A stretch of 64,000 nt of DNA from Candolleomyces eurysporus. Its lineage: Eukaryota; Basidiomycota; Agaricomycetes; Agaricales; Psathyrellaceae. The stretch is taken from contig JANBPK010001211.1 of the NCBI GenBank assembly GCA_027579435.1, forward strand, positions 1 through 64,000. Reading direction: 5' to 3'. This document shows, in pieces, positions 1 to 64,000 of the stretch; the stretch's first letter is position 1; every line of letters begins with the position of its first letter. A model generated the notes under the pieces. It was not told where the DNA came from, ran no database searches, and saw nothing but the letters and a program-made list of their open reading frames with translations. The position numbers were made by a program, and so were the translations under genes.

Positions 1-47
1 AGCGAGAGGCCGCTCTGCGCGCACGAGGCCTCCTCCCGCCCCTCGAC

Positions 48-1592
48 ATGAGCCAGCAGGAGCGCGAGCTCGACAACTCCATCCCGGTCGTCAGACACAA
101 GGCCACCGAGAGCATCGATGCCGACACAGGCATGTCTGCTGCCGACATCATCAAGCAGGAGTGGGCGGCCAAGAACAAGGAGGCAGAGGAGAAGCAGCGA
201 AACCGACTCGACTCCTTCAAGTTTGGCGGCTCATCCACCGACCTCCAGTCCAACCAGGCCGAGCCTCAAGAGTCCAAGGACTCCTCTGATGAAGAGTCGA
301 AATCGGATGCAGCACCATCAAAGCCAGACGAGTCGGCGACCACTACCACCACCCCCGCAAGTCCAAAGACCGTCAGGGCCAGGAAACGCCAGGGACTGCA
401 CCAGGCCTCGTTGTCGCAGCCTTTGGTCATCGGGGTCGAGGCGCTGCGCGACGATCACAAGCGTTCTCGGAGTGTGCATAACAAGGCATTGCCTGTTGCT
501 CCAGCCGCTGAATCCGAAGCCCCACCCCTCACTCCCGTATCAGATCTTCCAACCGAATTCCAGGCATACCTCGATGTTCCCCCATCTCCAGTGGAGCCGA
601 CGCCAACAAAGAAGCAGGAGTCCGGGCGCACATCAAAGGCTGAGCGATTGCAGCACAGCAGCCAACCCTCGAAAGAGAGCAACCACTCTGGACGCGGACG
701 TCTTTCCCCGCTTCCTGTGGATACAGTGACGAAAGCATCACCTACGCTTCCCAACAAAACCACCCTCGTTTCACCTAGTTCTGCGATATCCCCGACAGAT
801 ACCCTCGTTGGTTCCCATCATGGGCGCAACAACTCCATCCCTCGAGCCGGGTCTGGATCATCTTCATTAGTGGATAGCGCTTCCTCAACCACCCAGTCTT
901 CTGACTCCCTCGCTAGCCCTGGCGTGAAACTCGTGACGAAATCTGTCGACAATGGGTTCCCTGTCATTATGGAGAGTCCCATTGAAGATGGCCGCCACGA
1001 GGCCGTGTCAATGGACCACGTTCTGGCTTCTGCGGATGTGGTGTCCTCATCAGGACATGGTCATGATGACGCCAAGGAAGCATCACCAATGGGAGTTGGG
1101 AGCTCTGATTCTTTACCACCGCCCCCGGTCCCAGAACGGGATAGGGATACAAAACGCACACCCATCAAGTCCCCCAAGCTTGGTGCAGTTGCTGAGCAAG
1201 TACTCTCACAGCAGCAAGAATCGACGACACCAATGGTCCAACGCAAGAAAACGATCAACCCATTCAAGCGCAATCAGCAACCCGCGGCGGATGGCAGTAC
1301 GCCTGCGAAACGGTCCTTGCGGTCGGTCGTCGGCACAGTTTTGAGACCTCGGCGAGATGCAGAGAATAATGGAGGTGTACAGCCTCCTACATCTCCGACC
1401 TCGCCGCACGGCAGAGCCGTTTCACCTCCACCACAAGCACCTGGTAGCCCGACAAAGCGACATCAGCAACCGGCGGTTGTTCGTCAGGCCGTGAACCCCG
1501 TATACTATAGCGGTGGAGATATTAGTGCGCAGGCCAATGCGATCAAAAATGATGAGGAGAGGAGGATGGCAGAGCTGGCGTTCATGTTCTAG
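48..1592 (+). CDS. Disordered Ser/Pro-rich protein, function unknown
   Basis: A 514-residue single-exon frame. I do not recognise the family. After an acidic, charged N-terminus (an ADIIKQEWAAKNKEAEEK segment near residues 32-50 that could be helical) almost the whole protein is Ser/Pro/Thr-rich and likely disordered. It has many SP/TP sites, a basic patch (KTINPFKRNQQP, about residue 405) and PPPP tracts near 355 and 450. The C-terminus is less degenerate, with NPVYYSGGDISAQANAIK followed by an ERRMAEL helix, and may be the conserved part. The frame is open upstream of this ATG to the window edge, so the true start may lie in an exon outside the window. A T/C-rich 3' flank follows the stop. 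Real-gene status is supported by frame length and strong codon bias; function is not. Confidence 0.75.
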   Translation: MSQQERELDNSIPVVRHKATESIDADTGMSAADIIKQEWAAKNKEAEEKQRNRLDSFKFGGSSTDLQSNQAEPQESKDSSDEESKSDAAPSKPDESATTTTTPASPKTVRARKRQGLHQASLSQPLVIGVEALRDDHKRSRSVHNKALPVAPAAESEAPPLTPVSDLPTEFQAYLDVPPSPVEPTPTKKQESGRTSKAERLQHSSQPSKESNHSGRGRLSPLPVDTVTKASPTLPNKTTLVSPSSAISPTDTLVGSHHGRNNSIPRAGSGSSSLVDSASSTTQSSDSLASPGVKLVTKSVDNGFPVIMESPIEDGRHEAVSMDHVLASADVVSSSGHGHDDAKEASPMGVGSSDSLPPPPVPERDRDTKRTPIKSPKLGAVAEQVLSQQQESTTPMVQRKKTINPFKRNQQPAADGSTPAKRSLRSVVGTVLRPRRDAENNGGVQPPTSPTSPHGRAVSPPPQAPGSPTKRHQQPAVVRQAVNPVYYSGGDISAQANAIKNDEERRMAELAFMF

Positions 1593-2740
1593 CTTGTTAG
1601 TGTCGGTTTTTCTTGCTTCGATTGCTTCTCGTCTCTATCTCATGGGCTTTCTTCGGTTGGTTTAGTACGCTTTTAGCACGTCCCTCATTTTTTTTTCTTT
1701 TCTTTTCTCGTTAGTTCAGTTCCGTCTCTCGACAATCTCTCCTCTTTCTGACGTTTGGTTTTCTCTTTTTCCTTGCGTAGCTTCTGGCCTACCGATCATA
1801 TCTCATCCATCATACTCTCGCTCCCTCTCTTGTTTCATTTTCTCCTTTTTAGCTCACTCACTCGCTCGTTATCTACAAACACACTCATACCATCGGTCGT
1901 TGGTATCGCTTTACCGTGTAGTACCCCCGACTCTCTCGCTCCCTCTCTCAATTCCGTATCGTATCGTAATCTCTTGCGCTTGCCTGTATCACAACCACTC
2001 TCCGTCCCATGCACTCTTTTATTTTTCCTCTTTTCCTCTAAGCTAAGCATGTACAACTACACTCTATCGTACCCCCCGAATTTTTAAAATTTATTATTAG
2101 GGTGTTATTTTGCCTGCTAATATGGTCGTGTGATGTTGGATAGATCTTTGCAGGAGATCGTCGTCATCAGCGCACACACAATGCTCACCACTTTTGGGTA
2201 CGTCATCGTCGTTTAACCAATTCCCGCAGTAATTATAATGAGTCTCTTGGACTTTCAAGAGTTTCTAGCGCTTGGCAGGGTGGATCGTGGCACCCTCTAT
2301 CAGTGCGTACGTTATGATCCTCGACAAGCCACAAAAAACAAACACACAGCGATACCTCCGTTCTCTTTGCCCGTTCGTCTCCACCCAACCACCCCGTACC
2401 AATGGCACTATAACGGGACACGACGCGCCCAAGGCTGTGTTCCCTAGACGATCACATGAACTCTTCAACAGGTCACTCGCCCTTTTTTTCCTGGGAGGGC
2501 TCGAGACCCTTCTTGTCTGTCTGTCTTGATCGAACAAAGAAAAAAAAACAAACAATTATATTTAGCGGAGTGCAAATCACCATACCGATTGTCAACACGA
2601 GTGAATAGGACCATGATGCTATGCTATGCTAACCGCCACTTGGCGGCGGCACTATAAATAGCGCTACGCCTAATGCCAAGTACACACTTTGCGGGGGTGT
2701 GGCTTGCCAAGCCATGCTGGCTGTCTATGACGCTCAACGT
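1593..2740. other. Intergenic: pyrimidine-rich 3' flank and a TATA-like site
   Basis: No convincing gene. Positions 1600-2060 are strongly T/C-rich, as expected for a fungal 3' UTR or terminator region. Around 2632-2650 there is a short inverted repeat (CCGCC-acttGGCGG), followed at about 2651 by CTATAAATAG, a TATA-like box. The next ATG (about 2714) opens only a very short frame, so any transcript starting here is not obviously coding. The site sits just upstream of the first repeat segment. Confidence 0.4.
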
Positions 2741-3560
2741 CGTATAAGGTTTGACGTTCGTCTTGGTAGATGGTAGAAGTCCAGGCCGCTATCACCTATC
2801 AGTGTGGGAGTGGTTTTGGGCGCTGGGGCTGAGATGGGAGAGGTTTAGCGCTATTTGTTCGGTGTACTGGATGTGTGAGTATTACGAGCGCTGTGGTGAT
2901 ATCGATGGCGGTCAGGTGCTTGGGATAAGTTGGACGAGGATGAGGATGAGGTGAGGGTGGTTGAGTCGAAGGGAACATAGAGCATAGGGGGTGGCCGGTG
3001 GCGATAGTTTATCCAGACACCGAGTTCTCAAATGATAGATTGTTGATCATAGAATTCATTCGAGTTATACTTGAATCATGGGAATCATCGGGAAAAGTCA
3101 GAGGCTGATCAACGACCCGAGCCCGTGTGTTCCACGTTCACCAAAGTTTCATTAATCCTCCCAGTCCTAGTCATCCAGTCGACAGTATCAACGTAGACAG
3201 ACGGAAAGCCTTGGTCTTCTTATAAGATTAGATACTCGTTCATCTCGAGCGAACGTGGCTTATCGCCACGCGCCCTTCTCCATTTGCAGCGCGTCATGCA
3301 AGATAGGCGCCAGGCGTCGCCAAGGGCTAGATCTATTGGTATTGGCGACAATCCAATCCTAAACGGGCGGCGGTCACAGCGTCGTCGACGTCATGGGCCC
3401 GAGACGTAGTAGAATAGGTGTAGGAGCGCGTACTAGTACACCGTCGGTCGGCGGGATGGTCAACAGCGCAGCGCAGGGAGCCCTCGGCGTGCCGCGCAGA
3501 GAAAGAGTTTGTACTAAAAATCTATGCACCTCGTAAGTATATCAATCAGCCACCTAGAAC
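2741..3560 (+). repeat. Repeat segment 1: relic lacking the duplicated gene
   Basis: This stretch aligns by eye with 3618-4190 and 5527-5960. Shared landmarks are TGACGTTCGTCT, AGTGTGGGAG/TAG, GGGCGCTGGG/AGATA, GTTTAGCGCTATTT, the GGCGGTCAGGTGCTTGGGATAAG block and a terminal ATCTCGAGCGAACGTGGC. Past that point it diverges from the gene-bearing segments and instead matches 8128-8440 (CGCCACGCGCCCTTCTCCATTTG, GCAAGATAGGCGCCA, CGTCGACGTCATGGG). It therefore keeps the upstream flank of the duplicated gene but not the gene. Confidence 0.6.
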
Positions 3561-3617
3561 GTTGAAAGATTCAAAAATAACCCCACTCATCAATCGGCTT
3601 GGACCTCGCACGATGTG

Positions 3618-5510
3618 ACGTTCGTCTAGGTGGGGACTGCTATCAACTATCATATATCATGCATCAGTGTGGGATAGTTTTTTTTGGGCGCTGAGATACC
3701 AGAGAGAAGAGTTTAGCGCTATTTTTTGGGGAGTAGCACGCAATGTGGTGGTGATTGGTTATCGGTGATGGCCAGGCGCTTGGGATAAGCATTTGAATGA
3801 GAATGAGGTGAGGCAGGCAGAGTGGCGTATTGAATTAGACAGGTTACGATAAACTGGGATAACTAGGACTGCCCGATAGCGATCACTTACGCACCCAGAG
3901 ATTGGGTTCTCCCAAAAATAACCAGCGGAAGAAAGGTTGTTTGACTTGGGTCATACCCAAAGCAGAGTAGGAGTATTTACCTTCTGTTCCCGGTTCCTTG
4001 AATGCCCTCGCTAACCGCGAGAATAAGACAACCCGAGCCCGTGTATTCTACGTTCACCAATGTTCCATTAATCCTCAAGTCAGACAGTCGACAACATCGA
4101 TGTAGAGCTTGAGATACATAATTTCCAGGAGAGCTTTGACTTTTATTATTAGAATACGATTAGAAACTCATTTATCTCGAGTGAACTTGGCCCGTAACCC
4201 ATGGGCGTCAAATTGAACAGCTTCCAATGTGACTCAAGGCTGTGGACACGAGCATTCGTCGACACATCCTTGTCAACAGCTTCCCTCCTTCTCACTCTAC
4301 AGCTTCCCTCAGACCGCTTTCTCGTCCGTCTGCGACCTGGAAAACATTCAACATGGCCACCCCACTTAGAAGAACGCCTCTCAGACGTTTATCGACCTTC
4401 CTTCGTCCCAGGAAAACTACTGCTAGCAAAGCAGAGACGGGGGATGAACGATCTAGCTCTACACCAGTGCCAGTTGCCACACATATTGTACCGAAGGGGC
4501 TCTCATCGTTCTGGAGACGCAAAATACGAAAGCGAGACTCTCAGCAGGTCGCGTCGCTCCCCACAGAAGAACGGGGTACGGAGGCCTCTCTGCATAAACC
4601 CAAGGAAGACCTTTCATTGAGTGAAAGTAAGCGCGCACAGCAAGGCAATAGCCTGAGTAACGACTGACACAGCGAGACAGTGGGTTCTCCAGGATTTTGT
4701 GGTGGACGATTTACCAATGGACAAGGAGAAGAGCTTAACGCCAGAGAAACCCCAAAGGACGTTCCGCCGAGCCTGACCGTTGCAGCTGCTACAGCCACAA
4801 CAGCGACCTCAATCTTTCCCAATGCGCAAGATTTCAGCATAGAGCGCTTCACCACTATTCAAGCGACGAATGTGGTCGTCAATGCTACCTCAACTGCAGT
4901 TGCAGAGGCTCGCTGCAGTGCTAGCGACCTTGAAAAAGGTATGTCGACGCAATATGATTGAATAACTCGCTGACAATTTGCTTCGGAGTCATAGATCGGA
5001 GCGTCCTGGTAGTACTTCAAGAAAATTATGCTGATAAGCGCATGCCAATGCGACCGTTGACGGTATCCATTTCAAGGGTGAACACACCCTTGCAACGTGC
5101 CACAGCCAGCGCACTCCGGTTAGATTTAAAAATAGAATTAGATACAAGCGTCTTGAGACAGTACAACGACTTAACATTAGTGCTCAGATCACCNTTTTTT
5201 TTTTTTTTCCTCGGTTGTACACCGCTGAGTATGAATGAACATCAAGATCGGACCACGGATCAGACGATGACGTTGCGATTTTGATCACCCCCTGATCCCT
5301 CGTGTGTCCCTCATCTATGTCCTCGATCAGTGTACTCCTATTTACTCCTTGGCAATCTTCTCTTTGATCAGGCTTTTCCAAGTATATGTCGTTTCTGCAC
5401 CCTGTAAGGTTGGCCATCAAGTAAGTCACGGAGGTAGGTGGATAGGATAATGGCACAAGGTCCCAATGAGGAACGGCCGGTTTTCACTTCTGCTCGGCCA
5501 GAGGAGACTG
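3618..5510 (+). repeat. Repeat segment 2, carries gene copy A
   Basis: From about 3760 onward this segment is collinear with 5527-7310: the same 5' flank, the same three exons and two introns, and the same 3' flank (TGTCCCTCAT, TTTACTCCTTGGCAAT, ATATGTCGTTTCTG, GGAACGGCCGGTTT). The offset is about 1.8 kb, so this is a direct tandem duplication. Its first 140 nt match only segment 1. Confidence 0.75.
4353..5284 (+). CDS. Unrecognised three-exon gene, tandem copy A
   Basis: Proposed exons are 4353-4626, 4681-4938 and 4995-5284, joined by 54- and 56-nt GT-AG introns (gtaagc...gacag, gtatgt...catag). The protein is about 273 residues. I do not recognise it. The N-terminus is very basic (MATPLRRTPLRRLSTFLRPRK). 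The middle contains an IFPNAQDFSIERFTTIQATN segment, which vaguely recalls N-terminal regions of mushroom NACHT/NLR proteins; this is only an impression. The third exon ends in LDTSVLRQ...LTLVLRS and then runs into a 14-nt T tract next to an N, so the C-terminus is unreliable. Exons, introns and splice sites are all conserved in copy B, the best evidence that the model is real. The start is the first ATG shared by both copies. Confidence 0.5.
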
Positions 5511-5988
5511 CGCCAGTGATTGTTTATCGATGATGGCCAGGCGCTTGATAAGCATTGAATCAACGAACGGGAATGGGGTGAGGCAGAGTGGCGTATTGAA
5601 TCAGACAGGTTATGGTAAACTGGAATGACTAGGGACTGCCCGATAGCGATGGCTTGCACACCCAAACACTGGGTTCTCAAATTACCAGTGGAAGAAAGAT
5701 TGTTTGACTCGGGTTATACCCAAAGTAGAGTATGAGTGTTTATCTTCTGTTCCTGGCTCCTTGAATGCCCCCGCTAACCACGAGAATGATACATCAGTAG
5801 ACAACCCAAGTCCGTATATTTTACGTTCTTCGACGTTCCATTAATCCTCAAGTCAGACGGTCGACAATATCGATGTAGAGCTTGAGATACATAATGCTAA
5901 GGAGAACTTTGACTTTTATTATTAGGATACGATTAGAAACTCATTTATCTCGAGTGAGCTTGGCCCGTAGCCCATGGGCGTCAAATTG

Positions 5989-6112
5989 AACAGCTTCCAA
6001 TGTGACTCAAGGCTGTGGACACGAGCATTTGTCGACACGCCCTTTTCAACAGCTTCCAACGTGACTCAAGGCTGTGGACATGAGCATTCGTCGACACGCC
6101 CTTGTCAACAGC
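5989..6112 (+). repeat. 59-bp direct repeat in the leader of copy B
   Basis: AACAGCTTCC starts at 5989, 6048 and 6107, giving two near-identical 59-bp units plus the start of a third. The unit carries GTGACTCAAGGCTGTGGAC and GTCGACACGCCCTT. Copy A has a single unit. The length is not a multiple of three and the repeat lies upstream of the chosen ATG, which supports an untranslated leader. Confidence 0.8.
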
Positions 6113-6184
6113 TTCCCTCCTTCTCATTCTGCAGCTCCCCTCACCCCGCTTTTTCGTCCGTCTGCGACCTGAAAAACATTCAAC

Positions 6185-7170
6185 ATGGCCACCCCACTAA
6201 GGAGAACGCCTCTCAGACGTTTATCAACCTTCCTTCGTCCCAGGAAAGCTACTGCTGGCGAAGCAGAGACGGGAGATGAGCGGTCTGGCTCTACAGCAGT
6301 GCCAGTTGCCACCAATATTGTGCCGAAGGGGGTCTCATCGTTCTGGAGACGCAAAATACGAAGGCGAGACTCTCAGCAGGTCGCACTGGTCGCGTCGCCC
6401 CCCACAGAAGAACGGGGTACGGAGGCCTCTCTGCACGAACCCAGGGAAGAGCTTTCATCGAGTGAAAGTAAGCGCGCACAGCAAGGCAATAGCCTGAGTA
6501 ACGACTGACACAGCGAGACAGTGGGTTCTCCAGGATTTTGTGGTGGACCATTTACCAATGGACAAGGCGAAGAGCTTAGCGCCAGAGAAACTCCAAAGGA
6601 CGTTCCGCCGAGCCTGACCGTCGCAGCTGCTACAGCCACAACAGCGACCTCAATCTTTCCCAATGCGCAAGATTTCAGCATAGAGCGCTTCACCACTATT
6701 CAAGCGACGAATGTGATCGTCAATGCTACCTCAACTGCAGTTGCAGAGGCTCGCTGCAGTGCTAGCGACCTTGAAAAAGGTATATGGACGCAATATGATT
6801 GAATAAGTCACTGACAATTTGCTTCGGAACCATAGATCGGAGCGTCCTGGTACTTCAAGAAAATTATGGTGATAAGCGCATGCCAATGCGACCGTTGACG
6901 CTATCCATTTCAAGGGTGAACACACCCTTGCAACGTGCCACAGCTAGCGCACTTCGGTTAGATTTAAAAATAGAATTAGATACAAGCGTCTTGAGACAGC
7001 GTGTTGACTTAACATTAGCGCTCAGATCACCTTTTTTTTTTTTGACCTCGGCTGTGCTCGCGCCTAAAGGCCTTGAAGGTCCCACGATTAACTATCAATT
7101 AGGATCACACCTGATCTCGTGTGTCCCTCATCGATCAATTTATATTTACTCCTTGGCAATTTATCTTTGA
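6185..7170 (+). CDS. Unrecognised three-exon gene, tandem copy B
   Basis: Proposed exons are 6185-6467, 6522-6779 and 6836-7170, giving about 291 residues. The organisation matches copy A exactly (54- and 56-nt introns, same phases). Relative to copy A, exon 1 gains a 9-nt insertion (adding residues after DSQQVA) and several substitutions (KTTASK to KATAGE; ATH to ATN). Exon 2 is nearly identical. Exon 3 loses one of two tandem valines and then, after a 12-nt T tract, enters a different C-terminus ending in SIYIYSLAIYL. In the part of exon 1 I compared I count roughly eight replacement and five silent differences, closer to relaxed constraint than strong purifying selection. The function is unknown. 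Confidence 0.5.
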
Positions 7171-7839
7171 CCAGGCTTTTCCTATTATATGTCGTTTCTG
7201 GATCCTGTAAGGCTGGCATCGAGTAATAAGTCATGGAGGTAGGTGGGGAGGATAATAGCACAAGGTCCCAATAAGGAACGGCCGGTTTCCACTCCTACTC
7301 GGCCGACTCCGATGGAACGCCAGTTCGTATATTGCTGGGTCGAGGCCGCTGCATCTGTCAGTCTCTCATCCATGGCATGGTTCTTCTTTCCTTGCGTCGG
7401 TCTTGAGGAATGGAATAAATCATTTTAACTTGAAGGATGTTTGCACCTGGAAGTGCTTCACAAGCCTCGCAGAGATATTGTGTTTGCAGCTCCATGCTGG
7501 TACCACACGAGCTCTGAGGCCTCATCAAGGCACCAACATGCATGGATATCTAACTCTGTCGCTATTGTAAATCCGGTAAGTAGTTGCCGCTTGATAGAGA
7601 AAGCAAGTGTCACACCTCTGACTCTAAAACACCTCCAGGCTGCTGAAGTGCCATTTTGAGCACAAAACCTGCGGGCGCGGCCGCCTACACTAGTACACTT
7701 TTCAGTTGGCTCGTATTCATATCCATAATTCATTCAAGAATTTAAATTCCTCTGTTACCTTGTGTCGTTTGATCTTTTGCCCTCTCTTGTTTTCATTGTA
7801 GGGAGGCCACTAGTCACTGGTGACAACACATTGACTGAC

Positions 7840-8440
7840 GTACTAGTACCGTTATCGAAACCCAGAGAGGCATTACTTGTGGGTACATCCAAAGCAGAGT
7901 ATTATCATCAATTCTGTCGGTTGAGCCGGTGAGTTTGATGCGAGTCCGTGCACACCAAGTCAAGCTCCGGGCTCTCTACATAATCATATATTGGATCCGT
8001 AGTTAGCCCTGTTGTTTCGTTTCAGCACGCATTCTCGTCGACAATATCGACGTAGGGATGTTCAAGGCCCCGGAGAAACTTGGCGTTAGACGTTAACATT
8101 AGACCGGGATTACATGGACCACCATTTATCACTAGTGAACGTGGCCCGTCGCCACGCGCCCTTCTCCATTTGACGGTTAACCTCCGTGCGCACGTCATGA
8201 TGCATGATGTGCAAGATAGGCGCCAAGGGCAGCAAATCATAAATCAGAGCTCCAGAACGTCTGTCTGTCGACGTCATGGGTCCAAGAGTAGGCGTAGGCG
8301 TCGGAGCGCGTACGTACGTACGGGCCATCGGCGGGATGGTAAACAAACAACGCTCTCGGGGCCGCACAGAGGCAGAAGCTAATGTAAAATCTACCTCATA
8401 TATCTTTGGAACCCTTGAAAGATTGGATAGCTATAGATAG
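7840..8440 (+). repeat. Repeat segment 4: partial, degenerate
   Basis: Fragments match the 5' flank of the other segments: CCAAAGCAGAGTA near 7890, GTCGACAATATCGACGTAG near 8037 and TTTATCACTAGTGAACGTGGCCCG near 8125. Beyond about 8128 it matches segment 1 (3262-3560), including GTCGACGTCATGGG and CGGCGGGATGGT. There is no intact copy of the gene. Confidence 0.55.
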
Positions 8441-10150
8441 CCTTACAACCTTCGCAGTGACATTCCCCCATTTTCACGAACTCGAACGCAGAGTACTTTC
8501 CAATCTGAGGTTAGCATTGACTGTTCATTTGGGTCGTTTTTAGAAGAAGGGGCCCTGAACTCTGGGACGCGTTTGAGAGGCCTCGTGGTCAGCACATATT
8601 GCTGATACTGAATCAACACCGAGTCCCGGGAATATGTTAGAATGCCAGATGGCTTTTGATTATACTTGAACGAGATGACGGTATGGGGGTGACGACCCTG
8701 TCCGGCTGCACGGAAGGACCTAGAGAAAGAGGGGGATTGTATTAGGGAAGGTGGGTACCGCTAGAACGAAATGGTAAGGGAACATTCAGACGCGGATTTC
8801 GACGGTGCAGGGTCCAAGAGGGGGAGAGGGGGGGGAATATTATTATTAGAGGGAATGGAAAGAGGGGCAAATGAATGGATTCATCTTCCTTCGATGGGTG
8901 TCATATCATTTCATGACTCTTCTGATTGGCCAGGATGTCCAAGGATGGGAGGGGCTCGAGTAAGTTTACGAGTAGCGCCGAAGATGCAGATAAAGATACC
9001 GATATCGTTTGTATTGTGGCTTACCAGACAGAGGTGCGAGAGTCCGCTTTTGATAGGCCCTAAGATGATATGCCGTTAGAGTTTTGCACCTTCTGACCTA
9101 CTTGGATATATGAAAGGACGGAAGACGCCGTTGAGATTTCTGAACCCGGACGCAGAGTGTCGCGGAAAGTTCCAGTACAGGGTTATCACGCTACATGTTG
9201 GATCTATCACTCCACGTTGAGTCTAAAGACTATGGCGCGTTTAGGGAAGGGTGATATTTGCGACTATACAGGAGAGAGGGGCCCGCAGCAAGCCTCCAAT
9301 GGATACCATGATTGAATAGGCTTTGATGTAATCGACAAAAGATGCATTGACTTCTTTTCTTCTCGCCGTTTGTAGATGTGGATGAGTCAACAGAACGGGG
9401 TAACTCAGACATAGCCTTGCAATTAACACGTACACGATAGGACAAACTGCTCACCAGCACGCGATCGAGAGCTTTTTGCCGATAGTCGTTCTCCCCAACC
9501 CCGGCGGCGGGTGTGTTCGAAGAAGGGCGAGATAAGATAACAATGACGAAAAGCGGGGCCCTTTTGAGGGGGAGTGGATTGAGAAGGAAGCTATCTCAAC
9601 ACAATTCGTTGGCCACTTACTCCCCAGAAGTGAATCAATGTCTTCTTTCTGATCTTGCTATTGTGATCAGCTGTTGAAGGGAGGCGGTGATGTTGTTGCC
9701 TTCTGCCCGCGGGTTGACAGATGCCCCCCTTGTCCTGACGAGACCCAGCAATGGTCTGAGCAGCCCAAATCGCCCTCCCGAAGAGTCATTTCGCCAATGT
9801 GTGCGATCGAGCATTACTGGATTGGGCGGAATGGAGGGACCCTGAAAAGCGGGGTAGGATAAAAGATATGTCATGGGATCAGGGGCCGCTGAATGGGGAC
9901 AAGCACCATGCGGATCTAGATCGGCAGCCTCGAAAATGGGCTCCCCGAGAGAGTGGAGACAGACGTCCAGGAGACGCAGCACGAAGCTTCTTGCCAGGAG
10001 ACGATCAGAGGGGAAGACAAGGACAGCGAGTGGGTCGCAGTCTAGTCCTGCTGCTGTCGAGCTCGGGCGAGGCGAGGCGAACCTAGAAGAAGGCGTCGAG
10101 GTCGCCAGGAAATATATATAAGCTGAGAATTGCGGGGGAGGAGACACCGA
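8441..10150. other. About 1.7 kb without a supported gene
   Basis: Several open frames exist on both strands (for example a 182-codon minus-strand frame ending at 9635), but none has a recognisable domain, splice structure or repeat-copy support. An 8-nt similarity, GGACGCAGAGT near 9149 versus GAACGCAGAGT near 8487, may be another trace of the upstream repeat family. Otherwise I see nothing definite. Confidence 0.35.
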
Positions 10151-10244
10151 TATAGAATTTCCCACGTGATGGAGACTCTCCACCGGTATTTAAGCCGAAG
10201 CCCAACGCGAGTGTTTCTTTCCTNCCCCCACCAATACCAGTAGC
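10120..10244 (+). promoter_or_regulatory. Putative promoter of the 10.2 kb gene
   Basis: A CACGTG E-box core lies in TTTCCCACGTGATGG at about 10157-10171. A TATA-like GGTATTTAAGCC lies about 60 nt before the ATG at 10245. A second A/T run (AATATATATAAG, about 10111) lies further up. The placement fits a short basidiomycete promoter; function is inferred only from motifs and position. Confidence 0.35.
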
Positions 10245-11014
10245 ATGTCTTCAAACCCCAATAATATGTCAAACGACGTCCATCATTCTAATCCCATCCC
10301 AATTGGCGGCGCCCGCGGACGCTCCCGCTCAGTCTCAGTCNTCGTCCGCCTCGTCGAGCTCTACGAATTCGGACCTCCCGACCCCGCCCTCCTCTTCGGT
10401 GGGGGGTCGCATTTCCATCCCATCGCCGTCCCACTCCCCCATTCTCTCCTACTTCTTGGCTCAGAGTCCGTCAAAGACGACGGGGGGGACATTTCCACTG
10501 AGGAATGCCTTTGGCACCTCCCCCGTGCTCGAAGGTGAGCATCAGTGATCTCCATGCCAAAAGGCGATGCTAATGGCATCCGATAAGCCGACGAAGACGC
10601 CGAGCGAGAGCCCCCAGTTGCTGCTCACGCCAGGCGTGCAAGCGTCGCTGTCGCAGAGCGGTTTTCTGCTCAGAGCCAGCCAAAGCCAGTCCCGGAGTCA
10701 ATGAATGATCGTGGCACTAATCTGCTCAGACGGCTCTCTCTGAGCAGCTCCACTTTCACTAAGGTGTGTTCTACTCGCCAATGATGATCCAGCATATCGC
10801 TGACTCTGCCCAGCCCCAGCTTGAGACCCTGCAACAGAGCAAGCCTCCATCTCCCCCACCTAACACCGCCGTAAGCCCAACTCCTCGCGGCGCTCCCTTT
10901 GTCAACAGACCGCGTCGTTCTGCGACGATAAACGCCGATGGCCCTAGGCCTCGCAGAGCGCCTTCTCCCATGGGAGAGAGGATTCTTAAGGGTCATTTCG
11001 ATGGCTTCAACTGA
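10245..11014 (+). CDS. Conserved-looking Ser-rich protein with RRLS and MGERILKGHF motifs
   Basis: Exons are 10245-10534, 10588-10763 and 10814-11014 (introns 53 and 50 nt; gtgagc...ataag and gtgtgt...cccag). Exon 1 starts in one frame (MSSNPNNMSNDVHH) and ends in another (GGRISIPSPSHSPILSYFLA). Deleting the single N at 10341 joins them, so the N is probably a spurious base. The protein (about 255 residues) is Ser/Pro-rich. It has a basic LLRRLSLSSSTF segment that fits a PKA-type RRxS site, SPPPN(T/A)VSP linkers, and ends PSPMGERILKGHFDGFN. It resembles uncharacterised basidiomycete proteins I remember by their C-terminus. No enzymatic domain is visible, so the function is unknown and possibly regulatory. 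Confidence 0.7.
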
Positions 11015-11594
11015 TGGCCGCCCTTCACATTCCTTATCATTATCCCTGCAACATTTCGCGGGAGTATCACATTCGTTCAAGCCCCAATATGGTTCAGCTA
11101 GCCCGCAGAAGACTATGATTACCCTTGCGCCAGCCCCAGCTTTCCCGAGTCCCCTTGCTACACCTTACGGGTTGATACCCGCTGCCGACCTGCGCAACAT
11201 ATCGTGCTTCAACGCCATGCCCTCATTCCCTTCACATTCGCTTCCACATNAAAAAAGCACAAGAATGCTGATGGCTTGTTACGATAATCGCTGTATAGTG
11301 CGTACCGAAACATCCCCGACTCGGTCGCGTAATCACTTTACTCGGCTCGTCGTCACCACGCAAAACCTGCCTATATACTTCTTGAGTGACGTGCGTGTTG
11401 AACGATCCGATCCTCATCGTCTGTATCATTATTTCGTGTTCTGGCAACTCCCTTTTGTGTGTATTGTATCACCTTCATCGTCTCTCGCTTTCTCTCTTTC
11501 TCTTTTTTTCACCCCTTGTATGTACTAGTATTAGCATTGATATATTATATTCTTCATCTCTGCCATACACAGTCGACGTGAGCATGATTAAATA
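11015..11594. other. Intergenic, 3' flank
   Basis: T/C-rich from about 11440 to 11520, with one N (11250) next to an A6 run. A long plus-strand frame (10938-11528) overlaps the third exon of the previous gene out of frame and is judged spurious. No independent gene is visible. Confidence 0.4.
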
Positions 11595-11907
11595 CGTTTG
11601 ATGATAGGCATTGGACGCTTTGAGAAGCTGATTTTCTTCTTGACAAGGCCTATGGTTGTGCACTGGGAGGGTGTAGTTTGTCCCTCCGTTTCAGATGCCG
11701 ACGTGTTTTCCTGTCCTTCCACCAGCATATCGTATTCGCCATCCATGGTCGGCATCAGCATGAGTGAATACTGGCTATCGTTTGATGATAGGCATTGGAC
11801 GTTTTGAGAAGATGATTTTCTTCTTTACGAGGCCTACGATTGTCCATTGAGAGGTTTGTCCCTCCGTTTCAGATGCCGACGTGTTTTCCTGGCCTTCCAT
11901 CATATCT
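11595..11907. repeat. Tandem duplication of the 3' end of CTF8
   Basis: 11595-11732 and 11779-11907 are diverged copies offset by 184 bp. Shared stretches are CGTTTGATGATAGGCATTGG, TTTGTCCCTCCGTTTC and AGATGCCGACGTGTTTTCCTG. The downstream copy is the CTF8 terminal coding sequence on the minus strand. The other lies just past the CTF8 stop and looks like a truncated, non-functional copy. Confidence 0.8.
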
Positions 11908-12621
11908 TCCTCCGTGCCTTCTTCTTCTTCTTCTTCTTCCTCCTTCTCGTCACCGTCCACGTCCATGGCTCCCAAGTCTGAATTCGCCGACTTGTGCTTC
12001 TTCTTCTTCTTCTTCTTGCTAAGGGAAGGACTAGAAAGAGGGTTTGTGGACTTTGTGCGGTGCATGATGGCGAGCGGTTTGGGTATGGGCGCGATTTTGC
12101 CCTCGAGGAGGTGGTGCCCGATTAGGAGGGTCGGCTTTTTCTAAGATGTGACGATTGTAGTGGTGTGGCAGATTAGCGTTTAGGGTTTTTCAAACAGAGG
12201 GGGGTGAAACATGGACTGTTTGCCTTTTCCCTCCTCCCTCCTCCCTCCCCCTCTGACACGAGGCTGACTTCTACTTCTTCTTGTTTCCTTCTGGGCTGAC
12301 AGGACACGAGGGGATGCAGAATCCAGAGTCCGGGATTGGGGACAGGACAGGGAGGTTTCGTTTGCGGGGGTGATAGAGCATGACACGCTGCTGGACATGC
12401 GTTCAGAGGGAAGGACGTCGACTCACCAGTCCGTCGTCGATGCTTAGCTTCCCTACAAACTTTCCGTTCCGCTCGCTTGGGTGGGCATCGCCGACGTCTA
12501 AAGCACCCTGCAGCTCTATAAGGACGATCTCGTCGTGTGAGATTTTGGCGAGGGTTGGGGGGAGCTTCGGGTTCGAGGTGGAGGAGGTGGAGGGGTCGGG
12601 GAGGGTTATTGGGATGATCAT
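11775..12621 (-). CDS. CTF8: Ctf8, alternative clamp-loader (Ctf18-RFC) subunit
   Basis: Exon 1 is 12621-12427 and exon 2 is 12140-11775, both phase 0, giving about 186 residues. Ctf8 pairs with Dcc1 and Ctf18 in the alternative RFC complex that loads PCNA for sister-chromatid cohesion in the nucleus. Family signatures are the N-terminal MIIPITLPDP, the DEIVLIELQGALD strand, NGKFVGKLSIDDG, and across the junction KKPTLLIGHHLLEGK(I) followed by PIPKPLA. The C-terminal half is fungal-specific and low-complexity: a Lys7 run and an acidic DEKEEEEEEEEGTEED stretch, then a basic KKKIIFSKRPMPIIKR end. The single 286-nt intron (gtgagt...cttag) is about five times the local norm. The conserved core is contiguous across it, so it is a true intron rather than missing exons. 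A longer upstream start is possible, but the family motif begins at this Met. Confidence 0.9.
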
Positions 12622-12971
12622 TTTTCTTCGAGACGGTTGGGTGACCACTGACGTGGGGGGAACGCGCGCGCAATTGTAACCGGACGCGGTGTGTTGACGC
12701 GTTGTTGTCCCTCGCTTGTCAATTCTCCCGATGCCAAATATCGCGTCCTTGTCTAGATCCCGACTCCAGGCTGGCCGAGCCAAAGACTTTCAAATTGCAA
12801 GGTGATAGCATAAATTACAATTTCTTTGTGATCCTCTATAAAAAACAAATTCGAATTACATAGATAGTTAGATACTTCCGATAAATTACAGTACGTAGCA
12901 GTAACTGAGCAAGTATGCATAGTTCGAAGCCGTCATGAAGGTCGTAATTGGCATTAAGATTACATTCAAGT
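12622..12971. other. Intergenic between CTF8 (start) and ROM2 (end)
   Basis: About 350 nt. It includes the CTF8 upstream region (GTGGTTGGG, CGCGCGCG-like GAACGCGCGCGCAA at about 12660) and an A/T-rich 3' flank for ROM2 around 12800-12920 with AATAAA-like TATAAAAAAC. No gene is visible. Confidence 0.5.
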
Positions 12972-15900
12972 TTACGAGCCCGTCATATCCCACTCGGACC
13001 AAACCGCCGCAGGCCTATGTACAGTCCCAAGATCTGGGTGCTTTTGCTTTTGCTGCTGTTGCTGCTGTTGTTGGTGGTGGTGCTGGTGGTGCCCATTCGC
13101 GTCCCGAGAGTTCGGACTGAACTCCTCCGTCTTCTCAAGCTCCACAATCTTCTCACTCAGTCCTCCATTGTCGTTAATCTTGCCCCTCATCACGAGAATG
13201 ATGTTATCGACGTCAGGATTCATCTCGGGCTCGGACCACAGGAGACGGATATCGCCACCTTCGATGACTTGGAGCAGGCGCCCGGTGGGTACGTGTCGCA
13301 CTTCGATGAACCGTTGGGAGATGAGGAGCAGGAGGTCCTTGCGGTGCGCGCAGGAGACGGCTTTGGTTTCCCATTTGACGAAACCAAAGTTGCGCGTTGG
13401 GAGCCCTTTGCCGTTCATGTAGCAGCCGATGTCTGAATAAAACAATCATGTCNAAAAAAAACTTGACGCAACGACGGGAAGAGGAAAAGTGACAGACCTT
13501 CGAAGATAACCATAAACTCATCGGTAGTGCTACATTTGAGCAGGCCGATGCATTTGGCATTTTCGATTTTCGACTTGAGCAAGGTCGGAGATGGGTTGGA
13601 CGTCGTTTCCTGGATGAGTGGGAGGGGGGGGCGTCGCTGTACTCGCCAAGCTGCATTTCTATTAGCTGCATTGTTCCATTTATTGTTTCAGGCAAGTACT
13701 CACTCTCCAGGGTTACCGGATACCACACCGCCTCGCACACAGATATTGACGTTCCTCGATAGAGCCACAACGTCAAAAGCTTCCTTTGGTACGAAGCCCG
13801 GCTTAAGAAGGTGTCAGACTAATCCTGTACTGGAGCAATACAAGTAGCTTACCTGGCCGTACTGTCGGAACGAAGACGGTGTAGACGACGGAGTCCTCTG
13901 CAAAGAATGCGCAATCGCCTCAATGGTATGGATATTCACGGAACTGCTGAGGCGTTTCTTCGAACCATATACCACTGCACGTAAGAACCCAAGTCAGCAT
14001 TTCCCTGTAGCCATTGTAAGAGATTGGAGGATTGGAGTACTCACGTAGAACACGCTCGTTCAACACAACATGTTTCACAAAAAGGACATTCTGATCAGAG
14101 CCCGTAATCCGCTCTTTCGACGCCTCGAGCACCTTGGCTTCCGCCCGATCAGTAGCAAACCGTGCTACTAGCTCCAAGGAATACGAAACGACCTTGCCGT
14201 CTGAGTGGATGATGAATTTGTTGAAGACTTTGTCGCCGACGGCTTGCAAGGCAGCTAGATAGACAGGATTCTGATACGTGAACACCCTCTTAAGCTCTAT
14301 TTCAACGAGAACCGTCAGAGATCGCTGCTTTGCAGAAAGAAAAGGGGGTGTATTGTACCTTTGGGCTTGCCGTGAGGGGCAACGTAGATGCCATTTGCAC
14401 ATCCTATTGCTAGGAATCGGTGACCACTACTCGTCGCTGCGTTGTGCATCAGTTAACTGTTGCGAGCAATGAATCACAAATCACAAAAAGTGGACGTACC
14501 AAAGGGAACAGCACTCGTCACCCTTCCGGTGGGTCTCGAGGAGGGACTAACCACGGTTTCTCTCGGGATTTTGAAATACCCATCATCCCATTCCTTTTGC
14601 GCTAGCCACTGCACATGTCCAATCAGCACACCTCCTTGAAAAATCTAATAGAAGAAAACCAGTAACTCACCTCGTTACTTTCTTGCCGCACTTTATGCAC
14701 TCCAAGAGTATCAACGAAGTAAGAGTGCCACTTGCTCCGCTGGGCCTCGCTCGTCACACAGAGGGTGTACGCCTTCATGACCAGAGGTGAAGAATGGTAT
14801 AGCGTGAAAGGGTACAGAGGGATGCTCTGAGATCGGAAGGTGTCTAGGATGCCACCGTCCTCGATCTTTTCTCGGCGAGTCTCAGGAGGGCCGGTAAAGG
14901 ATGCTAGGCGAACGAAAGAGAGTGGAAGTGGCTGTCAAGAATAAGGATGAGATGCCAGTGCCGAGAAAACATTTAAAATCGAAGCGTACGCGAGATACAA
15001 GAACTTTCTTAACAACCCCGTGGGCGAACTTGGTATCGCGTGTTAACAGGACTAGAGAGCGGGTAGATGAAATTTAAATTTAGGTGCATGCCGATCGAGT
15101 ATGGTTTACTCACAATAGTTGTCCAAGAGCGTTGCATTCACTTCCACCCATTTCTCAGCGGCGAATCCTTCCGCCTTGATCTTTCGCCAAACAGGGCCCA
15201 TGTTGACCAAATGCCGCTCCTTATCATAAAGGTCCATATCCTGGGCGCATTGAATCAGTAGGTCGCTCGATTCGCATTCGTGGCCAGGAGATCCTCACCG
15301 TGATTTCCCCCTTCTGGAACACAAGGTTCTCGCAAAGGTCCCAGAACTTGACCTTCTGCTCAGCGGCTTCGATACCGGGTTGTGTCGCTTTGATGCAGTC
15401 ACTGACAATAGTCAGGATAATCGGTAACGTCTCCACATCCGGATGGTCGTGATCTTTGTCCGTCCGTTTGAGTATCTGCTCGATCAGCATGTTCATCCGT
15501 ACAAGTCGGGTGAGAGGTCGGGAAAGGAAGATCTTGAGGTCGCGTTTCTTGATGCGAGGCTGACCTGACACGGACTCGAGGAATTTAGCATAGGAAGGGT
15601 TGCTCTGAAGTTCCTTTTGGTGGAAGGACTCCGCAACGGGGTAGTGCTTGATGTATTTCTCATAAGCTTCCCGGAATTCAGGCTTGAGGGATGCTATACG
15701 GGTGAGTGTGTCAGCGAGTGCAAGATGGAGTATGTAAAATTAACTCGCTTGTGAGGATAATGTCGGCCACTGAATGGATGAGTGGATGATCGTCCCTTTG
15801 CCTCTCAAACAACGCCTTCAACATTTTTTGGTGGTGCACCAAAATATCATGCAAATTGCCGAACACGTTATGGACGAAGACCGACACGTTCGCATCGGGA

Positions 15901-17518
15901 ATAACAGCGGGTTGCGCTTCCATGATGCCTTTTACGAACACCTCTTCCATCGTTTCGAGATCGGTGACGTAGTCCCGCTCGGCTTTCAGTAGCTCGAATA
16001 TTAGACCTTGACGCTTGATTTCGGATTCTTCGAGAGCTTTCAATGCTCCTTCAGGCACGAGACGGTGCCAATCTTGGTCTTGTTCTGGAAGCTCGCCTTG
16101 CTGGAATCGCCGGATGTTCTCGTCCATGTCGAGTCTGCGGATATAATGAATAGTTGCTCAAAGAAAGTCCTAGAGGAAAAAAAAGTGGCTACGCACGAGA
16201 GGTTAGACAATTCCTTCGCGATACCCTCCGTTTCCGCGTCCAGTTGGAAGTCCTAGTACACCGAATGAGTGATCCAGAGTCTTAGAAGCTCTCGGAACAA
16301 GAACCATACCTCTGCAGAAGGGCTCATAAACCCATCATCACCAAAATCATCTTTGTAATAGCTCGAAGCCGAACTTTGAAACGAAGCCACCGATGGCATC
16401 TGCTGCAACTTGATGAGGTTAGGACTGAACGCAAACTCTCCTTTCCCTCTTGCTGAAGATGGCCTTCTATTGTTGGTCCCACTTGCAGTTGTCGGAGTTG
16501 ATACAGTACTGCTAGCAGGCGTACTTGTAACACTACTACTGCTGGGGGTACCTGTGCTATTGGGTGTAGTCGCAGAAGGAAGGCTGTGGTTGTTGTGGGT
16601 GTTAGCGCTATGATTGGTACTAGTATTAGCCACCGCACTACCACCCGTTCCATTCCTGTGGCCATAGTGATCATAACCTCCGTGCCCATGTTGCCCGATT
16701 CTCGAGCCGGAAGATAGAGTGGCCGTTGCGGACGTCGCTCTTCCCAACGTCGGTTGGGGCGGTGGCCCGGATACAGGAGGCATCGAAGGCAAAGGGGGGA
16801 TTTCGGGTTGCGGGAACGCCATTGTAGGAGTTGTGAATGTGGATACCGTGTGTGCGCGGACGGAGGGGCGCTGCTCGACGGTCGATTTAGCGCGAGGACG
16901 AGCGCCTCCGCCATATCCCGGAATGTTCAGATCGCTTGCGCCTCCCAGACCTGCTACTCCCCCTCCTTCCGGCTCTACTGCTGTTGCTGGCGATATTATT
17001 GGGGAAAGCCCCATTGCGGAGGCTACATGCGGGGGATAGATCCATGGATTGTTGAAGTATTCGTAGGACGGTGGAGATCCAGCCCCGCTTGCAACCCCTC
17101 CTAATGGTGCTGAGACGTACGATGGGCTCGTATTCGACGACGATCTCGAGCTCGAAGGCCCAGAATTTATGTCTGAGTCGTTGTTTGTCGGGAAAGGCCG
17201 CAGGTCTGGAGAACGGCCATATCTATCGTTCGAGCTGGTCCCTCGACTGCCTTGGAAGCTATCAAGACGTGGGGGTTGCAAAGGCGGACGGGTCGATGAT
17301 GAAGAATCGGACACTGAGGATGATGCTGAAGCCAATTCGTTTAAGAGTGCCTGTGGTCGTGGTGGTACTGGTGGTGGAGGGGGTGATGGATGGCGGAAAT
17401 CATCATCAAATGGGTTGGTGCTGCGAGGTCGCGACTGCGCTCTCGGCCTCGTCGTCGTCGTGAACGGTGGTCCAGGAGGGAGCGGTTTGTTGGGATCACC
17501 ATTGTGGGAGGCGTACAT
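12972..17518 (-). CDS. ROM2: Rho1 guanine-nucleotide exchange factor, Rom1/Rom2 type (DH-PH-CNH)
   Basis: Fourteen exons give about 1255 residues. It catalyses GDP/GTP exchange on Rho1, feeding the cell-wall integrity pathway at the plasma membrane. Order of parts: a disordered Ser/Pro-rich N-terminus (exon 1, 17518-16310, about 400 residues, many PPPP runs); a DH domain from IKRQGLIFELLKAERDYVTD through IKKRDLKIFLSRPLTRLVRM (exons 3-4); a PH-like region (YFLLTRDTKFAHGVV to SKWHSYFVDTLG); a CNH domain (ATSSGHRFLAIGCANGIYV, GKVVSYSLELVARF, CKCST-like KCSTTDEFMVIFEDIGCYMN, GLPTRNFGFVKWETKAVS). The C-terminus has a His/Gln run (H2QH3Q8). The intron after exon 3 (from 15748) appears to be GC-AG (acaa|gcgagt): using it gives ILTTSLKPEFREAY, which fits the DH fold. 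All other introns are GT-AG and 46-66 nt. An N at 13453 lies inside an intron. Confidence 0.93.
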
Positions 17519-17764
17519 GATCGGAGCAGGAGAAAGGAAACGAGGGTGAGTTCCACACTGGCACCGCTTAGAGTTCTCTCTGATCGCGCTCCGGCTGCGG
17601 GCGTCTGTACAGTCGTCAAGGACGCAACGTAATTTATATAATTGGGAGTCCTCTAAATGGAGTGCAATTCGACTAGTCTACGCTAGGATGATAGCAGTAC
17701 ACCGTTGCAATAGATATTCCGAAACCTCAAGAAAGAAAGCTAAGATGCCTCATGGTTATCTTAC

Positions 17765-19137
17765 CTATGCTGTTGAAACTTTGGCGCTGGACTGTTCCTT
17801 GTGTTCCTCTGTTCCAAAGGCCATGTGCCAAAGCTCGGGTCCCTCACGGATAATAGCCTGTGAAACATGAGTGCTCAAGAAATCTCAACAGGAGAGGGTC
17901 TTACAATAACCACTTCCACAGCGATCAATGCGATGATGATGAGCTCCATGGAATGACTCGAAGACTGTGAAATGCGTTTGTCTTGTCAGTGTACATCTTA
18001 TAAATCGAAATTAACAGCCACCTCTGTGAGCAGTTGTCGCAGCATTGACTGGATGTCCGCAGCATAAGTGATCTTGTCATTGAGCGAAGCAGTCCTGCCC
18101 CTGACTTCCAATGCATTAGTGAGCGATTTGAAGCACTCTAAAAATAGTCAGTTGTTGGCAATCCCGAGGTTGAGGCGAACATAATCAACTCACTTTCCAG
18201 CTCAGGCTCTGCCCAGTAGAAATCAGGGACCTCGACAAAGTTCTCCCTATTCAGATTCAACTGTTGCCTAAACTGCATCAACTCGCCGAGCTTTTTGATG
18301 AGGTCCTTCCTGCTCATCCCAGGCTTGCCTGTCTTCGCCAAGGTATGAGGCAGCAGCGCCATGGATGTCAGGTAGTCATCTAAGGATACTTCCAAAGCGG
18401 ACAATGCTGTGGAACGCGACAGGGCCTGTGAAAACGCGTATCGTGCCAGCAATGTTTCTTCTGGAAGTGCCATCGTTGGAAGCTTGCCGGGTAACAGTGA
18501 AGGCTCGTTCAACGGAGAAGTTTGGCCCAGAATAATCAGGTCACCCTGAAGTCGTGTTTGTCTATGGATAGATGGTTAGCCGTACCCCGTTAATATGTCT
18601 ATACGCACCACTCAACTCTATTGGGTCAACAACAAACTCGAGCTCCTCGGTTTCTGGTTCTCTGAGGAGTCCGACCTCCATCCCAGGCGCACGAGTGATG
18701 ACCTCTTTTTGGAACACCTTTGCATCTTCCTCGGTCAATCCCCAGCACACGAAGCTGCCGTTAGAGAACACAAAGACCTCCCCTTCTCTGCCGTTGGGCC
18801 CAATCCACCGTGGCACCCACCATGATTCGTGGAGAGCTTGGGCGCGTGGTGGCAAATCAGGATGGCTGCGCAGCTTCGAGAGGACATAGCGTTGGGATGT
18901 GGAGAATGTCAAGATTGGTTTAATTTCGCCCCGCGTCGGTGTTGGGTTGGATCGAATGGCCAACGAAGCTGAAGCTGAGCGGCGAAGGGGTGTGACCTCC
19001 TTTGGTTTCGGTTTGGGGTCTGTCAGGGGGTCCTTGGTGGTTCCTTTGGGTACCTGCGTTGCCAGAGAGCGGTGTATCACGCCTGGGACCCGCCAGACGG
19101 TGGTTCTTGCCTGAGTTGCGAAGCGCACGAAGGACAT
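17765..19137 (-). CDS. DUF155 (RMD1/RMND1 family) mitochondrial inner-membrane-type protein
   Basis: About 400 residues in five or six exons. The DUF155 family (yeast Rmd1, human RMND1) supports mitochondrial translation or related processes. The N-terminus MSFVRFATQARTTVWRVPG is basic and Ser/Thr/Arg-rich, fitting a mitochondrial presequence. DUF155 motifs visible are VFVFSNGSFVCWGL, EVGLLREPETEELEFVVDP, LQGDLIILG, RYAFSQALSRSTALSALE and RGRTASLNDKITYAADIQSM. One membrane segment near the C-terminus (MELIIIALIAVEVVIAIIRE) is typical of the family. The first intron is best read with the weak donor GTTGAG (from 18616), giving VDPIE-QTRLQGDLI; the stronger-looking GTGCGT donor breaks the frame. 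Start: first Met of the presequence at 19137; an in-frame Met 33 nt upstream is less likely. The stop is at 17765, about 250 nt beyond the ROM2 start. Confidence 0.88.
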
Positions 19138-19691
19138 AGCGGCACCAAAGTTTTGCCTCCGCGAACGCAACAGACTTTCCGACTCTCGACGAAATTGATG
19201 GATCGTACAGCCACTTGCTGAGTCAGCCGGAGATCAGAGCATCATTTCCTGCTCGCCAGATTCTTCGGAAATTCCAGCGACAAGGGTAGAAAATATTCCG
19301 GAGTCTCCCCGAGGGCATTGCGCCAAAAATCCATGAAACTTTGAGATTTTAGGAGTAGTTTGCTTTGAGCTTGGTGTCTTTACGCGTCAAATCGCGAGGA
19401 CCAGCGAATCAGGCGGAGTTTGAAAGGGAGTCAGAAAGGCCATGTGAGTTAACGATGCTATCCCGCGAAATTCTAATTTCTCCGTTATCTTCCAATTCCT
19501 ACCTCTCTGCGCGCATTCCTTGGACGCCTCTCTTGTGAAGCGCCTCAGAGCTCACCCTCTGTATTTTAGAGGCTCGTAAGGACACGCCCTCCCCCAGGTT
19601 TTTCGAATGTGCACTCATTTATGATTGTTGCAGAATTCATGCCATTTTCTCGGAAACAGAAAACCTAATTTTCTCAGCAACTTATTCGAAG
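19138..19691. promoter_or_regulatory. Shared divergent promoter region
   Basis: A 554-nt gap separates the minus-strand DUF155 gene from the plus-strand AT-hook gene, so both promoters must lie here. It is moderately A/T-rich near 19330-19500. I see no TATA box or recognisable factor site that I would defend. Confidence 0.5.
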
Positions 19692-21649
19692 ATGGATAAC
19701 GCCATGTCAATCTCAAATCCTCAGAATAACCATCAATTTCCTCAAGAGCAGACGCTGAACATCAATGTCGACCCCCAGCCAGTGGCATCGAGCTCAGAGG
19801 AGCCTGCCAAACGACGTCCAGGTCGTCCGAAGGGCAGCACCAAGAAAACCCTACTCGGCACGCCCACTCCTTCACCTGCAAAGGCCAAGCGACCTGTAGG
19901 ACGACCCAGGAAGGATGGGCTGCCGGCAGGCTCAGTGGCGTCGTCGAAGAAACGGGAAAAAGCAGCTTCATCGGTGGGCAATGTGTGACTGCGACCCGAG
20001 GGACGGGCTAACGGTATTTTCCTAGACATTCTTCTTGCCCGCGCCACCAGCAGATAGCAACTTCCAAGGAGTGCCCTATCCTCAACCGATGTCCATGTAT
20101 CCCACCCCCGTGCCACAGTTTGTATCCGCCCCTGTCCTCCAGATTGACCCCAGCTTGACAGGGGATGAGTGGGCCACTCTGGCTCGAAACGACGCCAACG
20201 CGTTCTTGACCACCCTTCTTGCAGCTCTTGCAGCCCCAAACCCCGTGTCGACTGCGGGCCCAAGCGTGGAGGAATCCTTCAAATCACACCTTGCGTCCCT
20301 TGCACCCAACCAAAATCAGGTCCATCCGATTCCCTCGCTTTATTCCATCCTCAAGACTTTCTGGTTGCCATCGTCGCCAGCCTACTTCTCTCTGACCGCT
20401 TCCGCCGGAGCGGCTGCTCGGATTCCGTCAGAACATCGCTTTCTCTATTGGGACCCCTTGCCACTGGTTTTCAACGGAATAGCGTGCCCAACCTGCTCTA
20501 CTCCTCTCCTGAACAAAGGCAGAATCAGCAGCGGCCCGGTCAAGGTCTACGACATTGAAAAACCCTTCTTCATCATTGGCTGCGAATACGTATGCAAGAG
20601 TCCTCAGTGCACCACACCGGCTACGCCCGAAGGGAGAAAGTTCGCAAGCACAGATTCTTCTATTTTTCGTGCCCTTCCCCCTAAGCTCAAGGACGAATTT
20701 CCGGCAAAACTCCTGTATGACAACACAGATGCGGGCAGCGGCCCAAACATCTGGAATTGGAAGGCTCTAGGCGTGTCTTGGTCGCTATGGAATATGGTTC
20801 ATGGGGCACTACGTTCTGGTTTGAAAAAAGAAGTAATTCTTCATCTGATCCACTCGATTCAACACGGCGTTCCGGATCTCGATGCTCTTGGCCGAGAAAC
20901 GCAAGAAGATGAAGATATTTCCTTGGACGAAAACGAAGACCATTCGCAACAACAGCAGCAGGTCCCACCACAGCCAGCCCCCACGGGTGATCAGTCTAAC
21001 GCCCCCAGCCACAGCCTAGAAAATGGCGAGGCCGGCGTAGGTGTGCGTACACGTTCCTGGTAGTGTCTTTTTGGCATTAACGTCTCGTCGAATACAGACT
21101 TTTTCTGATGCATACAGCAATGCCTGGAAAGAAAATACGGCTGTTGCTGAGAATACCGTGAAATCTCCTCCCCCACCACCACCTGCTACTGCCCAGCCCG
21201 CTCCGAGCGGTTCCAATGCAGTTCCGCCTACCCAGGCCTTCCCATACCCTTATCCGTTTGGCGCGTACGCCTATATGTCCCCGCATACCATCGTGAATGG
21301 TCAAATGGTCTTGACATCGCCTCCTCCCCAAGTCGGTTCATCTGCGAGTGCTCATAGCCGTGCGTCGATTCCTGTCATTGCCAATCTTTTGTCCAAATTC
21401 ATGACTGATGCTGTAAATGTAGATACCGGACCATCGGAAGTTGATGCCGCACCACCACCACCACCACCGCAACATGAATCACATTCCAAGCGAAGCCCAA
21501 GACACTGCTGTAAATGTGGCTCACAGGACTGCAAAGGCAAGGGTGGACGTAACTTTTGCACAAATCCGTGCCAGGACTGCGGAAAGATGGAGTGTAAAGG
21601 GAGGAATAGTCGAAGACCGGATAAGAAGTGCAGTGAAGGCTGGACCTGA
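19692..21649 (+). CDS. AT-hook protein with DUF6729-like domain and C-terminal Cys-rich motif
   Basis: Exons are 19692-19982, 20026-21042 and 21098-21649, about 619 residues. Order: two AT-hook-like motifs (KRRPGRPKGS near residue 41 and RPVGRPRKDG near 68) that should bind A/T minor grooves; a Pro-rich linker; a central globular region (WDPLPLVFNGIACPTCSTPL, IIGCEYVCKSPQC, ALPPKLKDEFPAKL) resembling DUF6729, with paired Cys suggesting a zinc ribbon; Gln/Pro-rich spacers; and a C-terminal cysteine cluster (CCKCGSQDCKGKGG, CQDCGKMECKGRNSRRPDK) with about nine Cys. It is probably nuclear and DNA-binding. The same combination recurs in mushroom genomes from memory, with no known function to my knowledge. 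Second-intron donor choice (gtgcgt at 21043) is set by frame. Nothing suggests decay. Confidence 0.8.
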
Positions 21650-22060
21650 ACTCCCTGAACCCGTATGTGACGTATGTGCGTTTAATCCTCGTTTGGACAG
21701 TTCATCAACACAGACTTTCCTTGCTGGGCTCGGATAACTCTTACCCTTCCCTCTAACTTATACTCTACTTCAACTTTTATCTATATCTCTCTCAGGTTTT
21801 CGTCATTTTCGGTTGGTTCTGCGGAATCCTCCATGTGATGCACAGCTATGTTGCCCCATGACGCGCCTCGTTTCGTTTGGCGTTGCTTGTCGATATAGTG
21901 AACTTCAGGTATTCTATTGTAAAGTTTGAACCTGTTTCTCATTGCAGTGCACATTCAAAAAGTCGTTCATCCGAACCCATGTCCGTGAGTCGGGTCTCTG
22001 GTTTTCTCCCTTTCTCTTCCTCCTCTTCCCCAAAATCTGTCCTTGATAAACAACACTCCG
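21650..22060. other. Intergenic, 410 nt
   Basis: 3' flank of the AT-hook gene (pyrimidine-rich 21740-21800) and upstream region of the kinase. An in-frame TTG codon 18 nt before the kinase ATG is not used as a start here. No other feature is seen. Confidence 0.45.
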
Positions 22061-23303
22061 ATGGTTGACACCCTCGACCTTACAAAAGATTTGACTTTCG
22101 ACGACCGATGGGCAATCGGACATGGGGGCTATTCCGACGTGTTCCTTGGAGAAGTCAGCAAGCGGCGCCTGTTTGGTAGCAAAAAAGCTGGAGTGGTAAA
22201 ATCAGTTTCTTTCATCCATCGCGGAAAGACCCCTTCTCTTGACGATCTGACACCGTCCGAAAACCATTTTGCAGCAACAAGTCGCTATCAAAGCATTCCG
22301 CGCATTTACAAATCAACAGACAGACTGGGAGAGAGCGAAGAAGGTAGGCTGTCGTACTTGGATTATGACGTCCGTCGGTGCTTACTGTTTGACTTCAGAG
22401 ACTGAACCGAGAGATGTATGTATGGCGACGCCTACGTCACCCTAATATCGCCGAATTTTATGGTGTGGCGCTTCAGTTTGACATTCGGCCTTGCATCGTG
22501 ATGAAGTGGTATAAGAACGGTACTGCACGCGAGTATCTGAAGACCTATCCAGAATATCGGATGGCAATGGTAGGAATTCTCTCCTGCTCAGTTCATTTGG
22601 AACGGTGATCCTGAGATCGACTGCCGACAGGTCAGGGATATCGCTTTAGGCCTTGTGTATTTGCACACCTTCCAGCCACCGATCGTACATGGGGACCTAA
22701 AAGGGGTCAGCTGCATATCCTTTTTGACATGGAATTGCCCAAATACTGATTATGACATTTTCCAGTGCAACGCGCTGGTGACAGATGACGGGCAGGCTGT
22801 CCTTGCTGACTTTAGTTTATCCAAGGCGATTGAGGAGCTTACGGAGCCAACTGGCTTCACTACCTCCGGTCATGGCGGTAACGTACGCTGGATAGCACCT
22901 GAGCTGCTGTTCGACCAAGCGGAGGACGAGAAAGGAGAACTCGACGAAAACTACGCTACTCGGACCCGGAAGTCGGATGTATGGTCCTTCGGCTGTGTTG
23001 CGTATGAGGTACGTGCAACAAGATTTTCCAGGTTTGTCAAAGTCTGAGCAAATGGCACTGTAGCTGCTTACAGATAGGGATCCATACCCGGACGATCGGT
23101 TTGACTGGAACGTGAACCATTCTATTAACAACCGTCTTTTACCGCTGAGCAGGAAGCCGGGCGGTCCTGACCAGTGGTTGAAGGCCTCCACAGATCTTTA
23201 TGGAATCCTCCGAGATTGTTGGTCCTTTGACCCTGGACGGCGCCCACAAATGCAGGCTGTGTGTGATCGACTGTTTCAGGTGAAGATGAAGGATGATAAT
23301 TAG
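22061..23303 (+). CDS. Mushroom-type tyrosine-kinase-like (TKL) protein kinase
   Basis: About 320 residues; at least six introns. Predicted protein Ser/Thr kinase. Visible landmarks: glycine loop IGHGGYSDVFLGE; VAIK lysine at the start of exon 2 (QQVAIKAFRAF, after intron 22196-22268); hinge CIVMKWYKNG; catalytic loop HGDLKG-CNALV, split by an intron; metal motif written LADFSLSK instead of DFG; GGNVRWIAPELL activation segment; DVWSFGCVAYE-LL and DPGRRPQM near the end. HGDLKG in place of HRDLK is usual in the expanded basidiomycete TKL group; DFS in place of DFG is less usual, but the Asp is kept, so activity is plausible. No extra domain is present; the substrate is unknown. Start: the ATG at 22061, since the frame upstream has only a TTG. 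The end at 23303 is the first in-frame stop; a downstream frame (23367-23765) might be an alternative C-terminus. Confidence 0.85.
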
Positions 23304-24028
23304 CACTAGCATACTGCCTCGTACCGTCGCGTGTAATTAGAATTTGACGAGCTTGATCGGAAATATGTGCGCAAAACAACCATTATTGGAATTCGCGATC
23401 CTGGGCTGAGGGCATTTCTCGGACTTCAGCCCGGGGAGAAGCTGTCCGTGCCTTGCGCACCGTCATCCGAGGCAACACCTGCAACAGAGGGCTCGGCTGC
23501 AGCAAGGCTCCCGGGCGAGATGTCCCCGGCAATGAATGTGACAACCAGAATGTCGTGTCACCCCAGGGCCAGAGGAAGGATTGAATGCAGTAGAGCGCGC
23601 TTAGAACGAGACCCAGGTCGATTTGTCCAATCGAAAACGTATCAGCACATGAAGGGAGATCCCCGCTTCGTCACAGAAGGTTCGTTCGAGCTCGAGGCAC
23701 TGGCCAGCTCGTTTTTACCGAATCGGGAGCTTCGCTGTGTCATTGAGCATTTCACAAGGATTTGAACCCCAGAAGCTCAGTCATGGAAGCAGAAAAAAGG
23801 AGCTTTGTCACAAAGCAGAATTGGTAGGAGGAAGAGCTGACTCCGTTTTGCTCCCGTTGAATCAGGACTTAACGGGAGCGAACCGAGCGCGTGCGCCCAG
23901 ACCCTAGCGCAACCGTAATGATGATGATGATGATGATGATGGTGGTCTTATTTATGTTTTATTGACCAGCTGGAACTTGCCTCTATCCATTTCTTCACCC
24001 TTCATTCGCCCGAGTCTGCTTCATTACC
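23304..24028. other. Intergenic with an unassigned open frame
   Basis: A plus-strand frame from 23367 to 23765 (EKLSVPCAPSS..., 132 codons) begins before its ATG with EFDELDRKYVRK, which reads protein-like and follows an ag dinucleotide at 23339. I could not find a donor in the kinase that joins it in frame. It may be a kinase tail, a relic or chance. The remainder is A/G-mixed sequence ending in an (ATG) microsatellite. Confidence 0.35.
23918..23941 (+). repeat. (ATG)8 microsatellite
   Basis: Eight uninterrupted ATG triplets about 90 nt before the tubulin start codon. They are in the upstream region, not coding. Confidence 0.95.
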
Positions 24029-26645
24029 ATGCCCTCCTCCCGAGAAATAGTGAATCTTCAGGTATGCAATTCTTCGCTCTTTTGATTTGGGCCCCAGCTA
24101 ATCTGTCGGACTTTCCTGAACAGGTTGGCCAGGCGGGAAACCAGGTCTGTAGAACGCCGATCCTTTGATGCTGGTTGCTGGGAGATGGTATTGATTTCGT
24201 CATTGCTACGCCTGGTTTAGGTTGGAGAAACCTTCTGGAATATGCTCTTAGCTGAGCATGGACTGGATGCCGACGGGGTGAGCGAGTTTCGGACATTTAG
24301 CCATTGCCACGTTTTACAACTCCTTACAGATATATCATGGAACGGACCCAATGCAACTCCAACGCGTATGACAATTCAACCCATCTCCTCCTTTCTTGTT
24401 CAATTAAGTTAGCGCGTAGGTTGGCGTTTACTTCGACGAGGTGGAAAGAACCTCTGGCCCAACAAAATATGTTCCCAGAAGTGTTCAGGTCGATCTTGAG
24501 GCCGGTGTTTGCGGCAAGGTTTGTGTTCCTTGTTCAATGGAGCACACTCAAGCTAACTTGACATTGATGACTTTTAGATAAAAAGTGGGAAGCTCGGTGC
24601 GCTTTTCCGTCCTGACACTTTCCTGAATGCCGAGCTTGGTGCCGGCAATAATTGGGCCAAGGGCTGTAAGTGGACCCCAGATTTCAGTGTTCAAGCCGAC
24701 GACTCATGATTCTCTTAGACTACACGGAAGGTATATATGATAATACCCAAAAAATGGAGTGACGTCCAATTCACCCCATTCGACAGGCGCGGAACTTGTG
24801 GATTCCATTTTGGATGTGGTTCGAAAGCAGACTGAAAGCTGTGATGCCCTTCAAGGATTTCAAGTATTACAATCCTTGGGAGGTGGAACCGGTGCTGGTC
24901 TCGGCAGTCTCTTGCTATCGAAACTTAGGGAGGTTAGTCCAGATCCTCGCCGCCGTTATGAGCGTATCTAAATCACTGTGTGCAGGAATACCCTGACAGG
25001 ATGGTTTCCACCTATTCGATCTTCCCTTCCCCAAAGGTTTCGGAAACTGTTGTTGAGGTTAGCTTCGACTCTTTGTCTTACATTGCTTCTTCCATGACTA
25101 ATTTCGATGAAGCCCTACAATGCATTGCTTTCCATCCACCAGCTAGTCGATAACGCAGACCTTACGTTCTGCATTGATAACGAAGCTTTGTACGTCGGGG
25201 TATCAAATTTTTGCACATCGATACTGAGTAACCCTAGGTACGACATCTGTGTGAAGACAATGAAGATTACCAACCCTGAGTTTGACCATCTCAACAACGT
25301 ATGTTCCATCTTCTAGCCATTCGTGTCTCGTCTGTTTTATCTAATATACGTTCTCCAGATAATTGCGAAAGTGATGTGCGGGGTTAGCACCAGTTTGCGA
25401 TTCCCTGGCCAACTCAACGGCGATCTCCGCAAGCTTGGCATGAATTTGATCCCATTCCCTCGTGTGAGAGCAAAACGGCTTTCAAGTTGTCTGGCCGTTT
25501 TCATTGACACAGAATGGTCTCTATGTACAGCTTCACTTCTTGATGCCCAGCTATGCTCCTATGTACAACGCTGCTGCTTCCTCATACGAGAAGAACTCCG
25601 TTGCAGAGCTCACCAAAGCGTACGTACACACTTTCCTTTGTCCTTACTTGCTGTTGATTATTCCCTAGTCTGTTTGACCGCAAGAACCTCCTTGTTGCAT
25701 GTGATCCTCGCTTTGGGTATGGATTCTAGCGCCATTAACGAGATATTCTTCTCACCGTGCCCTCGGCCAGACGCTATCTGACTGCTGCCACTATCTTCCG
25801 CGGTAAAATTGCCTCCAGAGAAGTAAGTTTCTCGACCAGTGAATTGTAGAACGCGATGACATTTGATGAAACTCTAGGCCGAAGTATGTCCATTCGTGGC
25901 ATACGTGATGTTATATGTTAAGCTCAAACCGGCGGTTTAGTATGCTGTTCGTGACCTACAAGTGAAGGACTCTCAACATTTTGTCGAGTAAGTCTTTCGA
26001 GAGCTAGCCTTACTCACGGTGTTCTAACGCCATGTACAGATGGATACCGGACAATGTCTCTGTATCCTTGGTCACGGTGCCTCCCGTTGGTCAAACTCAG
26101 GTAGGGTGATAGAATACTTATTTCTGGCAGAGATCAACCTTCCATTTTTACAGGCTGCCGTCGCTTTGAGCAACTCGACTTCCATCCAAGAGGTCTTCAA
26201 GCGTACCCTGGGAGTCGTAAGTGACATGTCATATGTGATCAAGTGACCTTATCTCACTCGTTTCCAGTTCGCCGCCATGTACAAGCGACGGGCATTCTTG
26301 CACTGGTGAGTGAATTGCCACGCCTCGTTGATTTAGTTCACCTCATTAATCACAAAACAGGTACACTGGTGAAGGAATGGATGTCATGGAATTCTCTGAG
26401 GCGGAGAGTAATATTCAGGACTTGATGTAAGTGTCTCTCTTGTTCATTGGCCACTTGTTGACAATATGCTGACGGATGTTTTCAGCGCGGAATATCAACA
26501 GGTTGGTCTCTTTCCATGATTCCCGACCCCCAAAATGGGTGAAATAATGCTGATGTACTCCTTTTAGTATCAAGAAGCTATTGCAGACGACGAAGGCGGG
26601 GACGAGGAAGAAGCCTACGGAGAAGAAGAAGAGGCTGAACAATAA
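24029..26645 (+). CDS. Divergent beta-tubulin paralogue
   Basis: About 450 residues, split by roughly 18-20 short introns. GTP-binding cytoskeletal subunit. Motifs follow beta-tubulin in order: [51 protein letters not shown], the GTP loop [83 protein letters not shown], and an acidic tail ending EEEEAEQ. Departures from canonical beta-tubulin: three residues inserted in the MREI start (MPSSREIV), GGGTGSG changed to GGGTGAG, DPR(F)GRYLTAAT, and Tyr and Leu at the positions equivalent to 167 and 198. Divergence is spread across the protein but the frame is intact at every splice, so it is probably expressed. Alpha-tubulin was considered and rejected because [17 protein letters not shown] and the tail are beta-type. 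Confidence 0.9.
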
Positions 26646-27152
26646 CGTCCGGCCGCTACCCGATTGCCCTGGAATCTGTTTGGCTCAACCCTCGAGCGAT
26701 CTTTTTGGATAGACCTATTCGTTTCCCCTTCTTATGTTATGTTATGCTCCGCGTCTCAAGATCCAGAGACGAATAATCTATGATTTGATCTTCAAANGCT
26801 TCTTTACCCCGTTCCCTGTTGCCTTCTTCGCATTCACTAAGCGACCGACCTTCTTAATGCAGTCGTCACTAGCTTGTTCGAATTCAACGGTATAACTCTC
26901 CGCCGATAATCTGGGACAAGGCGCTTCTGAATGATCTCAATTACACGGTAGGTACGGCAGCTGACCTCTCCCTCACTCAGACCGTCTCGTGGAGCGGTGC
27001 ACGCGGGTGATATCTAGCTGTTCGACAGCAAGGTGGTTCCCAGGTGTACTCTGGCTATAAATATTGAAAGAAGGGAAGCTAGTCATCAGCCCGACCATTC
27101 ACTCACATTCACGCCCATCTTGACAATTGACAGTCGACAGTCGACAGGGAAG
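26646..27152. other. Intergenic, 507 nt
   Basis: 3' flank of the tubulin gene and promoter of the DUF1479 gene. It contains one N (26797), a GATAATC element near 26906 (a single GATA-type core) and a duplicated GTCGACAG just before the ATG at 27153. A GTTCGAATTC near 26873 resembles a tRNA B box, but no tRNA fold can be built. Confidence 0.4.
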
Positions 27153-28935
27153 ATGGCAGCCCCTACCTCGCAACTACCTCAGCGTTTCGCTCAGATAAAA
27201 CAAGATATAGCAGCCTCCTACCCGGATTTTGAGAAGCGAGCGACCGAGGCCTGGAGAGAGGTCGTTCATGAGCTCAACAAGGCGACGGAGACCATAGGGA
27301 GCCAAGGACCAGATGTGAGCAGAATCCATGACATCTGGTCGTTCACTTCAGATTCTCACCGTCAGCTTCGTCATTCCGCAGTTCATACCACAAGTTAAAT
27401 TTAAGGATTTGGATAGCCTCGATGTCGCGACAATTGAGAATATCAGACGAGTTGGAACAGTTGTGATCAGGGACATCGTTGACGATCCCGATGCCATTAA
27501 ATGGAGAGAAGAATTGAAGACGTTCGTAAAGGAACATCCAGAAGTCGATGGTGGGTTGCTTACGTTCTTGCTGCTTGATGTCTTTGGCGACCCTCATACG
27601 CGCACCACAGGGGTTCCTGACCAGGATAAACAATTCTTCCATTTGTTGTCAGTGAACACCATGTTGTTCACCCATTTCGATACATGTTTACCCCAAATTT
27701 CTGTAGCTGGACAAAGCCGCAAGTACAAGCGCGATCGCACCCTAATTTACTCACTACAACGAAATGGCTCAACCAACTATACCGCTCGGATTCTGACAGC
27801 CCTTCGGCCGAGCTGGATGGGGTGGATTTGTCCACCCCGCTGACCTATGCAGATAGGTTCAGGATCCGACATCCGGGGAAAGCATGGGACCTCCATCCAC
27901 CCCACATTGATGGTGCGTTGAATTAGGCGCCCTTGATCAATGCGGGGAACGCTTCTGACAGAAACATCAGGAGGAACGATCGAACGTTGGGAAGAACCAA
28001 ACTTCCGAAAGTGCTTTGCGGATATCTTTGCAGGGAACTGGAGGAAGCACGATCCTTACGATCTTCGCGGACGGTTGACCGCACGGAGCTCCCTCTATGG
28101 GCGCCCCAATCAGGTTCGAGTCCAAGCCGTTTGCCAAGTCGGTCGAAATTGACGCCCCTTTGATAGTCAACCGTGTTCCGCACATTTCAAGGTTGGCTTT
28201 CCTTGAGGTAAGCCACGAGTTGGAGTATTACGTCGTCATTGTCTTGAGCTCTTGAGCACCACACAGCGAAACTGGGCCAAGTGAGGGAACCCTGAGAGTT
28301 TTCCCGGATGTTCTTCTCTCCAACGCTTATATCCTCCTTCGTCCATTCTTTCGTCCAGCGGCAGCTTTGGGCTCAGCTGACTTACTCGATCCTAACAATT
28401 GGACGTTCGGTACGATTTGAGATCATCTCCACGAGGCTATGTACCCCCACAACTCACACGATGCACACCAGATTTGTCTACTCCAGAGTTTCCCGGTATC
28501 TATCCAAGAGACGGTGGTTATGTTGGACCAAGGCCGACCCCTGACCTGCATCCCCATTTACGATTGGAAACGACAATGACATCAATCCCTAAAGTCTACC
28601 CTGGAGATGCAGTATTTTGGCACTGTGACGTTGTCCACTCTGTGGAGTCTTTCCACACTGGGCTTGAGGATTCAGTTGGTAAGTTGAACCTTTTCTATAA
28701 TACCCCCTAGAATTTTATGACAATTTTGCGATTTTTGGAAGTGATGTACATACCAGCGGTGCCCAGGACTCCAATGAACATGGAGTACGTGGTACGGCAG
28801 CGGGAATGCTTCATTCAGGGGGAACGGCCTTCCGATTTTCCGAAAGGAAGAGGTGAGAAGGAGTGGGGTTCCATCGGTACCGTTGACGATATACTGTCAA
28901 CGATGGGGAAGGTGGCGATGGCCTGGCCTGTGTAA
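27153..28935 (+). CDS. DUF1479 protein (YbiU-like, putative Fe(II)/2-oxoglutarate-type)
   Basis: About 480 residues in about eight exons. DUF1479 proteins (bacterial YbiU) are thought to adopt the cupin fold of Fe(II)/2-oxoglutarate oxygenases; the reaction is unknown. Recognisable blocks: LPQRFAQIKQDIAASYPDFE, VGTVVIRDIVDDPDAIKWRE, WTKPQVQARSHPNL, WLNQLYR, HPGKAWDLHPPHIDGG, IERWEEPNFRKCFADIFAGN, GTLRVFPDVLLSNAYILLRP, GDAVFWHCDVVHSVES, MYIPAVPRTPMN. The HPPHIDGG and HCDVVHSVE motifs supply an H-x-D and a distal H that could be the metal triad. Start: ATG at 27153, after a TATAAATA-like box near 27055. It is the first member of a co-oriented run that includes a permease and two siderophore-synthetase-like genes, but membership is inferred from position only. 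Confidence 0.88.
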
Positions 28936-30607
28936 CGCGATCTAGAGTTGAACTTGAATGTATACTGATTTGCTTGTAAAGACAATGAAATGTCAACGAT
29001 ATCAGCATCCGATACCTATCACAAGGCCAGGTTTACCGTAAGTTGATCATAAGTGAATTCGTGGCTTGTTGGTGGCGGCCACGAGCCCGGGGTTAGTGGG
29101 CGCCCACGTGGGATTCAGACGGAGATCAAAGTATCAAAGACTCCGAAGCACACCAAAATTTTATCGATGATGCGTCCTTGGTCGGTGACTTCCATGACCT
29201 CAACCGTCGACAGGTGAGTTCGCCGTTTCTGAAATTTCCTCTAGTTCTGTTTCCACATCCATGATGAATATCAACCGAAAGCTTTAGGAAGTGCCGTCTA
29301 AATGGGTTCTTCATACTCTTTTGTCGAAACTCGGTTCCCTGACCCCTTTTCTAACCCTTATCCTTTGGTATCTTGGCTCAAATTCTCATCCTACACCTCT
29401 CTCTCTATCTAGGTATCTCTTATCGGTGACATAACACGATTTGTGCATTACAAACCGCGGCTACGACAGACTCCACAAAAACTTCTTGGCCGCAGTGCTG
29501 ACGTCGAAAGGTGTATCATCGACCGACCTATCGCCCTGTGACGACTGTCACACCTTTTACAGTAGGCAATCGATATTGTTTTTACGATTTTCGTCAATAC
29601 AGCTATCTTTGATCTCCAGAAGGCATCACCTCTTTGGGGTGACATTAAACGCGATCTTGCACCGAACATTCATATTTCTTGGCTCGGGGACTTGATATCT
29701 GAGCGATGTACGGGTCCCGTCCGCCCAAGCCCGTCCACCAGACTTGAAATTGCTACACAATCCAAGCACCGTCGTTCCGTCGGCCTGCAGCACGCTGACC
29801 GATCGATACTATTTAGTTCTCCCGATCGCGCCCAGTTTTGCCAAGCTGTGGGCGTTGAACCTGGTGTACCGTGTGGCGAAGTCCATTTCTGGTGCAACTC
29901 TTCTCATCACAAGTAAGATGAATTTTGATGTACATTCTCTCAAGCCTCGCCCGAGCGTCCGAACATCGCCTGGATAGGCCGCCGTTGGCCTCCCGCAAAT
30001 CGCGTGTGGGGTACTCAGCCCTTGGCGTGCGGGGTAACCTGGGGCAAGTTTGCTTGTCAAGTACAGCCCCATACAGCTTCCCATTCCCAACATCATGCCA
30101 TTGACTGGAGTCCTGTAAAGCACGTCTAGTATAGTATGGTGACTCTCACTCGCAGCGGACTCCCGTTATGTTGGAAGCGGCCGACGCTTTTTTGACATGT
30201 CCAGGGTTGTCCCAATTGTGGCGAACAGAACGGAGGTGGAACTACTGGGCCGAGGATATTAATCCGGTATGTCTATCGAGATCTGGTGGGATTTCCTTGC
30301 CACTCGCTCAATGGACCCTTTCAGGCTCTGATGCTGAATTCCAGATGAAACGCATTCGGGGCCACAAATCCAATCTGGCCTAGCAAAAACCACAACCCTT
30401 ATTTTGTGTTGAATTATGGCACGAATAGCTTCCTTGGATCGTAAAGATCGTAAACTCTACCATCTACGGTCATCCGCAACGTGGACAAATGTCACCAGGG
30501 TAAACTGCCAAGGCTTCTCTAAACCCATTTGGAACAGGTAGGTCTCTCTTCAAAAGCCCTCCAACGTTCAGAGTCTCGTTAGGAATCCCCCCAACGGCCT
30601 CTCCAAC
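28936..30607. other. 1.7 kb gap with a probable gene relic
   Basis: No intact gene. 29100-29930 holds protein-like but frame-broken segments (see the pseudogene entry). 30000-30400 contains isolated frames such as CPNCGEQN without splice support. A palindromic CCCACGTGGG (about 29103-29112) is an E-box core. The MFS promoter is at the right end. Confidence 0.4.
29130..29930 (+). pseudogene. Probable relic of a membrane-protein gene, frame-broken
   Basis: Three protein-like stretches occur in order but not in one frame: QNFIDDASLVGDFHDLNRRQ followed by a good donor (gtgagt, about 29212); IFDLQKASPLWGDIKRDLAP with WLGDLISE (29600-29700), preceded by an acceptor-like cag; and, after a frame change near 29745, a hydrophobic YYLVLPIAPSFAKLWALNL stretch (29800-29900). 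The residue pattern suggests a polytopic membrane protein. I cannot name the family. It could also be a working gene with introns I failed to place. Confidence 0.3.
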
Positions 30608-32596
30608 ATGTCCTCTGAGAAGCTCCAGGTTTCCGAGAAAACAGCTGCCCTCGAGACCGACTCGACGACCGAAAAAGGTCAGGTCTCCCTCAAGCATGGC
30701 GATAATTCTTCGTCTTCAGACGTAGAACTCGCCGGCCCAACTTTCGACGAGGCCAGAACCGGTCGGCTGCTTCGCAAGATGGACTGGAACATCGTTCCGT
30801 TCCTCGCACTTCTCTACCTGTATGTTATTTTTATCCCTCTTCTCCACATCCTTTAGCGGTTACCGACGACGCTTGTTATTTTAGACTCTCCTTCTTGGAC
30901 CGCACCAATATTGGAAATGCTCGCCTCGCCAACTTGGAGCGGGACCTCGGCATGGAAGGTCTCGATTACAACGTGCGGAATCTCTCTCTCGTTCTACAGG
31001 TGGATGTTCTGACAGCCTCGTAGATTGCATTGGCAGTCTTCTTCCCTTGGTATGTTGCTGCCGAAATTCCAAGCAACATCATGATGAAGAGGACGAGCCC
31101 CTCGCTCTGGTTGTGCATCATCATGATTGGCTGGGGTCTTTGTGAGTCTTCCGAACACTACGCCGACGTCCAATCACTGACTGCTTCTTTTCTTCTCCAG
31201 GCATGACTCTCATGGGTATTGTAAAGGACTTCACCGGTCTGTTGATCGCTCGTATGGCATTGGGACTCTGCGAAGGCGGTCTCTTCCCTGGTGTAACATG
31301 GTACATCACCCTCTGGTATCGACGACATGAGTGCGGTCTGCGCATGGCCATCTTCTTCTCTGCTGCGACCCTCGCAGGAGCGTTCGGAGGTTTGCTTGCT
31401 CGAGGTATCGCCGAGATGAACGGTGTCGGTGGCCGACCAGGTTGGGCGTGGATCTTCATCCTCGAAGGTCTCTTCACCATTCTCGTCGCCTTCTTTGCTA
31501 AGTGGCTCATCAACGACAACCCCGAGACGTAAGTCGTCGAACATGTTAGTTGGTTACATTCTCTGATCGCCTTCCTACAGAGCGAAGTTCTTGACCACCG
31601 AGGAGCGGACAGAAGTCATCGCTCGTCTCAAGCTTGACCGAAGTGCATTGGCCGACGAGTATCATATCAAGTATCTCAAACACGCCTTGACCGATTGGAA
31701 GATTTGGGTTCACATGCTTATCACCATTGGTAGGTCATTGCATCCGTGTGTAAAGCTACCAACCTCACGCTTTTTTAGGTATCTACACTCCACTCTACTC
31801 GATTTCCCTGTTCTTGCCGACTATTGTGAGAAACATGGGCTATACCAACGAGACGGCCCAGTTGATGAGTGTTCCACCGTATGTTATGGGGTGCATCGCA
31901 ACGATTTCTGGGGGTTGGGCAGCTGATCGGGCGAAGAAGCGAGGCGTCTACATGATGTTCTTCTGTCTCGTCGCAATCCTCGGGTTTGTTATGTTGATTG
32001 CGACGGACACGCCCGCCGTTCAATACGTCGGCACCTTTTTGGCTGTCAGTGGGTGAGTGGTTATCGGCCGCACCATCGTCGACGCTTGGCTGATCTCGAA
32101 ACTCTACAGAATCTACCCTAATGTTCCCATGGGTGTTGCATGGAACGGGAACAATATCGGAGGTGCTACAAAGCGAGCCGTTGGAATCGCTATGCATGTC
32201 GGTGAGTCGTTTGTGCCCAAGTTCACTTGTCCGAGATTTTTCCTGACTTCATTTCGTCAGGATTTGGAAATCTTGGAGGTGTCATCTCTGGATTCGCTTA
32301 TCGCAGTGTCGACGCCCCCAGATATTACTCCGGTCACGGCCTTCTAATTGCCACTGTTTCTATGAGCTTCTGCTTGTGTTTGTTCATGCACCTCTATCTC
32401 GTCCGGGAAAATCGTCGCAGGGATGAGGAGATGAGGGCCAAGGGTCTCACACTCGAAGACTACACCAGCGAGATGAAAGAAGCTGAGCGTGAGCGGGGCG
32501 ATTATGCAACGGTAAGCCGACGCCCTCTTACTCAAGTTGATCGACCATTCAGCTCATCATTATTTCGTTTTCCAGTTCTTCCGCTACACTGAGTAG
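30608..32596 (+). CDS. MFS permease, anion:cation symporter (Dal5/Tna1-like) family
   Basis: About 495 residues, seven or more exons. Plasma-membrane transporter predicted to have 12 helices; the family moves organic anions such as allantoate, nicotinate, biotin or pantothenate. Landmarks: hydrophilic N-tail of about 60 residues; FLDRTNIGNARLANLERDLG after helix 1 (the family's signature loop); VAAEIPSNIMMKRTSPSLWL; ARMALGLCEGGLFPGVTWYI; YRRHECGLRMAIFFSA; GWAWIFILEGLFTILVA; LINDNPETAKFLTTEER loop; GGWAADRAKKRGVYMM; GNNIGGATKRAVGIAM; SGFAYRSVDAPRYYSGHG; and a charged C-tail ending FFRYTE. Substrate cannot be read from sequence. It is not of the 14-helix fungal siderophore-importer (ARN/SIT) type. 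It lies upstream of and co-oriented with the NIS synthetases. Confidence 0.9.
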
Positions 32597-33357
32597 ACGC
32601 CTTCACTCTTGGCTTGGAAGCATGACTTGGCGGTGTCCCCATCTGCAGATGATACGACTCTTTCTGGAGAAATTTCCTTTTGCAGGGCAGGGGATGGCGC
32701 GCCACTTTGTCACGTTCTGTCATTTCTACAAGTAAAACCTGATCTCTTAAGTGTATTTTCCTTGGCATGTCAACATAAGTAGTACGCGCACGATCATATT
32801 CATCCTTACATCAATTTTGTACACATATATTATTGTAGTTTTCTTCTTGCAGTGAACATCTGGAATACGAGCATCTCTTCTATCTCCCTCTCTATGTGTG
32901 ACTTGAGAATCTCGAAGGAACCTCGAAATTTTCGCTCGATTCCTTGGTTCGAGCGGGATGCAAGTACCTTCGGGCGAAGTTGTGGGCGTTAGCGTGGCAA
33001 CATTCACCTATTAGTAATACCCGGACCGAGAATGATCAGGTGGACGAATATCCCTTGTAGCCCGCAACACCTCTCCCTTTTTGATCAAGGGACGCATANT
33101 TTTTTCACTCTCAATCATTGATGCGGGCGAGACTGAAATACTTGAAAACGCCGCCTCACATGAGAGGAAGGGTGGCAAGTTGTTGCAATTGATTTGTCCA
33201 TGTGGTCCAAAATGTGGGAAAGAGACACCAGGAAAGGCGAACTGAGGTAAGCGTTAATTGAGGGGTACTAAAGACCCGCTCAGACTCGAAGTAGCGAACA
33301 TCAGATCCAAGCTTCTCGTCGATCCTCCTTGATTTACCTCATCGCTCATCGCTCGTC
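32597..33357. promoter_or_regulatory. Intergenic upstream of NIS synthetase A
   Basis: 760 nt with one N (33099) beside a T6 run. A CATCAGATCC near 33299 partly matches the fungal iron-repressor GATA consensus ATCWGATAA but lacks the final TAA change (TCC). No TATA box is seen. No gene is visible. Confidence 0.35.
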
Positions 33358-35584
33358 ATGCTTTCTGCTTCAGGGCTGAGCTCTGGCGATCGTGCTGCTT
33401 TTGCAACGTCTGTTCGCCTTCTTTCTTGCCTCGTAACAGAGTCTCTGGTAGACGCTCTGTTCTATCCTTTGACCGCAAATGGATTGGCAGGATTTGCTGC
33501 AATCCAATTGACGGGTTTAACGGAGGTTGCTGTGCGAAGTGGAAATAATACTCTGGCGATCGTACCTCTTCTTCATGCACCCATATTTCGAAGGCCATCT
33601 CCCCCATCTGGTTCATTTGCTCCGATAATAGGCCTTTTGGATCCATTAGACATGGCTCCTCTAATCTTGGTATTTAGCAGCTCGGGCAGCGAAATTCCGG
33701 TGGTATGCAACCAGGATGCTCATAATGACATGATCTTAATGATTCTCTATAGAATCCGCTGGCGTCGTCTATTCTCCATCGTTTGGCCGACGACGGCTGG
33801 GACGGAATCAATGGCCTGGCTCTACGAAGCACCTTTGATCCCGTAGCCATTTGGCGCAGATATGCTTCCGCTATTGGTGTGGAAAGCAGGTTGCAAGAAG
33901 ACATCGAGGGTGAATTTGTCAGTTCAGTGAAATGGCAAAGTTCGTACACCCCCTTCCCTTCATTATATCGCCGTTTTTACATCTACTTTCAGAGTACTCT
34001 TTCGAAAACCCACTTATTGCCCCTACCTGGTCAACTCCAAGCATCGGGTGGGAGCAATCGATTGTCGAAGGCCATCCTACACACCCGGTAATTTACCGTG
34101 CAAGTTGAGTGGGAGGCAGGGCTGACTCTCGACTTTAGATGTACAAAACAAGACGCTTCCTACCACCTATACCAGATTTCGCTCCTGGTAGCTACGATCT
34201 TTACCACCCGAAGCTGCGCTTCATTGCGATGCCGCGAGATTCTCTCAAGATCACATACAACTTCGAAGAGCTTCTCGACCCTCTGTTGCAGGCTGCATCA
34301 AAGACAGCCGGTCGACAAATGGACGTTCCGTCTAACTGCGTCGTCGTTCCTGTGCATGAATTACAACTGTATCATCTTCGGGAGAAATTTCCTGAAGTGT
34401 ATGTTTTCCCCGCCGAATACCACCTTCCGCTGCTAGCCCAGCAGAGCATCAGGTGAGTTCCCGTACACTGCTCTGCCACGGTTTGGATAGCTCACCAGTT
34501 GAAATAGGTCTGTTGTCGTTCCAGATGCCTACAAAGGCCTCCACCTAAAGCTTGGTGTTGGCATTAAGCTGACATCGGCGGTCAGAACGATCTCACCAGA
34601 ATCTGCCTATCTAGGACCACGCTTTTCTGCGCAAGTCGTTCCCGTCCTTACGATGGATCGTAACATCGTGACGGTGGCGCGTGAACTCGCAAGTGTCGTC
34701 CATCGTAATCCCGACGGAGAAATTGCGAAGCATTGCGCCGCGTTGATACGAGAATATCACGAGGGTCCCGGCGAAGACTGTGGCGAACGCCATATCGTCT
34801 GCACGTCTCTTGTGGAAAGAGGTCATGCCGGCGCCCGAGATGAGCTACCTTTGGTGACACGGGTGTTTGAACTCGACACCGAAGATAAAAGGGCTGCTTG
34901 GCTCGAGAAGTATTTAATTTTCAAAGCATTTTAACGTTCTTATAAGCTAATGCGTTCTCCAGGTTCGCGGATGTCTTTTTCCGAGCATTCCTTCCGCCAG
35001 TAATTCAAAATGGAGTTGCGTTTGAATGCCACCCACAAAACTGCGTTGCTCGATTTGACAGGGTCACGAAAGAACTGAAAGGTTTTATCATCCGCGATTT
35101 TGGAGGTATTCGCGTTCATCCACCAACGTTGAAAGCCACGACTGGTGTCGATCTTGACTTCGTCGAAGGCCATTCCATTATTGCGCCGGACCTGGACGAT
35201 GTTTACACACGGTTGTACCATACCGTGTTCCACAACCATTTCCAACGGCTCATTAGGGTACTTGAATTGCACTACAACGGAAGAGGGTGGGCTATTGTGA
35301 GAGAGAAGCTCTCTCGTGCCATTCCGAGAGAGCATCCTCTCTATGATGCCTGGCTGAGCCCACAGAAGGCCACTCTGCCGGGCAAATGCTTCATGAGAAT
35401 GAGGATGTCAGGAATGTATCGCTTCGTAAGTGAACTTGGAATTGTCATCCGTCCCCTAGTTTGCTTATCAGAACGCGCACAGCATCTCCATGGGCCTTTC
35501 CCAAATTTAATCCATTACCAAGGGGAGGCCTCAGAAATTGCCGAGTACTGTAGGAACGCTGGAATGGTGACGTCCAAGTTGTAG
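33358..35584 (+). CDS. NIS siderophore synthetase-like protein A (IucA/IucC family)
   Basis: About 640 residues in seven exons. IucA/IucC enzymes adenylate a carboxylate (often citrate) with ATP and join it to an amine or alcohol to build hydroxamate/carboxylate siderophores without an NRPS. Motifs present: nucleotide/citrate loop SIVEGHPTHP-MYKTRR (the canonical GHPxHPxxK), with an intron exactly after HPTHP; PVHELQ in place of PVHPWQ; LGVGIKLTSAVRTISPES; LIREYHEGP; LVERGHAG; GVAFECHPQN (canonical EAHxQN); ARFDRVTKELKGFIIRDFGG; and NHFQRLIRVLELHYNG. The last intron is resolved by homology to copy B (MYRF joined to HLHGPFPNLIHYQG). No frameshift or stop. Such genes are known in bacteria and sporadically in fungi, so old horizontal transfer is plausible, but the dense introns show long residence. 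Confidence 0.9.
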
Positions 35585-36528
35585 GGGAGTGTTTACTACG
35601 TAGTGGACTCCGAACTTTAGGCTCGGGCAGAATCGCCTACATTGCTCTATACTTTCTATCATTAATCTGGGCTGCCCAACTACGTCCCATCTGCTCAATC
35701 GATTGTGATAATCGATGGAAACGTGAACTAACTTGTCCCGTGTCTAAACATGGAGCTTCCACTTCGAAAGCGCGTACACGCGCACCCGAGCACGTTTGAC
35801 TGCGCACTTTGGCAATGCAAAAGTCGCCACATCCCGGTCTAGCTTATCAATTACTTTTGGCTTCTCGCAGCACATGGACCTCAGTACGGACGGACAGAAA
35901 AAGATTCTACGCGTTGTTCTATTAAGTCACCCACTTGGTGTGGCTAGAGTCTGGACAGATCTGCCTGACATATGCCACCAGTCGATGACCACTTGGCGAT
36001 GACACGTGGGCTACGATTAGATTAGATCCGCGTACCCGGCGTTTATCAGATAACGATTTCAGCCGAAACCCCTGTATAATCGACATCTCCGTCTTGGTAC
36101 GATCTCTCACCGACTTTATACCGTTCTCCTTTTCTAAATCCTCGAGAAATATATTTCTTGGACGGTTTTTCATCCCTTCTACAAGGTAATTTTGCGGCGT
36201 ACCATTCATTCGTTCTTTAAGCCAAGTCATACTCAAAATAGCCCTTTTTCAGGACTATTCTAAGTTCTACATTCCATTCGAACATCGCACTCGACAGTGG
36301 CACTACGCTCATCATAATATTTTGAGTTCTGTAGCGTTAAGGTTCCGTTTCCTTCTACACAAACAAATAGGTGTCAACTAATAATGTTCACCCTCAAGAA
36401 AGCTAGAACGGAAGTCGATTGTGCCTAGGTCTCGGAATTTTACCCAGCCAACTGTATGTCTTTCCCAAATCCTCTCTCCTGATTAAAGCGACTCACAGTC
36501 CCAAAATCTACCATCAGCCCCTTCTTCC
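35585..36528. other. Intergenic between the two NIS synthetases
   Basis: 944 nt. No gene. It contains a palindromic GATA-type site (separate entry), CACGTGGG at 36003-36010 (E-box core) and T-rich sequence near 36330-36360. Confidence 0.5.
36043..36053. promoter_or_regulatory. Candidate iron-responsive GATA-factor site, TTATCAGATAA
   Basis: An 11-nt near-palindrome that reads ATCWGATAA on both strands. ATCWGATAA is the core reported for fungal GATA-type iron repressors (SreA, Sre1, Urbs1). It lies about 476 nt upstream of NIS synthetase B and downstream of A. Under equal base frequencies this 11-mer is expected at well below one per kilobase, but function is unproven. Confidence 0.5.
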
Positions 36529-38686
36529 ATGCCATCAGCGAACCCCTCCTTCACCCTCAAGGATCGTGCAGCCTTTGCTGTAGCATCCCGGTTATTATCA
36601 TGTCTGGTCACCGAGCAAGTTCTCCTGGCATTCTACACCCCTTCACCTGAGTTGGGAAAAACAGCCGGAGTAATGGCTGTTCTATCACCGACGATCGTTC
36701 CGAGTCCTGAACAAATAATCAGAGCAGACGATTTGTTTGCTTTGGTTCTACTTCACCATCCCCCGGTCTTTCTGGATGGTGCCACGACGAGCACTGGAAG
36801 GCGAATCGGTCTAGTCGATCCTTTGGACATGTTGCCGGAAATTTACGAACTGGAACGGGGGACCAATGCAAACTCGGTATGTATCTCGTTTCTACCATAG
36901 TCCATTTATTCAATGTTATTAGGGGCTCCACGCAGAAAGTATTCTCCGATGCTTCCGGGGACCTGCTTGGGACTTCCAGGGATTTTCCCTGAGAAGGGCC
37001 GGAGACCCAGTCGCCCTGTGGCATCAGTATACTAGGAGAATCACGATGGAGAAGGACATGAAGGAGGCCATCGCAAAGGAACTGGCGAGTTCTTGGCACT
37101 ACCAGTGTGAGTCGTTTGGAGCGCGATCATACATGTTTTTCTGACCGACTATTCAGACATCTCGTATAAAAACCCAACCCGCTGCCCTTCTCTCCAATCA
37201 CCACCTATTGAATGGGAACAGAGTCTCGTCGCCGGTCATCCTACCCATCCTGTTTGTCTTTAACCTCCGCCGCCTTCTTCATCTCTAATATCACCTTTAG
37301 ATGCACCGGGCTCGATTAGTTCCTTCTCAGTTGAACGACTACGACTGGTATCACCCTCTGATCCGCTTCGCCCAAGTTCCCCGAGATTGTGTTGACCTGA
37401 AGGGCGCTTTCCCGGAAATTAGCCAGTTCCTTGTTGAAGGGGCATCCGCTAATACCGGCGTAGCTTTGGACCACGGCAAGTTTACCTACGTGCCAGTCCA
37501 TGAGCTCCAGATACCCAGCATTTCGAAACTTTTTCCATCTGTCGTGGTTTTACCTGCGGACATCAGCCTTCGGGCCTTTGCCCAATCAAGCATCAGGTAA
37601 CTTTGTCGTAGAACTCACCGAACCTATTCTAACACTATTTTTAGGACAGTCACCGTTGCCGAGTTACCAGCTCATGCCTTGAAATTGGCCATTGGCGTGA
37701 AGATCTCGTCATCACTGCGCACCATCTCGCATTTCACTGCAGACTTTGGCCCTCGGTTTTCTCGGGATGTTATCCCACGATTGAACGTTGACCGCAGCAT
37801 CTTGTTTGTGGAGACTGAACCGCACAGCGCTGTATACCGTTGCGAAGACCCTGAGGCCCAGAAACACTTCACAGCGGTAATCAGGCAGGAGTACCAGCCC
37901 CTCCCGCACGAGACTGTCATCGTCTGCGCAGCCCTCTTAGAGACTGACCACAGCAACACCAAACCGGGTGTCTCTGCTATCGAGCATGCCTTCGGGCTGG
38001 ATACGGAATCGAAGCGAATTCAATTTTTGGACAGGTGCGTCCCTTATGAATAGGATAATAATCATGTTTTCTGAGAGATCTGTTTAGATACATTGAGCTG
38101 TCGACGAAGGCGTTCATCCCTGCCTTGGTCACGAACGGCGTCGCGTTCGAAGCTCACGCACAGAACGTGCTGGTAAGGGTTCACCGGACTACAGGAGAGC
38201 TCCTGGGTTTCGTGATCCGGGATCTAGGCGGACTTCGCATTCATCCTCCTACTCTGCGCCATTCGATAGGAGTTAACTTCCAGTTCCTGCCGAAACACTG
38301 CGTTGCCACGGAGACTCTCGAGGAGATTTACCCCAAATTCTACCATACCTACATCCACAACCATGTTCAAAGGTTGATTCGCCTTTTGGACCTCCACTAC
38401 AACGGCATTGGATGGGAAATCCTGAGGCGACACATGAATGCTGCGGTTCCGACTGATCACCCTCTTCGCAAGATTTGGTTGTCAACGGAGAGCAGGTTGG
38501 TTCAGTCCAAGTGTTTGATGCGTATGCGGATGAAGGATTCCTACCGTGATGTAAGTCCGAGCTGTGTCAAGTCATGCTATGACAACGCTGACTCCTTCAT
38601 TTCTGTAGATGGTCTATAATCCATATCCAAATATGATCCAATTCCGCCCAGAAACGATAGACGGGAGGAAGCAATCTTCCTTGTAA
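36529..38686 (+). CDS. NIS siderophore synthetase-like protein B (IucA/IucC family)
   Basis: About 625 residues, eight exons; a clear paralogue of A in the same orientation. Motifs: SLVAGHPTHP-MHRARL with the intron at the same place as in A, PVHELQ, LAIGVKISSSLRTIS, VIRQEYQPL, GVAFEAHAQNVLVRVHR (a closer match to EAHxQN than A), GELLGFVIRDLGGLRIHPPT, NHVQRLIRLLDLHYNGIGW and RLVQSKCLMRMRMKDSYRD, then an intron and MVYNPYPNMIQFRPE to the stop. The terminal exon model was used to correct copy A. Intron positions after the catalytic motif, after QSSIR, after FLDR and after SYRD match those of A, so the duplication post-dates them. The proteins differ at many sites, so the two may use different substrates. 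Start: ATG at 36529; the ADP-forming core is intact. Confidence 0.9.
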
Positions 38687-38944
38687 AATATAGTTGTAAT
38701 TTCATGTATCTAGACGGCAAGGCTGAATGCCACAAAAGTGGACTCCCTTTGCCCAAATCTCGGAATGCGGTATGCCATGAGTTTGATGCATGTATCCTTG
38801 GCCTTGACGGGCTGTGTTTTGAATAGCTTTTGATCAGATCTTTAGAGCAATTATCTGGTAAGGCCCGTAAGGGCGCCATTGATTGCAACTCCGCAACGCT
38901 TGAAAAGGCCTTCGACCTGAGATTTCTGGTTTCCACTAAACACA

Positions 38945-40674
38945 ATGTCCAAAGAGGCTGAAATCGGGACTCTCATTGTCGTAGTCCTAAAGGCTCGCAA
39001 TCTCAACGACAAGCACACCTTTCGCAAGCAGGATGCGTACGCCAAAGTTGCACTGAATGGTGAGCGCTTTCGTCTGATGCTGTTACGATTTCGACTGACT
39101 TGGTTATAGGAACGGAGAAGAAGACAAAGGTCGATATCAAAGGTGGCCAACATCCTGTTTGGGACGATGAAGTTCGGTTCCCTGTCCTTAAGACGCCCTC
39201 TGGCAAACTAAGGAAGTTGGAGATATCTTGCTGGTCCAAAGAGCCTCGAGACGACGATCTACTCGGCAAGGCGACTCTGGACATCTCAGATACCATTAGG
39301 ACAGGCGAATTCGACGGTGCGTACGAGCTGCCTTTTATTGTTGGCGAAATAGATTGTTGAAAGAGCCAATAGACTGGGTACCGCTCTCAATCGATGACAA
39401 TATTCGGGGTGATGTTTACCTTGAAATGACCTATTACTCTCATGGGCCACCACCGCCCTCTGCTGCTCCGAGTCCGAGTCCCTCTCCCGCCTTGAATAAC
39501 ATCTTGAGTGTTCCCCAGAGCAACCTGATGCGAAGGCCGTCCAAACTGTCGCAGTCGGAGCGACTCTCGAGGCCGGCTGTGAACACGAACACTGGTCAAA
39601 GGCCGCCCCAACATGGCAATAGCTATGGGACGCCCCAATCACCCTACGGACATTCAGCTGCTTCATCCAAGCCTAACAAGAATGCTACACTGCCGCCTGT
39701 TCCTGAGGCACAGAGTCCCCAAGGCGGCGCTCAACCTCCCCCTGCGTTTCTCCGTCCTGGGGCAACCCCATCACCGAGACCGCAAGCATCCCCACCCCGC
39801 CCGGGATATCAATCACTCTCAACCTCACCTNCCCCCCCAACAAAACCCTTACCTAAATCCGGCAGCGAACCCTGCGTACAACTCTTCGTACAACCGACCT
39901 ACATCCACACCGCCAAACCCGAACGCCCAACCTAACCCTTATTTCATTTCGACCACACCGGCTCCAAGCGCTAACGCTTACGCTTCACCAGTAAACCAAT
40001 ACCAACCACCGGCCGTTCCTGTTTCTTATACTCCAGTTCCTCACCACACGCCTGCACCTCCACCTTCCACCACGCCCGTTCCTGTTTCTTATACTCCGGT
40101 TCCTCACCACACGCCCGCACCTCCACCTTCCACCACACCTCTTCCAGTGACCTCTCCTACTGGCCCTCCTCCTCTGTGGGCAGGGCCGCCGGTCGATCCA
40201 TCACCTGGAGGATTCTCCTTCCCGGTACCAACTGTTCTTTCGGGTGCCCCGGAGACGGAACCATACCAACCGCCATGGGCGCAAGGGCCCCCTCCAAACA
40301 GGGTTGAGTCCCCCTATGACCACCAGCCATACGGCCACCATCGAAGAGTTTCTGATCCACGAGCGGATCCTAACCTCCATGCCCGCTATCAGACTCCTTT
40401 GCCTTTGCCCCCGGGTGAACGGAACCAACGTCCAGCAGAGTCATCCCCTCCCCCTCCCCGGAGGGACGCCTCTCCAGCTAGCTACAGTCCGCCTTCGCAT
40501 TCGCCCCGGCCTGCACCAACATCACCCCCTAAACCCTCGAGGCAACATTCAGGGCCTGATTATAAGAGGTTGCAGGAGTTGGTGGGTGCAGAGGACAATG
40601 CGAAGCGACGTTGGGAGCAGGAGCAGAAGGATTTGGAGCTCGCGATGCAGCTGGATAGGGAATTGAATCTGTAA
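38945..40674 (+). CDS. C2-domain, proline-rich protein (Inn1/Fic1-like)
   Basis: About 530 residues, three exons. An N-terminal C2 domain (GTLIVVVLKARNLNDKHTF, RKQDAYAKVALNGTEKKTK, GGQHPVWDDEVRFPV, DDLLGKATLDI, DDWVPLSIDDNIRGDVYLEM) is followed by about 370 disordered residues rich in PxxP motifs. A short coiled end (DNAKRRWEQEQKDLELAMQ) closes it. The architecture matches yeast Inn1 and fission-yeast Fic1, which bind SH3 proteins (Cyk3, Hof1/Cdc15) at the division site; assignment rests on layout rather than close identity. The frame changes at 39831: removing the single N there restores continuity (SPPPQQNPY). A 21-residue unit (VPVSYTPVPHHTPAPPPSTTP-like) occurs twice around residues 365-405. 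Start: first ATG, 5 residues before the C2 strand. Confidence 0.8.
40018..40143 (+). repeat. 63-bp direct repeat inside the C2/proline-rich gene
   Basis: Two in-frame units of 63 bp (21 residues) that differ at three bases by eye (CCAGTT/CCGGTT, GCCTGC/GCCCGC and a terminal variant). They add PxxP and PPP motifs. Confidence 0.9.
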
Positions 40675-40872
40675 AGCCGAATGGACTAACAAGTTGTCAC
40701 TGGACATTCTAATATGCTTCTCATACTTCTAATTACAATGTATCTATTACGATATCGATACCACAAGTATTGTCATCGGTCCGTGTCCGTGGGTATAGAA
40801 AGATAGTTCCAAAGAGATTGATAGAGCAAAAAATCCTTTAAATAAACCTGACGCGAGCGAGTGTTGAATTTG
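40675..40872. other. Convergent 3' gap
   Basis: About 200 nt between two convergent genes, A/T-rich (ATACCACAAGTATTG, AAATAAACC). Both transcripts must terminate here. Confidence 0.5.
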
Positions 40873-41935
40873 TTATGAAACTTGGGACATTGAAACGTTA
40901 ACGTTCGAAGCACGATGCTGGTGAAGCTCTCCTCTGTCTATCCCCTTGGACTGGCGGAGGTCGAAGAAGTATGTCAGTACGTAGAACGTGAATAAAAATG
41001 CGATGGTCCATTCGAGGACGGCTGTCGAAAGAGTCGGGTCGGTTAGTTTACAGGTATTGCAAGCCGAGTTACAGCAAAAGGGACGCACCTCCAACGTTGG
41101 TGGCATAGTACAGTGCTACCGCGAAAGCGATGGCTAGAACAATAAGAACCGAGGCAATGACGGCTTTCACGAGATACGCAACGCGTAGCTCTCGAGCAAA
41201 TACAAAGTCTTTGCTGATCCACCGGTACTAGCGGAGCCGTCAGTTCACCTGAGGTTGCATGCGATACCAAGAGAAAAGCAGGGTCTTACCTCGATGATCG
41301 TGAAGATAGCACTGAATGTTACGCCGACAATGAAAATCAGCAGGAAGAGTCGGTGGGGAGTCGTATACCGCGCCGTGTCGAAAACGGCGAGGAGAATCAA
41401 GCCGGCGCCGCCAATTGCTGCACCTATCACCGCAAGTGTGCTCAAGACCCTTTCTCGGGTTCGCATGTGGGGCATAAGCCTACAGAATAAGAAAAGAGGG
41501 ACAAAAATTGTCAGTACATCTCGTCTCGTCTGCAAAAATAGTAGTCGTGTGACCCCCCGGACGGAGCCAAACTCACCTGCCCGAATGCCTTAAATATCGC
41601 TCGATAACCAAGCAAAGGAAGAAGCCGACGCCTGTCACGGAGGACCCAGCGACAAAGAGAGGTTTGAGCATGTCAGCTCCGATGTCCGAGATGAATGCGA
41701 TGCGACCCTCTTGGGAGATGTATCTTGGTTGGCCCTGGACAAGCCAGACGATCATCATGGCCCATAGCGTGCCTGTATATTCCGCCGGCAGGAAGTTGAA
41801 AATAAGAAAACACCATCAGCTTCAGCCGAAAATGAGGTAGAGGAGGAGGGGGTACTCACCGAACCAAACAAAAGCGGTAACGATTGGTATCCATACGTAG
41901 GACCAATGTCTATATCTCAACGGAACCTGGAACAT
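40873..41935 (-). CDS. Frag1/DRAM/Sfk1-family polytopic membrane protein
   Basis: About 260 residues in five exons. Start MFQVPLRYRHWSYVWIPIV, with the motif 'RHW' typical before helix 1 of the family. Further blocks: LVQGQPRYISQEGRIAFISD (extracellular loop with the conserved P-x-IS), GADMLKPLFVAGSSVTGVGF, RLMPHMRTRERVLSTLAVI, GAGLILLAVFDTARYTTPHR, IFIVGVTFSAIFTIIEYR, and a C-terminal hydrophobic pair before DLRQSKGIDRGEL. Six helices are predicted. Yeast Sfk1 acts in plasma-membrane lipid asymmetry and PI4-kinase signalling, and DRAM proteins in autophagy; which role applies here cannot be told. Introns are 50-60 nt. Confidence 0.88.
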
Positions 41936-43574
41936 TTTCGTGGCATCCCCTGAGGCTGTCGACGCGACGAGTTATATACCAATGTGGGTACGCCTAATAG
42001 AAGGCTGCGCGACTGCGCTTTACGCTGAGCCTCTTGCCCAGGATTTTCTTGCCGAAGAGGCTCGGAGGGGGAAGAGGAGGCTAAGCCTGGAACGAGGTTC
42101 GACCTGGGCGGACGCAGACGAAGCAAGCCGGCGAATGTTGAGGCGTGACGTCAGGTGCCAAGCCAAGCAAGCGTTTCCTTCGTAACCCACATTACATATA
42201 GGTGCCATTTCACGCACAGCACCCTACAGCACCCATCGGAGTGTCTGTGTCTCAAGTCATTTCTTCTTACTCTTCGAGGTTTCATCGTGGTAGAGGACGA
42301 AGAGGCGTTGTGAGACCATCATCGCGTCAACTTGAATGAGTGACAGGCGCTTAATGCTGCAAAACAATTCAATTGAAATGATTCGATCCCAGCGATGATA
42401 ACCTCCGCAACGGACCATTCAAAGCAAAGTGTATCATATCAAGAGAAGGGTTCCATACAACGTAAGAACCTCGAGGGACCTAACCCCTACTCTGGGTAGC
42501 ACCGGTACTGAGGACCATCCACCTTTCAGAAGCTCAAGAACACTGCCAACGCCAACTCCCGTGATGATATCTATCTATCGATGGATCCTCTTCACATTGA
42601 CATCGCGCAGCCAACATTCAACTGCAGTTGATAAATATAAGTTTTTTCCACCCCGAAAAATCGAAGTTACCTATTACAACGCCGCAAGTGACTGACGTCT
42701 CCAATGACCGTCAAATACGGGGTTGGCAATCCAAAATATCCACACCGACAAAGCAAAGCAACCCTACTGGCTACGGCACAGAGATAGAAAGAGGCCATGC
42801 CGACCCGGTACTCTGGGGGGGCACTAGATCCTAGATCACATGGACTGCGCACCCTCAATTGTCCACAAGTCCCGGTCGCAAGAAAGAGCAAGAGGGAGTC
42901 AATTCCGCCTATTATTAGCCCGATAGGCGCTCCAGAACCAGAGACAAGGTCCACCCCGCAAGTCAAAGACTTTCAATTATGTGCTCGGATAATATCCGAT
43001 TCCATAGGGACAGAAGATGGAAGTGGCGGGCGGCTCGGGGACGATGTTGTCTACACATCGAATCGACTCTTAGGCAAGAGTTTTTCGAAAAGGTATAGCA
43101 TGAGGCGTGCCGCGATGCCTGGACTGCACTTGTTCGTTCAACTATAGGCATCGATCAAGTGTCTGAGTAATACTCCTGGTGTACCACGTCAATGAGGATC
43201 GTAATCACTTGGGAACAGAAGATAATGCACTCACCCAGGCCCTTGCTTCTGTGTCCGACGGGGCAGTTTTACAGCTTGCAGATTTGATAACGAATGATGA
43301 AGAGGTGTGGGCTTCGTGGGTAAGGTAACACGGGAGATAGCATTAACCGGAGTGCAGAACATGGCTTGGAGCGCTCAAGAAGCAAAGTCGGCGTTGTGAA
43401 GAAAGGACTGGCGATGCAACGGAAAGCTAAACTGTAATTTAAAGAATAGCAAAGAAGAAAACAAACAATAGACAAAAGAATGAATGACATGGATGTGACA
43501 TGTACGGAAAACATAATGCAAAGTGGATCTAACGTGGTCGGAGAGAAGAAGACCAGAAGCTAAGAACATAAATC
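41936..43574. other. 1.6 kb gap, no supported gene
   Basis: Frames such as 42429-42695 and 42797-43147 are short, basic and without splice or domain support. The sequence is compositionally mixed with a mildly A/T-rich right half. It holds the upstream region of the Frag1-family gene and the 3' flank of the DsbA-like gene. I see no repeat or RNA gene. Confidence 0.4.
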
Positions 43575-44521
43575 TTAAACACAAGTCTCAACCATGCCCG
43601 GAGGGAGAGGACCTGCGCTGGTGCAAGGGCCATTACTATGACAAGTAGAAAGCTTCTTGAAAATCTGCAAACAAAGATTCGTCGACATTCACTCCGGGTA
43701 TCACGAAAATATGACGAAAGAAGCACACACCTGGACATAAACCTCGGAAGACTGCCCACCAGTGACCGCCCACTTGCCGTCAATTACGACAACGGGCACG
43801 CCGGTGATACCTTTCGCTCTCGCCGCATTAGACATGTCCTCTACTTCCTTTGCAAGTTCATCAGACTCGAGGAATGTGAGCGCATCTTCCCGGGACATGA
43901 CTCCACATTTTGCTGCGATGTCCGCGAGCACATCCGGCTCCGCCACGTCCTGCCCTTCCTCCATCGAGGCGGTGAAGATGGCCATGATAAGCGGCGTCTG
44001 CAGGCTCTGTCCACCAAGCTTCCCTGCCTTCAGCGCTAGACGGTGCGCCTTTGTGGTTTGGCGTATCGTGCCATGCAGAGAGCTACATCATCGGTCAGCA
44101 ACCGACGCGAATGTGCAGAGGTGAAGCGAAACGACGACGCACAGAGGTCTACCCTTCTCCTCCGCCCACTTGGAGACATTGGCCTGTAGCGCGGAGAAGC
44201 GTTCCTTTCCGACGAACTTGCTCAAAAAGACCTCCCGGTCTCGTTTGTTCGGGCAGTTCTCGGGAAGAATGTTGGTGTTGATAAGTCGGAATGGGATGTG
44301 TTCGAGTTCAAAGTTGAGTGGGAGATCGAGAGTATCCTTGCAGTAGTTTATCGCGTCCAAGAGTTCGTGCTGCCCAATGCAGCAACTGACACAGACCTGG
44401 GCGTCACGGAGGGGGTTAACAGGGTTGTTCGGGTCACCGAGATAGCTAGCCGAGGGCGACTCACAAAGTCGGTGATCACGGTGAGCTTGACGGTCTTGAG
44501 AGGGGTGTCTGGGGGAGGCAT
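43575..44521 (-). CDS. DsbA/FrnE-like thioredoxin-fold oxidoreductase
   Basis: About 225 residues, four or more exons. FrnE-type proteins are cytosolic thioredoxin-fold enzymes with a CxxC site and a cis-proline. Here the first exon (MPPPDTPLKTVKLTVITDF) runs into CVSCCIGQHELLDAI: the active-site CPWC/CYIG of relatives becomes CVSC-CIG. Further motifs are FELEHIPFRLINTNILP, RFSALQANVSKWAEEKG, GTIRQTTKAHRLALKAGK, SREDALTFLESDELAKEVED, and ITGVPVVVIDGKWAVTGGQ with the cis-Pro loop. The C-terminus is short and Cys-containing. Start: ATG at 44521 directly before the beta-strand, though an in-frame ATG 33 nt upstream (44554) is also possible. Partner and substrate unknown. Confidence 0.82.
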
Positions 44522-44930
44522 AGCGACGAGATCGAGAGCGAAGAGAGGTTTCAAGGGCGCGCCAGAGTACGGCGAGAGGCGAGCGGGTTATGAGAGGGCC
44601 TTTACTGAGAGGAGGAGCATGAAGGAGTTGGAGAATGCAGGTGCTGACTGAGCTATATCCATCCTTTTTAGACAACCTTATTTTTGCTTACCCATCATTT
44701 TTCCCCCTTATTTCCCCTTTCGGGCCTGCCTCTCTGACAAATATCCGTTGCCTTCCCGTTTCGTCCAGGCGCCTTCTCGGCGCTCAGCAGGCTCAGGTCG
44801 GCACCCACGTAACAATCGCTTACTCACACTCGCTGCTATCGCTGCCCACTGCTAAGACCGAGGCTGATGACTGACTGTACACAATAATCGTTTAAACAAA
44901 GCCCAGGGCTCCCTAAAATGACAGGTTCGG

Positions 44931-46451
44931 TCAGACCAAGTCGTGAGGATCCTCGTACCCGAGTCCTGGGGGCCACGACTCGGCTCCATCCCATGACACA
45001 ACGCTCGTATGCTCCGCGAGCTGATCCCATTTGTGCTTCAGCCTGACCACATTCCGACCCCTTCTGTCCAGCCGAACCGTTTTAATCGGTACCTGAGCCT
45101 CCTTGCGCTGGCGCACCATTTCGACAAACACGTTGACCTCACTCGAGGACAGGTCCCTCACGGTGAGTGTGTGAAGGGACGACCAGGGACATGTCGTGGA
45201 ATTTGAGTTGGCGTTTGAGTTTGAGTTGGGGGCAGTGGTCGCGTCGTTGACGGGGGGCAAGCTGTGCCGCAACATGTTGTAGAGCAGATAAGCGTATTCG
45301 TCTACCGAGACGTGCTGAATGTTTGGAAACGAGGCAAAGAGGTCTTCGTAGTGGACGTCATCGAATGCACATTCATTCAGATGAAGATAGGTGACGGTGG
45401 GCATCACGGGGGACTCGAACGTTTCAAAGGTACGCAGGGAGACTTGTTCTAACTTGGGCGTCGAAAGAAGCGGCAGGATTCGGTCGATGGGAGTGAATGG
45501 GGAGTGAAGTCGGAGGCGCCGAAGGTTTGGCAAGTTGATTGGAGCGGGTTGGTCTAATGGGTTGCGGGTGTTATGCCTAATGCAGAGCTCGTGAAGGGAG
45601 AGGTTTTCTAAACTGGGGAGCGATTCCAATAGTGATCGAAACTGCGCCCAGGTGAAGAAGGACTTCTCCCACCCTCCAACGTGCAGAATGCGTATGGAAG
45701 TCGACTGTGGATGGAGGCTTCCGAGAGCTGCGCCTGCCAGCCTCAATAAACACAAATCGGTAGCGCCTTTCATGAAAATCTGCGGTGCAATCGTGGGATA
45801 GGGGGTGCGAGGAGAAAAGGGTCCTTTCTCTGAGGTTTCCCAAATGTTCAGGGAGAAATGCTCCAATTTCGGTACTTCCAGATTTTGCAGCACCTTTCGA
45901 ACGATTGGTATATCTGCAATTTGCATTTCGACCGAGAGACGCCGCCAACGCTTTGAGTGGGACCCGATGATGTCAAAAAATGGGAGAAAGTCTTTGGGGT
46001 CGTCCGTGGCAAGGAAGAAATCCATGTCCAGGTAGGCGTCGCCTGACCTTTCAAGATGGGCGAGAAGGGACTCCTGAGCAGGGGCATAGCCTTCGAAGCC
46101 GTTGAACACGGTCATTGCGATCGTGTTCCAGAGCAACGGGGTGCGGAGAATGACCTGTCTCCACCTCGTGCAGACCCACGATGTATGGACCAGGAACCGG
46201 AGCCGCTGGGCGTCTGCATGTCCCGGACGGTCGAAGCGCAAGGAGGAGTGAGCAAGTCCGAACACCAGACCCAGCAATTCGTTCGGAAGAGCGTGGATGG
46301 CCACCTTGTGGTTCCGGAGTTGCGAGTACTGTGCCTTTTCGGAGAGCAACTTGAGGTCAAGCTCTTCCAGCTGGCGCAACAAATCGTTCCTCGCGGACTC
46401 GAGTTTTTGGATTGTGGCCTCGTGGCGTGCAAGGTCGGCGTCCAGCGACAT
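44931..46451 (-). CDS. F-box protein with leucine-rich-type C-terminus
   Basis: About 506 residues, intronless. Order: coiled coil (residues 5-45, HEATIQKLESARNDLLRQLE...), F-box (about 50-95, IHALPNELLGLVFGLAH, then WVCTRWRQVILRTPLLWNTI), and a long repeat region with LHVGGW, SLPSLENLSLHEL, NLPNLRRLRLHSPFT and TPKLEQVSLRTFETF, typical of degenerate LRRs. Such genes are abundant in mushrooms and act as SCF ubiquitin-ligase substrate receptors. The start Met at 46451 is chosen because the upstream frame extension lacks support and the coiled coil begins here; the frame is open further upstream. A Ser/Asn run (NSNSNANSNS) near residue 430. Confidence 0.85.
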   Translation of the reverse strand: MSLDADLARHEATIQKLESARNDLLRQLEELDLKLLSEKAQYSQLRNHKVAIHALPNELLGLVFGLAHSSLRFDRPGHADAQRLRFLVHTSWVCTRWRQVILRTPLLWNTIAMTVFNGFEGYAPAQESLLAHLERSGDAYLDMDFFLATDDPKDFLPFFDIIGSHSKRWRRLSVEMQIADIPIVRKVLQNLEVPKLEHFSLNIWETSEKGPFSPRTPYPTIAPQIFMKGATDLCLLRLAGAALGSLHPQSTSIRILHVGGWEKSFFTWAQFRSLLESLPSLENLSLHELCIRHNTRNPLDQPAPINLPNLRRLRLHSPFTPIDRILPLLSTPKLEQVSLRTFETFESPVMPTVTYLHLNECAFDDVHYEDLFASFPNIQHVSVDEYAYLLYNMLRHSLPPVNDATTAPNSNSNANSNSTTCPWSSLHTLTVRDLSSSEVNVFVEMVRQRKEAQVPIKTVRLDRRGRNVVRLKHKWDQLAEHTSVVSWDGAESWPPGLGYEDPHDLV

Positions 46452-47078
46452 GTCTAGCCTGTACTGGGGGTGTGTCAACGAATGAGCATTATTCGCCAAG
46501 AGCCATTGAGTACCGCAGATGGTAGTTTCGACGAAAGAGGTATAAGTGGAGCGACTTTGACAGAATTTGTGGGTGCTGAAGGGATAAGGAGATTTGTTCA
46601 CACACACTCTGCTCTTCACAAGCGTCACAATTCACCGGTCGCAGGCAAAACTGCCCAATGCCCTGAACATGAAGAACCTCGAATATTGAATTCATTACGG
46701 ACTGCACGGTGATTAAGAATCCATCGAAAGATATCGAAGGCCTGTGTTGGCAACTGTTACTGCACTGCTGTCCTGAGACACCTAATAGTGGAGAATCCGG
46801 GAGTGACGGGCCTCATGTTCAGCGCCCGCTTCATCCGAATCCGAAATGAAGGGCTGCTGTAAACAGGGAGCGTTTTGTCAGGTGGGAGCATGGGGGAGGC
46901 AGTGGGAAAAGCACGTGCCTAAACAGAATTAAAGTCCGCTGGGGGTTGGTCAACTTCCGATTCTCTCCCAGCCAGCTGGAGACCTCCTCTTTACGTTTCC
47001 TTGCGAGCTGGCCACNTGCCACTGCTCCAGCCCTCCCCTCCCGCCGCCCCNTCCTCCCCTCCTCGCTGTCGAGTCATC
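46452..47078. promoter_or_regulatory. Divergent promoter region with GCACGTGC
   Basis: 627 nt between the F-box (-) and casein-kinase (+) genes. A perfect 8-nt palindrome GCACGTGC at 46911-46918 is a bHLH (Pho4/Cbf1-like) core, about 160 nt before the kinase ATG. Two Ns (47016, 47051) lie in the C/T-rich leader. Confidence 0.4.
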
Positions 47079-49060
47079 ATGACCACCCCGCATGTTATAG
47101 CCTCCTCTTCCTCCTCCCACCCCCAGTCCTCGAGCAACACCGGCATTGTTGGGAACCACTACAGAGTCGGGAAAAAGATTGGCGAGGGCTCCTTCGGTGT
47201 CGTCTTCGAGGGTCAGTCGTATTTCTTCGTTTTTAGCTTGGAACGTGCAGCCCTGGGCCCATCAGCCATCATGTTCAATTTTCGTGCGGTCGCTGGCGCT
47301 GCACTGGCCACCCGGCGCTCAGGACATTGTCAGAAACTGACCCTCGTCTCTGTTTTTTAGGCAGCAAGCTGGTGTCGAACACACCCGTGGCCATCAAGTT
47401 TGTGAGTGCCCTCAGCAGCCGCACCCCAGTTCTGTTCACCAATCCATTCCCTGCAGGAACCTCGCAAGTCTGATGCCCCGCAATTGCGTGATGAATTTCG
47501 CTCATACAGGACGATGAACGGGACACGTACGTGACCACACCATTCTACAACATTCGCAGCTAATATTTGCTCTCCAGCGGGTGTTCCCCAAGTTCACTAC
47601 TTCGGCCAGGAAGGCCTACACAACGTGCTGGTCATCGACCTCCTGGGTCCTAACCTGGAGGATCTTTTCGACATGTGCGGGCGCAAGTTCTCAATCAAAA
47701 CGGTCTGCATGGCTGCTAAGCAGATGGTGCGTTCCCCCTGTCAATTTTCTGCGTCTCCTGTGCTCAGCGTTCGTCGTGCAGATCACTCGTGTTCAAGCAA
47801 TCCACGAAAAGTCACTCATTTACCGCGACATCAAGCCGGACAACTTCTTGATTGGGGTGCCAGGGAGCAAGACTGCGAACACGATCCACATCATTGGTAC
47901 GTGAATCTACTCCAGCCAGTATCTATTTTATCGACCATGGACCCTTTCCCCAGATTTTGGTATGGCCAAGCATTACAGGGATCCCAAAACCAAAGTGCAC
48001 ATTCCTTACCGCGAGCGCAAATCACTATCGGGTACCGCTCGTTACATGTCTATCAACACTCATTTGGGCCGTGAGCAGTCACGTCGTGACGACCTGGAAT
48101 CCCTGGGTCACGTCTTCATGTACTTCCTTCGAGGAGGTCTCCCATGGCAAGGACTACGGGCGGCCACCAACAAGCAGAAATACGAGAAGATTGGCGAAAA
48201 GAAGCAAACGACCCCTATTTCTGAGCTTTGCGAAGGGTTCCCAGAAGAGTTCACCATCTTCATGAACTACGTTCGCAAGCTAGGGTTTGAAGAGACCCCA
48301 GACTACGACTTCCTCCGCGAACTGTTTACCAAGGTTATCAGGACCTCGGGAGAGGTCGAGGACGGCGTTTTCGACTGGAATCTTCTCAATGGCGGGAAAG
48401 GATGGGAAGCGGGCAACGTAATTATCTTGATTATCATTTTCTGTCGCTTAAGCTTACCCCGTTCTTTAGCCTCACGCTAGCACCAACCAACATCGCGATC
48501 GGGAGCACAGACGAGAGCATGGACGGCGGTCGCGGCAGCAGGGTGCTCAGGACGGAACTACTCCCAATGGTCTCGTCCTCAGCCCTGCTCAAGCACATAT
48601 CAAGGGCAGTCGTCGACATGGTGGCGATCGTAATCAATCATCGCGCGATGTCAACAACAGTGTTCAGCCTGTAGCTCCCAACAGTCGACGAGGTAGCCAG
48701 CAACGCGACATCAACGGTATGCCAGGCTCTGGTCTTGCGACCCCTCACCCCTATGCTACAGCGCCTAGTCCGAATGGCTACCGGAACGGAAACAATGCGT
48801 ACGGCAGACAGTCACCCAATGCTCAATCTCAGCTACAGAACGGCCTTCACCCCAATGGCTCAGAGTCATTCCTTTACCAAGCTCAAGGAAAGTACGGCAA
48901 CTCACGAGACGGAACCGCCAACACACCTCAGCGCGATGCTTATGGAGGCACCCGGCAAATGGGCATCTACGATCGGGAAATGCAACGGACAGGAGACCCA
49001 ACGGAAGAACATGGCGGCAGGAAACGCGGCTTCTTTGCTGCTCTCTGCTGTCGAGGCTAG
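47079..49060 (+). CDS. Casein kinase I, Yck1/2 type (membrane-anchored)
   Basis: About 455 residues, nine exons. Ser/Thr kinase of the plasma membrane that controls morphogenesis, endocytosis and nutrient signalling. Motifs: [113 protein letters not shown] (CK1 signature), [20 protein letters not shown]. The kinase core ends near residue 310. The rest is Gln/Asn/Ser-rich and ends FFAALCCRG, whose CC is the palmitoylation anchor of Yck proteins. The last intron (about 48419-48470) is set by frame (GWEAGN joined to PHASTNQHR). Start is the first ATG after a C/T-rich leader. Confidence 0.93.
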
Positions 49061-50002
49061 ACTGACGTCGTGTCTATTTAGTCGAGATCCGTTTCGTTTC
49101 GCTTCCTCTTCGTGCGCGCCGGTTGCGCCTCACCTATTAGGCCTCATGAGTTATGCTACCTACCTCTAGTCTCCTTGTATGGTCGCAACCCGCCTCGAAG
49201 CATGGTTGATCCCTTCGTTTGACTCTCTGTCTGTTTGCGGTTTAAGTCATCGTTTCATGTAATGCTATCAACGACTTGTTCCTAACGCTCACGCTCCCTC
49301 GTTTCCCTCCCTCCATTGGTTATTCCCCCTCTCCCTCTCCAGCGACCCTATTCATCATAAGTATACCATCGCCTATCGATGTTTTCGGACTCTGGCATCT
49401 GGATTGCAATTGTTATAGCTTACATAGAGTATACCTCCACTATTGGCGACTCGAAGGAGTCGTTATATCGTCATGACCATCTTCTAGTTCCTTTCCCAAC
49501 CTAGGCCTATATATCCGTCCCCAATTATGTTTGACGCTGTCGACCTATCTCAAACCTCGTTCTCTTTCATTCATGCTTTTTATCGCTCTGTATTATGTAG
49601 CTTTATATCTTTAATTTAGCAATGGCATTTGGTTTGGACTCCTCATGTTGGACTCGGGTTAGCAAACATGGCCAAGAGCCGGCCGCGCTAGACGAGGCTG
49701 GCCCCTCTGTAATTTAATCAAGAGACGGGGCGAAGGAGTGGCGGTCATCCGCCTCCGGGGTTCAATACACCGCGTTCCCCGGACCATGCATGGGGTTGCG
49801 CGTCTCTATCCTCAACTCTATCTATACCTATCTCCCAACTTGATCTTCTGTTATCTCTCTCGCCTGCGCTGAAGGTAAGCTAGCCTAGCCTTTATGCTTA
49901 TCCTGACGAGTCGCTAAAGATAACTGCATTATAACAGCCGATAGCGAGCATCATCGTCATCATTATCATACTAAAGNAAAAAATTGGATTAGCAGAAAAA
50001 AG
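49061..50002. other. 942 nt flank: pyrimidine-rich 3' region and promoter of PFK-2
   Basis: 49270-49520 is T/C-rich (3' UTR-like), then a CGGCCGCGC element and CCCTCTGTAATTTAATC near 49700. An N at 49977 sits next to an A6 run just before the PFK-2 start. A stretch TCATCGTCATCATTATC near 49950 lies in the leader. No gene visible. Confidence 0.4.
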
Positions 50003-52689
<2,687 letters not shown>

Positions 52690-53564
52690 AGGGGTAAATG
52701 GTGTACGATATACGACATACTTAGAAATACTTGCGATTACTGTACCAATAGATGCCAACGTTGAGCCCACTGTCGTTCCGGTCGGAAAGAGCGAGTAAAG
52801 TCCGCCAAGGAAAATCGTAGTGGGTGTCTGTTGAACAGTGGTGCCTGCAGCTCGCTTCGGACTTTGATGTTCTCGGGTTGATGAGATCACGGATTCGGAG
52901 GTTTGATTTGTGGTTTTCGGAGACGAACATGGACACCTCCTCAATGGAGGTTTTGAGAAGGAGCTCAGTAGGGTGGATCCCACCCCAAAAACCGAGAGAG
53001 AAGAAGTAAAGACCGATTTGGTGGGTTGCTGCGTGTGTTTTGCCTGTTAAGATGACTACTGTTACAGGAAACCCCTGACTTGAATGTCACCGAATAGGCA
53101 GGCCAGCTTTGATGCCGCTAGTGACAAGTGACCCTGACTTCGGAATGGTGGCTGCAAATCGTACGACGGCCGTTACGAAAAGAATTCACTGTTTCTCATG
53201 ATCATTTTTGGGGGCTACGAACGGTCCTGCTCGATATTCCCGTCGAGCGCAGGGTTGCTGTACTCTGTGCTGGCGCGCTTCAAAGTTGGACGCGAGACAG
53301 CTGGCGAACGAGGGCTCGGCGAGGGTGGACGGAAATGGAGGCGGAGTGTCCGCTTTTGGGAGTTGAGCGGAATTTAAAATTAGTCGCCTGACAACTTGAA
53401 CCCCACAGTTCCCACCACAAAATCCAGTCCTCAATTCCCTCATCCAATTCCGACCAAGGTTGTTTGGATATATATTTAGACTATATAATGGCTCCTACCC
53501 AATTCGTTATCCCCCCAAGACTACTCCTCCTCCTCAGTCGTCAGTCGCCCAAACCATCGTAGCC
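52690..53564. other. Intergenic, 875 nt
   Basis: 3' flank of PFK-2 and promoter of the next gene. Minus-strand frames (52588-52983, 53186-53443) are compositionally unremarkable and lack splice or domain support. TTTAGACTATATAATGG near 53477 could supply TATA-type sequence for the 53565 gene. Confidence 0.4.
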
Positions 53565-54086
53565 ATGTCCAGTTTACTCCGTCCCTTGGCCGCTACCGCG
53601 ACACGCGCCGCCTCTAACGTCACCAGTGGTGCACGCTCCTTCCACACGCCGTTCGCCCTCTTGGGCGAGTCGCCATTGACCACGCCCTCGTCGTCATACA
53701 ACGCACAAGCTGCACATTACGAAAAGCAATACGACTACAGCAACGAGCCATTCGTGTCGAGTAGCGGTCAACGCACCTACGTCGTCTCACAGCCGGACAC
53801 CAACTACAGTCACTACCAGGTCCCTGCTGGGGCATACCCTGTATCGTCGCCTTACGTCGGATTCACCCCCGCGGAGGCACCGGTGTACAACAGCGCGGAT
53901 GTTAGCTCGACGGCTGCAGATATCCTCGCACACCCATTCACATCGCGCGCAGCAACACCCAGCTCTAGCTTGAAGACGAGCAGTCCGAAACCTAGGCTGG
54001 GAGCCCGCAATCCCCAACCGGACGGTCCAGCCGCTGAGAAGTTCTCGAAGGCCGGGGTCCAGAACGCTTGGAAGATGAGGATTTGA
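53565..54086 (+). CDS. Small predicted mitochondrial protein, function unknown
   Basis: 173 residues, one exon. The first 27 residues (MSSLLRPLAATATRAASNVT-S-GARSFHTPF) are basic, Ala/Arg/Ser-rich and contain RSFHTPF, a typical mitochondrial presequence cleavage area. The rest is Tyr/Ser/Pro-rich: AAHYEKQYDYSNEPFVSSS, TYVVSQPDTNYSHYQVPAG, a Thr/Ser-rich tail, and a C-terminal AEKFSKAGVQNAWKMRI. I do not recognise a family. The upstream in-frame Met at 53460 is rejected because the leader it adds does not look like part of a targeting signal and spans a TATA-like region. Confidence 0.7.
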   Translation: MSSLLRPLAATATRAASNVTSGARSFHTPFALLGESPLTTPSSSYNAQAAHYEKQYDYSNEPFVSSSGQRTYVVSQPDTNYSHYQVPAGAYPVSSPYVGFTPAEAPVYNSADVSSTAADILAHPFTSRAATPSSSLKTSSPKPRLGARNPQPDGPAAEKFSKAGVQNAWKMRI

Positions 54087-56538
54087 TTGGGAGAAGGATG
54101 GAAGGTGGCTTGATGGGGAGGGTTGGATCCAAGAAAGACATAACAACGCATAATGCCCGCATGACCAAAACTCAATAACTTCGGAGTGTCTGTTTGTCTG
54201 TTCCTCTTCTTTTTCTGTGTGNTTTTTTTCTTCGACTAGTATCTGGTCATCACCATCATGGTACATATAACTATAGACGAAGAGCTGGCTCGGTTATACT
54301 TATGTAGTAGTTCGGGGCTTCTCTGTGTATTTGTTCCCTCATTCCTTTACGATACGTTTCTTCAACCTTGTCATGATCCAGCATAAACAAGTAGTAATAA
54401 TCCAATTTTCACAACAGAACTGATTGTAATGTGTTCCAGGTCCGAATCGAGGCTCGAGTAGGCTGAGGTAGTTACCTCACCACTGGCGTCACGAGTCGTC
54501 AGATGAGCACCCGAAATTGGAAGGTGTGAGCACATTCATTTGTGCATCAGAACGTTTCAACTTGTCACGGCAAAGAGGACACCGATTTAATATGAAGTTA
54601 CCGTCTTCCCTGTTGCATCTAAGTTCGTAGCCGGTAAGCGGGTGCCATGATCACCGTGTTCGGGCTTGTTCGGACCGCGTATGTTGAATTCAGTGTCTGG
54701 GCTCTGGATACCCAATCGGTGTTTGCGAATTCCAAGGAACCTGAACAGTCGAACGATAAATGAATGGATTTGGGGTGCACTAGACCGGATCCCGGGTCGC
54801 CGACATCGGTAACCTTGTCCCGGTGACGGGATGTCTGTTAACCATGGTCGGCCGAAGAGAGATTTGGATGTCAAGTGGCAGGGAGAGGTAGATGGATACC
54901 AAATAGAAGAATAAATTCGATTTGGATTTGGGTTCGACTGCGCGAATACACAGAGCTAGTTGAGACGTAGTAATCGGGAACCCAGGTATAGTGGTTAACG
55001 AGAGCCTCGTATAAAATGTCAATCGGGCACACGTTCGGCTGTGGTTTCAACAGGGCGAGCAGTAGATATGCTGCCTGATCCGGAGATTCACCAAGCGAGC
55101 AAGTTGTGAGGTAGTATCGCGTCGAACCTTGGTCAAGCCGCGAAAGTAGGGAACCTGGTGTGTGATGTAGGATCCAGAGAAGCACAGACCAGGTACGTCG
55201 TGACTCGTTGATGAGATAGTGTCTCTTCCAACCTTGCTCAAGCCGCGGTAGGGATGAATCGATGTGATCGAGAGAAGTACAGACCAAGTGAGTTGTGACT
55301 CAGTTGTGAGATGGTGTCGCGTCCAACCCTGCTCGCCGGTACGTTGCGGGAGGTGGGGACCCTCAAATATCACTGATATAGGATAGCGAATCTGTTGGAT
55401 GACGATTGACTCTGTTTAAAAGTGGCGAAAGTGAGGTGCCAGAGGAGATCCAGGATTCCTGCGACTTAATCGCACCGAAAGAGAGGTCACCGAGTCCTAG
55501 GACTCGATGTGGCAACGGTTAATTGTTCGTCATCATGATTTTAATTCTGTGAACAGAGCCTGTGCTGTGAGGGAGGGGTAGTGCTTCTCCGCTAAGTAAC
55601 CGGAAATAGATGGTGCGAGTGATATCCACTGGTTTGTTTGATGGCCTGTGAGTCTGTACTGCTCAGTGCTCGGTGGTGCTCAATGGGCTGAGGCTGGGCC
55701 ATCTGTATGGGCGATGTAAAGACGACGCGGTTAAATCCTGTTTATCATCGTTAGCCGATAGGAATTGTTTCATGAGACACATACGCCGATGTTCCAGCTG
55801 AAAACTTATGGTCGAGGCTGGGGGCCCGAGTGGTGGTGGCTCCGAATGTAGATCATCATCGAGTTGTGTGTAAATCAGAGTACGAAACAGCTCACAGCAT
55901 TTCACAAGGCAAATTTGAACTGGATCCTTGAGGAAGAAAGAGGAAGAGTAAGCAGTCACCGCTGACTTCGGAAGGGAGACACTTAGTTTGATCCGGCGAT
56001 AACTCAATGATCCGTTATTTGGCTCAAGCCTCCGCTTCAGACAGCCGGCTGAAGTAAGCTCATTTCGGTGGCAATTGCAACTTCCCTCGTCAAACTGAAG
56101 AGCATTCCGCTGGGTTGACTGTTTTGGTACATGGGATCGGTCATGGGGCGAATCGAGCGGAAAACATCATATTCAAAACTTAGATGAGCTCTGGATGAGA
56201 GAAGTCGAGATATAGAGGTGCAGCTGGTACCGAACAAGTCTAATGCAGTCGGCATGTCAATGACACTCAATTTGGCGCAGAAACGCCGAATTTCAAGACA
56301 GACTCTATTTAATGCAGGGTGTGATAAAGAACTGTACATAAGATACGAAAGCTCGGAGCTTTGAAGCCAATCTGGGCCGCAATGAGGACATAGGGTTGTC
56401 AAACTTTGAGATATGACANTTTTTCGCGCGTGCACGCCACAATAGAACCGGCGCGATGTGTGAAATTGAGATCATTTCTCGTTACTTGACCACGCACTCT
56501 CACTGCCAGAGCCAGCGCTCCCGCTGGTCCACCCTCAA
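54087..56538. other. 2.4 kb gap with a minisatellite and unassigned frames
   Basis: Contains a tandem repeat (55103-55335) and minus-strand frames at 55663-56007 and 56037-56435, the latter beginning beside an N (56419). They read as loosely protein-like (TLCPHCGPDW, FRTLIYTQLDDDL) and could be the remains of an F-box-type gene, but no motif is convincing. An N at 54222 sits beside a T8 run. The sirtuin promoter is at the right edge. Confidence 0.35.
55103..55335. repeat. Imperfect tandem repeat, about 95-105 bp period
   Basis: About 2.3 units. GTTGTGAG/GTTGATGAG occurs at 55103, 55207 and 55302; (C/G)AACC(T/C)TGCTCAAGCCGCG-like sequence at 55123, 55228 and 55323; and AAG(C/T)ACAGACCA(G/A)GT(A/G) ends units one and two. 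Unit length varies (105 then 95). Confidence 0.7.
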
Positions 56539-58526
56539 ATGACACTCTTTCTTCCCCTCAACCCCAGCACTCCCTTGCCACAGTCCCCACCCTTTTTGAA
56601 CCCACCGACGGACCGCAATGCGGGGATGACAAGGGTCGTTCAGGCACTTCTCAAGGCGAAGCGAATTGTTGTCATCTGCGGTGCGTGGCTGCCTCATGGC
56701 TTTATCTACCCCGCATCCTCATTCAATCTTATCTCTTCTTTCAGGCGCTGGAATTTCTGTGCAAGCTGGAATACCAGACTTTCGCTCAGCAGACGGCCTA
56801 TTCAAAACTTTGAAGCGAGACAACCCAAGAGAGTCGCTGAACTCGGGAAAAGACCTCTTCGATGCATCCGTATTCAACGTGAGGCTTTAACTGCGCTCTG
56901 GGGTGAAAAAAGTCGTTAATCACATTAACCCGCTAGTCTGAGCACACGACGACCCTCTTCTGCCAGATGATGGCCCAACTGTCGGACATGTCACAGAATG
57001 CAGAACCTACATCCTTCCATCAACTCCTGCGAGCCCTCGACGACAGGGGACGGTTATTGCGTGTATACACGCAAAACATCGATGCTATCGAACAGAAATG
57101 CGGTCTTTCATTCGGTGTTCCAGACCCCGAAAGCAGGAAGTCCAGGGGCCGAGGGAAGACGAAAGCTACCAGCCGGTCGGACGAAGAAACCACTGATCAA
57201 TCTATGGACGGGCAGCCTGAATCCTCAACATCCAGGCTTCCTACACCTATCCCGGAAACTCCTCGTTGCATCCCCCTTCACGGCACATTGCAGTCAATGT
57301 ATTGCCAAATATGCAGCAACTCGTTCCCTCTCTCGGACTACCTTCCTTCCCTCAACGCTGGCCTTCCCCCACATTGCCCAGAATGTGAAAGCATCGAGAG
57401 GACACGGGCCTTGATTGGTAAGCGTCCCAGGGCAATAGGCAAACTGCGTCCGAGTGTCGTTTTGTATAACGAGGCCCACAACAACGGAGAGGGCGTGGGT
57501 GATGTCGTACAGAAAGACCTGATTGGTTCGTCGAAGGGGAAAGGAAGGAGTGGTGCTGACTTTCTGTTGGTGGTTGGAACAAGTTTAAGGATTCCTGGTA
57601 CGAAAAGGATGGTGCGTGAATTCGCCAAGGCCGTCAAGTCGCGGGGAACTGGGTCGGCGCCTTCGGGGAAGGAAGAAGCAGCGGGGGGTTCAGGTTCGAC
57701 TACGCCGAATGATTCTTCCAGACGATCACCCAATATCGATGAAGATCCTCCGCCTCCTGCCGCTCCCCCTCCTCTGAAAGCAGTTTATCTTAATCTCGAC
57801 TTCCCTGTCCCAACACGCGAGTGGGAGGGCGTGTTTGATGCATGGGTGCAGGGGGACGCGCAGGTTTTTGCCGATACATTGAGGGACGAGATAAAGAAAG
57901 AAGCAAAGGCCAAGCAACTGGCGTCGGAAAGGAAGAGAAGGAGAGAAGAGGAAGCTGCCGCCGCCGCCACTGCAGCGAAGGGGGAAGAAGAAGACATCGA
58001 TGTTGAGATGTTGCCTCCCCCTCCACTACCGACACCACAGTCAACCCCGAAGAAACGGAATACGACAGCTAGCGCAGCACCCTCCAAACGACAGAAGAAA
58101 GGAGGTAAAGGCCATCAGCCTGCAGTTTGCGAATCGGAGGCCGTGGAACGCTTGACTATCAGGTTACCTGCCTCAACCCCAAGCGACAAACCCTTTCCTC
58201 CACAACTGCCACTACGTACCCCGCCCCGCCGTTCATCATCTTCATACAGCCAAGAGTTTCACGGTTATCTCTCTTTGCCAACTCCAGCGACCTCTCCGTC
58301 GTCGCAGACACGCTGGCAGCATCCCAGTAGAACGCCCCCACCTCAATTGTCGCCGTACTCGTTTGATCCTGAACTGCCTTGGTCCAGTCGGGGGTCGTAC
58401 CGCCCCTCCATTTCTTCATTCAACATTCTGACATCCTCGATACGGTCTACTCTGGAAGATCATGAGCGAGATTGCTTCCCTTCCTCTAATCTGGTCGAGG
58501 TTGGGCACTATGGGTTCCCAGGATAA
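56539..58526 (+). CDS. Sirtuin, Hst3/Hst4-like NAD-dependent histone deacetylase
   Basis: About 620 residues, three exons (56539-56682; about 56745-56878; 56943-58526). Hst3/4 remove acetyl from histone H3 lysine 56 in the nucleus. Motifs: GAGISVQAGIPDFRSADGLF, the intron-split region (DASVFN joined to HTTTLFCQMMAQLSDMSQ), TPFHQ-like TSFHQLLRALDDRGRLLRVY, TQNIDAIEQKCGL, PRCIPLHGTL (catalytic His), zinc CQIC...CPEC, LRPSVVLYNE, ADFLLVVGTSLRIPGTKRMV, KAVYLNLDFPVPTREW. A roughly 55-residue acidic/Ser insert separates the NID loop from the catalytic His. The tail (200 residues) is charged, with an REEEAAAAATAAKGEEED run and PPPRRSSSSYS, probably disordered. Confidence 0.92.
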
Positions 58527-60531
58527 ATAGGATAAGTTAAAATGGATGTTTTGCCGTATTCTGACAATTGGGGATTTTCAAGATCATCGATCGCACTTCG
58601 GACGGACTGTTCAGGGAATATACTTATTTTGTTGTGTACGTCTACTCGTCGTTGTACCATCAGTATCTCCCGGTCTTTTAGCCAGTTACCTACTTCCTCG
58701 TTTGCTATTCCCTTTTGCTTTGCTTGTTGTATTTATCGTACGGTGTATTATTGTACTGAACCGCCATGTAATTAATTAACAAATGGGTCGTTGGCGCAGA
58801 TCAAACATTGCTGGTTTCAAAAAGTATATCAGAGGTTTCAGATAGCGATTCGTGGAGGTGTAAGCTGTGGGACCTTGAAAATCGTATCATATCGATAGAC
58901 TAACCTGGGAATGTAGCCCAGCGTCAGTGATGAGCGCTGGACTCGGGGGGAACCCCGACATTGCGGTCATTGCGGATCTGGGAGTCAATTAAAACTATGA
59001 GCTGGCACACGCTCTGCGAGCAGGTTTCAGAAGGTTGTCATACTCCAGAAGGTGACTGGTGAACTTGACCGACCTCTTGGTGCCCTGGCAGTTACCATGG
59101 TATGCGCACTGGGCGCATCATTTTCTCGCGCACCGTGACGCGCGCGTGATGTTTGATCGACGCTTGATTATGGACTAACCACTTACCAAATTCAGCAGGT
59201 GATTGGAACTCCACAGGCAGTTTCATGTATAATGCAGAATGCCTTGGCGCAGTGTGATGGGTTTTTCACGGGGACTAATTCTGAGGGAGAGTGCGCACCG
59301 TATTCCATTTATGCAATGTGCAGTGAATCAGGGGGAGTAAACGTACGTACGAACTGAGTCCGAAAGGCCTCGAAACAAGTGTTACACTTCGTCTCCGTTC
59401 GCCACGTATCTGAGGAAGGAGCTATACTGAAGGAGAGAGGCCAGGCCTAGGAGCACCATCCGAAGATGAGATTCCGAATACCCGTGGCATACAAGATCCC
59501 GCGGTATGCAGCACAGCAACATCCCTTTTTTTCCTGGCAATGGAACGTAAGGTTTGAAAAGGGTTTCCGAGTCAGCCTGCTGCTCACCCGGGTCATTTCT
59601 GGGACGACGTCAATTGCAGACGTCGCTATGTAAATGTATAGTGTTAAATTCTTATCGTTGTACTATGTCAGGAACACATGGACAATACTACGGTTTGACT
59701 AAGGCCAGAGTTCGTACGGGGTAGAACGCATTTCCATCCGTAGCCGATGAATCGGGACACCGTTTGCTGAAAAGGGTTCTTTCAACACACTCACACCGTC
59801 TCCGGCGTGCTGCCTCCGAAACGTATATCCTATCTTGGCCTATTCACTGCACCGGGAAGAGGTTGATTCAGAACTCTTCCATTCGTTCTCCCGTCGAGGG
59901 CGCCTATTCTCAAAATATAAGAATAGAATTGGCGGGGGTTAGTGGGCCCTTGTTTGAATTGCCCAGGTGCGGCGTCAATATATCACCGATTCACCGTGTG
60001 ACAGCGGAACCATCGGAGGGTGCCTGATCCTTGAAGATTTGCGCTCACGCAGTTTCCTTCTGGCACATTTTGCTAAAGGCGGGCTTTCAATCGCCCAATT
60101 CGGTTGAAGGTACCGCAAATTTCGACCTTGATCCAACGGCGTCGATGGGAGTTTGAACGGACAATCCGCCGGAATATGCGAGGTAGAGTGGTACTGGCAG
60201 TCTTTTATCTGACGAAGAGACTAGAGTATGGAGCCATAGAGCACCGGGAGTCGTCTCCATCCCTGGATGATCATTATCGGGGAGTCGCCCCCCAGTACAA
60301 GCTTCAAATCCGTTTCCATTGCGGAGACTTTTGTGGAGTACCTTCTCGACGAAATCGAAGCTCCATCGCGCGAAGCTCAAACACAACTTCCGGTATCTAT
60401 GTTCCGACTAATGCCAGCATGTTAGAACTGGATTCCTTACCTGCCCACTGGTTGTAGCTGTCCAAGCTGACCAATGATTTTATCAGTTCAATTGATATCT
60501 GATATTTTTTGATCGATTCCAACTTACACAG
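58527..60531. other. 2 kb gap, no intact gene
   Basis: Two adjacent hairpin-prone stretches lie at about 58917-58962 (CCAGCG...CGCTGG and CGGGG...CCCCG). A frame at 59764-60027 and a 117-codon frame at 60104-60457 lack domain or splice evidence. The right part may hold 5' exons of the small frame below. Confidence 0.35.
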
Positions 60532-60761
60532 TCACAAAATCACGAATTTCGTGGCTATCAGACGAGTCGCCTTGTTTCGACGTAGTTGTTTATGGTAACT
60601 CGTCCGCCTTTCCTTGGATCGTGGATGAGGATCTGTTGTACTCGACGGTTCCCCCATCGACCGCTGCAACTGACGTGTCTGGCAAACTGGAGTATATCCT
60701 TGGGGAGTTGATGCCCAACCTACTATATGGTTTACCGGCGGTGCTCTACCTGACCTCTTAA
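60532..60761 (+). CDS. Probable 3' exon of an unidentified small gene
   Basis: After an acceptor-like ttacacag the frame reads TKSRISWLSDESPCFDVVVY, GNSSAFPWIVDEDLLY, GKLEYILGELMPNLLYGLPA and stops at 60761, 20 nt before the next gene. The residue mix (alternating hydrophobics, DEDLL, GLPAVLYL) looks coding, and the upstream frame around 60267-60392 (ETFVEYLLDEIEAPSREAQT) is also protein-like, but I could not join them in phase. Family unknown. Confidence 0.35.
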
Positions 60762-60781
60762 AAACGACGTGGTCGTCGACT

Positions 60782-61512
60782 ATGGCCCTCAACACAATCC
60801 TCAACTTTCATCAATCCGACCCATTCACATTCCACCAAATGGCTAACATTCTGAACCCCTACGCAGATTGGCCTTCTCAGACATCCGTTTTCGGTGTCCT
60901 TCCTCCAGTCTCCCGTTCTCACACGTCGAACCCACCGGTCTTCACTTTCAACTACGTCACTCTCAGCCCGGATGTCCTCAACTGCACGATCACTGGACCA
61001 GATGCGGTCCCGTACCTCCATGTCACCACGGTTGATGGAGGATATCGTACAGTCTTCAGCAAGTCGAATAGTGGAGGGCTTGCCCGTATCGATTGGGCGG
61101 GACATGCATCCGTTGATATCCCCAACTGTATGGGCAAACAATTTATTGGCCAGTGGCTGGTGCCAGCCGGCGGAGGGTATGCTTTGTATCTCTGAATTAA
61201 TATATGCTGCGTATTTATCTGTGACCTCCAGCCGCCGCATAATGACTGTGCGAGGCAGTAGATTCATGTGGGCCAGTGGTGACAATTGCATTTACGTAAG
61301 TTGAGTCGTTATCCGGGAGCTAGAAGTTGTGCTAAACTTCGCCCCAGCTTGACCGAGACGGTGCCCCGCCGTCGAATCATCCGCTGGCCCGCATCTACCA
61401 TGTCCGCGAGGCTATCACACTCGAGCTGACTATTGAGGCGGTCCAACTCGGCCTTCTGGAGGCTGCTATTGTCGCCACTGTTGTTTTCCGCTCAAACCGC
61501 AACTTCGACTAG
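60782..61512 (+). CDS. DUF6593-family protein
   Basis: About 205 residues, three exons (about 60782-61180, 61235-61301, 61349-61512; introns about 55 and 48 nt). DUF6593 is a small beta-rich family, unknown function, expanded in basidiomycetes. Visible: NCTITGPDAVPYLHVTTVDG, YRTVFSKSNSGGLARIDWAG, SVDIPNCMG, then GGRRIMTVRGSRFMWASGDN, CIY-LDRDGAPPSNHPLARI and a hydrophobic C-terminal helix, IEAVQLGLLEAAIVATVVFR. The intron after VPAGG is placed by frame (leftover GG joins C). Start: ATG at 60782, 20 nt after the upstream frame's stop. Confidence 0.8.
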
Positions 61513-61832
61513 ACGATGGTTTTCCTTTATTTATCCAGAGTCAGAATAAACCTTCTGGCCTGGATGCATCGATTTCTTAGACCGGTGACGACTTAGATTC
61601 TTAGAACCTCTATTTATTTTATGGACCCAGCTCTCATCCATCGTATGTATCTTTAGCATTAATATTTATTTATCACGTCGTATTATTTGATGTGTCTCTG
61701 TAGCCATAAAGCTGTAGTCTTATAGTGTAGCCATATATAGATCAAGTATTGGTGTCTCTGCCACCCAGTGCATCCGTGATCTAATCCTGAACGCATTTTG
61801 AGCGAGGCGAGGTGAGGTGAGAGGGGGTTTCC

Positions 61833-64000
61833 CTAATCCAACGTTCTTCTGCTTAGCAGCTTAGTGATTTCTCTGTGTTCCCGCAGCCAAACAGGGAATG
61901 ATGGGAACGAGCCCGCGGGGCTATCCCGCTCTCTTGATTCGATTAAGTAGTTGGCGAAAACGATCAGAGTCCCATAACGATACCTTCGATTCGGACGATC
62001 AGACAGCGCAGGGGGATAAAGGTAGATGCTGACTCACAAGTAGTTGACGGCAACGTGGCTCAGCTGTTTGAACTTGGCTGTGCCTTTCTGGCAAGCGTCC
62101 ACCTTGAGTTTGTAGCTGGAAAGTCTTGGGATCAGCCTTCGCTCGATGATGAGACTGAAGCGGAACTAACTCGTAGATTGCCTTACGGAGATTTTGGACA
62201 TCTTGCATCAAATCAATGGCACGATCGGTCAAACGCTTCGCCACCTTGCCGTGCGATAGCACACCGACCAGATGTAGAATTGTCTTGTACTCCCCTGAAA
62301 GGCAATGTGTAAGACCAACTTCAATCCGAGGGGACATAGATAGAAGACATACCCGCTAGATAAGCCTCCTCCTCAGATGGGCCATCCATAGGATCATAAA
62401 CCTCCAGTGAAATGTTATCCTCGATCAAACTCTCATTTCGATTTTCCCATTTCAAAGTCGAAGCAATGAGGCAAGCGCTGACCATTCCTGTTGTTGTCCG
62501 ACCACGACCCATCTGGCAGTTGAAGATAAAGTCGTGAGCAACGCCAACGCCGGATTGCACTCGATCTAGTAGTTGGGAGAGAGCGTCTGGAAGCGGCGCT
62601 TGCTCGTCCGTCTATCTGTAATGAGTATCTTGAACTTTGAAATCAATAATATGATTGACTTACGATAGCGACCCTACTATAATCGATCTTCGAGAAGACG
62701 TGCATTAGCGGAACAGTCAAAGAGACACAAAGTTGTTACTCACTCGATATCCTTCTCGGATGATCTGGCTGAAAACATCCCGAGGCGTCATGATCTCATC
62801 TTCTGATACAAACTCCCAGATAGGTATGATAGAGAATACGCCTGGTCGCTCTTCAACTTCATCATGCAATAAAATGCGTCCGTCGCCTTGCTTCAATTCA
62901 CGCAGCACATCCTTCTTGAAGTTCTCTTCCATAGCTTCAACAACGCCTGTCGTAACTCCCGTAGCTCTAGAAGTAAAGTGAGTACCTGTCTGTACTGACA
63001 ATGATGACTGCGTACTCTAGATTCTCCAAAGGCTTGGTTACTTGACGTAAGACGTGTGGGCGGCCTGCGACATAGATAACAGGTTCCTGTTACTGCTGTC
63101 AGGTTTGAGTGTCCCAGAGAAAAGTCACATGTCCAAACCTCTCTTAATGATGTCCAATACACTGTATTCTTCCCATTTGGACCGGCATCGACTCGTTCAA
63201 GCGCTCTCTTGAGTCTAAGGGGAGTTTTAGCATAGAGAAAGACACTTCAATAGGTCATAGCATACCCTTCAACTGTTGGCATCCCACTAAAAAGAAGAGG
63301 TGAATTTTTTGGTCAGTAGGCCGTAAAGTGGTGACCGACCTTCCACAGACCCCCTTATCCGACGTATCATCAATGACGAAGTCAATGCTATCATTGGGAC
63401 TCGATGCACCGTCGGAAGATACTGCTCTTAGCGCCAGTGGGACGCGACGGAAGTTGGGAGAGCCCTCGATTCTCCTGTGAACTACAATCAGCACAGTAAT
63501 ACTGAAACTAGACAGCTTCAACGTACTCTGGCAAAGTCATTTTCTGCAGATTCGAAAAGAAGTCGCTCTTGAGAATTGTAGATACCGAAAGGATGGTACC
63601 GGATCGATTCTGAACAATCTGAGTGACTTCATCCGGATCCGCAACATCTTCCTGATTTCCCGCACGTTCCAGAGGTTTCAGTGCATCCAAACCCTCCCCG
63701 AGTAGCTCCTTCTCAAAGGTTTTGATAACTACAGGAGCAGGTTGGTTCAGATTGACATGAAAATGGACTAATCAAGCATCCTACCTGGGCGTTCCTTCAC
63801 GAAGCTCTCGATAGGGGCGAAGGATTCCATCGTGTCGGGTTCCGTGGATTGGAGATATGCTTGGAAGATGATCAGCTCAAAATACCGACGGAGGTTATGG
63901 ATCCCTGGCTTGAGTTAATAATTTTTTTTTACTAGGCGGCAAACTTTATTCATACCTTTAGCCGCATAAGCCCGCTTCTGCTTCTCGTCGGTCGCCTCTT
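61833..64000 (-). CDS. Paladin-like PTP / inositol-hexakisphosphate-domain protein, 3' part
   Basis: The gene enters from the right edge, so its N-terminus is missing. Reading leftwards: RYFELIIFQAYLQSTEPDTM; PVIKTFEKELLGEG; a protein-tyrosine-phosphatase-like block (NSIDFVIDDTSDKGVCGSG, GMPTVEG, YVAGRPHVLRQVTKPLENLE); then a second catalytic segment FIFNCQMGRGRTTTGMV with the CxxGxxR of the PTP superfamily; EVYDPMDGPSEEEAYLAG; EYKTILHLVGVLSHGKVAKR; QLSHVAVNYL-YRYGTLI and the end SRRTLD. Introns are 50-65 nt. Paladin (PALD1) relatives are mostly described as inactive or weakly active phosphatases linked to phosphoinositides; here Cys and Arg are present. Stop at 61833. The family usually has two or more PTP-like modules, and upstream modules would lie beyond the window. 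Confidence 0.87.

Follow-up and report, generated by a model that had tools for sequence, protein, structure and literature searches.

The NIS siderophore synthetases (IucA/IucC type) are best known from bacteria, and two of them lying side by side in the basidiomycete Candolleomyces eurysporus raise the questions of where the pair came from, whether both enzymes could work, and what they might make. The pair lies in a 64,000-nucleotide stretch of contig JANBPK010001211.1 (the window), where the original prediction had placed two intact synthetase genes of about 640 and 625 residues at 33358..38686. Gene models built from splice signals and mutual alignment reproduce these limits exactly. NIS1 (33358..35584, + strand) has seven exons (33358-33702, 33753-33939, 33993-34087, 34139-34452, 34508-34909, 34963-35425 and 35483-35584) encoding 635 residues, and NIS2 (36529..38686, + strand) has seven exons (36529-36876, 36923-37106, 37157-37251, 37301-37596, 37645-38034, 38088-38550 and 38609-38686) encoding 617 residues. 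The genes are co-oriented and separated by 944 bp, and neither coding sequence contains an N. The NIS2 model is supported by its 100% identity over 460 residues to a partial public C. eurysporus protein, H1R20_g12449; no public C. eurysporus protein for NIS1 was among the matches listed. Family searches of the whole 65.85 Mb genome returned two candidates each, NIS1 and NIS2, and no third.

Both proteins contain the Pfam domains IucA_IucC (E = 5.5e-29 for NIS1 and 8.9e-22 for NIS2) and FhuF (E = 5.1e-13 and 1.3e-13), with every score clearing its curated cut-off. Every motif named in the original prediction is there, with GHPTHP in both proteins and, in NIS1 and NIS2 respectively, KLGVGIKLTSAVRT and KLAIGVKISSSLRT, FECHPQN and FEAHAQN, and RDFGG and RDLGG. 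Models of an ortholog of each protein have the NIS synthetase fold (P0002, 73% identical to NIS1; P0122, 71% identical to NIS2). By alignment, the ATP, citrate, and general-base residues of the family are kept in both enzymes, the roles of all but two of the catalytic residues being ones that we presume. Those two, E469/E459 and R340/R333 (NIS1/NIS2), align with E442 and R305 of the achromobactin synthetase AcsD, which have described roles, E442 as the general base (PMC3323832). The catalytic positions that were checked are kept in 89-96 of 96 NIS1-class and 82-85 of 85 NIS2-class proteins, classes that are defined by the trees below. With domains, catalytic residues, and N-free coding sequences all in place, the description of both genes as intact synthetases holds, and neither of the outcomes named beforehand as fatal to it appeared: catalytic residues are not lost, and the trees contain NIS synthetase relatives only, rather than a family of unrelated function. 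At 20 positions a residue at least 85% conserved within each class differs between the NIS1 and NIS2 classes. These positions would allow, rather than demonstrate, the use of a different amine by each paralogue.

NIS1 and NIS2 are 42% identical (259/611 aligned residues) and all six introns match in alignment column and phase, so the two are old copies of a single gene that already had introns. A tree of 211 sequences (NIS1 and NIS2 plus the 209 database proteins, out of 222, that have 520-800 residues), with a root on Mucoromycota imposed by construction, separates 107 NIS1-class sequences (support 0.997) from 100 of the NIS2 class (0.862), and places one Dacrymycete and three Mucoromycota outside both. 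In a second, thinned tree of 147 sequences, rooted by construction on 16 bacterial relatives, the Agaricomycete sequences, 59 in all, form a single clade (1.0) with an NIS1 side (1.0) and an NIS2 side (0.943). This clade stands beside Mucoromycota and Dacrymycetes at a weak joint node (0.491), with Glomeromycota, Zoopagomycota, rotifers, and Fonticula/Lithocolla deeper and five other sequences at the base. The original prediction described fungal cases as few, which did not hold: Agaricomycetes, Mucoromycota, and other fungi widely have relatives, and adjacent pairs have been published (PMC8874372). NIS relatives also occur in bdelloid rotifers (Adineta P0301 and P0306) and in the protists Lithocolla (P0304) and Fonticula (P0312); P0301, P0304, and P0312 are included in the 147-sequence tree. 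The desert-truffle (Pezizomycetes) proteins P0269, P0270, and P0274, from Kalaharituber, Tirmania, and Terfezia, branch within Mucoromycota, a placement that suggests transfer between fungal phyla.

Linkage of the two classes across species was assessed by a proxy in which two genes on equal-sized contigs are taken to lie on the same contig. The table holds 101 NIS1 rows (96 names) and 91 NIS2 rows (88 names), one name being a metagenome contig; it leaves out P0001, P0063, P0112, P0113, P0121, and most rows without a species name, and for P0080, P0193, and P0199, which fall outside the tree size range, class was assigned by the better query. Both classes occur in 69 names, on equal-sized contigs in 53 of them and on contigs of different size in 16, while equal-sized contigs were found in 0 of 9115 cross-name control pairs. 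A single class is present in 46 of 115 names (27 with NIS1 only, 19 with NIS2 only), in lists and annotations that are themselves incomplete. The figure of 53 is, if anything, low, since the contig of P0112 (Infundibulicybe gibba), left out of the table, equals in size that species' NIS2 contig. Locus tags are consecutive in 9 of the 11 linked names with tags entered for both genes. The linked names belong to what we take to be Agaricales, Russulales, and Phallomycetidae. Together, the trees and the equal-sized contigs show that NIS1 and NIS2 stem from one duplication early in the Agaricomycetes, with linkage mostly retained. Amanita phalloides P0001 is annotated as a single 1089-residue protein, NIS1 then NIS2; the fusion may lie in the gene itself or just in its model. 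Two Ramaria rubella proteins outside the table, P0295 and P0307, one on the NIS1 side and one on the NIS2 side, have equal-sized contigs (both 218276) and are likely a further linked pair.

Between the two genes, 476 bp before the NIS2 ATG, lies a palindromic iron-type GATA site, TTATCAGATAA (36043..36053, unstranded). It matches ATCWGATAA, the consensus of the fungal iron repressor SreA (PMC10500206), which has also been noted in the rfs promoter of Mucor lusitanicus (PMC9226013). This is the only place in the window where the 9-mer occurs; two matches in 64 kb are ordinary by number, with 31 of 100 shuffles reaching two. The palindrome itself is uncommon, with 0.00076 expected in 944 bp, for a site that had been spotted by eye before the statistics. 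Genome-wide it occurs at 53 places versus 16 for the reversed pattern, and the 9-mer has 841 matches versus 402. The 1 kb upstream of NIS1 contains no GATAA at all. Two iron-uptake loci, located by family search, served as controls: upstream of its first FTR1 match, the FTR1 locus carries a site at 313 bp and a palindrome at 634 bp, and at the locus of a SidA-type hydroxylase and an NRPS three sites precede the first SidA match by 439-568 bp. On the other side of the FTR1 sites is an ORF that, judged by eye on a motif we take to be characteristic, resembles a multicopper oxidase. None of 12 ferric-reductase matches is near any of the palindromes listed. On contig C283, a locus codes for a pair of GATA fingers separated by a Cys-rich motif, the layout described for SreA (PMC10500206). 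From the motif and the similar sites at the two other iron-uptake loci, we infer that iron probably represses transcription of NIS2 at least, by way of an SRE-type GATA factor that would act at 36043-36053. In Armillaria, a CAS-reactive siderophore is produced irrespective of added iron (PMC10700112).

The neighbours of the pair connect it to gene clusters already described in Armillaria. Downstream of NIS2 are a C2-domain gene (38945..40674, + strand, limits approximate; PF00168, E = 1.9e-18 for a hand-joined piece of 175 residues) and an ORF that forms part of a Frag1/DRAM/Sfk1 gene (41245..41589, - strand; PF10277, E = 1.2e-8, 35.2 bits where the cut-off is 30.3). An MFS transporter gene lies 5' of NIS1 (31146..32592, + strand, approximate and partial at its 5' end; PF07690, E = 1.7e-18 for 178 hand-joined residues). 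The same two downstream genes adjoin IucA/IucC in NIS Cluster 1 of Armillaria and other Physalacriaceae (PMC10700112, Table 2), whose wider neighbourhood includes ABC transporters, a methyltransferase, and a P450, the last being absent in O. mucida (PMC10700112). That study treats NIS Cluster 1 and Cluster 2 as distinct and reports type A' for both, and the words tandem and paralog are absent from its main text (PMC10700112). The 147-sequence tree places NIS1 and NIS2 beside Mucoromycota with weak support (0.491, in a tree without typed bacterial enzymes), the placement that bears on type A'; of the NCBIfam models FslA matches them best, with scores of 43-58 bits where the cut-off is 1000. A. 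nabsnona P0142 belongs to the NIS2 class (53% identical to NIS2, 41% to NIS1), whereas P0296 and P0299 from A. gallica and A. mellea, taken from species and length to be the Cluster 2 genes, fall on the NIS1 side (0.942, on a long branch of 1.07). P0296 is 42% identical to NIS1 and 34% to NIS2 and, of the 20 class-diagnostic positions, 17 have the residue typical of the NIS1 class; the outgroup has the same residue at 7 of these 17, so about 10 positions speak for NIS1 descent. Given the shared C2 and Frag1 neighbours and these class assignments, the two "distinct" Armillaria clusters look like separated halves of one ancient pair, a reading that is new here. Elsewhere in the window are matches to the Gig2-like (PF07350), RhoGEF, DSBA, and SIR2 families (27018-27843, 15711-16157, 43701-44087, and 56937-58526) and, at 3916-7300, a direct repeat of ~1.6 kb, spaced by about 1.8 kb, whose aligned blocks are 87-96% identical and which encloses two similar ORFs (MATPLRRTPLRRLSTFLRPRK...).

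Adjacent IucA/IucC core genes have been reported in the majority of fungi examined, with Coprinopsis cinerea and Hypholoma sublateritium named, while those of Stropharia rugosoannulata are on two scaffolds (PMC8874372). The C. cinerea genes CC1G_07067/07068 and the H. sublateritium pair fall into the NIS1 and NIS2 classes, as the C. eurysporus pair does. With adjacent pairs (PMC8874372) and Cluster 1 synteny (PMC10700112) in print, the C. eurysporus pair is a further instance of a known arrangement. The account of adjacent pairs in PMC8874372 does not treat duplication date or regulation, and the passages surveyed, figures and supplements aside, did not mention how deep the duplication goes, how the Armillaria clusters correspond to the pair, or any GATA element at a basidiomycete NIS locus. 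What looks new is the reading of the Armillaria clusters as pair halves and the palindromic iron-type GATA site between the genes. The rhizoferrin synthetase Rfs of Rhizopus delemar and M. lusitanicus belongs to the same fungal family as NIS1 and NIS2. In R. delemar this enzyme alone is enough to make rhizoferrin, with 1,3-diaminopropane preferred over putrescine (PMC7857480), whereas C. eurysporus has two diverged paralogues. P0233, labelled R. delemar and only presumptively Rfs, is 39% identical to both; its species label is doubtful because the tree contains an R. stolonifer protein nearly identical to it. AcsD, which joins citrate to L-serine (PMC3323832), is more distant, at ~15% identity.

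We consider it fairly probable that this old tandem pair is iron-repressed and makes a citrate-diamine chelator resembling rhizoferrin. In this mechanism, NIS1 and NIS2 would each adenylate a citrate carboxyl with ATP, a reaction suggested by fold and residues through comparison, and the citryl group would then pass to an amine, with the conserved Glu of FE(A/C)HxQN serving as general base by analogy with AcsD E442. The likeliest product would be a carboxylate chelator built like rhizoferrin, as citrate-diamine-citrate, or a joint variant made by both enzymes, and synthesis would take place when iron is scarce. Several observations count against this interpretation: the NIS1 upstream region without GATAA, the ordinary number of 9-mer matches in the window, the 12 ferric-reductase matches away from the listed palindromes, the iron-indifferent Armillaria siderophore, the 46 single-class names, and the low FslA scores. 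In addition, proteomics gave no conclusive proof that the Armillaria siderophore clusters are expressed (PMC12973365). More tentatively, and on balance doubtfully, the paralogues could split the job, one forming for example a mono-citryl amide and the other adding a second, different acyl or amine part, to give a carboxylate siderophore under iron control that differs from rhizoferrin and has been overlooked next to the hydroxamates. If so, the two "separate" Armillaria clusters would be one pathway at two loci.

C. eurysporus probably also has another route to iron. At G000:C1035:123497-132739, a Lys/Orn N-hydroxylase of the SidA type and NRPS condensation domains occur together, probably as a hydroxamate siderophore locus. 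The original prediction had proposed that the NIS locus makes a siderophore, or another citrate-like amide, without an NRPS. The GATA site between the genes supports the siderophore role, but with a SidA-NRPS locus present the genome does not depend on an NRPS-free route. A C. cinerea laeA cpf1 double deletant, which lacks the NRPS product coprinoferrin, does not fruit (PMC7902601). It fails to do so despite the NIS pair of that species, so the NIS product is no replacement for coprinoferrin there, and beside an NRPS hydroxamate it would at best be complementary.

That requirement for coprinoferrin (PMC7902601) also fits a different use for the pair, in which the product, an amide of citrate or another carboxylate with an amine, does not act as an exported siderophore but, for instance, as a ligand for iron or another metal within the cell or as an unrelated metabolite. 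The identified neighbours (the MFS transporter, C2, and Frag1/DRAM/Sfk1) include no obvious siderophore gene, which again agrees with such an amide. However, the iron-type GATA site between NIS1 and NIS2, the similar sites at two iron-uptake loci, and the secretion of the siderophore rhizoferrin by Mucorales relatives (PMC9226013) speak for a siderophore, and we judge such an amide unlikely.

The single-class names, drawn from incomplete lists and annotations, could also mean that only one synthetase works or that the two are redundant, the tandem layout having no functional meaning. Retention of the catalytic positions throughout both classes, the 20 positions conserved with different residues in each, linkage in presumed members of three groups (Agaricales, Russulales, and Phallomycetidae), and the apparent retention of both classes in Armillaria, though unlinked, make this improbable. 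Recent acquisition from bacteria, the group in which the family is most familiar, is scarcely credible when NIS1 and NIS2 have six introns in common, the bacterial loci recovered, 22 in all, share 20-32% identity with a NIS1 ortholog, and the sequences from fungi cluster with those from Fonticula, Lithocolla, and rotifers (in the tree rooted on bacteria by construction, with five others at the base).

If the preferred reading of an iron-repressed pair making a rhizoferrin-like chelator is true, many mushrooms would have, in addition to their hydroxamate siderophores, a carboxylate as a second means of obtaining iron. A linked pair of enzymes would have been kept since early Agaricomycete history under an iron switch. 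The product would be easy to look for, and the two published Armillaria clusters would be recast as one split pathway.
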